54,035 nucleotides of DNA from assembly GCF_002095395.1 (NCBI RefSeq), contig NZ_MJEI01000068.1, positions 1 through 54,035 of the forward strand, in the 5' to 3' direction. Made by a program: the position numbers and the translations under genes. The notes beneath the pieces were generated by a model. The model was not told the DNA's origin. It saw only the letters and a list, made by a program, of their open reading frames with translations, and ran no database searches. The stretch is from Williamsia sp. 1135 (lineage in GTDB: Bacteria > Actinomycetota > Actinomycetes > Mycobacteriales > Mycobacteriaceae). Positions 1-54,035 of this stretch are shown one piece after another. Each line of letters starts with the position of its first letter. Positions within the stretch are counted from its first letter, which is position 1.

Positions 1-1402
1 GGGTTCATTGTTGTTGTGACCTGCGTTGATAGTGGTGTTGTCGGGCTCGGTATTGGTGTTTTCGTCGCCAGAGTGACCAGCGGAGGGGGTCAGCGATGGC
101 ATGCAGTGGTGTGAGGACGAGGATCGTGAAGAGTTTGCGGAACTCGTTGACCGACAACCGGATCAGTCCAGGTTCTGAGGGTTGGGCCAGGCGTTCAGTG
201 GCGGTATGCACGGCCAGGAAGGCGTGCGCAGCCATGACCAAGGTAATCCAGCGGTGCCAGGACGTCCACGTCCGCACTTGATGCTGATCCAGACCGGTCA
301 GGCCTTTGCCGCTCTGGAACGATTCCTCGACCGTCCACCGCCGCCCGGCGACTCGGACGTACTGGTTCAGCGGCACCGGTGCCGGGCTGTAGCAGCGATA
401 GAAGGCGAGCTCGCCGGAGCTATCGTTGCGCCGCACCAACACGTGACAGAGGCCAACATCGGGACGCTCGGTGGTCGCGATCAAGGCCCAGGAGTACCAG
501 CGGTGTCCTTTGCTACCGGCGCCGGCAGACATCTTGTGCCAGGACCGCGGCGGTAGATTCTCAGCAAGGGCATCGACCCGGATCTTCCCGGCGGCTGTGG
601 GGACCTGCCGATTGCATCCGACGGCCAGGACGTAGCCGATCTGTCTGTTGTGCAACGCTTTTCGTAGGTTCGGGTCTGCGCCGTACACTTCATCGCCAGC
701 GACCCACGAGGCCGGAACGTCGGCGTCGAGGGCCGCCTCGACCAGCGTGGTTGCCAGGGCTGGTTTGGTAGCGAACTCGACCGTGTCAGGGACCCCGGCC
801 TTGGTCCTTCGCTGCGGGTCGGTGGCCCAGGTGTGCTGCGGCAGGTACAGCGCTCGGTCGATCAGGGTGTGTCCGCGAGCGGCGGCGTAGGTCAGGTAGA
901 CCGCGACCTGACAGTTCTCCGTGCGTCCGGCGGTTCCGGTGTACTGGCGTTGTACCCCAACGGTGTTGGTGCCCTTCTTCAAGTCGCCGGTCTCATCAAC
1001 GACAAGCACCGCATCAGGGTCGGCCAGGTGGTCGATGACATAGCTGCGAACGTCATCGCGGACCAGATCAGCGTCCCATTTAGCGCGGGACAGCAAGTGC
1101 TGCAGTCGGTCAGGGGTGCCATGGCCCGATAGTTCGGCGATAGTCCAGCAGTTCTTGGAACCTATATCGGCCAGCAAACCCAGCACCAGCGCACCGGCGT
1201 TGCGTCGTGCTTCGACCCGCGCGAACCGCGACGAGAACGACTCCAACAACCCATCCAGGCCCGCATGCCACCGCTCATGGTCTACCCTCAGTGCTGCGGT
1301 TGCCGCAGCTGATCTGGATGTCTTCACAAACTCGAGATCATGCCGCGGCAACCGCGCCTACCAGCGCAAACACGCCGAAACTACCTATCTACGGCTGTAG
1401 TA
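1..1402 (-). mobile_element. IS701-family insertion sequence, partial
   Basis: The transposase gene fills this stretch. The end beyond the transposase stop codon lies outside the window. The end upstream of the transposase start falls close to position 1402, where IS-like sequence gives way to lower-GC coding sequence on the other strand. A CTAG tetranucleotide at 1403-1406 fits the 4-bp target site commonly duplicated by this family, but the second copy would be off the left edge, so the boundary is inferred. Confidence 0.75.
5..1351 (-). CDS. IS701-family DDE transposase
   Basis: This 448-aa protein is a transposase acting on its own element. The acidic residues fit a DDE (RNase H-like) nuclease: VLVVDETGDLKKG near residues 115-127 carries the first Asp, WVAGDEVYG near 217-225 the second, and RWTVEESFQSGKG near 337-349 the Glu. 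This motif set is typical of IS701-family (DDE_5-type) transposases, and the length is normal and apparently intact. The far C-terminus is Arg/Gln/His-rich. The stop lies 4 bases from the window edge, so the element's terminal repeat on that side is not visible. The gene faces away from the truncated TPR gene, whose open reading frame continues into the IS end. Confidence 0.93.
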   Translation of the reverse strand: MPRHDLEFVKTSRSAAATAALRVDHERWHAGLDGLLESFSSRFARVEARRNAGALVLGLLADIGSKNCWTIAELSGHGTPDRLQHLLSRAKWDADLVRDDVRSYVIDHLADPDAVLVVDETGDLKKGTNTVGVQRQYTGTAGRTENCQVAVYLTYAAARGHTLIDRALYLPQHTWATDPQRRTKAGVPDTVEFATKPALATTLVEAALDADVPASWVAGDEVYGADPNLRKALHNRQIGYVLAVGCNRQVPTAAGKIRVDALAENLPPRSWHKMSAGAGSKGHRWYSWALIATTERPDVGLCHVLVRRNDSSGELAFYRCYSPAPVPLNQYVRVAGRRWTVEESFQSGKGLTGLDQHQVRTWTSWHRWITLVMAAHAFLAVHTATERLAQPSEPGLIRLSVNEFRKLFTILVLTPLHAIADPLRWSLWRRKHQYRARQHHYQRRSQQQ

Positions 1403-1403
1403 C

Positions 1404-2662
1404 TAGGGTTGCAGGTGGCTCTTACCGAGACTGCCAGGCAATTTCTGGATCGCCGAGTCCATGTCGACAAAAAAATCGAAGGGTTAATTACTAGACGCGA
1501 TGCAGAATTTAGGTCGACAGAGGAACGGCGAGCCAGTGATATGGCTGAGAGATCGTTGGCTCCTATCGTCGTTAGGTCGAGAACAGTAGAAGACGCTCCT
1601 ACATGCCAGACGTTGCGAAAGGCGATGCTCGCACTTAAATCTGGTGATCAAACCGTAGCTTTTGAACAAATTGGGATTGCTAGGAAAATGAATCCCGATT
1701 TTTGGGAAGTCGACCGTGTTGAGGGCTTCGTCCGCGGCCGGTCAGGCGATATCGGTGGTGCAACAAAATGTTATGAGCGTGCCTATGCGAACTCCTCTGG
1801 AGAGGGCCGAGCTGTGGTTGCGCATTTCTTCGCTGGGCATCTTGCGCGAAATGTTAAGGATCTCAGCGGTGCGATCGATTATGCAAACGAGGCTCATGGA
1901 ACGCTTCAAATGTCTGATACTGCTGCCCAGCTCGGAACATACTTAGTTTGGGCTAATCGCTTCTCCGAGGGAATCGCACTCATAGAGCCCGCATCTGTGA
2001 AAATGTCAGGGAAGTCGCGCTTGATAGCCATCAGCAGTCTTGCTGAGGCTTATCGTAGGTGGGCCGAATATTCTGGGAGTTCCGAGCGCAACCCGCTGTT
2101 GCAGTACGACAAGGCTAGGAAAGGTTTAGAGATTGCTCTGGCGGCTCTTGAGTCGGGTGTCTCAGACGATCGATTGAGAGACACCGCAACGAACTGCGCG
2201 GCCGAGGCTATACGGGGTGCCACGAAAGCACTACGCGCTTCTGGAACGGTCCCGGATCTCGCTGAATGGTTGGCGTACGTCGAGAAAGCGCTTGTCAGAT
2301 TGGTTAATTCTGGCTCCTGGAGCCAGCTGCTGTTTGAGCTTGACAAACTATCTAAGACGCGCAACTGTCCTGTCGCTGGACGGCGCCTGTTAAGTCTGGC
2401 GAACTCGTTGGATGAAAGCTTACGCGGCCATCCTGCGGACTTGAGCGCAGCAGATGGGCGTCTGATAGGAGAAGTGGTTTCCATACGCGAGAATTACGGG
2501 TTTGTTCGGCATCCGAGTTATCCAGATAACCTCTTCTTCCATGCAGATGACGTATTCGACAAAGGTGGATTTGAAATAATCAACAGCGGCGCGCTGGTCA
2601 GATTTCAGGTGAGTGAATCCGAACGGGGACCTCGAGCGACCATTGTAGAACGAGAGATGTAG
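1404..2662 (+). pseudogene. TPR / cold-shock-like protein, 5' end removed by IS
   Basis: This is the remaining C-terminal part, about 420 aa, of a larger protein. The middle is helical and repeat-like, with TPR-type segments (residues such as FWEVDRVEGFVRGRSGDIGG and the next repeat ending in YANEAHGTLQ). The last 65 residues resemble a cold-shock/OB fold: GEVVSIRENYGFVRHP, then NLFFHADDV, the usual RNP1- and RNP2-like strands. The frame is open leftwards into the IS701 end, and the first in-frame ATG (1340) lies inside the IS and antisense to the transposase start. The native start and N-terminal domains are therefore missing. TPR plus cold-shock tails occur on large NTPase-type proteins in defence islands; that this was one is inference. 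GC is visibly lower than in the genes downstream. Confidence 0.6.
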
Positions 2663-2940
2663 CGCTTCTTGGCTGTTTTTATCTTCGGGTCATTGCTCTA
2701 CCTCGGTACCCGATATTCGTGTCTCTATCGGAGTGCAGTTGTTTGGTCTGACCGTAGTTTGATCTTATGGTTCGGAATTAAATGGCTGCAGACTGGAGGG
2801 CAGAATAGGCCAATATAATAAACGAGTTCGCTATAACGCGACGGGTTCCAGCTTTGCCGTAACGAACATGAACTGCGAAATGTGCCAATTTCAAGGTGAG
2901 ATTAAATTGACCGACTCTTCGCCCCAATGACTGGAGATTT
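2663..2940. other. Intergenic, AT-richer, no gene seen
   Basis: This 278-base gap separates the truncated TPR gene from the DUF6615-like gene. It is clearly more AT-rich than the rest of the window (for example the stretch around 2810-2830). I found no convincing ORF, RNA or repeat in it. A CTGGAG at 2931-2936 is a plausible ribosome binding site for the ATG at 2941. Confidence 0.6.
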
Positions 2941-4005
2941 ATGGCCCCGCTACTCCGAGACTGGGTTGACTGGATCGACCAAAACGCATCGGACCCGCTC
3001 GTGGCGATCGCGCTTGGCAAGCGCGCCGGGAGTGTTGCGCGGAGGTTGGCGGATGGCGAGAAGTTGCATGTCCGTCAAAGCGAAGAAACGATAACGCAGC
3101 TCGTGTTGTTGGACCTCCGGCGGACGATTCCAGGTTTCCGAACGAGAATGCTAGGGCGGCAGGAGGAAGCTCGCGAGGGCGCAGATTGGGAGTGGTGGAT
3201 CGAGGGTCCGACGCGCTGGTTTGGTATGTTGGTTCAAGCGAAGCGCTTGGACGAGCGCGCAAGGTACGACTTCAGTCACACCCCTGCGCCGAGCCGCCTC
3301 AACCCGCACCCGGTACCGCAATTGGATGCCCTGATCGTTTCCGCGCGGCGCTTAGGCGTGGAGCCCGTTTACGCGCTCTATAATGCTCCATCCAAGACAA
3401 CACGACGTTTTTCAACAACGTCGTGTTGGCAAGACCACCTATTGCCCGATCAGTTGACTGCAATAACGACCGTGAGCGCCCATCGAATTCGTCAGATGCT
3501 TCTGGATCCTGGCCGACAAACCCAACGCTCGATCCTGAACCTCCAGGAGGTTGCTCCAGAATCAGTGGCTTGGTCATGCTTGGCAAGCTGCCCTAGCGAC
3601 TGCGCAGGGCCACGACTTCCGATGACGCGGCATAACGACCCGAGGCCGCGCCCGCCCGACTCAGGTGATGGACCGCTTGTGCCGTCCGCGTCTCCGGGTG
3701 CGACCGGAGACTTGTCGCCAGTGTTGACGGGGAGCTCGGCAGCTGACGGCTCCGAGTTGTCGGTTTGGCGTGCCGGGAGAAATGATCCGGCCCGCAGCGC
3801 AATGCTGTCTGTTTTGCGCTCGTCATTGGAACCGGAGGACTATGCGCCGCTAGCTCGAGGGGCGACTGAGGACCTGCCCGGAGCGCAACTGCAGCCGCCC
3901 GACTACCTTCCGCCACGAGAGGGTCAACCGCTTGGTGGAGGCGGCGATGAACTGCAGCCAGGGGATAAGCCTCGAGTTGTTGTTGCTCAGTACCTAGCTC
4001 GATAG
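2941..4005 (+). CDS. DUF6615-like protein with PD-(D/E)XK-type motif
   Basis: This 354-aa protein has an N-terminal half with a restriction-endonuclease-like pattern: a helical Glu in EETITQLVLLDLRR (about residues 49-62), then GADWEWWIEG (about 79-88) and LVQAKRL (about 96-102). That gives the E...D...QxK set of a PD-(D/E)XK nuclease and resembles the DUF6615 family. After about residue 210 the protein becomes Pro/Ser/Gly-rich and poorly conserved-looking, although the frame remains plausibly coding. The start is an ATG with CTGGAG just upstream. A perfect 12-bp hairpin lies inside the gene (3398-3428). It sits between the beheaded TPR gene and the helicase operon. Nuclease activity is an inference from three motifs; no substrate can be named. 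Confidence 0.55.
   Translation: MAPLLRDWVDWIDQNASDPLVAIALGKRAGSVARRLADGEKLHVRQSEETITQLVLLDLRRTIPGFRTRMLGRQEEAREGADWEWWIEGPTRWFGMLVQAKRLDERARYDFSHTPAPSRLNPHPVPQLDALIVSARRLGVEPVYALYNAPSKTTRRFSTTSCWQDHLLPDQLTAITTVSAHRIRQMLLDPGRQTQRSILNLQEVAPESVAWSCLASCPSDCAGPRLPMTRHNDPRPRPPDSGDGPLVPSASPGATGDLSPVLTGSSAADGSELSVWRAGRNDPARSAMLSVLRSSLEPEDYAPLARGATEDLPGAQLQPPDYLPPREGQPLGGGGDELQPGDKPRVVVAQYLAR
3398..3428. repeat. Perfect 12-bp hairpin inside the DUF6615-like gene
   Basis: CAACACGACGTT (3398-3409) and AACGTCGTGTTG (3417-3428) are perfect inverted repeats with a 7-base loop. It encodes SKTTRRFSTTSCWQD, so it does not break the frame. Such a strong hairpin in a CDS is unusual and might be a structural or insertion relic. 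Confidence 0.5.
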
Positions 4006-4213
4006 GCCCGCTAGCCAGTCACCTGGATGCAATCGTCCAACGTCGTATGCACACACTGTTTCGAGTGACATCGTCCCGATCTGAGCTCAGCCAAAGGCAG
4101 CCGACCACCTGTAGGTGTGGACACGACGATGGCCTTTCGACGATCTTAATAGGTTGCTTACGCCGTGCCGCTAGAGTTTGAGCTTCAACTCGGCGTAACA
4201 TTTTGGGGGTCCC
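4006..4213. other. Leader and promoter region of the helicase-methylase operon
   Basis: This 208-base non-coding region lies upstream of the GTG start at 4214. It carries the inverted repeat annotated at 4158-4198 and a G-run at 4204-4208 that can serve as the ribosome binding site. No clear -35/-10 pair with normal spacing was found by eye. Confidence 0.5.
4158..4198. promoter_or_regulatory. Inverted repeat upstream of the defence operon
   Basis: Arms TTACGCCG (4158-4165) and CGGCGTAA (4191-4198) are exact reverse complements. Inside them GAGTT (4174-4178) and AACTC (4187-4191) add further symmetry around AGCT. The right arm ends 15 bases before the GTG start. It could be an operator or an mRNA hairpin near the ribosome binding site. 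Confidence 0.4.
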
Positions 4214-7200
4214 GTGGACGCGTTCGGTGTGCTTGCGAAGGTTTTGGACGACTACCGGTCCTTCGTCTCGGGGTTTCTGAATATCAAGGACCCTTCCGTC
4301 AAAGCGAAGGTCGAAAGTGAGATAGCGAACGGTCTGCTTTGGCCTCAGCCCTGGCTCGCGCTCAACCCAGCATTCGAGCCCGGAGGCACCGTCAGTGAGC
4401 TCGTTGACTCTGGCGTGCTGCACCCCGCCAACCGCGAGATCTTCCGTGCCCGCACTGATGAGGATCCTTTCGGACGGGAGATCGCTTTCCACAGACACCA
4501 AAGCGATGCGTTCTCCACAGCTAAGCGCCGTGAATCCTACGTTCTGACTACGGGAACCGGATCGGGAAAATCGATGGCCTACATCGTCCCGATTGTTGAC
4601 CGCGTGTTGCGGGAGGGCAGCGGTGATGGTGTCCGGGCAATCGTCGTCTATCCAATGAACGCCCTGGCCAACAGCCAACGCGGAGAGCTGGAGAAGTTTC
4701 TCGGGAAAGACAAACCGAAGGTTACGTTCGGTCGCTACACTGGCCAGGAAAAGCGCACCGAGCGCGAAGCAATTTTAGCTAACCCGCCGGACATACTACT
4801 CACCAACTACGTGATGCTCGAACTCATGCTTACCCGGCCGCGGGAACGCTCGGCTCTGATCACTAGCGCCGCGAATCTGTCCTATCTCGTACTCGACGAG
4901 CTTCACACCTACCGCGGGCGACAGGGCGCTGACGTCGCTATGCTCATCCGTCGCCTCCGCGGCGCGGTCGGAGTCACCGACCTGCAGTGCATCGGAACCA
5001 GCGCCACCCTCGCGGGACCCGGCACCAGAGCGGAACAGCGCCTAGAGGTCGCTGAACTAGCCACGAGAATCTTCGGCACCGAAATCCCGGCCGAAAACGT
5101 CATTGGCGAAACACTCCGGCGCGCGACAACCGGCCGAACCGACAACACAGAATTAACTGCCAGACTCGCTGTGGAAGCTCCGTCAAACTGGGATGAACTC
5201 CATCGAGATCCCTTGGCGATCTGGACCGAAGAAACCTTCGGACTTCGCGATGACGATGAAGGCAAACTCGCCAGGCAGGTGCCAACCCGGCTGAAAGACG
5301 CCGCGTCGGTACTCGCCGAACTCACTGGCGTCGTCCCCGCAGTCTGCGAAGATCGTCTCCGCGAGCTGCTGCTGGCTGGTTCGAAGGCGCGAGATGAAAG
5401 CGATCGACCGCTATTCGCCTTCAAGCTTCACCAGTTCATCGGCAAAGGCGATACTGCCTACGCCACACTCGAGAGCCCCGAGAGCCGCTACCTAACAACT
5501 CAATACCAACGCAGTGCACCTGTGGGGGCCTCTGGTCAGCCGCTGTTTCCTTTGGCGTTCTGCCGCGAGTGCGGACAAGACTATTTGGTGGTCAACCTCG
5601 ATCGAGGTGGCGAAAACTTCAGTCCTCGAACTCTTAACGGTGGACGCGGCGAACAAGCCGAAGCCACTGGACTACTTCTGATCACCGAAACACCGTGGCC
5701 AGATGTGCACGATCCAGCCCTGCTCAAGCTGGTGCCGGACGATTGGATCATTGAGACCTCTGGTTCCCGCACACTGGACACCGGGCGCCGCACGCGACTC
5801 CCGCGAGGCGTCCGCGTCGACTCATTCGGAACGATCACCGACGACGGACTGACCGCAGCGTTCTTTGAAACTTTGCATTTTTGCCCTAGCTGCAAAACGA
5901 GTTACGAAAGTTCCAGACAGTCCGAGTTCTCCCGCGTGTCTAGCTTGGGCACCGAAGGGCGTGCTAGCGCCGTGACCGTGCTGTCGCAGGCAGTGGTCCG
6001 CACACTGAAGGCAGAAACAGATCTGGATGACGAGGCCCGAAAGTTCTTGGCCTTCTCAGACAACCGGCAGGACGCAAGCCTGCAGGCCGGCCACTTCAAC
6101 GACTTCGTGTCGGTCGGCCTCGTCAGGTCAGCGCTGTACCGAGCCGCACTCGACCAGCAAGAGCGAGACCCCGAAGAACCGCTAACCGACGAAGACCTTG
6201 GTCCTCGAGTGGTCAAGGTCCTCGGCGGTACTCTCGCCGATTTCGCGAAGAACCCCGAGGTCGAATACGCGGCGAAGAAAAAGGTCGCCAGCGCATTGCG
6301 TGACTCGGTCGCTTACCGATTGTGGGCCGATCTACAACGCGGTTGGCGCATCACGATGCCGAACCTGGAACAAACCGGTCAGCTGCGACTGTCGTACGCC
6401 GGTATCGATGAATTGGCCGCGGACCAACCAAAGTGGGCGGATCTTGGTCAGCCGCTGGCCGGCGCTGAACCCGAGACCCGCCGTCAGATCATGGGAGTCC
6501 TGCTCGACGAGCTCCGTCGACACATCTGTATCGAATCCGACTATCTCTCCGAAGAGCGGTACGACAGCATCAAACGAGCGAGCCAAGAGTGGCTCCGGCC
6601 CCCATGGGCATTGACCGATGACACCGGCATTTATGCCGGAACCGCCTATGCGGGAAGCAGACCCAAGTTTGCCGGCACTGGTGCGGACCTGCACATCTCA
6701 GGTCTGGGCAATTACGGTCGGTGGCTTCGCCGCCCCGATCGTTTCCCGCTATATGACCATCCCCTCAAACCGGCCGATGCCGACGGATTGATCTCAAGCT
6801 TGCTCACCCTGATGGCCAGGGTGGGAATCCTCGCGAAGATCGTCGAGAAGAACCGTCCCCTCGGATACCGGGTCCATGCAGGAATTATCGAATGGCATGC
6901 CGGGGACGGCGAATACCGCGCACCGGACCCGATCCGCGGAAACCAGACTCAGGGCAGGGTCAACCCGTTCTTCCGTAGCTTCTACGCCGAAACAGCCACC
7001 GGTCTCGTCGGTCTCGAGGCGCGCGAGCACACTGCGCAGGTCACTGCCGAGTTACGTCAAGACCGGGAGATCCGGTTCGGTGATGCCACGTTGCCGGTGC
7101 TCTACTGCTCACCGACGATGGAGCTCGGCGTCGACATTAAGAGTCTGAACGTAGTGGGAATGCGCAACGTCCCCCCGACGCCCGCCAATTATGCGCAACG

Positions 7201-9364
7201 TTCCGGCCGCGCAGGACGCTCCGGACAGCCCGCCGTCGTCCTGACTTACTGCTCCACCGGAAACGCGCATGACGCCTACTATTTCGGGCGCAGCCAGGAC
7301 ATGGTCGCCGGCGCGGTGGCCCCACCGCGGCTCGAACTGGGAAACCAAGACCTCGTCCGCGCGCATGCGCATGCCATCTGGCTGGTGATCTGCGATCTGG
7401 ATCTCAAATCCAGCATGGTCGATCTCCTCGATGTCGATGCACCCGGACAGCCCCTGCGCGATGACGTGCGCTCGAAGATCGACTCGACAACCCACGCCGG
7501 CCGTGCCATCGCCGCAATCAGTGCGGTACTGACTGCCGCCTCCGAGGTCACCAGCGCCCCCTGGTGGCATGCCGACTGGATTGAAGAGACCGTCAAACGC
7601 GCATCGATACGGTTCGACCGCGCTGCGGATCGCTGGCGGGGCCTCTACCGCGAATCCCTGGGCGAACTCGACAGCGCCAACGACATCCTCAAGAACATCG
7701 GTGCCTCAGAGCCGTCGAAACGGCAAGCCCGCGGACGCATTGCCGAGGCGAGAGCCGCACTGGACCTTCTCAAAGGTCAGATCGACGATGTCAACCAGGG
7801 AGATTTCTACACCTACCGATATTTCGCCTCTGAGGGATTCTTGCCGGGCTACTCGTTCCCCCGTCTTCCGCTATCGGCGTTCATCCCCGCAGAACGACGA
7901 ACCAAGAACGGGCAGGGCGACTACGTACAGCGGCCTCGGTTCCTCGCGATTAGCGAGTTCGGGCCGGGAGCGTTTATCTATCACGAGGGCGCCCGCTATG
8001 AGGTAAACCGCGTAAGCCTGCCCGCCCGCGAAGACGGCAGTGGCGTGAATATCACCGAGATAAAGCGATGCGAATCCTGCGGGTACATGCACGATCTGAA
8101 CGGACCAACCAGTCACGAGATCTGCGACCACTGCGGCTCGGCCTCGCTGCTTACCATGAGCAAGATGATGCGGCTTCTCGCCGTCAAAACCCGGCGCCGC
8201 GACCGAATCAGTGCTGACGAGGAAGAACGGCAGCGCGCCGGCCACGAAATCGTCACCTCAATCCGGTTCGAACCACACGGCGAACGCGCCGGACAGCTCA
8301 CCAGCACGCTGACGGTAGACGGTGACACCATTGCCACGATCACCTACGGAGATACGGCCCTCATTCGCCGGATGAACGTAGGCCTACGTCGACGCAAAGA
8401 CAAGGACATCAAAGGCCACTTACTCGACACCCTCGAGGGGAAATGGGCTCGCGAGAGTGACCTACTGAAGAACGACGGGGCAGCCAGTGCCACCGACGGT
8501 GATCGTGTACAGAGAATCGTTCCGTACGTCGAAGATCACCGAAACGCGCTCTTGATGTATCTATCCGCCACCATTCCCGACGAGCAGCGGATGGCAGCCA
8601 TGTACGCGCTGAAACGGGCGATCGAGGCCGTATACCAGCTCGAAAGCAACGAACTCGCAGTCGAGCCAATGCCCGGCGGATCCACACCGGACGCCTGGTC
8701 CCGACTCATGTTCTTCGAGGCCGCAGAGGGTGGTGCGGGCGTGCTGAGGCGATTGGCCACCGAACAACACCAGGTGCGTGCAGTCGCCAGGAAGGCAATT
8801 GAAATTTTGCATTACGACCCCGATACCGGCGAGGACCTGGGCAAAGCCAGTCATGCGGTAGAGGAATGCGCCCAGGCTTGTTATGACTGCTTGCTATCGT
8901 ATGGCAATCAGTGGGACCACCAACTGCTGGACCGGCACTGCGTGATCGAAATACTTCAGCAGTTGACCACTGCGACAATGGATATCGGTAGTGGCGGCGA
9001 GGAACGCGCCGACGTATTGACTCGCCTCGAGGGACCTAGTAACAGCCTCGAAAGGAGCTTCCTTCGGTTCCTCGACGAACACGGATATCGGCTGCCAGAC
9101 GATGCGCAGCAGCTCGTCGATGACTATTACGTCCGACCCGACTTCGCGTTTCACACTGACGGCGGCGACGTAGCAATTTTTGTGGACGGCCCCGTGCACG
9201 ATTCGGACCACCAGAGCCAGAAAGATGAGCAGGCACGGATGAAGCTCGAAGACGAGGCTGGATGGCTTGTCCTACGTTTCCATTATGCGGACGCAGAAGC
9301 CGGGTGGCATGAGACGGTGTCTGGACATCCCTCCGTATTCGGCAAGGGCAGGGCTGGGGCGTGA
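4214..9364 (+). CDS. DEAD/DEAH helicase with DUF1998 region and Vsr-like nuclease end
   Basis: This very large (1716 aa) protein is a DNA helicase or translocase fused to accessory domains. Visible parts in order: Walker A TTGTGSGKS (about 112-120), DELHTY motif II (about 227), GTSATL motif III (about 262), Cys pairs CRECGQDY (about 455) and CPSCKTSY, motifs V and VI SPTMELGVDI (about 965) and QRSGRAGRSG (about 994), another zinc ribbon CESCGY...CDHCGS (about 1285), a DUF1998/MZB-type end EAAEGGAGVLRR (about 1502) with CYDCLLSYG, and a last domain with RPDFAF, AIFVDGPVHD and GWLVLRFHY (about 1640-1700) like Vsr/DUF559 nucleases. The architecture recalls DrmA/DrmB of DISARM or DruE of Druantia, in one chain. 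The GTG start follows GGGGG. The end overlaps the next gene by 4 bp. Confidence 0.88.
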   Translation: MDAFGVLAKVLDDYRSFVSGFLNIKDPSVKAKVESEIANGLLWPQPWLALNPAFEPGGTVSELVDSGVLHPANREIFRARTDEDPFGREIAFHRHQSDAFSTAKRRESYVLTTGTGSGKSMAYIVPIVDRVLREGSGDGVRAIVVYPMNALANSQRGELEKFLGKDKPKVTFGRYTGQEKRTEREAILANPPDILLTNYVMLELMLTRPRERSALITSAANLSYLVLDELHTYRGRQGADVAMLIRRLRGAVGVTDLQCIGTSATLAGPGTRAEQRLEVAELATRIFGTEIPAENVIGETLRRATTGRTDNTELTARLAVEAPSNWDELHRDPLAIWTEETFGLRDDDEGKLARQVPTRLKDAASVLAELTGVVPAVCEDRLRELLLAGSKARDESDRPLFAFKLHQFIGKGDTAYATLESPESRYLTTQYQRSAPVGASGQPLFPLAFCRECGQDYLVVNLDRGGENFSPRTLNGGRGEQAEATGLLLITETPWPDVHDPALLKLVPDDWIIETSGSRTLDTGRRTRLPRGVRVDSFGTITDDGLTAAFFETLHFCPSCKTSYESSRQSEFSRVSSLGTEGRASAVTVLSQAVVRTLKAETDLDDEARKFLAFSDNRQDASLQAGHFNDFVSVGLVRSALYRAALDQQERDPEEPLTDEDLGPRVVKVLGGTLADFAKNPEVEYAAKKKVASALRDSVAYRLWADLQRGWRITMPNLEQTGQLRLSYAGIDELAADQPKWADLGQPLAGAEPETRRQIMGVLLDELRRHICIESDYLSEERYDSIKRASQEWLRPPWALTDDTGIYAGTAYAGSRPKFAGTGADLHISGLGNYGRWLRRPDRFPLYDHPLKPADADGLISSLLTLMARVGILAKIVEKNRPLGYRVHAGIIEWHAGDGEYRAPDPIRGNQTQGRVNPFFRSFYAETATGLVGLEAREHTAQVTAELRQDREIRFGDATLPVLYCSPTMELGVDIKSLNVVGMRNVPPTPANYAQRSGRAGRSGQPAVVLTYCSTGNAHDAYYFGRSQDMVAGAVAPPRLELGNQDLVRAHAHAIWLVICDLDLKSSMVDLLDVDAPGQPLRDDVRSKIDSTTHAGRAIAAISAVLTAASEVTSAPWWHADWIEETVKRASIRFDRAADRWRGLYRESLGELDSANDILKNIGASEPSKRQARGRIAEARAALDLLKGQIDDVNQGDFYTYRYFASEGFLPGYSFPRLPLSAFIPAERRTKNGQGDYVQRPRFLAISEFGPGAFIYHEGARYEVNRVSLPAREDGSGVNITEIKRCESCGYMHDLNGPTSHEICDHCGSASLLTMSKMMRLLAVKTRRRDRISADEEERQRAGHEIVTSIRFEPHGERAGQLTSTLTVDGDTIATITYGDTALIRRMNVGLRRRKDKDIKGHLLDTLEGKWARESDLLKNDGAASATDGDRVQRIVPYVEDHRNALLMYLSATIPDEQRMAAMYALKRAIEAVYQLESNELAVEPMPGGSTPDAWSRLMFFEAAEGGAGVLRRLATEQHQVRAVARKAIEILHYDPDTGEDLGKASHAVEECAQACYDCLLSYGNQWDHQLLDRHCVIEILQQLTTATMDIGSGGEERADVLTRLEGPSNSLERSFLRFLDEHGYRLPDDAQQLVDDYYVRPDFAFHTDGGDVAIFVDGPVHDSDHQSQKDEQARMKLEDEAGWLVLRFHYADAEAGWHETVSGHPSVFGKGRAGA

Positions 9365-12222
9365 CAGTCACCGATTTCCCTGCCGGCACGCTCATCAACG
9401 CCCGCGGCCGCGATTGGCTCGTCCTCCCCGGCGCATCCGAGGGAACGATCCTCGCCCGGCCCCTCGGCGGCCGCGACGACGAAACAACAGTGCTGCTACC
9501 GCAATTCGATAATCCGAAAGCGGCGATTTTCGACTCCCCTACAGTTGAGGATCGTGGTGACGCCGCTCGCGCCCGATTGCTCCGAGATGCTCTGCGGCTT
9601 TCATTCCGGGCCACTTCGGGTCCATTCCGATCCTTCGCCCAGCTGGCCGTAACCCCCCGGAACTACCAGTTGGTGCCCCTGATGATGGCCACCGCTCAGG
9701 AAACAACGCGTCTGCTTATCGCGGACGGTGTCGGTGTCGGCAAGACCGTCGAAGCCGGACTGATCGCCGCGGAACTTCTTGCCACCGGTGACGCGCAACG
9801 CCTCGCGGTGCTCTGTTCCCCACAGCTTGCCCCCCAATGGCAAACGGAACTGCGCAGCAAGTTCGGGATCAAGGCAGAGTTGCTGTTGCCCTCGACGGCG
9901 AACCGGCTCAAAGTGCCGTGGGGTTCGACCGTCTACGAGCAATATCCGTACTTGATCATCTCCACCGACTTCATCAAACAGCGCAGCCGTCGCGACGAAT
10001 TCGCGTTGAAATGCCCCGAACTGGTCATCGTCGACGAAGCCCACACCTGCATCGCGCCGACTACTGCTGGGTCGAGTCAGGCGCACCAGCGGTACACGTT
10101 GCTCCGCAAACTCGCAGATGATCCAGCCAGACATCTCCTGCTACTCACCGCCACACCGCACAGTGGCGACGACGGTGCCTGGCAATCGCTTGTCGGGTTG
10201 CTCGACAACAGGCTCGGGGAGCTCCCCGCCGATCTGTCCGGACCCCAGCGCGACGAAGACCGTAAACTGCTCGCTCAGTTCCTCATCCAGCGTCAACGCG
10301 CCGACATCCGCGAATATTTGGATGAGGACACACCCTTCCCGAAACGGGAACGGGCCGAGGAAAGCTACAAGCTAACCCCCGAATACAGGGGCCTATTCGA
10401 CAAAGTCATGCGCTTCGCCCGCGAACAGGTTGCCGATCCGTCCCTGAACAACGTGCACCAACGCGTGCGGTGGTGGTCGGCCATCGCGCTGCTGCGCTCG
10501 ATCGCTTCGAGTCCCGCCGCCGCTGAGCAGACCCTGCTCAACCGCTCCGAACTCAGTGCCAGCCGGACGACGGAAGACGCGGACTCCATCGCCGCACCCC
10601 GCGTCCTTGATGTGGATCTCGACGATGCCGTCGAAGGCGATGACACCGCCCTCGGCGCCGACACCTTCGAGAGTGACGGCCCGGACGGGTCGGCACGCCG
10701 CCGCCTACGCGAATTGGCTGACATCGCAGGATCATTGAAGGGTGTCAAGGGTGATGCGAAGCTCAAACGCCTGATCGTGCTCCTGGCGGAACTTCTCGCC
10801 GAGGGTTATCACCCAATCGTCTTCTGCCGGTACATCCCCACCGCCGAATATCTGGCCGAACACCTCGGCGCGGCATTGACGAAAAAACACCGCAGCCTGA
10901 GAGTCGAATCGGTCACCGGCAGCTTGCCACCAGAAGAACGGCAAACTCGGGTCTCCGCGCTCACCGCCCACGACGGACCACGATTGCTGATCGCCACCGA
11001 TTGCCTCTCCGAGGGCGTGAACCTGCAAGACGGATTCACCGCAGTGGTGCACTACGACCTCGCGTGGAACCCCACCCGACACGAACAACGCGAAGGCCGC
11101 GTCGACAGATTCGGTCAACGCGCCGATATCGTCCGCGCGATCACCTACTACGGCGTTGACAACGGCATCGACGGAGTAGTCCTCGACGTCCTGATCCGTC
11201 GGCACGAACGCATCCGCCGCAGTACCGGGGTATCGGTGCCGATCCCCGTCGACTCGACCACAGTCATGACCGCGATCTGGGAGTCTCTCCTGTTGCGCGG
11301 CAACGAGACCGACCAACTCGCCCTTGATTTGGGGTCAGCCACCTCGAGTGCTGTAACCGATGCCGTGGAAATGCATTGGACCGATGCTGCGGAACGAGAG
11401 AAGGTATCGCGTTCGAGGTTCCGGCAGGCATCTCTGAGTCCCGACGCCGTCGCCGAGACACTCGCCGACGTCCGACGCTCCCTCGGCGGCCCCGTCGACG
11501 CCGAAGTGTTCGTCCGTGACTCCCTGACCCTGCTCTCCGGGCAACTGAGCGAGACCGCCGACGGTTTCGCCGCCCGCATCGACACCCTCCCACCTGCCGT
11601 CCGCGAACAACTACCGCCATCGAAGAACCCGATCCTGCAGTTCCACCGGTCCTTCCCGGTTCCGGCCGGCGATCACGTTCTGAGTCGCACTGATCCCACC
11701 GTCGAGTCGATCGCACGCTACGTCCTCGACGCGGCCCTCGATCCTGAATTGCCCCCCACCCAGCGGCCGGCCCGACGCGCCGGTGTCATCCGCACCACCA
11801 GTGTGGAGAAGGTCACGACACTGCTCGTCGTCCGCTTCCGGCTCGAACTGATCATCCCCGGGGCCAAGACCACGATCACCCAGGTCGCCGAGGATGCCCA
11901 GTTCCTTGCCTTCACCGCCAGCGTCGGCACTCTGTCCTGGCTCGAGGAGTCCGCAGTCGAAGACCTGCTCGCCGCGCGTCCCACCGGAAACGTCGCTGAC
12001 GAGCTCGCCCGCACCCAACTCGACCGGATCCTGGGCCGTCTCGACGGCACCGTCGACCACCTGACCAGCCGAGGCGAGGCGCTCGCCGCCGCCGCCGTGG
12101 CGGATCACCGGAAGGTGCGAAGGAGCAGCAAAACTGGGGTGAAAGGTATACGCGCACGACTACTTCCACCACCGGACGTCCTCGGCGTCTACGTCTATCT
12201 CCCCGATCGGAGCGCATCGTGA
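9361..12222 (+). CDS. SNF2/RapA-type helicase (DrmD-like)
   Basis: This 953-aa superfamily 2 ATPase probably translocates on DNA as part of the complex encoded by this operon. Motifs: Walker A DGVGVGKTVEAG (122-133), VIVDEAHTC (about 222), LLLLTATPHSGDD (about 260) as motif III, and the C-terminal helicase half with PIVFCRYIPTAEYLAEHL, SEGVNLQDG (about 550) and EQREGRVDRFGQ (about 576) as motif VI. The first 100 residues and last 250 are accessory. This layout matches the SNF2-like DrmD proteins of class 1 DISARM and RapA-like enzymes. The GTG start overlaps the upstream TGA (GTGA), and the stop overlaps the next gene the same way, so all three genes are likely translationally coupled. Confidence 0.88.
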   Translation: MTVTDFPAGTLINARGRDWLVLPGASEGTILARPLGGRDDETTVLLPQFDNPKAAIFDSPTVEDRGDAARARLLRDALRLSFRATSGPFRSFAQLAVTPRNYQLVPLMMATAQETTRLLIADGVGVGKTVEAGLIAAELLATGDAQRLAVLCSPQLAPQWQTELRSKFGIKAELLLPSTANRLKVPWGSTVYEQYPYLIISTDFIKQRSRRDEFALKCPELVIVDEAHTCIAPTTAGSSQAHQRYTLLRKLADDPARHLLLLTATPHSGDDGAWQSLVGLLDNRLGELPADLSGPQRDEDRKLLAQFLIQRQRADIREYLDEDTPFPKRERAEESYKLTPEYRGLFDKVMRFAREQVADPSLNNVHQRVRWWSAIALLRSIASSPAAAEQTLLNRSELSASRTTEDADSIAAPRVLDVDLDDAVEGDDTALGADTFESDGPDGSARRRLRELADIAGSLKGVKGDAKLKRLIVLLAELLAEGYHPIVFCRYIPTAEYLAEHLGAALTKKHRSLRVESVTGSLPPEERQTRVSALTAHDGPRLLIATDCLSEGVNLQDGFTAVVHYDLAWNPTRHEQREGRVDRFGQRADIVRAITYYGVDNGIDGVVLDVLIRRHERIRRSTGVSVPIPVDSTTVMTAIWESLLLRGNETDQLALDLGSATSSAVTDAVEMHWTDAAEREKVSRSRFRQASLSPDAVAETLADVRRSLGGPVDAEVFVRDSLTLLSGQLSETADGFAARIDTLPPAVREQLPPSKNPILQFHRSFPVPAGDHVLSRTDPTVESIARYVLDAALDPELPPTQRPARRAGVIRTTSVEKVTTLLVVRFRLELIIPGAKTTITQVAEDAQFLAFTASVGTLSWLEESAVEDLLAARPTGNVADELARTQLDRILGRLDGTVDHLTSRGEALAAAAVADHRKVRRSSKTGVKGIRARLLPPPDVLGVYVYLPDRSAS

Positions 12223-15200
12223 GTGGACTGTCCGCCTTCAAATCCGTACGGACGGTCGGCACCGTCCTACCGAGCGAGGCACTTACACGGTCCTCCGACC
12301 TGCGTATGCCGGGGCAGAAGGCCGCGGACTACCAACTCCCGCCCGGAATGGCCGTCAATGCGGCCATCGCCCGCGCCTGGGAAGCGATGCTCGCAGCCCA
12401 CCGCGAGTGGACCCAGTCACTCGATCGTCTGCCACCGGAAGATCCGGCGACCAAACTCACCCGCGAGAAGTGGCTGCTCCCGCTGCTCTACGAACTCGGG
12501 TGGGGACGCCCCGAGGTGGTCGGCGGTGGCCTCGATGTGGCACCTGGACTCGGGGAAACCTCCCCACCACACTTCCCGATCTCCCACCGCCTGACCTGGC
12601 CCAACTCCACACAATTCGCGGTATGGGTGCCGTTGCACCTGCTGGGCGCCGGCGTCCCGCTCGACGGCAGAACCGAGGGTGTGACCGCGAGGGCACCCCA
12701 GTCGATGGTGCAGGACTACCTCAACCGCGAGGACCGCGCATTGTGGGCACTGCTGTCGAACGGTCGGACACTGAGACTGCTGCGCGACGCATCGACACTG
12801 GCCAAACAGTCCTACGTCGAGTTCGACCTCGATGACATCTTTACCAATCAGCGCTACGCAGATTTCCGGCTGCTGTTCCTCACTGCACATGCAAGCAGAT
12901 TCGCCCCACGCGCCGAGAGCACGGAACCGGTTGAGAGCGACACAGAATCAGCGGACTCAGGGCTCAAACCAGAGGACTGTTGGCTCGAAACCTGGCGCAC
13001 CACCGCGATCGAAGATGGCGCCCGGGCACTACTCACCCTCCAACAAGGCGTCGCGACCGCACTACAACACCTCGGTACAGGCTTCGTGAGCCACCCAGCG
13101 AACACCGCACTCCGCGACACCCTCGCGCATGCCCAGGACGCCGACCGCGACCTGCATCGCGCGTTGCTGCGCATCGCCTATCGGCTCATCGTCCTGTTCG
13201 TCGCCGAAGACCGGGATCTACTCCACACCCTGGCCACCGAATCCGACGCCCGCACGCTCTACACCGTGCACTTCTCCACAGCACGATTGCGACGCATGGC
13301 CAGCACACGGGGCGGTAGCCGCCACACCGATCTTTGGGAAGCACACCAGATCGTCACCGACGCCGTCGCCGGCGAAGGACAGCCCGTACTCGGGCTGAAC
13401 GGGTTGGGCGCGACTTTGTTCGCGCGCGAGAACCTCAGCGTGCTCGACGGCGCGAAACTGCCCAATAGTAGTTTCCTGGCCGCCATTAAAGCTTTGGCCG
13501 AGATCGACGACCCGGCGACGGGGATCCCACGGCCAGTCGACTACCGCAATCTCGACAGTGAAGAACTCGGCGGAATGTACGAAGGCCTGCTGGCTTTCAC
13601 TCCCCGCTACGACGCCGCGGCCCGCACATTCACCCTCGAGATCGCCGCCGGCAACGACCGCAAGAAGTCCGGTTCCTATTACACCCCTTCCGATCTCATC
13701 GCACTCGTTCTCGACGAGGTACTCAACCCGCTGATCGACGAAGCCATGCGAGCACCCGACCCCGAGGCGGCGCTACTTGCTCTCACCGTGGTGGACCCGG
13801 CGGTGGGCTCTGGCCATTTCGTTGTCGCTGCGGCCCGTCGTTTGGCCGCCGCAGTGGCAACGGTGCGCACCGGAGACACCGAACCCAACCCGATCGACCT
13901 CAGGGCCGCCACCGCGGATGTCATCGAACGCTGTATTTACGGTGTCGACCTCAACGACCTCGCTATCGAGATAACCAAAGTTGCTCTCTGGCTCGAAGCC
14001 TTCGATGCCAATCGCCCCTTCCCGTTCCTTGACGCACATTTCAAAGTGGGCAACGCGCTCCTCGGGACCACCCCAGAACTGTTACGCCACAACATTCCTG
14101 ACTCTGCTTTCACTGTTCTCGGCGATGACGACAAAACATGGACTAGCAAGCTCAAAGCCCGCAACAAAGCCGAACGTGCCGCGATCGATGCCCAGCTGAC
14201 ATTCAGCTTCGGTCACGAAACACTGAATGTCGAAACCATGAAGTTCACCAAAGCCGCACGCGAAGCAGACACCGGCCGCGCCGCTGACCTCAGGCGAATT
14301 CGGGCACGAGCCGATGCATGGCGCACCCTCGAAGCCGACCCTGAAATGGTTGCGGCGAAACTCGTCGGCGACGCATGGTGCGCAGCATTCGTGCAATCTA
14401 AGACAAAAACGGTTGGACCCCAGCCGGAGAATTTCGAGAGCTCCGGGCAGGGCATAACCCACAACACGGTACGCCAGTTCGTCGACAACGTCGACGCAGT
14501 CCCCCCAGCTATCACCGAATCGGTGCGGCAACTCGCCCGTCAGTACCGCTTCTTCCACTGGCACCTTGAGTTCCCCGGCATCTTCACCGTCCCCAACGAC
14601 GGGGCCGCCGCCGACCCGATCACTGGTTGGACTGGAGGGTTTTCGTGCGTCGTCGGCAACCCACCCTGGGAGCGAGTAAAGATTCAAGACAAGGAATTCT
14701 TCGCCAATATTGGGCGCAACGACATCGCCGACTCGAAGACTGCCGCCATTCGCAAGAAAATGATTGAGACGCTGGCTGAAATCGATCCTGACCTGTACAC
14801 GAGCTATTGCGACGCGCTACGGCAATCCGATGGCACAAGCCACCTCTTATTAAAAAGCGGCCGTTACCCGCTTACGGGAAAAGGCGATGTTAATACCTAC
14901 AGTGTCTTCGCCGAGACAATGCGCACCATCGCAGCGCCTAACGGAATCGCCGGAATCATTACACCCACCGGACTGGGCACCGACAAGACCACGGCACCAT
15001 TCTTCTCCGACACCCTTAGCAACAAGCGACTTCTGGCTTTCTATGACTTTGAGAATGAAGCAAAGATATTTGCCGAGGTCCACCATTCATTTCGGTTCGC
15101 AATCACCGCAATGGCTGGTCGGCAGCGTGCCGCAGCGCGTAGCCGGTTTGCATTTCTGACCAGGCACCTCGCTGACGTTCCTTCACGCCGCTTTGAACTC

Positions 15201-16340
15201 GCCCCTGACGAGGTTCTCGCAATGAACCCCAACACCGGAACTCTGCCGATGTTCCGCACACGCGCCGATGCTGACATCACGCTCGGCATATACCGCCGCC
15301 ACCCCGTGCTTATCCACGATAACGCCCCCGACGGGAATCCTTGGGGCCTGTCCTTCGCCCGACTCTTCGACATGGCGAATGACTCGGGTCTGTTCCGCCA
15401 ACCGGAAGACCTGGCCGCTGCAGAATTCAACGGCTGGTCGTACGATGAAAATGGCCAAGAGTACGTTCCCCTCTATGAGGCGAAAATGCTCGGTCATTTC
15501 GACCATCGTTTCTCTACGTATCGTGATGCGACCCAGGCCCAACTGAATGTTGGGTCGCTCCCGCGCCCCACAGACGAACAACATGGCGATCCCTACCTAG
15601 AAGTGCAAGCTCGCTACTGGATTGAGCGGCCGAAAGTCGCTAAATTCTTACGCGGCAAATGGGATCGAGGTTGGTTGCTCGGCTGGCGAGACATAGCCCG
15701 AGCTAGTGACTCACGGACAATGACGCCCGCAGTTCTCCCCTACACCGCAGTCGCGGGCGGGTTTCCGCTTGCTTTTCCTCGATGCGGGAGCGACGCAGCC
15801 CTACTCCAATCCGTTTGGAGTAGCTTGCCCTTCGATTTCGTCGTCCGTCAGAAGAACGCTGGAACCCATCTCAACATGACTCTGATGCGACAGTTCGCAT
15901 GTCCCACTCCTTCCACCTTCGCAGGTCCTACGGGTTGGCAATCCGGTTGCACGTTGGCCACCTGGGTCCTTCCGTATGCTCTGGAGTTGTCGTACACCTC
16001 GTGGCGGCTTCAGCCGTATGCCCGGGAACTCGGAGATCATGGGGCACCATTCAAGTGGAACTCGGAACGACGAACACTGCTCCGTGCCGACCTAGACGCC
16101 GCTTTCATGCACGTCTACGGCCTCACCCGCTCAGAAACAGAGCACGTTCTCGACTCATTCCCCGTTGTCCGCAAATACGAAGAACGTGTCTGCGGACACT
16201 ACCGCACGCGGGCCCTAGTCCTGGAGGCGTACGACCGATTGGCGGCCGCTATTGCGCGCGGCGGCACAGGCTGGGAGTCGTTGGCAGGGGCACCGGCAGG
16301 TCAGGGACCTCGCCATTCAATAAAACGAGCATTACCTTAA
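12219..16340 (+). CDS. Eco57I-class adenine-N6 DNA methyltransferase
   Basis: This 1373-aa protein very probably transfers methyl groups to adenine to mark host DNA. It has the class I gamma-type order: a long helical N-terminus, the GSYYTPSDLI lead-in, AdoMet motif I DPAVGSGHF (about 526-534), YGVDLNDLAIEI, and catalytic motif IV VVGNPPWERV (about 811-820, NPPW). The remaining 500 residues would hold the target recognition domain. The size matches the large BREX PglX or DISARM DrmMI type rather than a small solitary methylase. No nuclease motif is evident, so any restriction would come from its neighbours. The GTG start gives a 4-bp GTGA overlap with the SNF2 gene. GC seems to dip from about 14680 to 15120. 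Confidence 0.9.
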   Translation: MSGLSAFKSVRTVGTVLPSEALTRSSDLRMPGQKAADYQLPPGMAVNAAIARAWEAMLAAHREWTQSLDRLPPEDPATKLTREKWLLPLLYELGWGRPEVVGGGLDVAPGLGETSPPHFPISHRLTWPNSTQFAVWVPLHLLGAGVPLDGRTEGVTARAPQSMVQDYLNREDRALWALLSNGRTLRLLRDASTLAKQSYVEFDLDDIFTNQRYADFRLLFLTAHASRFAPRAESTEPVESDTESADSGLKPEDCWLETWRTTAIEDGARALLTLQQGVATALQHLGTGFVSHPANTALRDTLAHAQDADRDLHRALLRIAYRLIVLFVAEDRDLLHTLATESDARTLYTVHFSTARLRRMASTRGGSRHTDLWEAHQIVTDAVAGEGQPVLGLNGLGATLFARENLSVLDGAKLPNSSFLAAIKALAEIDDPATGIPRPVDYRNLDSEELGGMYEGLLAFTPRYDAAARTFTLEIAAGNDRKKSGSYYTPSDLIALVLDEVLNPLIDEAMRAPDPEAALLALTVVDPAVGSGHFVVAAARRLAAAVATVRTGDTEPNPIDLRAATADVIERCIYGVDLNDLAIEITKVALWLEAFDANRPFPFLDAHFKVGNALLGTTPELLRHNIPDSAFTVLGDDDKTWTSKLKARNKAERAAIDAQLTFSFGHETLNVETMKFTKAAREADTGRAADLRRIRARADAWRTLEADPEMVAAKLVGDAWCAAFVQSKTKTVGPQPENFESSGQGITHNTVRQFVDNVDAVPPAITESVRQLARQYRFFHWHLEFPGIFTVPNDGAAADPITGWTGGFSCVVGNPPWERVKIQDKEFFANIGRNDIADSKTAAIRKKMIETLAEIDPDLYTSYCDALRQSDGTSHLLLKSGRYPLTGKGDVNTYSVFAETMRTIAAPNGIAGIITPTGLGTDKTTAPFFSDTLSNKRLLAFYDFENEAKIFAEVHHSFRFAITAMAGRQRAAARSRFAFLTRHLADVPSRRFELAPDEVLAMNPNTGTLPMFRTRADADITLGIYRRHPVLIHDNAPDGNPWGLSFARLFDMANDSGLFRQPEDLAAAEFNGWSYDENGQEYVPLYEAKMLGHFDHRFSTYRDATQAQLNVGSLPRPTDEQHGDPYLEVQARYWIERPKVAKFLRGKWDRGWLLGWRDIARASDSRTMTPAVLPYTAVAGGFPLAFPRCGSDAALLQSVWSSLPFDFVVRQKNAGTHLNMTLMRQFACPTPSTFAGPTGWQSGCTLATWVLPYALELSYTSWRLQPYARELGDHGAPFKWNSERRTLLRADLDAAFMHVYGLTRSETEHVLDSFPVVRKYEERVCGHYRTRALVLEAYDRLAAAIARGGTGWESLAGAPAGQGPRHSIKRALP

Positions 16341-16388
16341 AGGCGCCACACTTCCACTAGCCCAAATCACCCAGGGAGGAAGCGGGAG

Positions 16389-18260
16389 ATGACGATCGTC
16401 ACTGACCGTATCGATGGCAAGCCCAAGACTATCAAGGAATTATTCACCGGTCGAAAGTACGGACTTAAGTACTACCAGCGTGAGTACACGTGGTCGCAGG
16501 CCAATCTCGCGGAGCTACTCAATGATCTTTCCGGGCGCTTTCTCGATGAATACCAGCCCGAGCATGAGCTGAAACAGGTTGCGTCCTATCGCCCCTACTT
16601 CCTCGGGCCGATCGTCACGGCGCAGGAGGATGCTACATCGTTTCTGGTTGATGGTCAGCAGAGACTGACGACTTTGACTCTTCTTCTTGCGCATCTGATT
16701 CACTTGCATGGCGACCCCGATGGCAACATCAGGCCGCTGATTTACTCGAAGAAGTTCGGCGAACTATCCTTCAACCTGGACATTCCGCAGCGCGCCGAGG
16801 TTATGCACGCAATTCTCGAAAACGGAACCTTCAATGTCGATGCGACGCGCGATGAATCAGTACAGCGCCTTTGGCGCAGATTCAATGACTTCCCGGTCTT
16901 GTTCCCGGCGGACATTGCCGAACCATCGACCTTGCAGTTTTTCGTCGAATGGCTGCTCGAGAGAGTAGTCGTCGTCGAGATTTCAGCGACCGATCAGGCC
17001 ATGGCGCTCGAAATGTTCGAGACCATGAACGATCGTGGTGCCCGCCTGACGCCGACGGACATGCTGAAAAGCTACTTACTTGCCCACATGCCCGAAACCG
17101 ATATCCCCGCCGCCAACACCCTGTGGCGCGAGCGCATGTCCGAGTTGGCAAGTGTCGAAAGCACAGCGGATCGCGAGTTTCTCAAGGCTTGGCTGCGGGC
17201 AAAATATGCCGAAACGATGCGCGAAAGAAAACCCGGTGCAGCACAGCGTGACTGGGAGAACATCGGTACCACTTACCAGAAATGGGTCCGCGACAACGGG
17301 CCCCGCCTCGGCCTGAGTGGGCCCACAACTTACGCGACGCTGGTCAATCGGGATTTCGAGGTGATGAGCCGCCGCTATCGCGACCTGCTCGTTGCGGCGG
17401 GAAGCCCTCAACCGGGACTCGATCACGTTCACTACCTGTCCTGGACCGGGTTTACGCTCCAGTATCCTGTCATCCTTGCGGCGGTCACGCCTGATGATGA
17501 CGATGCCACGTTCCAGGCGAAGGCTGAAGTGATCGCGGGCTTCTTGGAGCGGTTGATCGTCGGCAGAATTGTTAATTACCGGAACTATTCATACGCTCAG
17601 ATGACCTACTCGATGTTCACTCTGATTAAGGAGATCCGGGATCTTCACGTCGACGCACTTCAGGCGCTTCTTCTTGACCGAATCGAGAACGGCGACGATC
17701 TCGATTCTTTCGATGCAATCGCGAACTTTCGACTAAACGGTACCAATAGGGGTAGGGTGCGTTTCCTTCTGGCGAGAATCACCGCATGGATCGACGAGCA
17801 GTGCAGAACTGGCCAGGCCTTTCACACATACATGAGCAAAGACACGAAGGATCCTTACGAAATCGAGCACGTCTGGGCGGACCATCCAGAGCGTCATCCT
17901 GAAATCGAGAATGAGTACGTGTTCGCTGAGACGCGTAATCGATTCGGCGGGCTGTTGTTACTACCGAAAAGCTTTAACGCAAGCTACGGAGACATGGAGT
18001 ATGTGAAAAAGGTTAAACACTACGCTGGTCAAAACCTCCTAGCCCGCTCACTCCATCCCAGCGCTTACGACCACAACCCCTCATTTGCAAAATTCAGGTT
18101 TAAGAAATCGCTTGTCTTCAACCCTCACCCGGAGGAGTACTCGCGCGAAGTGATGGACGAACGGCAGGGCCTGTATAGGCAGCTAGCGGAACTTGTCTGG
18201 CATCCCGACGAATTCGGTATCAATTCAACTTTGGCCGAAGGATGCAATGACGTGGAATAA
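16389..18260 (+). CDS. GmrSD-type DUF262/DUF1524 nuclease
   Basis: This 623-aa single-chain GmrSD-like protein belongs to a family in which the DUF262 part binds and hydrolyses nucleotides and the DUF1524 part is a His-Me finger (HNH) nuclease, often cutting modified DNA. Visible here: YQREYTW (29-35), the signature DGQQR (88-92), FETMNDRGARLTPTDMLKSY (DUF262 end), then EIEHVWADH (about 491-499) and NRFGGLLLLPKSFN (about 517-530), the DUF1524 His and Asn. A strong AGGGAGGA (16373-16380) precedes the ATG. The gene begins 48 bp after the methylase stop in the same orientation, so it is likely in the same operon. It may cut incoming modified DNA or be the effector of the operon; which is inference. 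Confidence 0.88.
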   Translation: MTIVTDRIDGKPKTIKELFTGRKYGLKYYQREYTWSQANLAELLNDLSGRFLDEYQPEHELKQVASYRPYFLGPIVTAQEDATSFLVDGQQRLTTLTLLLAHLIHLHGDPDGNIRPLIYSKKFGELSFNLDIPQRAEVMHAILENGTFNVDATRDESVQRLWRRFNDFPVLFPADIAEPSTLQFFVEWLLERVVVVEISATDQAMALEMFETMNDRGARLTPTDMLKSYLLAHMPETDIPAANTLWRERMSELASVESTADREFLKAWLRAKYAETMRERKPGAAQRDWENIGTTYQKWVRDNGPRLGLSGPTTYATLVNRDFEVMSRRYRDLLVAAGSPQPGLDHVHYLSWTGFTLQYPVILAAVTPDDDDATFQAKAEVIAGFLERLIVGRIVNYRNYSYAQMTYSMFTLIKEIRDLHVDALQALLLDRIENGDDLDSFDAIANFRLNGTNRGRVRFLLARITAWIDEQCRTGQAFHTYMSKDTKDPYEIEHVWADHPERHPEIENEYVFAETRNRFGGLLLLPKSFNASYGDMEYVKKVKHYAGQNLLARSLHPSAYDHNPSFAKFRFKKSLVFNPHPEEYSREVMDERQGLYRQLAELVWHPDEFGINSTLAEGCNDVE

Positions 18261-18282
18261 TTCAGCAACGCGCGGTGCGGAA

Positions 18283-18308
18283 GGTTGCTCTGCGACTAAC
18301 TAGCAACC
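18283..18308. terminator. Possible convergent terminator hairpin
   Basis: GGTTGC (18283-18288) pairs with GCAACC (18303-18308) across a 14-base loop, between two convergent genes. The stem is short, there is no T-run, and it overlaps the stop of the minus-strand gene, so this is a weak call. Confidence 0.2.
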
Positions 18309-21300
18309 ACCGACCCACTCGCGAATACGTCAGCCGGCATGGGGCGGTGCAGATTCCAGGTAATCGAGATCGGCCGCTCACCTTGGTGGCTGACGAGATC
18401 CACCTTGCCCAGGAAGATGAACGGCTCGGCGCCGATGTCACCGTTGGGCCGGTCGCGAACGAACAGCAAGACCTTGCCATCCGCGCCGCTCGTCCCGAGG
18501 AGCCGTCGACCAAGCTTGGAATCAACTGTGGTGTTGTTCGGAGACTCCCAGTGAAACGTCTCGCGCGATATCGGGAAGTCGCGGTACATCGTGGTGGGAC
18601 TGAACTGCCCTTCGTCTTTGTGAAGGTTGACGAACAACGCGCCAGTCGCACCGTCATCCGTCCAGACGACACCGGTTGCTTGTCCGTAGGCCTTGCGCGT
18701 CAACGACGCCCACCCGATGGCAGCCAGGACCTCTTCGCGTCGATAGTGCACGTGGGTAAATAGCGGGAGGTCGTCGGCATCCATCGGTTCCGGGACATGT
18801 CTGATCTGGTCAGTAGTGACGTCGAGGATCTGACCAATCTCCTCGCAGATGGCGGGGTTGGCCTGCAGATGCCGGAGACCGGCGTCGTAGTCATCGAGGT
18901 CGCCGCGGTCAGGCCACAGGAGGAAGAACAGCATGCGGGCGTATGCCTGTTCACGGGGTGACAGCTCGTCGTAGCGCGGGCCGCCCTGTTGGGCGATCTT
19001 TCGGTACACGCCTGCCCGCTCGAGATCATCGACGTGCGTCATGATCCGTATCCGCCGGAGCAGAGCTTCTTCGCCGGGGCCCGTTTCAGGCGTTGCGATG
19101 TGGGCATCGCGGGCCAGTGCAGTCCAGGATTTGCCGGCGGTGCCCCCGTACACGTCGACTAGGTCGTGACCGGACTCTGTGAGGTACTCCTGCAGCGTGC
19201 GCGGCTTGTGCGAGGCGATGCTGGCGACGAGGTCAGCCCGACGGTTCAGGCGGATCGTTTGCTTGATGCTCTCGGTGATGATGTCCTGGGCAACTTTGTC
19301 GAGGACCAAGCGGCTACCGCCGGGGAGAAACGGGAAGTCTTCGCTGATCTCGTTCAGAAGTCGTCCACGGCTGGATCCAGTGAGTGCGCGAAACTTGTTT
19401 TCAAAGCGAAACTCTCGACGTTGTTGCCCAATGAAGTCGAGGACGGTCAGCACTGCTTTGGTCTTCGTGCGCCGAAGTCCGCGGCCCAGCTGCTGAAGGA
19501 AGATCGTCGCACTCTGCGTGGGTCGTAGTAGCAGGATGGTGTCGACGTCAGGGATGTCGAGACCTTCGTTGAAGACGTCCACGCCGAACAGACATTGCAC
19601 CTCGCCGGCCCTCAGATTGGCGAACGCTGCCGCGCGTTCGACGGGACTGGTATCAGCGGACACAGCCACCGATTTCACCCCTTGTTGGGTGAACCGATGA
19701 GCCATGTACTCCGCGTGCGCAATCGACACGCAGAAGCCGAGCGCACGCATCCTGGTGGGATCGCTGACTTTGTCACGCAGAGCTTGCAGGACCAGCCGGG
19801 TGCGGGCGTCGTTGCCGGTGTACAGGTTCGACAAATCGGTGATGCGGTAGTCGCCGCGCGACCAGGTGATCGATCGCAGGTCGGTGTTGTCAGCCACGCC
19901 GTAGTAATGGAACGGACACAGCAGGTCCTGCTCGAGCGCATCCCACAGCCGCAACTCGTAAGCGACGCGGCCGTCGAACCAGGCAAAGACGTCCCGGCCA
20001 TCGGTGCGTTCTGGGGTTGCGGTCAGACCGAGAAGCTCCGCTGGCCGGACATGGTTCAGCAGCCGCTTGTAGGTCGCTGCTTCGGCGTGATGAAACTCGT
20101 CGACGACGACCACATCGAACTGGCCTGGATCGATGCTGTCGAGTGCTGTCGCGTTCAGAGATTGAATGCTCGCGAAGACGTGCTTCCAGTCAGTAGGTCG
20201 GGCGCCACCCACGAAGAGTTCACCGAAGTTGGCGTCTGCGAGTACTTCTCGGTACATCCGAAGCGACTGTTCGAGAATCTCTTTGCGATGCGCCACGAAG
20301 AGCAGCGGAAGCCGTCGGCCCGCTCGATCGCACAAACCTCGGTAGTCCAGTGCTGCGACGACCGTCTTGCCGGTGCCCGTCGCCGCGACGACGAGGTTGC
20401 GGTGACGGTCGTGCACCTGCCGTTCGACGTCGAGAGCTTCGAGAATGCGTTCCTGATGCGGGTACGGCCGCACGTCGAGACCGGAAACCGTGAGCGTCTG
20501 CCGTCCCTGGGTATTGCCGCCGGCCTCTGCGAGCGCGCGGTCGAGTAGGTCGGCATCGGTGGACGGGTCGTAGTCTTTGAACGCTGGATCGTTCCAGTAG
20601 GTATCGAAGGTGGCTTCGAACTTCCTCACCAGGGAGGGAGTGCTGACACCTGATATCCGTACGTTCCACTCCAGCCCGTCGACCATCGCGGACCTCGAGA
20701 GGTTCGAGCTACCGACGTACCCGGTATCAAAGCCGCTACGGCGACGGAACAACCACGCCTTGGCGTGCAAACGGGTGGAGGCAGTCTCGTAACGGATCTT
20801 GACGTGTGCGCCGTACTTGGTGACCAGAGTGTCGAGGGCACGGCGCTCGGTAGCGCCGCGGTACGTCGTCGTCAAGACGCGCGGACGGATGCCGCGTTCG
20901 TGTAGAGCGGCCAGTTGCTGGCCGAGCACCGAGATCCCCGCGAACCGGATGAAGGCGCACAGAAGATCCACCTGGTCGGCACTTGCGAGTTCATGCGCGA
21001 CCTCGCCGGCCATGTTCGACTCACCCTTGGTGTTGGTGAGCAGGGCGACTTCCGAGAGTGGAGTTGCTGGCCGCAGCAGCTTAGGTTCGTCGACGCCGCG
21101 GAGTGCCACCAGGAGTTCGGGTCGAAGCACTTCGTCGTCGATTTCGCCGAGGTAACCCAGAAGCTCGTTGGCTCGTGCAAGCTGGTCCGCCGGCCTGAGT
21201 GCGCTGAGATGTCGAACAAGCGCGTCGGCGAGATGCCGGCTGAGCACCGTCGGGGCATCACCGTCGGCGATGTCGGCAAAATCGGGAACGAGCGGTTGGT

Positions 21301-21370
21301 CCTGCACATCCGCGTCGACTCGTCGCGTATGGAGCAACTCGTAAATACCGCGGGGGAGTGGTTCGTTCAC
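18296..21370 (-). CDS. PLD nuclease-helicase-DUF3427 protein
   Basis: This 1024-aa protein combines a phospholipase-D-type nuclease with an SF2 helicase. The PLD half carries the HxK motif LHAKAWLFRRR (about 201-211), followed by YVGSSNLSRSA (about 218-228). The helicase half has YPHQERIL (303-310), Walker A VAATGTGKTVVAAL (328-341), VVVDEFHHAEA (421-431), GLTATPERTDG (448-458), then FNEGLDIPDVD and QQLGRGLRRTKTKAVL (motif VI). The last 300 residues match the DUF3427 region that accompanies this domain pair, including QEYLTESGHDL and HVHYRREEVLAAIGW. Such proteins are recurrent in defence islands; the mechanism is not established. The start is GTG at 21370, 119 bp from the divergent ATPase gene. 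It converges on the GmrSD gene. Confidence 0.9.
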   Translation of the reverse strand: MNEPLPRGIYELLHTRRVDADVQDQPLVPDFADIADGDAPTVLSRHLADALVRHLSALRPADQLARANELLGYLGEIDDEVLRPELLVALRGVDEPKLLRPATPLSEVALLTNTKGESNMAGEVAHELASADQVDLLCAFIRFAGISVLGQQLAALHERGIRPRVLTTTYRGATERRALDTLVTKYGAHVKIRYETASTRLHAKAWLFRRRSGFDTGYVGSSNLSRSAMVDGLEWNVRISGVSTPSLVRKFEATFDTYWNDPAFKDYDPSTDADLLDRALAEAGGNTQGRQTLTVSGLDVRPYPHQERILEALDVERQVHDRHRNLVVAATGTGKTVVAALDYRGLCDRAGRRLPLLFVAHRKEILEQSLRMYREVLADANFGELFVGGARPTDWKHVFASIQSLNATALDSIDPGQFDVVVVDEFHHAEAATYKRLLNHVRPAELLGLTATPERTDGRDVFAWFDGRVAYELRLWDALEQDLLCPFHYYGVADNTDLRSITWSRGDYRITDLSNLYTGNDARTRLVLQALRDKVSDPTRMRALGFCVSIAHAEYMAHRFTQQGVKSVAVSADTSPVERAAAFANLRAGEVQCLFGVDVFNEGLDIPDVDTILLLRPTQSATIFLQQLGRGLRRTKTKAVLTVLDFIGQQRREFRFENKFRALTGSSRGRLLNEISEDFPFLPGGSRLVLDKVAQDIITESIKQTIRLNRRADLVASIASHKPRTLQEYLTESGHDLVDVYGGTAGKSWTALARDAHIATPETGPGEEALLRRIRIMTHVDDLERAGVYRKIAQQGGPRYDELSPREQAYARMLFFLLWPDRGDLDDYDAGLRHLQANPAICEEIGQILDVTTDQIRHVPEPMDADDLPLFTHVHYRREEVLAAIGWASLTRKAYGQATGVVWTDDGATGALFVNLHKDEGQFSPTTMYRDFPISRETFHWESPNNTTVDSKLGRRLLGTSGADGKVLLFVRDRPNGDIGAEPFIFLGKVDLVSHQGERPISITWNLHRPMPADVFASGSVVAS

Positions 21371-21489
21371 CCTTGGAGTAGATCACGCGGTGCCGACGCG
21401 GTGGGACGTTCCACCCGCGAAACTGTAACGACTGATTCTGTCGGATCGATCTGCGAGAGTGGCAGTTCGGATAACGCAAAGGAGCGTCG
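21371..21489. promoter_or_regulatory. Divergent promoter region with near-palindrome
   Basis: This 119-bp spacer between two divergent genes contains GGTGG (21400-21404) and CCACC (21411-21415) around GACGTT, giving 14 symmetrical positions of 16. It is a candidate operator for coordinate control of the PLD-helicase and the ATPase pair. AAAGGAG at 21478-21484 is the ribosome binding site for the ATG at 21490. Confidence 0.4.
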
Positions 21490-23940
21490 ATGACCGAGAG
21501 CGGCCCAACGGTTGAGCAGTCTCTGACCGAGGTGGTCTGGGATCTGCTCGATGCGGATTCCGGACTCGACGAGCAATCGAAGTATGCGGTGATCGCGGCC
21601 CTCGAGAGCGGCGGAGCACTGCGAGAGCAAATTGACGGTACTGCCGCTCCGGTGGAACGCCCGTCGGCTAGCGATGCTGAGGTAGTCGAGCCGCTGGGCG
21701 CCTATCTGAAGTCGATCACCGTCGCCGGCTTTCGGGGGATCGGTCCGCGGGCAACTCTGGAGGTGTCGCCCTATCCGGGAATCACTGTGATCAGCGGCCG
21801 GAACGGTTCCGGGAAGTCGAGCTTTGCGGAAGGTCTCGAGTTCGCTCTCACTGGCGAGAGCTATCGGTGGCGCAACAAGCGAGCGAAGATGTGGGCCGAC
21901 AGCTGGCGAAATCTGCATCAGGGCAACCCCTGTGAGGTCCGAGTCGAGTTTGCCGTCCCGGGAGCGAAGGTCACCACTGCCGGCGTTGACTGGGCCGACG
22001 GTGCTGACCTGGCGGGCAGCGAGACCTGGACTCAAGTTGCGGGCGCGAAACGGCAGCCAGGCACAAGCAGTCTGGGTTGGTCGAATGCACTCGACATCTA
22101 CCGACCGCTGCTGACCTACGACGAGATCGGGGGCTTACTCGATCAGGAGCCGTCGAAGCTTTACGACGCGCTCGCAACACTGCTGGGGCTCGAGGAGATC
22201 CAGGACGCCGAGAAGCGCCTTGCGGATCTGTTGAGCGAACGCAAACAGCCCCGAGCGGTTGCGACCAATGCTCTGCGAGACCTCAAAGTCACTCTGCAGG
22301 GTGCCGGCGACGCACGTGCTGTGGACGCCGCAAAGCTGTTGAAGAAGCGGCAGCCAGATCTCGACGCGGTGACCGCTCTGGTGAGTGGCGCCGATTCCCC
22401 GCAGACGATTCTAGTGGCGAAGCTACGCGCGATCGCGGAGATCTCAGTGCCAGATCTCGACGATGTCGTTTCAGCGACAACAACACTGCGGCAGCGAGAA
22501 TCGAAGGCGCTCGAGCTGGCTGATCAAGCCCTCGACGCGGCCGAGCATAGGTCGACGTTGCTTCGGCAGGCGTTGTCGTATCGCGACATCGTCGACGACG
22601 AGCAGTGCCCGGTGTGCGGCGTGGGCGTGCTCGACGACGGGTGGAAGCAACACACACGAGATTTCCTAGCCTCCGAAGACCAGCGGCTGAGCGACTACCG
22701 CACCGCGCAGGCCGAGCTGAAACAGGCGCGCGCCGCCGCCGAAGCGCTGCTTTCTGGGTTGGCCGGTGTCGCGCCGATCGACGGGGTGCAGCTGCCATCA
22801 CTCGGGGCTTACTCGGCAGCGGTCGCCGATGCCCGTGCTCGGCCTAGCGATGTCGCTCTTGCTGACCACGCCGACCAGGTAATGCCGATGGTTGCCGAAG
22901 CTTCGGCTGAGCTACAGGCCGAGGCAACCGCCGCCGCAGAGGCTCTCGAGGATGCGTGGGCTCCCATCGCAGCGAAGATCAACGGTTGGCTCAGCCTCGA
23001 GCACACCGCCCGCAGCAGCGACGACGTCGTTGCACGTCTGGACGCGGCCAAGAAGTGGGTGACCGCTAACGCCAACGTGCTTCGCAATCAGCGCATGCAA
23101 CCGATCGCCGACCGAGCGCGCGAGATCTGGTCACAGCTACGCCAAGAGAGCAACGTCGATATCAGCTCGATCACCCTGCAGGGCGCGCGAACCCATCGGA
23201 AAGCCGTGCTCGAAGGAAGCGTGGACGGTCAGCCCGCAGCGGCGTTGACGGTCATGAGCCAGGGAGAGCTGCATGCCCTGGCCCTTGCGTTGTTCATCCC
23301 GCGGGCGACCGCGCAAGCGAGCCCGTTCCGGTTCATCGTTCTCGACGATCCCATTCAGGCCATGGACCCAGCCAAGATCGATGGATTCATCAGTGTGCTG
23401 CGCACACTCGCCGAGAACCGCCAGGTCATCGTCTTTTCGCACGACGACCGTCTGGCAGCGTCGATTCGCCAGCTCGGCGTTCCTGCCCAGCTCCTGGAGG
23501 TGACCCGCGAGACCGGATCATCGATCACGGTCAAGACTGCAGAGAACCCGGCCAAGCGATACGCCAACGACGCCTTCGCGTTGGTCGCTGATGAACACGT
23601 GGGCGACGACATCAAGCGGCGCGCCGCTCCCGGACTGTTTCGATTGGCACTGGAATCAGCTGCGCAGCAGGTTTTCTACGCGAAACGTGCAGCAGCGGGC
23701 CAGCCGCACGACGAGTCCGAGGTGGAGTGGGAACTCCACAAGAAGACGAATCAGCGCGTGGCGCTGGCAGTCCACGGAGACGCGAAGGCTGACATAGCGG
23801 CGTGGCGGTCGTATCGCAAACACCGATTCCCGGCTCTCTCAATTAGCAACAGGGGCTCCCACGGTGACATCGCGAGTCTGTCGAAAGACGACGTCGGGGA
23901 CCTGCACAAGACAGTCAACGACATTCTGGCGGAGCTGTGA
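21490..23940 (+). CDS. SMC/RecF-like AAA ATPase with zinc-hook CxxC
   Basis: This 816-aa ABC-type ATPase is of the RecF/SbcC/Rad50 class. After a 70-residue lead come YLKSITVAGFRGI and Walker A SGRNGSGKSSF (about 100-110). Long helical, coiled-coil-prone segments flank a central CPVCGVGVLDDGW (about 373-385), a CxxC hook. The signature-like MSQGELHALALALF (about 585-598), Walker B FIVLDDPIQAMDP (about 615) and H-loop VIVFSHDDRLA (about 646) complete the head. A 150-residue tail follows that ordinary SbcC proteins lack (residues EVEWELHKKTNQR to SNRGSHGDI). The start has a good AAAGGAG. The stop overlaps the next gene (GTGA), so the two products are likely partners. Role in DNA-end sensing or defence is inference from family and context. 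Confidence 0.85.
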   Translation: MTESGPTVEQSLTEVVWDLLDADSGLDEQSKYAVIAALESGGALREQIDGTAAPVERPSASDAEVVEPLGAYLKSITVAGFRGIGPRATLEVSPYPGITVISGRNGSGKSSFAEGLEFALTGESYRWRNKRAKMWADSWRNLHQGNPCEVRVEFAVPGAKVTTAGVDWADGADLAGSETWTQVAGAKRQPGTSSLGWSNALDIYRPLLTYDEIGGLLDQEPSKLYDALATLLGLEEIQDAEKRLADLLSERKQPRAVATNALRDLKVTLQGAGDARAVDAAKLLKKRQPDLDAVTALVSGADSPQTILVAKLRAIAEISVPDLDDVVSATTTLRQRESKALELADQALDAAEHRSTLLRQALSYRDIVDDEQCPVCGVGVLDDGWKQHTRDFLASEDQRLSDYRTAQAELKQARAAAEALLSGLAGVAPIDGVQLPSLGAYSAAVADARARPSDVALADHADQVMPMVAEASAELQAEATAAAEALEDAWAPIAAKINGWLSLEHTARSSDDVVARLDAAKKWVTANANVLRNQRMQPIADRAREIWSQLRQESNVDISSITLQGARTHRKAVLEGSVDGQPAAALTVMSQGELHALALALFIPRATAQASPFRFIVLDDPIQAMDPAKIDGFISVLRTLAENRQVIVFSHDDRLAASIRQLGVPAQLLEVTRETGSSITVKTAENPAKRYANDAFALVADEHVGDDIKRRAAPGLFRLALESAAQQVFYAKRAAAGQPHDESEVEWELHKKTNQRVALAVHGDAKADIAAWRSYRKHRFPALSISNRGSHGDIASLSKDDVGDLHKTVNDILAEL

Positions 23941-24320
23941 CGGGGTCTTCGGTTGCGCAGTTGTTGCGAGAGTCGGAACGGATCCTGAACGGCGCTACCG
24001 GGCCAGGTTCCGGCAACTCAGCGCGACTAGCCGCCTTTGTCGCCCGTCAGGCGGTGGAGGCACTCGTCGATGAGCGGCTGAAAGTCGTTGGTGCCGAGTG
24101 TGCGGGCGCGTCGATGAGGACGCGGCTTGCCATACTGCGGTCGCTCGACGGGGCAGAGCGGACAGCGCGGGCTGAGTTTGCGTGGAATCAGCTCAGCGCT
24201 TGTTGTCACCATCACGCGTATGAGTTAGCGCCCACGGTGGGAGAGGTACGCGTGCTGTGTGAGCGTGTGGTGGAGCTGGCAACACCAGCGGGATCTTCGC
24301 AGCCGGGTGCGAAGGTGTGA
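23937..24320 (+). CDS. Small helical protein coupled to the SMC-like ATPase
   Basis: This 127-aa acidic-to-neutral protein is predicted to be almost entirely helical. I do not recognise the family firmly. The arrangement RQAVEALVDERLK, then SMRTRLAILRSL and NQLSACCHHHAYELAP, is HEPN-like in feel, but the RNase motif Rx4-6H is not clear, so HEPN is only a possibility. The GTG start overlaps the ATPase stop by 4 bp, the strongest evidence that it is real and functionally tied to that ATPase, for instance as a regulatory or effector subunit. The next gene on this strand is about 250 bp away. Confidence 0.6.
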   Translation: MTGSSVAQLLRESERILNGATGPGSGNSARLAAFVARQAVEALVDERLKVVGAECAGASMRTRLAILRSLDGAERTARAEFAWNQLSACCHHHAYELAPTVGEVRVLCERVVELATPAGSSQPGAKV

Positions 24321-24573
24321 ATCAATCCAGGGAGCGACGACACAGTGATGCAGGTGCTGGGAGTCGATGTGGTCGTGGGCTCGTGCGGAGAAATCGTTTT
24401 GGCGGGTATTCATAGCGCGGCCCCGGTTTATTGCGACGCCGTCTGAGCCCTGCGGATTACTCACTACGCGTCAGTCATTCACGCCCTCAGGATGAATCAT
24501 TGCCACGAGCACCATGCGGCCGAATTGTCAGGGGCGAATGATAATTTCTACCCACCGACGAAAGGTGGTGCCG
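24321..24573. other. Intergenic, no gene seen
   Basis: About 250 bases lie between the ATPase partner and the small membrane protein. A minus-strand reading frame of 79 codons (24225-24464) overlaps the upstream gene and lacks recognisable features. GAAAGG at 24560-24565 may be the ribosome binding site for the next gene. Confidence 0.4.
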
Positions 24574-25035
24574 TTGAGCGACGTACAGCAGTCGCCCCGG
24601 GGATGTTCCTTGGCGATCATGATCCTCATCATCGCAGGACTTGCTCTGTATCTTGGAGAAGCACTGCTAAGGGCAATGTTTGGGCAGTACGGCGCCGGAT
24701 CCGCTATCGCTTCATGGTGTGGAATCGCTGTCTTCTTGGGTGTGTTGTGGTCCGCGGCTCATATTCGGCGTATCGAAAATGGCGGTTCGCCGGGCGGCCG
24801 TGTCGGCGGTCTAGAACATAGGCTCCGCGACGCTACCGTGGAGGAGATCCGAGCGGAACTGGAAGTCGAACGTTCGGGTCAGAGAGCCGCGCGACTGGAG
24901 ATCAAGGAATTGGCCAAGCGCGGGGACTCCCTGACGTCCGAGGAAGCGGCTGAGCTTCGCGCTCTGACCCTGCAGCGACAAGTACACGTCCGCAACATCA
25001 ACCAGTTGCGTTCCGAGCTCCGTCGGCGAACGTAG
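24574..25035 (+). CDS. Small membrane protein with coiled-coil tail
   Basis: This protein of about 153 aa has two membrane segments (LAIMILIIAGLALYLGEALL and AIASWCGIAVFLGVLW) followed by a charged, heptad-like helix of about 80 residues ending in LRSELRRRT. No family is recognised. I favour a TTG start at 24574 because GAAAGG lies 8 bases upstream and it gives a short N-terminus before the first membrane helix. In-frame ATG codons at 24514 and 24538 are alternatives. It lies between the ATPase pair and the SIR2 gene. Small membrane proteins are frequent effectors in defence islands, but nothing here proves that role. Confidence 0.55.
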   Translation: MSDVQQSPRGCSLAIMILIIAGLALYLGEALLRAMFGQYGAGSAIASWCGIAVFLGVLWSAAHIRRIENGGSPGGRVGGLEHRLRDATVEEIRAELEVERSGQRAARLEIKELAKRGDSLTSEEAAELRALTLQRQVHVRNINQLRSELRRRT

Positions 25036-25111
25036 CACTTAGTGGATGCGGCGTCGTCCTCGTCAGCACGGGGGCACCCGGTCTGAACGGCGAGCACGCT
25101 AGATTCGTCCA

Positions 25112-26590
25112 GTGACTGCGAGTACTGGCCATCTGTTCGTTGTTCTAGGACGCCTCGAAGCTATCGCTCACGATGTGGCGATCATTCCGACCGACGCTGC
25201 CTTCCATTTGACCTCTGCCTGGGAAGGGATCGTCGGTAAGTCGGCGGAGGCCGCGCGGCCCAAGGAGTGGCCGGGCCGTGGGTTCGAACCGAGTGTCAAC
25301 GACGGCAAGGTCTGGTTCATCGATGTCGGCGACATCGCGCGCGGTGAACAAGGGCTGTTGACCACACGCGTGGCGGCGGCATTGTTCGCCATTGCAGACT
25401 CCGACCCGGCGATTGGCAAAGGACGCAAACGACTCCGCGTCGCCATCCCGGTTCTTGCGACCAGCGGTGGGGGAATGGATTCCAGCAAAGGCGACGTCCT
25501 GGCGCAACTCATTAAGACGCTGACCGTGAGTGCGGCCGAGCTCAGCATCGACGTCGTGCTGGTGACACCTGATCGCGCGATTTTCAGTGCAGCCCAACAC
25601 CACCGACGAGAGCAGTACCGCTGGCCTTTGAATGATGCCGAGGTGCAGGACGTGGTCAAGCTAGGCAGGCTGGCGCAGCAGGGGCACCTCGCGTTGTTCT
25701 TGGGCGCCGGTGTAAGCATCGGGGCGGGTCTGCCCGGGTGGGGTGAGTTGCTCAATGAGCTCGCAGAGCGTTCGACGGTCGAGGTTCCGGACTTGGCGAA
25801 CTTCCCCGCGCTCGATCAGGCGCAATTGCTGGAGAAGCTGATGCCTGATCTTGGAGCGAGGGTCGCAGACATCGTTTTGAAAGTCACAACGCCGTCGTTG
25901 GCCCACGCGCTGTTGGCCGGGCTGGGATGCACGGAGGTCGTCACCACTAACTACGACCAGCTCTACGAAGAGGCGGTGCAAGCGGCAGGGAACGGACCTA
26001 TCAGCGTACTACCACGGGAAACGACTGCGCCGGAACGCTCTTGGATTCTGAAGATGCACGGAGACGTCAAACGGCCCGAGTCGATAGTGCTTACTCGCCG
26101 ACGGTTCGTGACCTTCGACGCGACCGCCAAGCCGGCCGGTTCACTCCTCCAATCGATGCTCCTCACGAAGCATCTGCTGGTTGTCGGCGCATCGCTGACC
26201 GACGACAATGTCTCGCGCTTGACGTTAGAGGTCGACGAGTTCCGCAAGGCCAACAAACTGACGGGCGAGTTCGGCACATTCTTGGACGTCTCCGACGACC
26301 CGACCCGCAAACTGCTGTGGAGTGACCAGTTGGATTGGATCAGTTGCCAGGGATCGGACACCGCCGACCGTGTCCGGCAGATGGAGATTTTCTTGGACGC
26401 GGTGGCCGCGCACGCGTCCACGGACGCTTCATGGCTTCTCGACGAGCGGTTCGACGGACTGCTCGAACAGGATGCTCAAGCGGTCGCCGCTGCCGCGCGC
26501 ACGTTGTTGACCGCTGCTGAGAACGTTACGGATGCGACGATGAAGCCGCTCGTGGACGCGCTCAGGGACCTCGGCGTAGGCGGTCGCTAG
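25112..26590 (+). CDS. SIR2-domain protein with macro-like N-terminal domain
   Basis: The 492-aa protein has a C-terminal SIR2-type NAD-binding domain: LFLGAGVSIGAGLPGW (195-210), VVTTNYDQLYEEA (276-288) and ILKMHGDVKRPESIVL (312-327), with the Asn of TTNYD and the His of MHGD as the expected catalytic pair, then LLVVGASLTDDNV (355-367). SIR2 proteins of this sort in bacterial islands are usually NADases that kill infected cells. Residues 1-165 look like a macro-type fold (DVAIIPTDAAFHL near 21-33, IPVLATSGGGMDSSKGDV near 112-129, then IDVVLVTP), which would bind ADP-ribose or a related nucleotide; this part is an inference. It starts with GTG 77 bp after the membrane protein and seems monocistronic. 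Confidence 0.85.
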   Translation: MTASTGHLFVVLGRLEAIAHDVAIIPTDAAFHLTSAWEGIVGKSAEAARPKEWPGRGFEPSVNDGKVWFIDVGDIARGEQGLLTTRVAAALFAIADSDPAIGKGRKRLRVAIPVLATSGGGMDSSKGDVLAQLIKTLTVSAAELSIDVVLVTPDRAIFSAAQHHRREQYRWPLNDAEVQDVVKLGRLAQQGHLALFLGAGVSIGAGLPGWGELLNELAERSTVEVPDLANFPALDQAQLLEKLMPDLGARVADIVLKVTTPSLAHALLAGLGCTEVVTTNYDQLYEEAVQAAGNGPISVLPRETTAPERSWILKMHGDVKRPESIVLTRRRFVTFDATAKPAGSLLQSMLLTKHLLVVGASLTDDNVSRLTLEVDEFRKANKLTGEFGTFLDVSDDPTRKLLWSDQLDWISCQGSDTADRVRQMEIFLDAVAAHASTDASWLLDERFDGLLEQDAQAVAAAARTLLTAAENVTDATMKPLVDALRDLGVGGR

Positions 26591-26623
26591 CTTCGAAGAT
26601 GAACGCCGTCTTGTTATGCAGCG

Positions 26624-27240
26624 CTATTCGTGGAGCAGCTTTGATGCCTGCGCGACAGCCGATTCAAATCTTTCCCGTCCGCCAGCGGAATTAAGCCCAC
26701 GATCTGAGCAGTGGGGGATCTTCCCGGGAAGAACGAGAATGTCGCGGTCGATCGTGGTGCGGTCCCATCCGTCCCGTGCAGCGACCCCAAGCAGCAAGAC
26801 GAACTCGACACGAGGACACAGATCCACGAACTGCTCAGCCCACTGCGCGGCTTGAGAGCGCTCCGCGGGCGTCGATCCGCCATTCTTAGCGCCAGCGACA
26901 GGGAAGGGGACCACGTTCCAGTGAACTACGTCAGACCACGACACGTTGTGCCGCGCGTATGCCTCGCGGCAGTTGCGGGCGGTTCGATCGTTGTTATCGA
27001 GGCTCAGTAGACCGGAGCCGGTTCCGGACTCTGCTTTCGTGATGGATTGTCGAGGAGAACCAGTAACCGCGCGTTCACTCCGCCCTGGTCGGGGTCGACG
27101 TAGGGGACGTGACCTCGTGGAAGCCCCTGCGAGTCGGCAATGTTGTCGGCAAGACGGTTCAGCGGTGCGACGTGTGCGTCGCGAATACGCGACATCTTGT
27201 CAGCGACGACCGCGGGTTCGGCATTGCGACCGTTGGCCAT
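26624..27240 (-). pseudogene. Uracil-DNA-glycosylase-like gene with a -1 frameshift
   Basis: Two minus-strand frames join into one protein of about 205 aa. The first begins at the ATG at 27240, behind AGGAGCGAGG, and reads to LLVLLDNPSRK before hitting a stop at 27004-27006. The other frame continues exactly there as KAESGTGSGLLSLDNND, then SWSDVVHWNVVPFPVAG and FVLLLGVAARDGW. These are glycosylase-superfamily blocks: DNP, the aromatic/Asn block and the WNVVPF strand. Restoring one T to the TTT at 27035-27037 (four expected) repairs the gene. It may be a genuine null allele or an assembly indel. The family removes damaged or modified bases; the target here is unknown. Confidence 0.75.
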
Positions 27241-27282
27241 CCTCGCTCCTATGCACTGGGGTTGGTTCGGTGTGAACGACTT

Positions 27283-28590
27283 TCATGCTGCAAGCGCAGG
27301 GAAGACGACAACCGATCCGTCCAGTTCGCGGACCATCTCGATCGCGACGTCCGGCTGAAGGCTGGCTGCGGTAACGGCCGGTTCCAAGTCGCGCAGCAGA
27401 AAGCTGGCGCGGAGCAGCGCGTCGACGTCGCCCGCGGTGAACATGAAGTCGCGCACGCCGTGGGAGCGATCTAGTTTGAGCTGGGACAGACCCGTCAGCA
27501 CTGCCGCAATCCTCGATTCCAGTTCATTGACCCGTTTTTGGTCGCTCGCGAGTGATCGGACGAAGTTGTTGAAAGGATTGCCGGGGTCCGCCTGCGCGTG
27601 CTCAACGGCCTGAAGCACGATCACTCGCCTCTTGAGTGCAATGGCGAGTTCGGCGAGCTCGAGGTGAGCGCGGAATTCACCTCCCTCCTCATCGATTCCA
27701 CTGAACGCTTTGCGCAGCGGATTCAGCTCTGCCCGTCCGTTCTGCAGTCCGGCGAGACCCTTCTCCCAGTTCTTCAGACGCGCTTCCGCATCGGCCAAGC
27801 CGATGCTGATGGCGTGCACGGCCGAATCCAGCCCTATAGAAACGCCAACCCGCCCCTGGTCGAGCAAGATGCCTGTCGCCTTGTCGATGGCGTCGCGGCA
27901 ACCATTGAGGACGCTGCGCTCACGTTGAAGCGCATCGTCGTGAAGCCTCTCGAGCAGGACGGTGATCTTCTCGAGTGCCTGTTGGCGCTTGTGGTCGGCG
28001 TGCGCACTGACGCCGACAGCAACGGCCATGAACACCAGGGGAGCAGCCACGGTCAACGCGCCGGCACCCGCAACGGCGACCCCGGCGGTGGCCGCTGATC
28101 CACCAGCGGCGCCGGCAGCCGCAGCTTGACCGGCGACGGGGACGAATGTTGCCTGCGCCACGACGCCCGACGGCCCCATGAGGGCACTGTGCACACCACC
28201 GGCAGCCGCTTTCGAGGCCATGGGATTGACCATCCCGGCACCAAACTTGGCTGCGACCTTCGCGGGAACGACCATCTTGTAGAGGGCTTCGCCGCCGACG
28301 CCGGCGGCCGCTGTGGAACCGGCCTTCGACGTCTGACCAATCAGCTGCGTGAGGTGCGTTGCCAGCGGGCTCGCGCTGTCCAAATGGATGCCCAGGCTTC
28401 GGTCAACCTTCAGGGGGAGCGGATGTGCCTCCAAGGTGGCGACTGGTGAATCGGCCATCGCCGCAAGGACAGTTCGCAACTCGTTGAGGCGCTCGGGGGT
28501 CATAGATAGGTCGGCCATGAGCGTAGGCACCGTGACGTCCTGGGTGGCCAGGGTCCATACCGGAACTATATTTTCGTCGCTATCGACCAC
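27283..28590 (-). CDS. Unknown protein, Ala/Gly-rich hydrophobic core and coiled coil
   Basis: This protein of about 435 aa is not recognised. The open frame runs back to 28983 but would overlap the divergent GIY-YIG gene. The GTG at 28590 has GAGGAAGG just upstream and gives the most credible N-terminus. The first 100 residues are polar. A long Ala/Gly/Val-rich stretch follows (GQAAAAGAAGGSAATAGVAV to LVFMAVAVGVSA) that could insert in a membrane. After it comes a helical, heptad-rich region (HKRQQALEKITVLLERLHDD onward). Hydrophobic glycine-zipper-like cores followed by coiled coil occur in pore-forming or toxin-like proteins; that is a suggestion only. It lies 42 bp upstream of the UDG-like gene on the same strand. 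Confidence 0.6.
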   Translation of the reverse strand: MVDSDENIVPVWTLATQDVTVPTLMADLSMTPERLNELRTVLAAMADSPVATLEAHPLPLKVDRSLGIHLDSASPLATHLTQLIGQTSKAGSTAAAGVGGEALYKMVVPAKVAAKFGAGMVNPMASKAAAGGVHSALMGPSGVVAQATFVPVAGQAAAAGAAGGSAATAGVAVAGAGALTVAAPLVFMAVAVGVSAHADHKRQQALEKITVLLERLHDDALQRERSVLNGCRDAIDKATGILLDQGRVGVSIGLDSAVHAISIGLADAEARLKNWEKGLAGLQNGRAELNPLRKAFSGIDEEGGEFRAHLELAELAIALKRRVIVLQAVEHAQADPGNPFNNFVRSLASDQKRVNELESRIAAVLTGLSQLKLDRSHGVRDFMFTAGDVDALLRASFLLRDLEPAVTAASLQPDVAIEMVRELDGSVVVFPALAA

Positions 28591-28740
28591 CGTGTGCCTT
28601 CCTCGCATCCTGCTCTGTCCGCTCAGGCTATTCGAGCATGGTGACACTGGGTATCGCCGGTCGGTTACAACGACGATCGTTTGCACATGTATCGATTCCG
28701 GGGACGCGTAATTGGCCTGCTCGATTGAGGGCTTATTGCG
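28591..28740. other. Divergent intergenic spacer
   Basis: About 150 bp lie between the Ala/Gly-rich gene (minus) and the GIY-YIG-like gene (plus), so promoters for both should be here. No strong palindrome was noticed. GAGGGC about 10 bases before the ATG at 28741 is a possible ribosome binding site. Confidence 0.4.
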
Positions 28741-29313
28741 ATGCGATACACGGTCCGGCACCGACACGTTCGCCAGCTGGTGGCTGCCGCCCAACGAACC
28801 GCGGGCGTCGAGTTCGCTCGCTTCCCTCGGTGGTTCAAGGCCTTGCCCGCAGACATCGACGTCTCGAACTGCATCCACCGTGACGACGGCCTCGTGCTGC
28901 TTTATGCCGGGATCAGTCCGAGCAAACCGTCCTCGGTTGGAGTAGCCAGTAAGCAGAACATCCGACGGCGAATCAAACTCCACTACGCAGGAGACGCATC
29001 GGTCTCCACCCTGCGAAAGTCACTGGGGTGCTTGCTGTCCGAGGAGTTGGGTATTCGACTCAGGCGCGTAGGTCCCACTGAACGAATGAAGTTCGGTGAA
29101 GGCGAAGGTCGGCTGTCGGAGTGGATGGCCCACAACGCATTTGTTTCGTGGATCATCCACCCCGAGCCTTGGCTCCTGGAGGACGAGCTGATCGAGACCG
29201 TCCATCTCCCGCTGAACATCGATGGCGCGAGCGGCCCTTTCCGGCCAACCCTGCGAGCTGCCCGCAGAGCGGCCGTCGCGACGGCAAACGAACTACCGGT
29301 TATCGCTCAGTGA
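28741..29313 (+). CDS. GIY-YIG-like nuclease family protein
   Basis: This 190-aa protein has the spacing of a divergent GIY-YIG domain: LVLLYAGISPSKP (about 51-63, the second motif as YAGIS), then NIRRRIKLHYAGDASVSTLR with the Arg and His of the core, a helix SLGCLLSEELGI, and ERMKFGEGEGRLSEWM followed by EPWLLEDELIETVHLPLN with a well-placed Glu. Proteins like this are widespread, short and poorly characterised in Actinobacteria. The catalytic first Tyr motif is weak, so activity is uncertain. The ATG start lies 150 bp from the divergent gene. It closes the defence-island half of the window. Confidence 0.6.
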   Translation: MRYTVRHRHVRQLVAAAQRTAGVEFARFPRWFKALPADIDVSNCIHRDDGLVLLYAGISPSKPSSVGVASKQNIRRRIKLHYAGDASVSTLRKSLGCLLSEELGIRLRRVGPTERMKFGEGEGRLSEWMAHNAFVSWIIHPEPWLLEDELIETVHLPLNIDGASGPFRPTLRAARRAAVATANELPVIAQ

Positions 29314-29355
29314 GGTCGGAGACCAGCTAAGCCGGCCGAGTCGGCACCGTCGCGA

Positions 29356-29895
29356 TCAGCACGCGCTCGTCTCACCGATCTTCACAACGGACAACACCGC
29401 GTCACCTTCGGTGATTGCCACACCGGGTTCTGGAGACTGGCCCACGACGACCCAGTTGCTGTCGTTCACCTGCATGCGTCCCTCGCCGGTGGCGTCTTCA
29501 CTTCGGGAGTAGAAGACTCCGTTGTCCTGGATGAGGTTTTGTGCTGCCTGAAGATTCATGCACACCACCGCCGGCATGATGCCGCCCGCGGGTGCCGCGG
29601 ACGTGGTTGTCGGTGCGACCGGCGCCGGTGCTGCCGTCTCGGCGGTGGTGGTTGGCGTCGGCTGAACGGTCACGGTGCTCGGCGCGACGGTGACCGTCGA
29701 GGCCGATGACGTGGTCGTGGTGGTGGCTTCCTTGTCGTCTGAGCAGCCGGCCACTCCGGCGACCCCGAGCAGCAGGACGGCGGCACCGATACCGCTGACC
29801 ATCCACGACCGCCTGGCCTTCCGGTGCGGCGCCCGCCGAGTCCGCTGATCAGCATTTGAATCGTGCGACGGTGACGGTGACGGGCGTGTGTTCAT
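29356..29895 (-). CDS. Secreted lipoprotein with PASTA-like C-terminus
   Basis: This protein of about 179 aa has a polar N-terminus (starting MNTRPSPSP), a membrane segment ending in a lipobox LLLGVAGVAGC, then a long Thr/Pro/Ala-rich linker and a C-terminal domain of about 70 residues. That domain (MPAVVCMNLQAAQNLIQDNG, then VVVGQSPEPGVAITEGDAV) follows the PASTA pattern of one helix and three strands. PASTA domains bind cell-wall muropeptides or mediate extracellular assembly. I chose the ATG at 29895 rather than the longer frame because the extension is unsupported. It is divergent from the VWA lipoprotein operon across a 303-bp region with a perfect palindrome. Confidence 0.75.
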   Translation of the reverse strand: MNTRPSPSPSHDSNADQRTRRAPHRKARRSWMVSGIGAAVLLLGVAGVAGCSDDKEATTTTTSSASTVTVAPSTVTVQPTPTTTAETAAPAPVAPTTTSAAPAGGIMPAVVCMNLQAAQNLIQDNGVFYSRSEDATGEGRMQVNDSNWVVVGQSPEPGVAITEGDAVLSVVKIGETSAC

Positions 29896-30198
29896 GGGGC
29901 AACTCTCTGTTGAGGAAAAGCTGAGGGGGTGCGCATGTTCCGAGGCGCGGCTCACTACACGGGGTGCGCCGAGACATGTTCGTGGGAAACCCATGTCGCG
30001 GATCGAGATTCGAGGCCCGAAAGGTATAGCACGCGACAGCGACAGCGCCGTGGCATAGCCAAGGGCAGACGCGCTTCCATCGCTGACCTGAGGTTCACCG
30101 CGAAGAACGTCGCAGTTCGAACTGCGCCAGATAATTCCAAGGTCCGCTCGTACGATCAGACGATATCGGTGGGCTGGTCAGGTTGTTAGCGTCGGCTA
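29896..30198. other. Divergent regulatory region, no gene
   Basis: This 303-bp region lies between two genes for secreted lipoproteins transcribed away from each other. It holds the 16-bp palindrome annotated separately. A TCGTACGATCAG segment near 30148-30160 partly resembles the TTCGTA motif found elsewhere in this region. No ORF or RNA was recognised. Confidence 0.5.
30111..30126. promoter_or_regulatory. Perfect 16-bp palindrome, candidate operator
   Basis: CGCAGTTCGAACTGCG reads the same on both strands without a spacer. It lies 73 bases before the GTG of the VWA lipoprotein gene, in a divergent promoter region. The binder is unknown. Confidence 0.45.
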
Positions 30199-31920
30199 GT
30201 GATTACGCGTCCGCTGCTGCCCGTGCGCCCGAGACGCGTGATGTGGTTGGCGCTCGCTGCGATCGTCATCGTGGTGATGTCGGCGTGCACGTCCGCAGAT
30301 AATGGCCAAGCGGTTCCGGATCAGTCGAACGCGGCGCCGAAGATCACCGCCGACATCCCGCCGACCGCGCTCGTGATTGACGCCTCCGATTCGATGCTCA
30401 CCGACGATGCACCCGGGTTGCGGATCGAAGCCGCGAAGCGGGCAGCGAACACTCTCGTTGATGCATTGCCAGCCGATTCCGAGTTGGCGATCCTCACCTA
30501 CGGGACCGGCACGGGGAACAGCCCGGCCGAGTACGGTGCGGGTTGCCTAGACGTGACGGAGATCGTCCCGTTGGGTGCGCTGGATGTGGCGGGTTCACAC
30601 GACGCGATCAATGAGCTTGTGCCACGTGGCTATACCCCGATCGCCGAATCACTGCGACGGGCAGCGGCCGTGCTAACGACGGATACTCCCGCAGCCATTG
30701 TGCTGATCTCCGACGGTGAGGACATCTGCGCCGACCCTCCGTGTGAGGTCGCCCGCCAACTCAAACTCGACCATCCCGAGCTGGAGATCTCGACGGTCGG
30801 TTTCAAAACGCAGGGACAGGCCTCGGCGGACCTGAAGTGCATCGCCGACGCCACCGGTGGCGTGTTTGTGACCGCCGCGAACCCGGCCCAGCTCGAGGCT
30901 CGTCTGCTCGCCACCCAGAACTCCGACGCCTCCGCCAGCGCACTCAACGGCGACACCCTGCAAGGCATCACTCTGGGTCAGACCCTGGCCGATATCAGAG
31001 TTCAGCACAACGACTTCCCGGCCGGTGGGACTCGGCGCGGCGACCAAACAATCATCATCTGGGCCGACTGCGAATGGATCTTCGGCCCCGACGGGTCACT
31101 GCAGGAAATCAATCCGGGGGACACCGCGCGGACCATCGACGGCCTGACGCTGGGTGACACCGTCGCCGATGCCATCGACCTGTACGGCGAACCTGTCACC
31201 GACACGACCGACGGATCCGGCCGCAGCCTCGTGTTCGCGGCTCAACCGGACAGCGACATCGGGTACCGCATCGGGGCCGACGGTGTCGGCAGTGCGGCGA
31301 TCATCACCTCGATGGTGGTGTGCCGCTGCGTGCCGGGATCTGGTGGGACGGGGTCGACCGCATCGGCGATCGAACGGCCGTTCACCCGATCGGGGGGAAC
31401 GGCGCCAGGGTGGCTCAAAGACACCACCCGCAACAGTTACGGCTACTTCGGCTGCGACGCCGCAAGTGTCCCTGGCGTCGTCGATGACGGGATCTATTGG
31501 TGCTCAGGTCCGTCCGGCGATGGACAGGGACCGTGCGCTCCGACCGTGGGGTCGAATTACGTCTTGTGTGTCACCGACCCGTTCACCAAAACGCTGACCC
31601 TGGTGGCCCCGACACGGCCACTGCCGGGAGCGAAACCCGTCGCCGCGTCGCCGGAACTCCCGCTGGGACTGGTCTTGGCCGACGGCACCCAGTGCCGCTA
31701 CATCAAGAACCGGGGCGTCGCGCCTGGAGGCGGCCGGGCGGGGTGGTCCGCGCCCTACAACTGCGGTGCCCCGCGAGATCAGCTGTTCGTGTGGGCGGGG
31801 CAGGGAGCGGACCCGATCGAACGCACCGGTTCCGGCTGGGTCGTGCAGGTCGGGGGACCTGATGCCAACGTCCGCCAGGTGTCGGTGACCGAAGCCGTCT
31901 ACATCGGATTTGCCCCATGA
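30199..31920 (+). CDS. VWA-domain lipoprotein
   Basis: This 573-aa exported protein has a signal segment ending in lipobox VVMSAC (Cys 30). Residues about 57-240 form a von Willebrand A domain: MIDAS DASDSM (61-66, the DxSxS pattern), SELAILTYGTGTGNS, GYTPIAESLRRAAAVL with the Thr, and VLISDGEDICADPPC, which has a Cys pair shared with the second VWA protein of the window. The remaining half is Gly/Cys-containing and holds two short LTLGDTVADA-like segments; I do not recognise it. VWA lipoproteins usually make metal-dependent protein contacts at the envelope. The GTG start lacks a strong ribosome binding site. It overlaps the next lipoprotein gene by 4 bp. Confidence 0.8.
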   Translation: MITRPLLPVRPRRVMWLALAAIVIVVMSACTSADNGQAVPDQSNAAPKITADIPPTALVIDASDSMLTDDAPGLRIEAAKRAANTLVDALPADSELAILTYGTGTGNSPAEYGAGCLDVTEIVPLGALDVAGSHDAINELVPRGYTPIAESLRRAAAVLTTDTPAAIVLISDGEDICADPPCEVARQLKLDHPELEISTVGFKTQGQASADLKCIADATGGVFVTAANPAQLEARLLATQNSDASASALNGDTLQGITLGQTLADIRVQHNDFPAGGTRRGDQTIIIWADCEWIFGPDGSLQEINPGDTARTIDGLTLGDTVADAIDLYGEPVTDTTDGSGRSLVFAAQPDSDIGYRIGADGVGSAAIITSMVVCRCVPGSGGTGSTASAIERPFTRSGGTAPGWLKDTTRNSYGYFGCDAASVPGVVDDGIYWCSGPSGDGQGPCAPTVGSNYVLCVTDPFTKTLTLVAPTRPLPGAKPVAASPELPLGLVLADGTQCRYIKNRGVAPGGGRAGWSAPYNCGAPRDQLFVWAGQGADPIERTGSGWVVQVGGPDANVRQVSVTEAVYIGFAP

Positions 31921-32729
31921 CAGGAGTTGCTCGACTCATGACACATCGCTTCCTTCCGGTCCTCGCCGCCGCGGCATTCTGCCTGGTTATCACCGGATGC
32001 ACGCAGAGCGTGGACGGTTCCGCCGGAACGGTGGTCGCCGGCAACGCAGGCCCCAGTGCCGGCGGATCCGTGACCGCCGACGCCGCACCGCCGATCGATC
32101 CGTGCGAGGGGACGACGGGATGCCAGTACGTCGCCGATGTGGACGTCGATGGTGATGGTGCCACTGACCAGGTGGGGATTGCGTATGGCCCCAGTGGTGT
32201 TCAGGTCGTCGCGGGTATCAATGGTGAGCGGTACGAGTGGGTCCAGCCGGCGTCGTCTGGTGGCCAGGTGTATACCGATCCGGCCGAGATCTATCGTGGC
32301 GCTTTCGCTCTGAGTCGCGCGCAGGGTGCGGACATCGCCCTCCACTTGGTTCAAGGTGGCGGCAACGCCGAACAATTCGCGGTCGTGAGTTGGGATGGTA
32401 GTGGCCTGGTGGCGTTGCCCCAGCCACCCACCGCCGACCGCACCGGTCTGAAGACCGAGGGGATTTGGTATCTCGGGTCATCTCACGGCCGCCAGGACTC
32501 GATCGCGTGCCGCGCGCCTGGCGAGCTCACGGTGAACCGGCTGACCGCCGCTACACAGGAAGGATCGCCGGTACCGGGTGGCGGTCGCAGGGAAGAGAAC
32601 TACTACCTGTTCAGCGGTGGTCAGTGGCAACCGAACGGGTCGGATAACGTCCCCGATACGACCTTCAGCTACAGCTGGGACGCACACGCCAACGCGTTCG
32701 CCTGTGACGACTTGGGAGTCGCACCCTGA
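31917..32729 (+). CDS. Secreted lipoprotein with DVDGDG repeat
   Basis: This protein of about 270 aa has a signal peptide and lipobox CLVITGC, then a low-complexity Gly/Ser/Ala linker and a domain starting with VADVDVDGDGATDQVGI, which resembles a single FG-GAP or calcium-binding loop. The rest, with GINGERYEWVQP and GNAEQFAVVSWDGS, looks beta-rich. Two starts are possible: ATG at 31917, which overlaps the VWA stop (ATGA), or ATG at 31938, which has GGAG 12 bases upstream and gives a cleaner signal peptide. The product is likely to act with the VWA lipoprotein outside the membrane. No enzymatic motif was seen. Confidence 0.7.
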   Translation: MTGVARLMTHRFLPVLAAAAFCLVITGCTQSVDGSAGTVVAGNAGPSAGGSVTADAAPPIDPCEGTTGCQYVADVDVDGDGATDQVGIAYGPSGVQVVAGINGERYEWVQPASSGGQVYTDPAEIYRGAFALSRAQGADIALHLVQGGGNAEQFAVVSWDGSGLVALPQPPTADRTGLKTEGIWYLGSSHGRQDSIACRAPGELTVNRLTAATQEGSPVPGGGRREENYYLFSGGQWQPNGSDNVPDTTFSYSWDAHANAFACDDLGVAP

Positions 32730-32756
32730 CCACGATGTGACGAGCGGCGAAGCGTC

Positions 32757-33914
32757 CTACCTGACCTCATCCAACCGACTCGTCAGAACCACCAACCGCA
32801 ACGCCTCACGCAGGCTCTTCACCGTCGCCGACCACGCCTTCTCCTCATGCTCACAGGCAGCCGCTTCTTCTTCGTCTTCGCGGGAGAGTGCGTCGTAGAT
32901 GGAACTGCGCCAGGACAATTCCTGCTCCTCGCTGACCCGCAGGTACTGGAGGATGTCGTCTCGATCAAAGTTGCAGATCGTCGCGATCTCGTGCGGCGAC
33001 AGGGGACCGTGGTCGGTGTCGTCGAGCTGCAAGATCACCATCAGGCCGGCCGGCAACCCTCCGTCTGTCACCTCGACGTCGGGGGTGGCCTGAGCGACGA
33101 CCTTCGCGACCTCACCCGATCCATCGGTGAGGAAGTCGAACCACTTGATCAGCGTCGACCGCAGCACCGCATCGGTGAAGACCGTCGCGTCCATCCTGAT
33201 CGACACCCGGACGTGGCTCTCGTGCAAGACGAACCTGATGTCTGGCCACGTGGACGAGAACGTCATGAGTGCCGCGCTGGCTGTCGCCGAGTCCTGCACA
33301 TCCACAGGGAGATTGGCGAACATCTCGAGCACCGGATCCGCAGCGTCAACACATAGCCACGACGTCTCGTCGTTGACGGTGAAGATGATGTCCCCGTCGT
33401 CGTCCTTGGTGGGCGCGGACCCGGTCATCCGCTCGACCGCGTCATCGACGAGCGCCCGCAGATGCGACTGGCCGGTCGGCTGCACAGCGACGATAGGCGT
33501 GGACGGGGGTGTCTCGTGGACCGTGAGCAGGAAGGTCGGGTGCACCACCTGCCACAGCTCCTGCATCACCGCCGTGGCGGCGTTCACGACGAGTTCGATC
33601 TCGTCGCGAGGACGCTCCACGACACATTCGTCTTCGCAGATGGAATCCCACTCGAGTTCCATGAGTAGCGAGAGTTCGGCGTCGTCGATCTCGCGATCCT
33701 GCCCGAGCAGGGTCGGACCGAGTACGCACCGCACCTCATCGTCATCGGTGACCGTGAACAGGGCAGCAGGCCCGCTGCCGTCCAGGGCTGCGTTCGGCGC
33801 ACTCACCCGTACCGTGTCCGAGGCCTGCAGTCCGGTCAGCCGGGTGGCCAGCTCATCACGGAATGCTGTCCATCCATCGGCAGCGGAAGCGTCGAAGTCG
33901 AAGATGTTGGACAT
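32757..33914 (-). CDS. TY-Chap / YbjN-like protein
   Basis: This protein of about 385 aa is cytoplasmic and acidic. It contains two or three repeats of a beta-rich fold with DE-rich turns (for example EIDDAELSLLMELEWDSICE and SHLRALVDDAVERM), similar to the type III secretion-chaperone-like TY-Chap/YbjN families of Actinobacteria. In those families the fold binds partner proteins; which partner is unknown. The start at 33914 is favoured over the frame back to 34061 because GGGAGG lies just upstream of it. It faces away from the small LuxR-type regulator at 34132, with a dyad-symmetry element between them. Confidence 0.65.
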   Translation of the reverse strand: MSNIFDFDASAADGWTAFRDELATRLTGLQASDTVRVSAPNAALDGSGPAALFTVTDDDEVRCVLGPTLLGQDREIDDAELSLLMELEWDSICEDECVVERPRDEIELVVNAATAVMQELWQVVHPTFLLTVHETPPSTPIVAVQPTGQSHLRALVDDAVERMTGSAPTKDDDGDIIFTVNDETSWLCVDAADPVLEMFANLPVDVQDSATASAALMTFSSTWPDIRFVLHESHVRVSIRMDATVFTDAVLRSTLIKWFDFLTDGSGEVAKVVAQATPDVEVTDGGLPAGLMVILQLDDTDHGPLSPHEIATICNFDRDDILQYLRVSEEQELSWRSSIYDALSREDEEEAAACEHEEKAWSATVKSLREALRLVVLTSRLDEVR

Positions 33915-33998
33915 CAGGCACCTCCCTCTCTGTTGTCTGTAGGGAAAGGGTAGCGAGGGGGTCTGACAGTGATGGGCCATCAACTGCGCCGCTCGACC

Positions 33999-34020
33999 AT
34001 GCGTTCGAAAGAACACGCAT
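33999..34020. promoter_or_regulatory. Dyad-symmetry element between divergent genes
   Basis: ATGCGT (33999-34004) and ACGCAT (34015-34020) are exact inverted arms. Inside them TTC-GAAA-GAA adds further symmetry. It lies about 85 bp from the TY-Chap start and 110 bp from the HTH gene start, so it could control either. Confidence 0.4.
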
Positions 34021-34102
34021 GTAAGTAAAAACGTCACTCGCGCAACGGATTTCATTGTCATACCCCCTCGCTAAGTTCGCCTCGTTGCTGACGGCCACTT
34101 CC

Positions 34103-34128
34103 CGGCTGTCGACGAAGAAGAGATCGGA
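34103..34128 (+). promoter_or_regulatory. Leader segment shared with the second orphan HTH gene
   Basis: CGGCTGTCGACGA (34103-34115) recurs exactly at 47130-47142, and GATCGGA (34122-34128) recurs at 47147-47153. Both pairs lie just before the start of a small LuxR-type HTH gene. This is either a conserved control element or the trace of a duplication. Confidence 0.45.
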
Positions 34129-34131
34129 TCC

Positions 34132-34392
34132 GTGATGTACACAATGGACGAGTCAGCCCGGGCCACCAGGCCGACGTTGAGCGAGCGAGAGGTCGAGGTC
34201 CTGCGGACCTGGTTGATCTGCGATACCAAAGAGGAGGCCGGCCGCGCGTTGTTCATCGGTGCCGCCACGGTCAGCACCCACGTCGCCCGTATCCGCGGCA
34301 AGTACGAAGCCGCGGGTCGTCCGGCCAACACCAAGGCCGCGCTGCTGGCGCGGGCTCTGCAGGACGGCCTCATCACCGTCGATGAGCTCTGA
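34132..34392 (+). CDS. Orphan LuxR-type HTH protein
   Basis: This 86-aa protein is almost only a NarL/LuxR-type helix-turn-helix: LSEREVEVLRTWLICDTKEE (about 17-36), then VSTHVARIRGKYEAAGRP (recognition helix) and a helix ending in ALQDGLITVDEL. There is no receiver domain, so it is either a stand-alone regulator or one part of a multi-component system. The start may be the GTG at 34132 or the ATG at 34135. It overlaps the next gene by 11 bp and so is cotranscribed with it. A paralogue about 13 kb downstream (47160-47423) shares the ARALQDGLI and KY.A.GRPA motifs. Confidence 0.75.
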   Translation: MMYTMDESARATRPTLSEREVEVLRTWLICDTKEEAGRALFIGAATVSTHVARIRGKYEAAGRPANTKAALLARALQDGLITVDEL

Positions 34393-35260
34393 CCCGGTGG
34401 GCGAGCGGTTCGAGTACTACGCTGTCGGCGCCCCGCGGCCGCGGAGTCGGCCGGTGCTCACGGTCGTGTCGAGTCCAGGTGCGGCCGGCGTTGTGGCGGC
34501 CGTGTGCGTGGCTGCCGCGTTGGTTGCAGCCTCGATGCTGCACCTCGGCTTCCTGCTCGCCGGGGCATTCGTGGCGATGATCGTCCTCGCCGCCGGCGCA
34601 TGGCTTCGTGAGGGCCTGGAGAACGAACAAGCCTCCGACAAAAGGCTTCTGGTGGAGTCGGGGTATCTGGTTACCCACAGTGAGGTTGCGCTGTGCGACA
34701 AAAAGGACCGCAAGCCCGTCGAGAAGGCACGGTCGGCGGTCGCGGTGATCACTTCGTCGGAAGCAGCAACCGGCGGGTGGCTCGGCGACATCGACTTCAC
34801 CGCCGATCTGTTCTGGATCGCGTCATCCGCGGTCGAGGCCAGCGCGATGCAGGAGCTGATCACCAAGCTGAAGCCGTCCCGGCGAGCGTCGGACAAACAA
34901 GCTGTGTCAGCTGGCAAAGTGTGGCTGGACGCCCGCCGGAAGAAGCTCGACGAACGGGTCAAGCTACTCGAAGATGCTGCCAAACATGCACGCGCTGTGG
35001 ATGAAAGACTCAGGCGGCAACAGGAGGCCTCCGCGCGTCTAGCCTTGCGTGACGAGGAATCCGCGCGCATGGCCGGTCTCCGGACGCGGTTGGTGGGGAA
35101 TGAGCGTCCGAACTTGGTTGAGCCGAGTAACGAGGCGGTGGAGGCGATTCGTGCCAGGGCTGAGGCGTTCTACGACGTCGACGCCATCAACCGGCGTGTG
35201 GCCGGTGACGACGTCGTCGACACCGGCGGCGTTCTCGGATGGCTTCGCCGACGACTGTGA
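34382..35260 (+). CDS. Membrane protein with cytosolic coiled coil
   Basis: This protein of about 292 aa begins with ATG at 34382, inside the end of the HTH gene. Two membrane helices are visible (GVVAAVCVAAALVAASMLHL and LAGAFVAMIVLAAGAWL). The rest is a soluble domain of about 210 residues with a long coiled coil rich in Arg, Glu and Lys (KKLDERVKLLEDAAKH and QQEASARLALRDEESARMAG) and a C-terminal tail containing FYDVDAINRRV. No family is recognised. Coupled translation with the orphan regulator suggests a membrane-anchored partner. Confidence 0.65.
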   Translation: MSSDPVGERFEYYAVGAPRPRSRPVLTVVSSPGAAGVVAAVCVAAALVAASMLHLGFLLAGAFVAMIVLAAGAWLREGLENEQASDKRLLVESGYLVTHSEVALCDKKDRKPVEKARSAVAVITSSEAATGGWLGDIDFTADLFWIASSAVEASAMQELITKLKPSRRASDKQAVSAGKVWLDARRKKLDERVKLLEDAAKHARAVDERLRRQQEASARLALRDEESARMAGLRTRLVGNERPNLVEPSNEAVEAIRARAEAFYDVDAINRRVAGDDVVDTGGVLGWLRRRL

Positions 35261-35309
35261 TCCGATCGTATGATAGGCCGTCGACCTGCGGCGCTTTACG
35301 CTCAGACAC

Positions 35310-35804
35310 ATGCGATTTCAGCTCAAACCGCAGCACGTTGCGGGAGCTTTGGCGGTGTTGTTCATCCTTCCCGTGCTCTACATCTTCATGGTTCAAGGTG
35401 TGGAGTCGTCGACGGAATATTCAATCAGCTACTCGACGGGGGAGACGAGCACCGACTCCTCCAGCAATCTGGGCAGTCAGATCGGTAAAGCCCTCCCATG
35501 GTTCATCTTTGCGTTGATCTTCGGTGCCATCGAGCTTTGGGCTCGCAAGACCAATGCAGGTTGGCCTCCAGCGTTGACTAGCGCTCTGGCCGGAATGCGT
35601 CAGCCGGCAACTCCTTCACCCGGCGGTGCCATGCGATTCAACCCACCACCGAACTGGCCTCCCGCTCCTGCCGGCTGGGCACCAGGACCGGGGTGGCAAC
35701 CCGACGCCCACTGGCCTCCGGCTCCTGCCGGCTGGCCGCTGTGGGTGCAAGAACCGGCCGCCGGCGATCCCATCGCCCCGCCACCATTCCCACCTCGTGG
35801 CTGA
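35310..35804 (+). CDS. Small membrane protein with proline-rich repeats
   Basis: This 164-aa protein has an N-terminal membrane helix (VAGALAVLFILPVLYIFMVQ), a short loop, a second helix (ALPWFIFALIFGAIELWA) and a C-terminal tail with WPPAPAGWAPG and WPPAPAGWPLW repeats. Such GW-rich proline tails are common in actinobacterial surface or membrane proteins and may mediate protein-protein contact. It lies 49 bp after the coiled-coil membrane protein. A TCGTATGA segment upstream (35266-35273) is a partial match to the TTCGTA motif. Confidence 0.65.
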   Translation: MRFQLKPQHVAGALAVLFILPVLYIFMVQGVESSTEYSISYSTGETSTDSSSNLGSQIGKALPWFIFALIFGAIELWARKTNAGWPPALTSALAGMRQPATPSPGGAMRFNPPPNWPPAPAGWAPGPGWQPDAHWPPAPAGWPLWVQEPAAGDPIAPPPFPPRG

Positions 35805-35840
35805 CGCTTTGTACCGCAGCCATTTTGATCGCCAGCACAG

Positions 35841-36506
35841 ATGATCAGACCTCCAGGACAATCGTTCGACGGCCACTCGAATGGGCGTCCTTCCAGCAAT
35901 TCGCGTGCGGTGCTCATCCTCGCCATCGTCGCGATCATCCTGATCCTGGTGACCGGCGCGGTCGCTGCGTACGTGATTCTCGCCCGGTCGGACGCGAATG
36001 CCGACACCGCCGGTCCATCGACCACCACTGTCACTGTGGCAGCGGGTGTGACACCCGGCCCTGCCACGCAGGAGCCAGCGGCACCTGCGGTTCCGGCCAG
36101 TGCCAACCCGAGCTTTCAAACAGCGGACGGGACGGTGGTCTGTGAGGCCGGCACAGAGCTGGCAGGTCAATGGGGTGGGATACGAGATCGCCCGACCGCC
36201 GCGTGCCTGGCCATAGGATACACCGGTCCCGCAGTACAAGTCGCGCCCTGCGCATCGAACCTCCCGACCAGGCAGGGCGCCGCGGCAATCACCAACGGCA
36301 ACGTGGTCCGCACCCTGTGCACCGGTGGACAACCCTGGCGGAACTATCCTTCCGATAATTTCCCGATCCTCGCCCCAGGCCAGGTCAACCGCGTCGGATC
36401 CATCACGTGCACCGCGATCGACGTCGCCACCGTCGCCTGTTCCGACGACGTTGCGGGAACCGGTTTCACCCTGTCGGAGAGCAGCCTCGAGGTATCGGCT
36501 CGCTGA
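35841..36506 (+). CDS. Single-pass secreted or anchored protein
   Basis: This 221-aa protein has a polar N-terminus followed by one hydrophobic helix (VLILAIVAIILILVTGAVAA) that could be a signal anchor, a Thr/Pro/Ala linker, then a Cys-containing domain of about 120 residues (VVCEAGTEL, CLAIGYTGP, APCASN, TLCTGG, ITCTAID, VACSDD). The regular Cys spacing suggests disulphides in an extracellular fold. No enzyme family is recognised. It starts 36 bp after the proline-rich protein on the same strand. Confidence 0.6.
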   Translation: MIRPPGQSFDGHSNGRPSSNSRAVLILAIVAIILILVTGAVAAYVILARSDANADTAGPSTTTVTVAAGVTPGPATQEPAAPAVPASANPSFQTADGTVVCEAGTELAGQWGGIRDRPTAACLAIGYTGPAVQVAPCASNLPTRQGAAAITNGNVVRTLCTGGQPWRNYPSDNFPILAPGQVNRVGSITCTAIDVATVACSDDVAGTGFTLSESSLEVSAR

Positions 36507-36732
36507 GCGTCAAAGCGGGCGATTGCCAACGGAGAGGGTGTTGTCGCGGTCACAGTTTCTCGATCCCAAATCGACTTGCGGATAGGAGATTCCGCGAAGT
36601 TCGTACGTTCGTATGACGAGCTGAGCTCCATCGGGCTTGTTACGGTGTGACGCTATGGAAACGGACGACGTGGTGACTCATGACAGATCGCCACGCAGCG
36701 CATCCAGTGTCCTGATCGCCGGCTGCTGAACC
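36507..36732. other. Intergenic region with tandem TTCGTA motif
   Basis: About 226 bases before the PASTA gene. They contain the motif annotated at 36599-36614, and otherwise I saw only weak symmetry and no gene. Confidence 0.4.
36599..36614 (+). promoter_or_regulatory. Tandem TTCGTA motif, site 1
   Basis: GTTCGTAC and GTTCGTAT lie head to tail with a period of 8. The same 16-base pattern is found in reverse orientation at 43905-43920. It lies about 120 bases upstream of the PASTA-protein start and is a candidate regulator site. Confidence 0.4.
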
Positions 36733-38193
36733 GTGGACAAAAACCAACCCCCGTTCGAGCCGGACCGGGGCCAGTACCCCAGCCAGCGACAACGACGCAG
36801 CGGCGATGCACAGCCTGTACCGGCAGCCGACGGACCGCCGCCCATCCGGCCTTTCCCGAACCCGCAACCCGCGCCGACAGCGCAACCCGCGCCGACAGTG
36901 CATCCGGCACAGCCTTTGCCACATTCTCGGCCACCATCGCAATCCGTCCCTCAGTGGTCGCAGACGGGGCCGGCACCGCGACCACCGGCAGCGCCTGCCG
37001 GTCCGCAGCAGCAGATAGGACAACCACCGCAGCCGTTTGCTCCCTCGCAACCGTTCCCACCCCAGGGCCCTCCGTTTGCGCCGCCGACTCAGGGCACACC
37101 GTCGCGAAAAGAACGTCGCCGTCAGGCCAAAGAGGCGAAGGCAGCGGCCGCACGTGAGGCGACGTCCCCGGCAGCCACAAGTAACACCGACGGCACCGAA
37201 CCACCTGCTCGCACATCAAAAGCACGACGACGTTTGTGGATCGCCGCCGCCGCTCTGTTGACTGTCATCGCTCTCGTCGGTGCCGGCACCACGCTCGGGT
37301 ACTACGCACAGAACGAGTGGGCGAGCCGGCAGTCACTCCCGGCGCCGACCATCATCACCGCCCCGGTACCGGCGTATCAGGAGAACACCGAGGTGTTGAT
37401 GCCCGACGTCCGTGGACTCGACGAGGCCGCCGCTCGGCAGCTATTGATCGATGCGGGTATCCCCGCGGGCAACGTCACCACGACCACCGAACCAGCGGCC
37501 GGTGCCGAAGGCAGCGTGTTCGATCAGTCACCCGCGTCCGGTACCGCGAATCCAGAAGGCGTACAGCTGGTCTTGGCGGCTGAGGCCCGTATGCCCGACA
37601 TCGCGAACATGAACGGGCAGCAGCTATCGGTTGAGTTGCAGAAGCTCGGCGCTCAAGTGGAGATCCAGCAGCGCTATCAGGCCGGTGCCACCGCAGGGAA
37701 CGTCGTTGCGTCCACGCCGGCAACCGGCGAGGCGTTGCCCGACGAGGTGATCCTGGTCGTCGCAGAACCAGGTTCCTCGGTGTACCTGGGCAACCTCGAC
37801 GCCGTGAGCAGCGGATGTTCCACCGGTGCAGTCTCACTCAACGGCAAAGACTTTCAGAACTCCCTCTCGTGCACCGCCGGTTCCCGCGAGGCGAACAAGT
37901 ATGAGTGGGTGACCAAACGGGCCGCCGATCAGCTGACAGCCACCGTCGGGATCGCCGATGACGACGATGCCGACGGGCGGGCCAAGGTGGACGTCTTCGC
38001 GGACGGACGTCTGGTGTCGTCCGTTGTCGCGGCATACGGCACCACAGTGCCGTTGAACGCTCCGATCAGCGGCGCGCTGCGGATCAGCGTGGTGGTGTCC
38101 GAGGTTGGCGGCGAAGACACGCCGCAAGCCGTACTCGGTGACGCGAGAGTGGTCGGGAGCACTGATGCCATGGCCCGGATACGAGAGAACTGA
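36733..38193 (+). CDS. Membrane PASTA protein with NPCBM-like end
   Basis: This 486-aa protein has a Pro/Gln-rich cytosolic half (about 1-150) and one membrane helix (LWIAAAALLTVIALVGAGTT, about 167-186), then two PASTA domains: VLMPDVRGLDEAAARQLLID (about 222) and ARMPDIANMNGQQLSVELQK (about 286). The last 130 residues look beta-rich and resemble the NPCBM/NEW2-type carbohydrate-binding module (VYLGNLDAVSSGCSTGAV, then YEWVTKRAADQLTA). PASTA proteins usually sense cell-wall fragments, and here no kinase domain is attached, so it may be a sensor or scaffold. The start is GTG. The stop shares one base with the next ATG (TGATG), so translation is coupled. Confidence 0.75.
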   Translation: MDKNQPPFEPDRGQYPSQRQRRSGDAQPVPAADGPPPIRPFPNPQPAPTAQPAPTVHPAQPLPHSRPPSQSVPQWSQTGPAPRPPAAPAGPQQQIGQPPQPFAPSQPFPPQGPPFAPPTQGTPSRKERRRQAKEAKAAAAREATSPAATSNTDGTEPPARTSKARRRLWIAAAALLTVIALVGAGTTLGYYAQNEWASRQSLPAPTIITAPVPAYQENTEVLMPDVRGLDEAAARQLLIDAGIPAGNVTTTTEPAAGAEGSVFDQSPASGTANPEGVQLVLAAEARMPDIANMNGQQLSVELQKLGAQVEIQQRYQAGATAGNVVASTPATGEALPDEVILVVAEPGSSVYLGNLDAVSSGCSTGAVSLNGKDFQNSLSCTAGSREANKYEWVTKRAADQLTATVGIADDDDADGRAKVDVFADGRLVSSVVAAYGTTVPLNAPISGALRISVVVSEVGGEDTPQAVLGDARVVGSTDAMARIREN

Positions 38194-40685
38194 TGGCACT
38201 GAGCGCCGTAGGTCGGGGACGGCCTCGGGTCCGCGCACTCACTCTGCTCTTGGTGCTCGCGGTCCTCGTCGGCATGTGCGGGCCCTATCCGTCGATGTTG
38301 GGCGGTGTGCCGATCGCGTCGGCCGCCCCGGATCCATCGCCCGCGCCTGCGTCGAGCGGTCCGGTGCCCATCGTCATCGTGTTCGACCTGTCGAGTTCGA
38401 TGACGGAGACCGACGGTGCCGGAACGGTGAAACTGTCGGGAGCCAAGCGGTCGCTCAAGGCACTCGTTGATCGGCAGCCGCCGAACACCGAGATGGGATT
38501 GTGGACGTATCCGACCGCGGCAGACTCGTGTTCGCCGGGCGGCTTCGTGTACGGATCGGGACTGCAGAACGTGGCGGACCCGTCGACGCTGTCGGCGACC
38601 ATCGACGGTCTGTCCGCCAACGGAGGCACCCCCACGGGCGATGCTCTGCGATCGGCGGCGGATGCGGTCCGCGACCAGGGCCGTACCGCAGCCACCTTCG
38701 TGCTGGTCTCCGACGGCGAGAGCAACTGTGACACCGACCCGTGTGATGTCGCGAAGAGCATCTCCGCGGAAGGTTTCGACATCACCGTCCAGGCCATGGG
38801 ATTCCAGATCTCCGATGCCGGCCGGGAAGAACTCGAATGCATTGCCGAAGCGACGCAAGGTGCCTACTACGACGTCGCGGACAGCGATGAACTGAGCGCG
38901 AAACTCAGCGAACTGTCGGTCCCGGCGATCGACGTGGCGGTGACCGCGGCGGCCACGGCCCCGTCGGGCGGTATGACGACCCTGTCCGCGGTGGTCACCA
39001 ACACCTCGGCGCAGACCATCGAAGATGTCATGGTCGGCTTGCAGTTCAAGTTCGGCGACGACGGCAAAGGCATTCTGCCTGCCGTGATCCCGCCACGCTT
39101 TCGGCTGGGCACCCTGGCCCCGGGCGCCACCGCCACGCGGTCATGGGACGTCTCCACCACAGCGCGTGGTGTCGCGGGCACCATGAACTGGTCGGTGGGC
39201 GCCTGGGGTGCCACCACACTGCCGGTGCGCAAGAGCGGCACCATCACGGTCACCGACGATCTCGAGGCCGCAGCGGGAGGTGACCTGCTGAAGGGCATCA
39301 CAACCTCCGATCACCCGGCGCTGGTGATGGGCGACTCGTTTTCCTCGGGGGAGGGCACTCGCCAGTACCTGGGTAAGGACAACGATCACAGCGAGCTGTG
39401 CCACCGCTCGGACACGCAGTACGTGAGCCAGTTGATGGCGACGGCGAAGAACAAGAACGTGACCAACATCGCCTGCAGCGGGGCGATCATGGTCGACCTC
39501 ATCTCACCCCAACTTCCCGACAAAGAACCTTGGCGTACCAGCAAAGGTCAGATCCAGATGCTGGACAAAGCCAAAGCGCCCTCCGCGGTGTTCATGACCA
39601 TGGGCGGCAACGACATCAGCTTCGGGCCACTCGCCACGAGCTGCATCACGTCGATTCCCGTGCCGGGTGCGCCGGGATGCGACGAGGACGAGGAGATCCG
39701 CAAGTCGGTCAACGACGGCATGGTGGTGCTCAACGGGCTCGATCGGTACTACACCAACATCTTCCGGACCGCGAACAGCAACGGGAAGCGGAACGCACGC
39801 AAGGGTGCCGTCGCACCGGTGATCGTGGTCGCCTATCCGGAGGTGACCCCGCCGAGCTCGCGGGCGCGAGGATGCACCCAGATCGGACTGGACTACGGCG
39901 AACTGACCTACATCAACGAAACCGTGCGGGCACTCAACACGAAGATCCGCGACGAGGTGAACGAAGCCTGGGACAAAGGTTCCGAGGTCTACTTCGCCAG
40001 TACCACCGCCAACGCGTTCATGCCCGACCACACCATCTGTGACAGCGACCCTTACGCGAACCCACCGAGCGTGGACGAGATGACCGAGGTCGCCGAGTTC
40101 GGTGTCGGAGCCTTCATCACCTCGTCGGCCAACGGACGTCTCAACGAGTTGGTACACCCGAATGTCAACGGTCACGGCGCGTTGGCGGCGAGCATCGTGT
40201 CCTGGTCGACTCAGCCCGAGCTCACCAAACGTCCGGCATACGACAGTGTTCCCGCGCCGACGTTCAACCTGTCCGGCGGGCATCAGGAACCTGATCAACG
40301 GATGGACGTCTCGACCAATCAGACAGCGCGGAACACGATCGTGGTGGCAGGCGACGTCGTCGAAACCGTGATCAAGGAGGCCACCCTCGGCCGTTTCCGG
40401 CCGATCCGCTGGCTCTTCCGATCAGAACCCCAGCTGCTCGCTACGGGCTATACCGCAGAAGACGGCAGTGCCGCCGCGACCATCGTCATCCCGGAAAACA
40501 CCCCGTCCGGGATCCACCACCTCACGATCACCAGTACCGGTGCGGACGGACAGCCATGGACCAACGACATCGAGATCCGCGTGAAAGCACCGATGCCCTG
40601 GTGGTATTGGGGTCTGGCCGGCGCAACCGGTCTCTGCGTTCTCGGCGCCCTGGTGGCGCTGTGGCGGGCGAGGCGATTCCGGTGA
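38193..40685 (+). CDS. VWA-SGNH hydrolase fusion, exported
   Basis: This 830-aa protein has an N-terminal signal segment and a C-terminal membrane helix (WYWGLAGATGLCVLGALVAL) with basic tail, so it should be anchored. A VWA domain with MIDAS VFDLSSSM (63-70) and VLVSDGESNCDTDPC comes first. It is followed by an SGNH/GDSL-type hydrolase: VMGDSFSSGEG (about 378-388, Ser in GDS), MGGNDISF (about 469-476) and HPNVNGHGAL (about 655-664). This suggests a surface esterase or acyl hydrolase with a metal-dependent adhesive module. The catalytic residues look complete. It overlaps the PASTA gene upstream by one base and the lipoprotein gene downstream by four. Confidence 0.8.
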   Translation: MALSAVGRGRPRVRALTLLLVLAVLVGMCGPYPSMLGGVPIASAAPDPSPAPASSGPVPIVIVFDLSSSMTETDGAGTVKLSGAKRSLKALVDRQPPNTEMGLWTYPTAADSCSPGGFVYGSGLQNVADPSTLSATIDGLSANGGTPTGDALRSAADAVRDQGRTAATFVLVSDGESNCDTDPCDVAKSISAEGFDITVQAMGFQISDAGREELECIAEATQGAYYDVADSDELSAKLSELSVPAIDVAVTAAATAPSGGMTTLSAVVTNTSAQTIEDVMVGLQFKFGDDGKGILPAVIPPRFRLGTLAPGATATRSWDVSTTARGVAGTMNWSVGAWGATTLPVRKSGTITVTDDLEAAAGGDLLKGITTSDHPALVMGDSFSSGEGTRQYLGKDNDHSELCHRSDTQYVSQLMATAKNKNVTNIACSGAIMVDLISPQLPDKEPWRTSKGQIQMLDKAKAPSAVFMTMGGNDISFGPLATSCITSIPVPGAPGCDEDEEIRKSVNDGMVVLNGLDRYYTNIFRTANSNGKRNARKGAVAPVIVVAYPEVTPPSSRARGCTQIGLDYGELTYINETVRALNTKIRDEVNEAWDKGSEVYFASTTANAFMPDHTICDSDPYANPPSVDEMTEVAEFGVGAFITSSANGRLNELVHPNVNGHGALAASIVSWSTQPELTKRPAYDSVPAPTFNLSGGHQEPDQRMDVSTNQTARNTIVVAGDVVETVIKEATLGRFRPIRWLFRSEPQLLATGYTAEDGSAAATIVIPENTPSGIHHLTITSTGADGQPWTNDIEIRVKAPMPWWYWGLAGATGLCVLGALVALWRARRFR

Positions 40686-41611
40686 ACGGCGTACGGTCCC
40701 GCGCAGGGGTGCTGAGCATTCTTGCGTTTGTCGTCGCCCTGCTGGTGGCGGGTTGTGGGAGCAGTGGATCGGGAGGATTTCGCGGGCTCGGGTTCGACGG
40801 CGTCCGAGGTGCTTTCGCCGGCGGTGGCTGCGCGACCTATGACGGGCCGAACCCGTCTGCCGCAGAGTTCACGGCCACCCGCGTCGAGTTCGCGAACAAA
40901 CAGTTCGACCTGACCGAGAAGTACGAATCCGACCCCACCGGCACGTCGCGTGAGGAATTCGTCGATCTGATGGTGGCCGAGGACTACGCGGACGTCATCG
41001 CCCGAGTGCCCAGCGGCGGCTTCGCCGAGTACACCGAATTATTGTGCGACATGGCGAAATCACAGGATGGGTTGACCGCGGATGTCCAGGCTGCTGCCCT
41101 GGAGAATCTCGAGGCCCTCAAGTCGAATCCCGCATATGCCGACGTCGACTTCGTGGCGTTGGGCAAGGACGTGGGCGCCCTGTTCAATCGGTACCCGATT
41201 GTCTCCGTGGTCAATCCACTGATGCTCTGCGATCTCACCGAGCAGAGCGGTTCGACGATGACCGAGGTCCTCGAAGACATGGCCGTCAGTCAACCGGAGA
41301 TGGCAGAACTCAACGCCAAGAGCCTGCAGATCATCTGCCCCGACCTGGTCGGCGACATCGATACCGACTACTCTTCCGAATCCGGAGCGTGCGTGGCAGA
41401 AGTCGACGGCGTGACCGGGCGGGTGACGATCACCGGCGGCGCCATCGATTGCACGTTCGCGAAGGCGATGATCGCCGAACGGGACGGCGACATCGGGTAT
41501 TTCAACGGCCCGAGCGGGCAATCCTGGGCCTGCGGCAGCGGCGACATCCTCGCCGACTACGAGTGCTACTCAACCGCAGGCCCGGAGCGGTTCAAGTGGG
41601 AGGCCAACTGA
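40682..41611 (+). CDS. Secreted lipoprotein
   Basis: This protein of about 309 aa has a GTG start overlapping the VWA-SGNH stop (GTGA). The signal peptide ends in lipobox ALLVAGC (Cys 25). The mature part is rich in Asp/Glu and Ser with Cys residues near the end (CVAEVDG, CTFAKAM, CGSGDI, CYST). It contains two stretches beginning YEIDAT-like helices, but no family is recognised. It ends PERFKWEAN, short of the convergent DUF4190 gene. Coupling to the VWA-SGNH gene suggests a common extracellular complex. Confidence 0.65.
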   Translation: MNGVRSRAGVLSILAFVVALLVAGCGSSGSGGFRGLGFDGVRGAFAGGGCATYDGPNPSAAEFTATRVEFANKQFDLTEKYESDPTGTSREEFVDLMVAEDYADVIARVPSGGFAEYTELLCDMAKSQDGLTADVQAAALENLEALKSNPAYADVDFVALGKDVGALFNRYPIVSVVNPLMLCDLTEQSGSTMTEVLEDMAVSQPEMAELNAKSLQIICPDLVGDIDTDYSSESGACVAEVDGVTGRVTITGGAIDCTFAKAMIAERDGDIGYFNGPSGQSWACGSGDILADYECYSTAGPERFKWEAN

Positions 41612-41627
41612 CGGTGATCGACGCGGC

Positions 41628-43802
41628 CTACCAGGCACCGTCGAGAAGGCACAGCACCACCACGGGACTGCCGCTGCCCGTTCGTATCCATACGTCCGGG
41701 CACGTCGACGGATCGTCGGTGATACCCGAGACCTTGTTGGTGGCATAGCTGGACGAACACGTGGCGGTGGTTGCCTTCAGTGCCCGTGAGCCGTCGGCGT
41801 TGGTGGTCCCGAGGTACTCGATGTGCAGGCAATCACCGACCGCGGCATTCCGGATCACCCCAGTGGTACCGACAGTGGTCGTCGGTGGCGGCGTGTACGC
41901 CATCGTCGTGGAGGTCGGCGCCTCGTAGTCGGCGCTCGCGATGCTGTCGTTGGTCGAATTGAACGCCGCGATGAGAATGATCCAGGTCGCCACCGCAATT
42001 GCGGTAAATGTGTACCCGATGACCAAGCCGCCGACTGCCAGTCCACGACCACGCTGGCCGGTTCTCGCGATCTGATGTATCGCAAGGTGGCCGAACAGAA
42101 CGCCGAGCGGCGCAAACACAAAGCTGCTGAACAGCGCTGTGATCGCCAGCGGATTGCTTCCCTCGGCCGGCGGGGCCTGCGGATACTGCGAGCCACCGGC
42201 ACCGATCGGACCGGAACCTGCGAATTGCACAGGGCCCGAGTGATTCTGGGGTGGTGGCAAGTGTCCACCGGGCTGGAAGGTCGCGCCGGGCCGCGGCCGG
42301 GTGCTCGCATCGAGGATCCAGGCGAGCAGAATTCCCATGATCACCGGCCACAGATCGGAGATCGCGAATCCCCACCAGTGCCGCAGCATCGGATAGGCCC
42401 AGTCGTTGCCTTCATCCTGAACGTAGACAATCCAGGTCCATAAGGCGGATGCGCCCGCCGACAATGGAACGGCCAGCAGCCAGAGCGCTCCGCGACGTCG
42501 GGCAATGCCCCATGCGGTCACCGCACCTACGGGTGGCACGACCGCCATCGTGTACAGCCACACGTCATATCCGGCCGACGAGAGGTCCGCGGTGCTGACG
42601 AGATAGTTCAGTCCGATGGTGATCGCGAGGGTGAGAACCGCGATCAGTGTGGCGGCGAGTCGACGGCCTGATCGGGCTCGGATCAGAACGGCGATCACCA
42701 GTACCACGGCCGGAAGTGACCACAGCAGCGGTCCGAACACGTCGTGTGCGGTTCCTGCCAAGTGGTCCGATGAGTAGTTGTAGAGCCAGTAGGCGCCGAC
42801 GGCAGGAATCACAAAAGCAGCACTGGCGATTGCGCCGAGAAAGCCGTTGGAAGGGGCGGTCGACAGGGGAGGCTGTTGTTGCCAACCGCTGGGCGGCTGC
42901 GACGGCCACGTCGGCGCCAGAGGTGTCGGCGGCAGAGGCGTCGGCTGGAAGGGGACCGAGGGCGGGCCAGGCGGGTTGTATTGTGCCGGTTGCCCTGGCG
43001 ACGCAGACTCCGCACGTGGCGGTCCACCGGCACGGGTGGGTGCACCCGGCTGCGGCAGTGGAGGAACCACCATCGTGCGGGTGGGCGCGTCCGCTCCGTG
43101 GGATTGAGAGGCGACCTGCGGTGCCGGATCGACCGCCGGAGGCGATTGTGGCGGTGACGATTTCACCAGACTGGGCGGCGCCAGATCGCCGCGAGGGCTC
43201 GCTGGGGGCTGTGGAGTCTGAGGTGGCGAGAACGACGGAGGCGGTGCCTGCATGTGGTGCTGCTGCGGGCCCGGCGGGGGGAAATAGGGTGAGCCCGGCG
43301 CCGCAGGCGCGAACGCGACAGTGCTCGACATCCGGCCGACGAATCGACCCATCACGACCGTGAGGTATCCGTACCCGGCGACGAGTGCGACGAAGATGAG
43401 CAGTTGCAGCGCGAGAACAACGGGACTCTCGATGTGCTCACCGGTCCACCGTTCGGCGACACGGTCAGTGGACAGCCGGGCGATCGATCCCCAGACGCCG
43501 CCCAGGGACATCAGCGTGGCCACCAACGCAATACCCCAGGTCGCGAAATTGTGCGCGAGTTTGGTGCCGAGCGCGATGAAGACGTATCCCAGCAGTGTCC
43601 ACAGCCCGTAGAGAATCAAGGTCAGCGCAAACGAGGACGTCGTGAGAATGAGAATGATGCTCACCACGAAGACCGCGGCGTAGGAGAAGCAGACGAAGAT
43701 GTCGGCCTGAGTGGCCCGCAGGTGCGCGAACCCCGGCCCCCGGATCAGATCACCGCCCATGCCCCGAAACATCAATCGTTCGACACCACGACCCGGATTC
43801 AT
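41628..43802 (-). CDS. DUF4190 multi-pass membrane protein with proline-rich linker
   Basis: This protein of about 724 aa has an N-terminal set of hydrophobic helices, a Pro/Gln-rich stretch of about 130 residues, more helices, and a DUF4190 region (NPLAITALFSSFVFAPLGVL, then HLAIHQIARTGQRGRGLA and a further helix pair). It ends in an extracellular Cys-containing domain (VGDCLHIEYLG, TCSSSYATNKVSG). The start at 43802 is preceded by AGGTAGG and is preferred to the longer frame. It converges on the lipoprotein gene and is divergent from the response regulator across about 345 bp that carries the motif sites. No function is known. Confidence 0.7.
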   Translation of the reverse strand: MNPGRGVERLMFRGMGGDLIRGPGFAHLRATQADIFVCFSYAAVFVVSIILILTTSSFALTLILYGLWTLLGYVFIALGTKLAHNFATWGIALVATLMSLGGVWGSIARLSTDRVAERWTGEHIESPVVLALQLLIFVALVAGYGYLTVVMGRFVGRMSSTVAFAPAAPGSPYFPPPGPQQHHMQAPPPSFSPPQTPQPPASPRGDLAPPSLVKSSPPQSPPAVDPAPQVASQSHGADAPTRTMVVPPLPQPGAPTRAGGPPRAESASPGQPAQYNPPGPPSVPFQPTPLPPTPLAPTWPSQPPSGWQQQPPLSTAPSNGFLGAIASAAFVIPAVGAYWLYNYSSDHLAGTAHDVFGPLLWSLPAVVLVIAVLIRARSGRRLAATLIAVLTLAITIGLNYLVSTADLSSAGYDVWLYTMAVVPPVGAVTAWGIARRRGALWLLAVPLSAGASALWTWIVYVQDEGNDWAYPMLRHWWGFAISDLWPVIMGILLAWILDASTRPRPGATFQPGGHLPPPQNHSGPVQFAGSGPIGAGGSQYPQAPPAEGSNPLAITALFSSFVFAPLGVLFGHLAIHQIARTGQRGRGLAVGGLVIGYTFTAIAVATWIILIAAFNSTNDSIASADYEAPTSTTMAYTPPPTTTVGTTGVIRNAAVGDCLHIEYLGTTNADGSRALKATTATCSSSYATNKVSGITDDPSTCPDVWIRTGSGSPVVVLCLLDGAW

Positions 43803-43873
43803 CGCACCTACCTGAGCTGAGCCACAATCCGGCACAGCGCCGGTGGTTGCATGGTCTCAGAGAAGGCCTTGAC

Positions 43874-43890
43874 CGTTCGTACTCCGAACG
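43874..43890. promoter_or_regulatory. Inverted repeat CGTTCG-N5-CGAACG
   Basis: CGTTCG (43874-43879) and CGAACG (43885-43890) are exact inverted arms with five bases between them. GTTCGTAC (43875-43882) is also the reverse complement of GTACGAAC at 43905-43912. The spacer lies next to the DUF4190 gene start. Confidence 0.4.
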
Positions 43891-43904
43891 TATGGCTTTG
43901 TGTA

Positions 43905-43920
43905 GTACGAACATACGAAT
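43905..43920 (-). promoter_or_regulatory. Tandem TTCGTA motif, site 2
   Basis: On the minus strand this reads ATTCGTATGTTCGTAC, matching site 1 (36599-36614) at 14 of 16 positions, with the same period-8 tandem TTCGTA. It lies about 230 bp upstream of the response regulator. Confidence 0.45.
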
Positions 43921-44147
43921 GATCGGATCGAAGTTGACTGCAGCCGAGTTGGGTCCCGGACACGGGAACAGCAAGATTCGAGTTCCATATGTTCGCATTA
44001 CAGAACGCGACACCAGTTTGTGCGAGCCTGATAGCACCTCAAGGTGCGGCATGTGACTCCAGGACAGTAAGCGCTTTTTCGGATGCACGGCGCGTTTTCT
44101 GAGCCTGTAGGTCAGAATGTGCAGATGCATTGTGATGGGCCTGCTCG

Positions 44148-44801
44148 GTGAGCGGTCGTGGAGTTCTTCGGGTGGGTGTGGTCGATGATCACGAGTCGGT
44201 CGTCGAAGGGTTGCGCACGATCATCGAGGAAGGCGAGAACATGACCTTCGTCGGGGGTGCGGAGACGGTGGAGCAGTTGTTGCAGAAGACCGATCGCATG
44301 GACCTCGCGGTGCTCGACCTGAGGTTGGCGGATGGATCGTCGCCGCATTCGAATGTCACGCGACTGCGCACGTCTCGGATCGAGTCGCTGGTGTACACGT
44401 CGGGCGATGAGCCCTTTCTGGTACGCGAAGCCGCGGCGGCGGGAGTTCTCGGGGTCATCCGGAAATCGGCTCGCAAGGCCGAGATCCAGGAGGCGATCCG
44501 GATCGCCGGATCCGGACGGCAAGTGGCGTCGGTGGATTGGGCCGCCGCGCTGGATTCCGATCCGGGATTCGTCGATCTGTCGCCGCGTCTTCGTCAGGTG
44601 CTCGAGTTGTATGCATCCGGCGAGCCGACTGCGCGGGTGGCGAAAGAGACCGGCCTGTCGGCAGACACCGTCAGCGACTACGTCGACCGCATTCGCCGCA
44701 AGTACCGCGATGCCGGGCGACCTGCCCCGACCAAGACAGACCTGTACAAACGAGCGATTGAGGACGGATGGTTACCGCTTCCGCGTCGATTCCGTCGGTA
44801 G
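44148..44801 (+). CDS. LuxR-family response regulator
   Basis: The 217-aa protein has a receiver domain (DD at 13-14, phosphorylation site in LAVLDLRL with Asp 57 as candidate, the Thr/Ser switch in VYTSGDE, and IRKSARK with the conserved Lys) and a C-terminal LuxR-type HTH (LSPRLRQVLELYASGE to RIRRKYRDAGRP, about 144-195). It would be phosphorylated by the kinase encoded next and then bind DNA. It starts with GTG and overlaps the kinase gene by 34 bp, so they are coupled. The tandem motif sites upstream are natural candidate targets. Confidence 0.9.
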   Translation: MSGRGVLRVGVVDDHESVVEGLRTIIEEGENMTFVGGAETVEQLLQKTDRMDLAVLDLRLADGSSPHSNVTRLRTSRIESLVYTSGDEPFLVREAAAAGVLGVIRKSARKAEIQEAIRIAGSGRQVASVDWAAALDSDPGFVDLSPRLRQVLELYASGEPTARVAKETGLSADTVSDYVDRIRRKYRDAGRPAPTKTDLYKRAIEDGWLPLPRRFRR

Positions 44802-45979
44802 TCGAGACCGGCGACGATGCGCAGCCCGCCGGACATCGCATCCTTCAGCTGTTCTCGCTCTTCGTCGGCGGCGGCTACCTGTTCTATCTGGTGTTGGTCG
44901 TCGGCAACATCGGCCAGTCGCTGGATGTGATGGCCACCTGGTGGACGGTCACTGCGCTCGTCCTGATCTTCGGAACAGGGCTCGCGATGGGCGCTTTCGC
45001 TCTTCGGAGTAGCTCGGCATCGCTCCGGAGAACGGCGGCGATCACGGCGATCGGATACGTCATAGCGCTGGCGTTGTGGCCGCTGGCGTGGGATGGCGGG
45101 CTGATCGCCAGCGAGCGCGGGATGTGGTTCTCCCAGTTCAGTGGACTGCCTGCGATCGTCGCCGCGGCCGCGTGGCGTCCGCGGTGGGCGTTCGTCTATC
45201 TCGCGGCCGTCACGGTGGTTGTTCAACTGATCAATCACGAGGTGCGGGCGCCGGAGTTCAACGGCCCGGTGTTGCCGGAGATCGCCTGGTCGTTCGCCTT
45301 CTGTATGATCCCGTTCGCTGCGTCGGTGATGGGGATCCGTACCGCGGGGATCCTCGATGCCACCAGGGAATCGGCCTATGCCGCAGCAGCCCAGGCCGCG
45401 GCGACCCAGGCGCGGGCGTTGGAGCGCACACGATTCGATGCGCTCACCCACGACGGTGTGATGTCGACGTTGCTCGGCGCCTCACGGCAGGGCGCGTCCG
45501 AGCGACTGGCCCAGCAGGCCGAACGCACCATGGCCGACATGGACAACTACGACGGCCAATCGTCTGGCGAGGATGTGGCGTCGGCGAACGCGACCGTCGC
45601 GCAACTCCGTGGTGCGGTCGTCGACGCCGATCCCACCGTGACCCTGGACGTCACCCGCTCCGACGACGCGCAGTCGTATCCGGTGGAGGTGGTCCTGACG
45701 ATTGCGGCGGCCGCCTCGGAAGCGGTACGCAACAGCGTCCACCACGCCGGAGCCAACGCCAGCCGGGTCGTCAGGGCTGTCCTCGACGCGGACTCGCTGC
45801 GCGTCGAGGTCCTCGATGACGGTGTCGGGTTCGAACCCCGCAGCGTGGCCCCGCAGCGCCTCGGAATCGCAGTGAGTATTCGGGGGCGTCTCGCTGTTCT
45901 CGACGGGGGAAGTGCGACCGTCGACTCCCGTCCCGGACGCGGAACCCGGATAGGCCTCTCCTGGACGCGGCCGCGATGA
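44768..45979 (+). CDS. Membrane sensor histidine kinase
   Basis: This 403-aa protein has an N-terminal sensor with about five membrane helices (from LFSLFVGGGYLFYLVLVV to SFAFCMIPFAASVMGI). A helical linker leads to the phosphoacceptor region FDALTHDGVMSTLL, where His 228 is the candidate. The ATPase domain shows the N-box ASEAVRNSVHHAG (317-329), the G1 box LDDGVGFEP (349-357) and SRPGRGTRIGL (387-397). The short dimerisation region fits the HisKA_3/LiaS-like class that pairs with LuxR-type regulators. It overlaps the regulator by 34 bp and the next gene by 4 bp, so it is part of one transcript. Confidence 0.85.
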   Translation: MVTASASIPSVVETGDDAQPAGHRILQLFSLFVGGGYLFYLVLVVGNIGQSLDVMATWWTVTALVLIFGTGLAMGAFALRSSSASLRRTAAITAIGYVIALALWPLAWDGGLIASERGMWFSQFSGLPAIVAAAAWRPRWAFVYLAAVTVVVQLINHEVRAPEFNGPVLPEIAWSFAFCMIPFAASVMGIRTAGILDATRESAYAAAAQAAATQARALERTRFDALTHDGVMSTLLGASRQGASERLAQQAERTMADMDNYDGQSSGEDVASANATVAQLRGAVVDADPTVTLDVTRSDDAQSYPVEVVLTIAAAASEAVRNSVHHAGANASRVVRAVLDADSLRVEVLDDGVGFEPRSVAPQRLGIAVSIRGRLAVLDGGSATVDSRPGRGTRIGLSWTRPR

Positions 45980-47010
45980 CCACCGTCAGCCGGGCCGCGC
46001 CCCGCGACATCACCGCGATCCTGGGCATGCACACCGCGGCAGCCAAAGCTGTTGTGGCGGTGTATATCGTCGCGATCACGATCGTGGCCTTCGAGACGCG
46101 GCAGGGGATCTCCGCGTTCTGGCCGATCGCGGTTGGGCTCGTCGTGCTGGCAGCCGGCACCATCGCGCTCATCGCCGTTCCCGGCGATCCACTGCCCCTG
46201 CCCGCAACGATCTGCATGGCCTCGGCCGGTGCGATCGCCTCCGCCCTGATGCTGTGGGTGATGCCCGTGCCACTCGAGGTTCCGCTGCAGGCGTGGACCC
46301 ACGGGGCAGGCACCACGATCCTGTGCTTCATGGCAGTGCGGGGACGGTGGATCAGCGCCTGCTGGGGGCTGCTCGCGATGGCGATGGTGTACGGACTGTG
46401 GGGCGCGCTGACAGACCAGGGATTCGTCTTCGGCGCGGTCATGGTCGCCATCGATGGCGGGCCGTTGGCGATGGCGATACTGCTCTCATTCACGCTGCGG
46501 CCCAGCGGTAAAGCCGTTTTCGCGCTGCGCGACGCCGCCACCGCACGCATCTCCGCGCTGTCGGCTGCTCAGGCTGCCGCAGAGGAGCGGGACGCTCGGC
46601 TGCGCCAACTCGACGACATCGCGCGTCCACTCCTGGAACGCATCGCCACCGCCGAGCAGTTCACCGCCGAGGAGTCCGAGGCCTTCGAATTGGTAGAGGC
46701 CAACTTGCGTGATCGGCTGCGGGCCCCGGCGCTGACCACACCGGATATCGATGACGCAGCCCGCGTGGCGAGAAGCCGCGGGGTCGAGGTGATCCTCATC
46801 GACGACCACGGCATGGACGCGACTCCGGAGGACGTCCAAGATGCGGTGCGCGCCCGAGTTGCCGAAACACTCAGCGCCGCACACAATGGCGACGTCTGCG
46901 CCCGAGTGCTCCCACCGGGCCGCGCCACACTGGCCTCCATCTACGTCCACGACAGCACCGGGACCCGTCGCATCACGTTCGACCACGACGGAGCCGAAGT
47001 CCGGATCTAG
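45976..47010 (+). CDS. Membrane protein, kinase-like topology but no ATPase
   Basis: This 344-aa protein has about five membrane helices (from AKAVVAVYIVAITIVAF to GPLAMAILLSFTL), then a helical linker rich in Ala and Arg and a soluble domain of about 120 residues with PDIDDAARVARSRGVEVILI. It mimics the sensor layout of the preceding kinase, but no N-box or G-box is present. It may be a degenerate kinase or an accessory sensor. The ATG overlaps the kinase stop (ATGA), so it is produced together with the two-component pair. A terminator-like hairpin lies just after its stop. Confidence 0.7.
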   Translation: MTTVSRAAPRDITAILGMHTAAAKAVVAVYIVAITIVAFETRQGISAFWPIAVGLVVLAAGTIALIAVPGDPLPLPATICMASAGAIASALMLWVMPVPLEVPLQAWTHGAGTTILCFMAVRGRWISACWGLLAMAMVYGLWGALTDQGFVFGAVMVAIDGGPLAMAILLSFTLRPSGKAVFALRDAATARISALSAAQAAAEERDARLRQLDDIARPLLERIATAEQFTAEESEAFELVEANLRDRLRAPALTTPDIDDAARVARSRGVEVILIDDHGMDATPEDVQDAVRARVAETLSAAHNGDVCARVLPPGRATLASIYVHDSTGTRRITFDHDGAEVRI

Positions 47011-47015
47011 GTCCC

Positions 47016-47045
47016 GCCACCGTTCTTGCTTTCGCTAACGGTGGC
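47016..47045 (+). terminator. Hairpin terminator after the two-component operon
   Basis: GCCACCGTT (47016-47024) and AACGGTGGC (47037-47045) pair perfectly across a 12-base loop. It starts 6 bases after the TAG stop. There is no T-run, which is usual for actinobacterial terminators. Confidence 0.6.
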
Positions 47046-47129
47046 CCCGGGTCAGGGGGCACCCGAATATCCGTCTATCAGTGACCGGTGATCGGCGATA
47101 GCTTCAAGGCAGATCGACAGTCAATCCGG

Positions 47130-47153
47130 CGGCTGTCGACGACGACGATCGGA
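47130..47153 (+). promoter_or_regulatory. Leader segment shared with the first orphan HTH gene
   Basis: CGGCTGTCGACGA (47130-47142) and GATCGGA (47147-47153) recur before the paralogous HTH gene (34103-34128). The distance to the start codon is similar in both. Confidence 0.45.
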
Positions 47154-47159
47154 CCCCCT

Positions 47160-47423
47160 GTGCACACGATGAACGCCACTGTTGCCAACCCCGCGACCGT
47201 CCCCACGCTGAGCGCGAGGGAAGTCGAAGTTCTCCGTTCCTGGTTGATCTGTGACTCGAAAGAAGCCACCGCGCGGACCCTGTTCATCAGCGGGGCGACG
47301 GTCAGCACGCACATCACCCGGATTCGCGACAAATACGACGCAGTGGGCCGTCCGGCAGCCACCAAGGCGTCTCTTCTTGCCCGGGCGCTGCAGGATGGGT
47401 TGATCGGTGTCGACGAACTCTGA
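47160..47423 (+). CDS. Orphan LuxR-type HTH protein, second copy
   Basis: This protein of about 87 aa is a paralogue of the one at 34132, with LSAREVEVLRSWLICDSKEA, VSTHITRIRDKYDAVGRPA and ARALQDGLIGVDEL. Again there is only the DNA-binding domain. The start is likely GTG at 47160 or ATG at 47169; the open frame to 47088 is unsupported. It stands alone here, after the two-component operon and its terminator, and no membrane partner follows it, unlike the first copy. Confidence 0.75.
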   Translation: MHTMNATVANPATVPTLSAREVEVLRSWLICDSKEATARTLFISGATVSTHITRIRDKYDAVGRPAATKASLLARALQDGLIGVDEL

Positions 47424-47518
47424 CGGACCGGACACGTCTCACGATTGCTGTCTTTCGGAACCTCGACCATTAACTGACAGCGCCTTTGGCGTTGCTCGTT
47501 CTCGTGGGCGACATTGCC

Positions 47519-48337
47519 TCAGACGAGAAACCGCCGCCGATACGCCGCACGCGTCAGCCCGAAATCGTTGCGGAACGTCTCGATGAACGAGCTCGTCGTC
47601 CGGTACCCGATCCCGGCGGCAACCCCCTCGACGCTGTGCCCCTGCTTCAACAGCGTGAGGGAATGATTGAGCCGAGCCTTGCTGCGCCACTTGCCCAATG
47701 ACAGTCCGGTCTCGGCGATGAAGATCCGAGCGAGGGTCCTCGGGCTGATCTGCACGGACTCCGCGAGTTCGACCAGCGTCCGCTGATCGGCCGGATTGGC
47801 GAGCAGCTCGTCGGCGATGATCGCGGCTCGACTGTCCCGCGGGACTGCGAGAGTGTCCTCCCGGACGTCCGACGTTGCGATGAGTTCGGTCAGCAGCTCG
47901 CGGGTCTTGCGCCGCTCCGCTCGCGGACGCTCGAGATCGCGCAGGTGATGGACCAGGGTGCCCATCAGCGAGCTGGCAGCGACCACGTGGGGTTCGCGGA
48001 ATCGGTCGCCGGGCGGCCGGAGTCGGGTGTCGGCGAACAGGCACATCAGCTCCCCGTCGCCCAGCAGCGTGGCCTCGTGCGTCACCTGCGCGGGGATCCA
48101 GGCCATGTGCCCGTGATGCAGACTCAGATTGCGACCACCGAAGCGCACGTCGAGCCGTCCCTCGCGGGCCCACATGAGTTCGTCGGTGTCGTGGCGATGC
48201 GGCTCGAAGTGCAGCCCGCCGTCGGACACGTCGCGGGTGACGAAAAAATCTTCAACTGACTCGTTTGCCGTATCAGGTTCGACGGTCGCGGCATTCGCGG
48301 CCAAGCGATACGGATTTTCAGTCATGACCGTGTCCAA
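47519..48337 (-). CDS. AraC-family regulator with cupin domain
   Basis: The 272-aa protein has an N-terminal cupin-like sensing domain (FEPHRHDTDELMWAREGRLD, then HHGHMAWIPAQVTHEA) and a C-terminal pair of helix-turn-helices (SVQISPRTLARIFIAETGLS and VEGVAAGIGYRTTSSFIETF, about 192-255). It should bind DNA in response to a small ligand. Start choice: the TTG at 48337 has AGGAACGGG upstream, and the ATG at 48325 is an alternative. It is divergent from the siderophore-binding lipoprotein, so it may regulate it. Confidence 0.85.
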   Translation of the reverse strand: MDTVMTENPYRLAANAATVEPDTANESVEDFFVTRDVSDGGLHFEPHRHDTDELMWAREGRLDVRFGGRNLSLHHGHMAWIPAQVTHEATLLGDGELMCLFADTRLRPPGDRFREPHVVAASSLMGTLVHHLRDLERPRAERRKTRELLTELIATSDVREDTLAVPRDSRAAIIADELLANPADQRTLVELAESVQISPRTLARIFIAETGLSLGKWRSKARLNHSLTLLKQGHSVEGVAAGIGYRTTSSFIETFRNDFGLTRAAYRRRFLV

Positions 48338-48383
48338 TTGCCCGTTCCTATGGCTCGATTACCGCATTCTTCTGTGCCGGAAG

Positions 48384-48402
48384 TTAGGTTAGCCTCATGC
48401 CC
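48384..48402. promoter_or_regulatory. Iron-box-like element (DtxR/IdeR type)
   Basis: TTAGGTTAGCCT, at the start of this segment, matches the left half of the DtxR/IdeR consensus TTAGGTTAGGCTAACCTAA closely, while the right half is poor. About 12 of 19 positions agree. It lies between the AraC and siderophore-binding genes, where iron repression is expected. Confidence 0.55.
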
Positions 48403-48447
48403 TGAGCCGGGCAACAGCGCGGACTCTCGAGCGATGAGGAGTCAGAA

Positions 48448-49482
48448 GTGTTCAGCACCCGTAGGGGGCGCGGCCGCGCATTCGTAGCAATCGTCGTCGC
48501 TGTTCTGTTCGTGCTCACCGGATGTAGCTCGGCCGGGGATGAGGGCGCCGGTGCCTCGGAATCGCGCGACGGAACCTTCCCCGTGGTCGTCGAGCACTCG
48601 ATGGGCGAGACCACGATCCCGCAGCGCCCAGAACGGATCGTCGCGCTCGGAGCCGGTACGGCAGGGGAGATCCTGTACGCGCTCGGTGTCGAACCCGTTG
48701 GGCTCGAAGTGTTTCCCGGTTTCGGTGCAGCCAACGAGGACGGCGTGCAGCCGTGGGTCGAACCCCTGCTCGACACCGAAGTCACCACGCTGCTGCCGTC
48801 CGGGGCCAAGGGGATTGAACAGGTCGCGGCGCTCGAGCCGGATCTGATCCTGCTCACCTACGGCGAGCTCGACGAGGCCACCTACAAGCAACTGAGCCAG
48901 ATCGCCCCGACGGTCGCCTCCCCGCAGGGGCAGTGGGAGCTGGATTGGCGGCTCGAACTCGAAACCATCGCGAGCGCAATCGGTATGACCGATGAAGCAG
49001 TCGCGCTTGAGGCTAAGCTCACCGACGGAATAGAGCAGATCAAAGCAGACCATCCCGAACTGGATGGCGTGAACTACACCTTCGTCGAGGTGCACGACGC
49101 AGGGCTGTGGCCATACCTCACCGCCGACCCGCGTAACCAGCTGATCCAAGAGCTCGGGTTGGTGTCTTCGCCGGGAGTCGTGGCGCTGGACAAGAGCACC
49201 GACGGTGCCTTCGTCGGCGACATCTCCCTCGAACGGGCCGGCGACATCGACGCCGACATCATCATCGCCTACCCGTCCACGGGTGACGCGCAGTCGTTGT
49301 ATTCGGTACCGGTCTTCAAAGATCTCAGTGCCGTGCGCCGCGGATCAGTTGCCTTCTACGGTCAGGAACAGGACATAGTCTTCCTGGCGTCGCTGCAACC
49401 GTCGCCGCTGACCATTCCGATCTCGCTGGAGCGCGTCGCGACGGATGTCTCTGCCGCAGTGACATCGGCTTCGCCGCAGTAG
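48448..49482 (+). CDS. Iron-siderophore ABC transporter substrate-binding lipoprotein
   Basis: This 344-aa lipoprotein (lipobox LFVLTGC, Cys 26) belongs to the FepB/FhuD-like class III binding proteins. It has ERIVALGAGTAGEILYALGV (about 62-81), GIEQVAALEPDLILLTYGE (about 121-139) and a long bridging helix, typical of the bilobed fold that delivers ferric siderophores to a permease. The GTG start is at 48448. The iron box upstream supports iron-dependent control. No permease or ATPase gene is in this window, so it may work with transporter genes elsewhere. Confidence 0.88.
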   Translation: MFSTRRGRGRAFVAIVVAVLFVLTGCSSAGDEGAGASESRDGTFPVVVEHSMGETTIPQRPERIVALGAGTAGEILYALGVEPVGLEVFPGFGAANEDGVQPWVEPLLDTEVTTLLPSGAKGIEQVAALEPDLILLTYGELDEATYKQLSQIAPTVASPQGQWELDWRLELETIASAIGMTDEAVALEAKLTDGIEQIKADHPELDGVNYTFVEVHDAGLWPYLTADPRNQLIQELGLVSSPGVVALDKSTDGAFVGDISLERAGDIDADIIIAYPSTGDAQSLYSVPVFKDLSAVRRGSVAFYGQEQDIVFLASLQPSPLTIPISLERVATDVSAAVTSASPQ

Positions 49483-49584
49483 CCGGCTGGACCCAGCTGT
49501 CTCGCAACTCATCCGCCACGAAATAACTGACCATTTGTGGAACCCACTGCCCGCCTCCGACGTCCTAGTTGTCGGGGGGTGGCA

Positions 49585-49845
49585 GTGGGCACTTTAATGA
49601 GCCGTTCGGGGGTATCGGACGTAGTGCGGTTCGCAGCTGGAGTGGTCTTGGGGATGGCAGCCATTGCCGTCGTCTGGCTAGTGGTCTCGTTCGTGCCGGT
49701 GCTGTGGGCTTTCGCCCTGATGGTCGGATGCCTCTGTTGCATCGGAGCGGGAGTGTGGGGCTACCGCACCTTTGACGCCGACCGAGTGGCAGTCGGTGTC
49801 ATCGTCGTCGGTATTGCCGTCGGGGCGGTATCGGTGGTTCGTTGA
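49585..49845 (+). CDS. Small membrane protein
   Basis: This protein of about 86 aa has three hydrophobic segments (DVVRFAAGVVLGMAAIAVVW, VVSFVPVLWAFALMVGCLCC and VAVGVIVVGIAVGAVSVV). No family is recognised. The start is uncertain: GTG at 49585 follows a G-run at 49574-49579, and GTG 49537 and ATG 49597 are alternatives. The gene lies between the siderophore-binding and HNH nuclease genes, convergent with the latter. Confidence 0.5.
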   Translation: MGTLMSRSGVSDVVRFAAGVVLGMAAIAVVWLVVSFVPVLWAFALMVGCLCCIGAGVWGYRTFDADRVAVGVIVVGIAVGAVSVVR

Positions 49846-49863
49846 ACGCGACCACGAGAGGGC

Positions 49864-51008
49864 CTACGTCTCGCAGGCCACGCCGTCACCATCGCGATCG
49901 AGTTTGCGGCTGTACCCGGGCTCGCCGGCGTAGATAGGGGCTGCGCCGGCAGCGCGGACAGCAGAACAGTTCGCGTACGAGACGACGGTGAGTCAACGAC
50001 GGCCGGCGGGGTGTAGACCGGCTCGGGCGGCGGTGTGTACGCAGGCGCAGGGGGAGGTGTGTTGGCCGGACGGACCGGTGACGGCGTCGACGTGCTCGGA
50101 ATCGGTGTCGCGGTCTCGGTGTCGGCTACCGCGGTTGTCTCCGGAAGCGCGGCGCCGCAGGAGCTGAGAACCCGCGCGATGGCGTCTTTCTCGGCCTGGG
50201 TGACCCACAGCTGGTACTCGGTCTTCACATCGACTTGCCGGGCGACATACGTGCAGCGGTACGACTTGCTCGGCGGCAACCAGGTCGCGGCGTCGCCGTC
50301 GCCCTTCTGCTGATTGGTCGGGCCGTCGGTGGCCTGCAGGTTGCGCGGATCGTTGGCGAAGTCGATGCGCTTGGCGGGGCTGAGCTGCTGGGCGCCTTTC
50401 TGCCAGGCGTCGGACAATGCGACGACGTGGTCGATCTGCACGGCGCTGGAGGTGTCCTGGCCGCGGAGGAAGTCGATCGACGTGCCGGTGTACGGATCGG
50501 CGAGGACACCGGTCTGCACGGCGCATCCCTGCGATCCTGCCTTGAAGATGATGCCGGTCAGGTCGCGGCGCAGGATGTCGTTGCGGGTGTCGCAGCCGTT
50601 GCGTCCACCTTCGACGGAGACGGCGTCCGTCCAGGCCTCGCCGAAGAGTGCGCGGTCGTACCCGGTCTTCGGTGCGCGCCCCTTGACCGCCAGCGCATTC
50701 AGCTTGGCCATCGCTGCGTTGGCTCCGGGGGCTGCCGTCACCTTCGCGACGGGGGTCGCGGCCGGGAGCGCCTTCTCGGCGGTTGTTGTCGCCGGTGCGG
50801 TGACCGTCATCGTGGTCGTGCTCGGGGGAGCCGGAGCGGTGTCGGCGACGGTGGCCGGCTTCTCGTCCTCGGCCACCGCGCCGATCGCTCCGACCACCAC
50901 AAGGGCGGCGACCAAGCCGCCGGCGACCCACGGCCACCTGCGTTTCTTCGGGGGCTGCGGGGTCGGCGGACGGTCCCAGTTGGTGGGCATGGCAAATGGA
51001 TCAGGCAT
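49864..51008 (-). CDS. Secreted HNH nuclease (DUF1524-like), Excalibur domain out of frame
   Basis: This is a protein with a membrane or signal segment (WPWVAGGLVAALVVVGAIGA), a Thr/Ala linker and a nuclease domain: QIDHVVALSDAW (191-202, DH of the HNH fold), FANDPRNLQATDGPTNQQKG (217-236) and CTYVARQVDVKTEYQLW. In this family an Excalibur calcium-binding domain usually ends the protein. Here it is present but in another frame: SYANCSAVRAAGAAPIYAGE, then GYSRKLDRDGDGVACET, stopping at 49864. A one-base loss near 49986-49993 explains the switch, and without it the frame would run to 49761 and overlap the small membrane gene. It may be a sequence error or real truncation. The nuclease core should be intact. 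Confidence 0.8.
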
Positions 51009-51195
51009 GGCGGAGGGGGTGGCCTTTCGGGGTGGGAGCCGCGAGGGGGAGTCGCGGCACTCAGCCGGATATAGCTGTCCGGGCTCGGAGTGTTACCTGG
51101 ACCCGCCCAACTTTTTCGGACCAACTTTGGGTGGGGAACCGTGCCGGCTTCCGAGGCGTCCAACCCTCGACGTAAGAAGAAGAAGGGGAATTGGC
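51009..51195. other. Divergent intergenic region with hairpins
   Basis: About 187 bases between the nuclease gene and the WXG100 gene. GCCGCGA (51038-51044) and TCGCGGC (51052-51058) form a perfect 7-bp hairpin near the nuclease start. A second hairpin uses CCCGCCCAA and TTGGGTGGG (around 51103-51135). They could be attenuator or regulatory structures. Confidence 0.4.
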
Positions 51196-51522
51196 GTGGC
51201 ATCTTTGGAAGCGGACCTCGCGGTAATGCAGCACACGGCTAACGAAATGCTTGTCTCGGCGGAGATGGCCAGGCATGACTTTGCAACACACTTCTCGGGT
51301 CTGGTCGATGCTCAATTGGGCTGGATCGGAGATTCCGGGGCACGGTTGCCTAGCAGGATCGCGACATGGGCGAACAGTGCAGGGATTCTGCGCGACCGCA
51401 TCGTCTCGCACGGTGAGTTGATTTCGCGCGCGGCAAGAGAGCTTCAGCTCGCCGACGACGCTGGCGCCGAGGCACTCAACTCACTCGCCGTTCGCAAGGC
51501 GCCGAAGGTGCTCAACCTCTGA
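51196..51522 (+). CDS. WXG100-like protein
   Basis: This 108-aa helical protein has the W-x-G turn in LGWIGDSGARL (about 41-51) flanked by two long helices, the hallmark of ESX/type VII substrates or chaperones. The GTG start at 51196 is preceded by AAGGGG. The open frame runs back to 50314 but that part overlaps the nuclease gene and is not used. It shares one base (TGATG) with the next gene, typical of a WXG100 protein next to its toxin-like partner. No ESX machinery is in the window. Confidence 0.8.
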   Translation: MASLEADLAVMQHTANEMLVSAEMARHDFATHFSGLVDAQLGWIGDSGARLPSRIATWANSAGILRDRIVSHGELISRAARELQLADDAGAEALNSLAVRKAPKVLNL

Positions 51523-52823
51523 TGGTCATGCTCGCCGAAATCGATCGGTGGAATCCAGCTCAGCTTGGCGATGTGTTCAGAATTTGCACCGAACAGAATC
51601 AACACTGCGTTGAACTCAGCCAGGAATTGCAGTCGCCATCGCTCTTCCAATCGTGGGGCGGCGAATCTGCACGGGCGGCCTCGAACTCTGCCGATCAGCT
51701 CCGGCGCGACCTCGACTCCCACGGGAACCAACTAGTCGCGGTCGCAGCGGCGGTGAGCACTGCACAAATCGACGTCGAGAACCTCAAGTCAAGTCTTGCT
51801 AGAGTGCGCGGCGAGATCGCCGCCACGGGTTTTGAGATTGACCCGTCGGACAAAGTCTTTCACCCGAACCCACCACCGCTCAGCAGCGTGCGAGAGCACG
51901 TGGCAATCAATGGCTACCAGCATAACTTTCAGAAGCTCGTCGAGGCGATCAAGAGAGATGCCGAACGGATTGATCGTGAGTTGGCCGCGGTCATTGATGT
52001 GGCGGACGGCGACCTCCCTGGCGGCAATCTGGCCGGAGACTTGGCGGATCGAAAAGGCAACGCAACGCGTGCTTTTGAAGAAGTCTACGGCCGCAAGCCT
52101 GTGACGCAACAAGAGTGGTCGGTAGCGTCCATGCTCGATACGCAGAGCTATGATCCGAAGAACAGAGGCGTGCCTGCTGAGGTCACGGTTATCAAGATCG
52201 AGCCAGTACCCGGTCAGGGGATTGTGCGAAGTGGACTGTTCATACCGACCGAGACGGTCTTCGCCGGACCTGAAGCGGCTCCACATCTAGGGGACAACCG
52301 CGGATTCGATGAACACTTCAATCCCGAGGACACCCGGGTGGCTTTCGTTGTCGACTACGAGAACGGGTACATCGTCGCGAGACAGAATCCATCTGTCACG
52401 GCAGACGGGCACGTCGAGACCGGGCGGCCGAAGGTGACCGCAAGCCAACTTGATGACGGGACCGTGTCACTGGACTACCAAGCCTCGGACCCCTTCGCGC
52501 CTGAAATTGCGTCGGACACATTCTGGTCCGTCAACGGCAAACTGGTCCTCTCGCCGGTCGACGGTGACATCGCTGTGGCCGGGCGAGTGACAGACTTCCC
52601 ATCAATGGAGATCTATCAAGACAAACCGGATGGCTCGACTGCAACAATTCATCGTGATGATGCGGCCGACCACGTCCATTACGGTCCCGTCTTGAACTTA
52701 CCGTTCCACCACTACTTCGGAGACTACGGGCAAGCGTCCGAACCGTTCTCGCCCGACTCGCCCTATTACGCCCCATCACGGGAGTGTCCGATTAACGGTG
52801 GATCCGACCTTGATGTCGGTTAG
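51522..52823 (+). CDS. ESX-associated toxin-like protein, C-terminus cut by IS256
   Basis: This 433-aa protein has an N-terminal helical region of about 180 residues (LFQSWGGESARAASNSADQL has a second WxG-like site) like large ESX-secreted proteins, and a C-terminal part of unknown fold (VAFVVDYENGYIVARQNPSV, then ASDTFWSVNGKLVLSPVDGD). The last 14 or so residues are encoded by sequence belonging to the IS256 end, starting near GGGAGTGTCC (52780). The native C-terminus is therefore lost. The first ATG shares a base with the stop of the WXG100 gene, so they are coupled and probably secreted as partners. No catalytic motif is certain. Confidence 0.65.
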   Translation: MVMLAEIDRWNPAQLGDVFRICTEQNQHCVELSQELQSPSLFQSWGGESARAASNSADQLRRDLDSHGNQLVAVAAAVSTAQIDVENLKSSLARVRGEIAATGFEIDPSDKVFHPNPPPLSSVREHVAINGYQHNFQKLVEAIKRDAERIDRELAAVIDVADGDLPGGNLAGDLADRKGNATRAFEEVYGRKPVTQQEWSVASMLDTQSYDPKNRGVPAEVTVIKIEPVPGQGIVRSGLFIPTETVFAGPEAAPHLGDNRGFDEHFNPEDTRVAFVVDYENGYIVARQNPSVTADGHVETGRPKVTASQLDDGTVSLDYQASDPFAPEIASDTFWSVNGKLVLSPVDGDIAVAGRVTDFPSMEIYQDKPDGSTATIHRDDAADHVHYGPVLNLPFHHYFGDYGQASEPFSPDSPYYAPSRECPINGGSDLDVG

Positions 52824-54035
52824 TTACCGTTCGGGGTGATGCGTCCTTCGAAGGTGATCGCAAACGCATTGAGCGCGGGCTTCCACCTCATTGCCCATCG
52901 TGCCTTACCTTTCCCTGTCGGGTCCAGAGCACGCGTGGCCAGATACAAGCATTTGAGCGCCGCCTGTTCGGTCGGGAAGTGCCCACGCGCCCGTACTGCG
53001 CGCCTGTAGCGAGCGTTGACGGACTCGATCGCGTTCGTCGAGCAGATGACGCGCCTGATCTCGACGTCGTAGTCCAGGAACGGAACGAACTCACTCCACG
53101 CGTTGTCCCACATCTTGATGATCGCTGGGTACTGCTGCCCCCATTTCTGCGTGAACTCTGCGAATCGTTCCCTGGCCGCAGACTCCGACGGAGCGGTGTA
53201 GACAGGTTTGAGATCACGCGCCATCGCATCCCAATACTTACGTGAGGCGAACCGAAAGGTGTTGCGTATCAGATGAATAATGCATGTCTGCACCACAGCG
53301 AGTTCCCAGACGGTGTTGATCGCCTCGGGTAATCCCTTGAGTCCGTCGCACACCACGATGCAGACGTCCCCCACACCACGATTCTTGATCTCGGTCAGGA
53401 CCGAAAGCCAGAACTTCGCGCCCTCACCGCCCTCGCCGGCCCAGATCCCCAGGATGTCGCGTTCGCCGTTAACGGTGACCCCGATCGCGACATACATCGG
53501 CCGGTTGGTGACCTGCCCATCGCGCACTTTCACGTGCACCGCATCGATGAACATCACCGGATACACCGGATCGAGTGGCCGGTTCTGCCACTCCGTCATT
53601 TCCCCGACGACCTTGTCGGTGATGCGTGAGATCGTGTCCTTCGACACCGACGCTCCGTAGATGTCCTGAAAGTGCGCGGATATCTCGCCGGTCGTCAAAC
53701 CCTTTGCAGTCAGGGACAATACGATCTCATCAATACCTGTGAGGCGGCGTTGTCTCTTCTTGACGATCTGCGGGTCGAACGAAGAGTCGATGTCTCGCGG
53801 GACCTCGATCTCCACCGGTCCGATCTCGGTGAGTACCGTCTTCGAACGGGTACCGTTCCTCGAGTTGCCGCTGCCGCGGCCGGCAGCATCATGCTTTTCG
53901 TAGCCCAGGTGCTCGGTCATTTCCGCGTCTAACGCGGTCTCTAGGACGTTTTTTGTGAGTTGATTGAGGAGGCCGTTCGGGCCCATCAACTCCACGCCCT
54001 GCTCCTTGGCCTGAGCCAGGAGCTGCTCGGCCAAC
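52780..54035 (-). mobile_element. IS256-family insertion sequence, partial
   Basis: The element begins at about GGGAGTGTCC (52780-52789), an inverted-repeat-like end. It contains an IS256-type transposase and leaves the window at the right side. The insertion has replaced the end of the toxin-like gene. The other end and target duplication cannot be seen. Confidence 0.75.
52820..54035 (-). CDS. IS256-family (Mutator-type) transposase, N-terminus off the window
   Basis: At least 404 aa are visible, reading to the edge. The catalytic residues are in place: VMFIDAVHVKVRDGQV (first Asp), IVVCDGLKGLPEAI (second Asp) and STNAIESVNARYRRAVR (Glu). The zinc-like and helical N-terminal part (GYEKHDAAGRGSGNSRNGTR) is typical. 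The first codon at 54034 is a TTG and full members start earlier, so the gene is incomplete only because the window ends. The element appears intact and potentially active. Confidence 0.95.
   Translation of the reverse strand, partial: LAEQLLAQAKEQGVELMGPNGLLNQLTKNVLETALDAEMTEHLGYEKHDAAGRGSGNSRNGTRSKTVLTEIGPVEIEVPRDIDSSFDPQIVKKRQRRLTGIDEIVLSLTAKGLTTGEISAHFQDIYGASVSKDTISRITDKVVGEMTEWQNRPLDPVYPVMFIDAVHVKVRDGQVTNRPMYVAIGVTVNGERDILGIWAGEGGEGAKFWLSVLTEIKNRGVGDVCIVVCDGLKGLPEAINTVWELAVVQTCIIHLIRNTFRFASRKYWDAMARDLKPVYTAPSESAARERFAEFTQKWGQQYPAIIKMWDNAWSEFVPFLDYDVEIRRVICSTNAIESVNARYRRAVRARGHFPTEQAALKCLYLATRALDPTGKGKARWAMRWKPALNAFAITFEGRITPNGN

Follow-up and report, generated by a model that had tools for sequence, protein, structure and literature searches.

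Described systems related to the locus

ARMADA Type I, which is plentiful in Actinomycetota, consists of a YprA helicase gene followed by a BrxHII/RapA-like ATPase and then a PglX-like methylase, and its helicase has a fused DUF1998 region, a C-terminal Vsr-type nuclease that is predicted to be active, and BrxA-like and beta-barrel zinc-module insertions (sections of Bell et al. 2025, PMC12458937). In the same paper MZB (MrfA Zn-binding domain) is another name for DUF1998, and phage protection is shown for an ARMADA type II system. The published tests concern type II; for ARMADA I our reading of the literature brought up none. The terms 'GmrSD' and 'DUF262' are absent from the main text of PMC12458937, and the sections of it used here describe no PLD gene for ARMADA.

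Other work concerns GmrSD-family enzymes that accompany methylase-based host marking. In the parts of Picton et al. (2021, PMC8565348) on which we draw, BREX deals with unmodified phage and BrxU, a GmrSD-family enzyme within BREX, cleaves DNA containing 5mC, 5hmC or glc-5hmC, acts alone and does not attack host DNA bearing m6A. Already known are McrBC beside a DISARM-like cassette and GmrSD with type I RM (V. cholerae TgvAB, within such an operon, is a parallel case; PMC11411939, in part), with BREX (PMC8565348) and, as reported in PMC11411939, inside Hma clusters. In some E. coli GmrSD occupies the place of McrBC (PMC12707154, in part). Two further systems share components with the locus described here. 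DISARM class 1 has an SNF2 ATPase, an adenine methylase, a YprA-type helicase and a DUF1998 region; however, its helicase and DUF1998 part are encoded separately, and the PLD gene DrmC is typical of it. Druantia III has a big YprA-family helicase with a fused nuclease, but DruE-DruH are two genes with PLD nuclease domains and there is no methylase (from part of PMC13192584).

Composition of the three-gene core

The window, by which we mean the whole stretch of 54,035 nt that was analysed, contains four adjacent genes on one strand (Table 1). Genes 1 and 2 and genes 2 and 3 are joined by 4-bp overlaps, and 48 bp separate the end of gene 3 from the start of gene 4. Both overlaps recur in 12 of the 12 close loci with gene calls for the full trio, the window included, and the catalytic motifs of genes 1, 2 and 3 vary little or not at all across 96, 78 and 67 aligned sequences, respectively. 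With its conserved overlaps and conserved catalytic motifs, the arrangement at 4214-16340 is more than chance. The coordinates, overlaps and gap given in the sequence-only reading of this DNA are all borne out by the open frames. Pfam likewise returned the domains it had named, namely helicase plus DUF1998/MZB, SNF2-type, Eco57I/N6 methylase and GmrSD_N plus GmrSD_C, with SNF2-rel_dom just below cutoff. Promoter and terminator scans yielded fewer sites than did shuffled sequences.

Table 1. Features of the locus, in window positions.
Feature	Position	Strand	Basis
Gene 1, YprA-family (ArmC-like) helicase with DUF1998 region and predicted Vsr-like nuclease, 1716 aa	4214-9364	+	open frame
Predicted Vsr-like nuclease motifs of gene 1 (E1613, PD1642-1643, D1658)	9050-9286	+	alignment
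Gene 2, SNF2/RapA-type ATPase, ArmA/BrxHII/DrmD-like, 953 aa	9361-12222	+	open frame
Gene 3, PglX/ArmB-like DNA methylase, Eco57I/N6 type, 1373 aa	12219-16340	+	open frame
Putative ribosome-binding site of the GmrSD gene, GGGAGG, 9 nt before ATG	16374-16379	+	read in sequence
Gene 4, GmrSD-type (DUF262 + DUF1524) endonuclease, 623 aa	16389-18260	+	open frame

In gene 1, Pfam places a DEAD core at aa 94-267, Helicase_C at 933-1004 and the MZB Zn-binding domain at 1463-1560; the latter scores 35.5 bits against a cutoff of 24.2, and the DUF1998/MZB region is thus fused to the helicase. The protein is 42.6% identical to a Deinococcus radiodurans homologue over its full length. Walker A K119 and DELH 228-231 are invariant in 96 of 96 aligned sequences, as are, of possible relevance to the BrxA-like and zinc-module insertions of ARMADA Type I, the cysteines of CRECG 450-454 and CPSC 557-560. 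The C-terminal nuclease region gave no Pfam match when the whole protein was scanned (E ≤ 0.01); scanned alone, it gave weak matches to DUF559 (E 0.001) and MTES_1575 (E 0.003), both below the curated cutoffs, and at E ≤ 0.5 these two families match the region in 23 and 22 of 28 members. When a profile of the region was compared with solved structures the top match was E. coli Vsr, though short of significance (E 0.12), and E1613, D1643 and D1658 are conserved in 83, 94 and 89 of the 96 aligned sequences. The C-terminus of gene 1 is therefore predicted, weakly, to be a Vsr-like nuclease of the PD-(D/E)xK type. In a viral collection, five loci carry a relative of gene 1.

The Pfam helicase domains of gene 2 include SNF2-rel_dom at 21.8 bits, slightly below its cutoff of 24.9, and the Walker A and DExH motifs are conserved (78 aligned). 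The gene matches the PADLOC 'DpdE' model PDLC02853 over its full length with 876 bits and shares 26.7% identity with E. coli ArmA across 580 aligned columns. Gene 3 matches Eco57I (68 bits) and N6_Mtase (28 bits), possesses the SAM motif DPAVGSG at aa 526-532 and NPPW at 814-817, the latter present in 67 of 67 aligned sequences, and aligns with E. coli ArmB in two pieces at 24-30% identity. Hma (helicase-methylase-ATPase) was considered and rejected: gene 2 reaches only 185 bits to HmaA against the 876 for 'DpdE', and HmaB is described as an m5C methylase whereas gene 3 is of N6 type.

In a tree of helicases whose only references were one ArmC and one DruE (Druantia III), the window helicase groups with 96 others in a single clade (support 0.971). 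E. coli ATCC 8739 ArmC, from ARMADA II, is sister to this 97-member clade (support 1.0). Outside the clade plus ArmC fall E. coli DruE and a further 19 YprA-type proteins, their deeper branching having a support of only 0.361. The order of genes 1-3, the fusion of DUF1998 to the helicase and the predicted Vsr-like nuclease at the end of that chain are as in ARMADA Type I, from which the window differs in the additional GmrSD gene downstream. With ARMADA Type II (E. coli ATCC 8739, NC_010468, our locus L163) the window shares homologues of ArmA, ArmB and ArmC; however, the order there is ArmA-B-C-D with an ArmC of 2113 aa, while in the window the helicase comes first. No profile match to ArmD (RelE + UvrD), which is present in Type II, was found anywhere in the window. 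The sister position to type II, the gene order and the architecture together suggest that the core is of Type I.

The GmrSD gene and its relatives

Gene 4 exceeds the Pfam cutoffs for both GmrSD_N (101 bits) and GmrSD_C (31 bits) and has the features of a type IV GmrSD, a DUF262 domain with DGQQR and a DUF1524 domain with His-Me finger residues. D88-GQQR-92, E493-H494 and N530 are identical in all 19 aligned rows, one gene having been entered twice. The association of a GmrSD-family enzyme with a methylase-based host-marking system resembles that of BREX with BrxU; the core differs, though, and BrxU is assigned to HEC-05 (in the part of PMC11411939 used) whereas the top PADLOC model for the window protein is HEC-06 (115 bits). 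The viral collection gave no pattern match to GmrSD.

How often the four genes occur together was examined in 101 loci (104 gathered, 3 duplicates removed). The 80 named loci among them are the top 80 of at least 588 confirmed relatives, and the sample is therefore biased to near kin. The complete core, three genes in the same order, is present in 80 of the 101 loci; the remaining 21 contigs stop within 6.4 kb of the helicase gene. The methylase reaches the contig end in 7 of the 80 core-bearing loci, and 71 of the 80 have at least 1.5 kb beyond it. In these 71, 3.2 kb downstream was inspected, most named loci having only about 3 kb of sequence past the methylase; L115, with an ArmD-like gene at 3.7 kb, and L120 and L128, with McrB at about 5 kb, were accordingly scored as having none. 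McrB occupies this 3' slot in 25 of the 71 loci (19 with McrC, 6 alone; both names were assigned from a single representative each, scanned with Pfam), an ArmD-like helicase in 5, and another DUF262 protein in 4, overlapping in 3 of these. GmrSD lies behind the core in one locus of 71, the window itself, and is therefore accessory, outside the ARMADA I core; that GmrSD always belongs to the set is ruled out. In plasmid relatives at 90.6% and 78.3% identity the methylase is the last gene and GmrSD is absent from the stretch shown. In the former the annotation splits the SNF2 gene into two frames, so that this relative is no proof of a working three-gene core. The exchange of GmrSD for McrBC in E. 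coli (PMC12707154, as far as drawn on) is the same exchange as that behind ARMADA I. The alternation of type IV modules (McrBC, GmrSD, DUF262) in this position is added by the present analysis.

These counts revise the sequence-only reading, which was correct in seeing a defence operon that contains a methylase and is akin to DISARM yet put together differently. Its proposal of a distinct new system gives way to an ARMADA Type I core, since genes 1-3, with helicase, DUF1998 and predicted Vsr-like parts in one chain, have the organization given in the sections of PMC12458937 used. The named system thus covers genes 1-3 and leaves out GmrSD, just as the co-occurrence holds for the core, in order, in 80 of 101 loci of this near-kin sample, and fails for GmrSD. 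Nor does GmrSD replace a PLD protein, as had been suggested: these sections describe none for ARMADA, and GmrSD is present in a single slot of 71. The locus looks like a fresh combination of known parts and not a new kind of defence.

We examined 26 GmrSD relatives, from all 20 genomes with a match besides the window's own and from 6 of 24 plasmid records; at several loci the upstream side alone was covered. The close set, 36-50% identical, comprises 14 genomes and 6 plasmids, of which 19 are assessable, the Synechocystis match lying at a record end. Six distant relatives (29-34%) served as a comparison group and were counted separately. Fourteen of the 19 have a methylation-type defence system, or genes of one, nearby: type I RM in 8 cases, BREX-2 in 2, ARMADA II in 2, DISARM in 1 and another system in 1. 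Eleven of the 19 overlap such a partner gene or lie within about 150 bp of it on the same strand, distances being measured on stop-to-stop frames; in L175, GmrSD follows a complete ARMADA II ArmA-B-C-D by 63 bp on this measure. G951 was counted on the strength of HsdR at a distance of 3.6 kb, and G1025 on HsdS at 2.4 kb and HsdM at 3.6 kb. In G226 a gap of 5.4 kb separates the end of the DISARM genes from the GmrSD downstream, and frames on the opposite strand lie between these genes and the ArmD-GmrSD pair. Most partner systems have adenine-type methylases (HsdM/N6_Mtase or PglX/Eco57I). The partner-gene models come mostly from single proteins of the same loci and of E. coli, so that other kinds of methylase would escape detection; with these models the DISARM stretches L173 and L167 showed no recognisable methylase. 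Five of the 19 have no methylation-type partner in the stretch covered, and the six distant relatives have none upstream, one having only a kinase-type match (44 bits). In the GmrSD tree the window protein is a lone branch and is not sister to the GmrSDs linked to ARMADA II. One GmrSD family is found behind several unrelated methylation-based defences, which is also added here; in the literature searched, which was covered in part, we found no report of GmrSD beside ARMADA or DISARM.

Proposed division of labour and alternative explanations

Taken jointly, the identity of the locus as an ARMADA Type I core with a GmrSD arm and the roles proposed here for the two arms make up an explanation that we regard as likely. 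The PglX/ArmB-like methylase would place N6-methyladenine on a host motif, and self-marking by gene 3 fits the ARMADA literature. Incoming DNA that lacks the mark would be engaged by the SNF2 (ArmA-like) motor together with the YprA-type (ArmC-like) helicase, whose fused Vsr-like nuclease would then cut it without killing the cell. Phages that evade the ARMADA arm by means of modified cytosines would then be attacked by GmrSD, which probably cuts phage DNA with altered bases: DUF262 would sense the modification and hydrolyse NTP, turning on the DUF1524 nuclease. ARMADA I and GmrSD would thereby act as complementary arms, after the example of BREX and BrxU, with GmrSD an exchangeable type IV partner at the 3' end of the core. 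This suggests a testable rule, that a system in which adenine methylation is the sign of self acquires a partner directed at phages with modified cytosines.

Because GmrSD is found behind the ARMADA I core in the window alone, the two may have come together by chance within a defence island, with no functional link beyond location. This reading, which overlaps with the one just given and concerns only why the two parts adjoin, is somewhat unlikely. It is favored by the single occurrence among 71 loci, by the close and distant relatives without a partner in the stretches covered and by the other defence genes of the island; however, it is weakened by the 14 of 19 close relatives near methylation-type systems, 11 of them overlapping or nearly so, which make it less likely that this family is a random neighbour, and by McrB(C), also of type IV, filling the same place in 25 of the 71 loci. 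A closer integration can also be imagined, in which all four genes make up one system with GmrSD as its effector. GmrSD would then read the host m6A mark as SspE reads phosphorothioate, dock on marked host DNA, be activated by NTP hydrolysis and nick unmarked phage DNA. SspE has the same two domains as gene 4 and depends on the host mark (part of PMC9646914), SspE chains are among the five solved-structure matches of the GmrSD profile (E 1e-12), and most partner systems have adenine-type methylases. Yet 70 of the 71 ARMADA I loci lack a GmrSD of this family behind the core, the partners (type I RM, BREX-2, ARMADA II, DISARM) are so varied that a single shared sequence mark is unlikely, BrxU acts alone and spares host DNA bearing m6A, and no methylase was recognised by our models in the two DISARM stretches; we consider this mechanism quite improbable. 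A bolder generalization, to which we give hardly more credence, is that ARMADA I reserves its exchangeable 3' place for an arm against phages that escape the methylation check (McrBC, GmrSD, DUF262, ArmD), and that one mobile GmrSD family does the same work for four or more host-marking systems unrelated to one another (type I RM, BREX-2, ARMADA I/II, DISARM), behind which it lies, perhaps sensing the system's m6A mark or its failure and not acting alone.

As for the core, the top PADLOC models for gene 1 are DruE, which would be expected of a Druantia variant. With E. coli DruE, the one Druantia III reference, outside the clade of the window helicase and ArmC, and with Druantia III comprising DruE and DruH with PLD nuclease domains and not SNF2 plus methylase, this origin is very improbable. 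A variant of DISARM has, if anything, the slightest chance. Gene 2 scores to DrmD (258 bits in PADLOC) and gene 3 to DrmMI (179 bits), but the NCBIfam DrmD score of 284 bits is under the cutoff of 610, the operon has neither separate DrmA and DrmB genes nor DrmC, and the helicase, sister to ArmC in the tree built without DrmA, scores 352 bits to DruE3 against 49 to DrmA.

Further defence genes are present in the same island. A PLD-helicase gene lies on the opposite strand at 18296-21370, with mREase_IV as its top score.

Composition of the operon

Our analysis confirmed the frame lengths, the 4-bp overlaps and the 48-bp gap that the sequence-only reading had reported for the four frames. Since genes 1 to 3 match their relatives over the full length and the Walker A, DEAH-type, SAM and NPPW motifs vary little or not at all (96, 78 and 67 aligned sequences for genes 1, 2 and 3), genes 1 to 4 look intact as judged from their sequences. 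The window's GmrSD is a full-length member of its family; D88-GQQR-92 and E493-H494 are identical in all 19 rows of an alignment in which one gene appears twice and two rows are distant relatives. The C-terminal domain of gene 1 presents E...PD...D, which we take to be the pattern of the PD-(D/E)xK/Vsr group. Its three acidic residues are kept in 83, 94 and 89 of the 96 aligned sequences, and at E <= 0.5 the domain matches DUF559 in 23 of 28 members and MTES_1575 in 22 of 28; Vsr itself is reached only at a non-significant E of 0.12.

Features of the window, with Pfam domains of the operon proteins
Feature	Position	Strand	Domains
DDE_5 transposase, at window edge	5-1351	-	
DUF6615 protein, 5' of operon	2941-4005	+	
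Operon, genes 1 to 4	4214-18260	+	
Gene 1, YprA-family helicase	4214-9364	+	DEAD, Helicase_C, MZB
Gene 2, SNF2/RapA-type ATPase	9361-12222	+	helicase domains; SNF2 slightly below its cutoff
Gene 3, PglX/ArmB-like methylase	12219-16340	+	Eco57I, MmeI_Mtase, N6_Mtase
Gene 4, GmrSD	16389-18260	+	GmrSD_N, GmrSD_C
PLDc-ResIII-DUF3427 protein, 1024 aa	within 18296-22035	-	
SMC-like AAA ATPase (816 aa) and 127-aa protein	21490-24320	+	
SIR2_2 protein, 492 aa	25112-26590	+	

Relationship of the core to ARMADA

Defence-system profiles recognized the genes without supplying a fitting name: the best PADLOC 2023 models were DruE, 'DpdE', DrmMI and HEC-06, and no NCBIfam model was matched at its cutoff by the operon proteins. 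In the available text of Bell et al. 2025 (PMC12458937), the general order of ARMADA Type I is a YprA helicase, a BrxHII-like helicase and a PglX-like methylase, the first with a C-terminal Vsr-type nuclease predicted to be active. With ArmA-D and DruE from E. coli ATCC 8739 serving for reference, we placed 119 YprA proteins on a tree whose root was set by the SftH-like helicase found in the window's own genome. The window's helicase and 96 relatives form one clade (support 0.971), to which E. coli ArmC is sister with joint support of 1.0. E. coli DruE falls outside, as do 19 weaker homologues found in the window's bacterial family; the order among these outside proteins has low support (0.361). 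Some of the 19 helicases (loci L132-L150) have SNF2 and methylase genes next to them, arranged divergently or in some other order. From the clade's sister relation to ArmC and the helicase-first gene order, the core (genes 1 to 3) is, on sequence grounds, ARMADA Type I, placed by way of a Type II reference, ArmC, rather than a Type I protein. For these three genes the earlier proposal of a distinct system gives way: they are a newly found member of a system already described.

A helicase match at E <= 1e-40 was found in 42 of 401 genomes of the bacterial family; in 22 of these, among them the window's own, the match spans almost all of the query, and in 20 it is partial or distant. We gathered 101 distinct loci, namely 80 named loci (the best 80 of at least 588 confirmed relatives), 17 further family loci (duplicates dropped), 3 plasmid loci and the window. 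The co-occurrence of the four genes, which the sequence-only reading proposed to count, holds for the core, whose three genes are all present, ordered and on a single strand, in 80 of the 101 loci, but not for GmrSD, which follows the core in 1 of 71 assessable loci. In each of the other 21 loci the contig stops no more than 6.4 kb from the helicase; one of these, L041, offers 6.3 kb of sequence in which neither core partner was found and may be a true exception. The nearest plasmid relatives, from Rhodococcus (90.6% and 78.3%), both end with the methylase, and in the former the annotation splits the SNF2 gene into two frames. In locus L162 (D. radiodurans R1 plasmid MP1) the core's methylase is annotated as two frames; an IS comes after it, and a gene of the McrB family lies farther along.

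Genes behind the core and in front of GmrSD

Of the 80 core loci, 71 have at least 1.5 kb past the methylase, and 3.2 kb downstream was scanned. McrB follows in 25 (with McrC alongside in 19), an ArmD-like protein alone in 2, ArmD-like plus a DUF262 protein in 3, DUF262 alone in 1, and GmrSD of the window's family only in the window; none of these was found within 3.2 kb in 39. ArmD is a Type II gene in the available text of PMC12458937, and three compared ArmD-like proteins share 35.6-37.3% identity with E. coli ArmD along their full length. The ArmD-like RelE-UvrD-type protein lies 18 bp past the methylase in L116, L117, L037 and L038 and farther behind in L033 and L115; the gene after it encodes a DUF262 protein in L116 (753 aa) and likewise in L037 and L038, where the stretch ends inside it.

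A GmrSD relative at E <= 1e-20 occurs in 7 of 301 genomes of the bacterial family, the window's own counted, and no other relative examined has an ARMADA I core in front. Partner genes of methylation-type systems lie near GmrSD in 14 of 19 assessable close relatives (36-50% identical), on the same strand and overlapping or within about 150 bp in 11, ArmD counted. None was within view in G433, G657, G980, R. rhodochrous and Pantoea, or in the upstream stretches read for six distant relatives (29-34%), save a kinase-type match in one.

Partners of close GmrSD relatives (G-numbers, genomes)
Source	Partner genes
G128	complete ARMADA II (ArmA-B-C-D), GmrSD next
G121	ArmA-ArmB, SHOCT protein, then GmrSD
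G016	BREX-2 PglW (1436 vs cutoff 990), PglX (1703.5 vs cutoff 400), then GmrSD
G105	BREX-2 PglW, PglX, then GmrSD (by similarity to G016 proteins)
G226	DISARM DrmA (1003.5 vs 950), DrmB (456 vs 240), opposite-strand frames, then ArmD-GmrSD pair (loose tie)
G149, G423, G573, G807, G951, G1025, Deinococcus radiophilus, Aeromonas caviae	type I RM genes (2.4-3.6 kb away in G951 and G1025)
Aeromonas media	SNF2/methylase cluster

The tie to DISARM in G226 is loose because of the intervening opposite-strand frames. On a tree of 22 GmrSD proteins the partner types are intermixed, so the enzyme switches partners; the window's GmrSD is a separate branch, G128 and G226 carry sister GmrSDs (0.998), and that of G121 lies elsewhere. 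An ArmD-GmrSD pair with sister GmrSDs (0.998) stands both behind ARMADA II (locus L175) and downstream of DISARM DrmA-DrmB (locus L173), and may move as a cassette.

GmrSD within methylase systems in general is already known, as is McrBC adjoining a DISARM-like cassette. For the variant combination of an ARMADA I core with GmrSD, literature searches gave no published description: a word search of the main text of PMC12458937 did not turn it up, and it was not met in the available text of PMC12707154, PMC12373910, PMC7641849 and PMC12409362.

Probable roles and adjoining genes

According to the available text of PMC12458937, the defence given by an ARMADA II system is non-abortive and is abolished by deleting any of its four genes and by most helicase and methylase motif mutants, two acting only partly. 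By homology, genes 1 to 3 would label the cell's own DNA by adenine methylation and process DNA that lacks the mark, with cutting most simply assigned to the Vsr-like domain of gene 1. Enzymes of the GmrSD family cleave DNA whose cytosines are modified, and the window's GmrSD probably does the same. Such a pairing has parallels in the cited texts as available: BrxU, beside BREX, cuts DNA with modified cytosines and covers phages missed by BREX (PMC8565348), TgvAB sits in a type I RM operon of V. cholerae (PMC11411939), a 2015 report placed GmrSD close to type I RM (PMC4619093), and in some E. coli GmrSD occupies McrBC's place (PMC12707154). The best mechanistic rival is that GmrSD would read the host's own mark, as is described for SspE, which has the same domains (PMC9646914; PMC10952713, in the text available).

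Convergent with the operon, 35 bp past the GmrSD stop, is the PLDc-ResIII-DUF3427 gene, whose product matches PADLOC mREase_IV PDLC03659 (1078 bits) and is possibly a second type IV enzyme of the same island; a 222-aa frame without Pfam or PADLOC match overlaps it by 4 bp. The SMC-like ATPase gene overlaps that of the 127-aa protein by 4 bp; the pair's mad3/LmuB matches are weak (at most 85 bits), and the ATPase has relatives in the neighbourhood of ARMADA I loci L120 and L125. The SIR2_2 protein is ThsA-like (100 bits).
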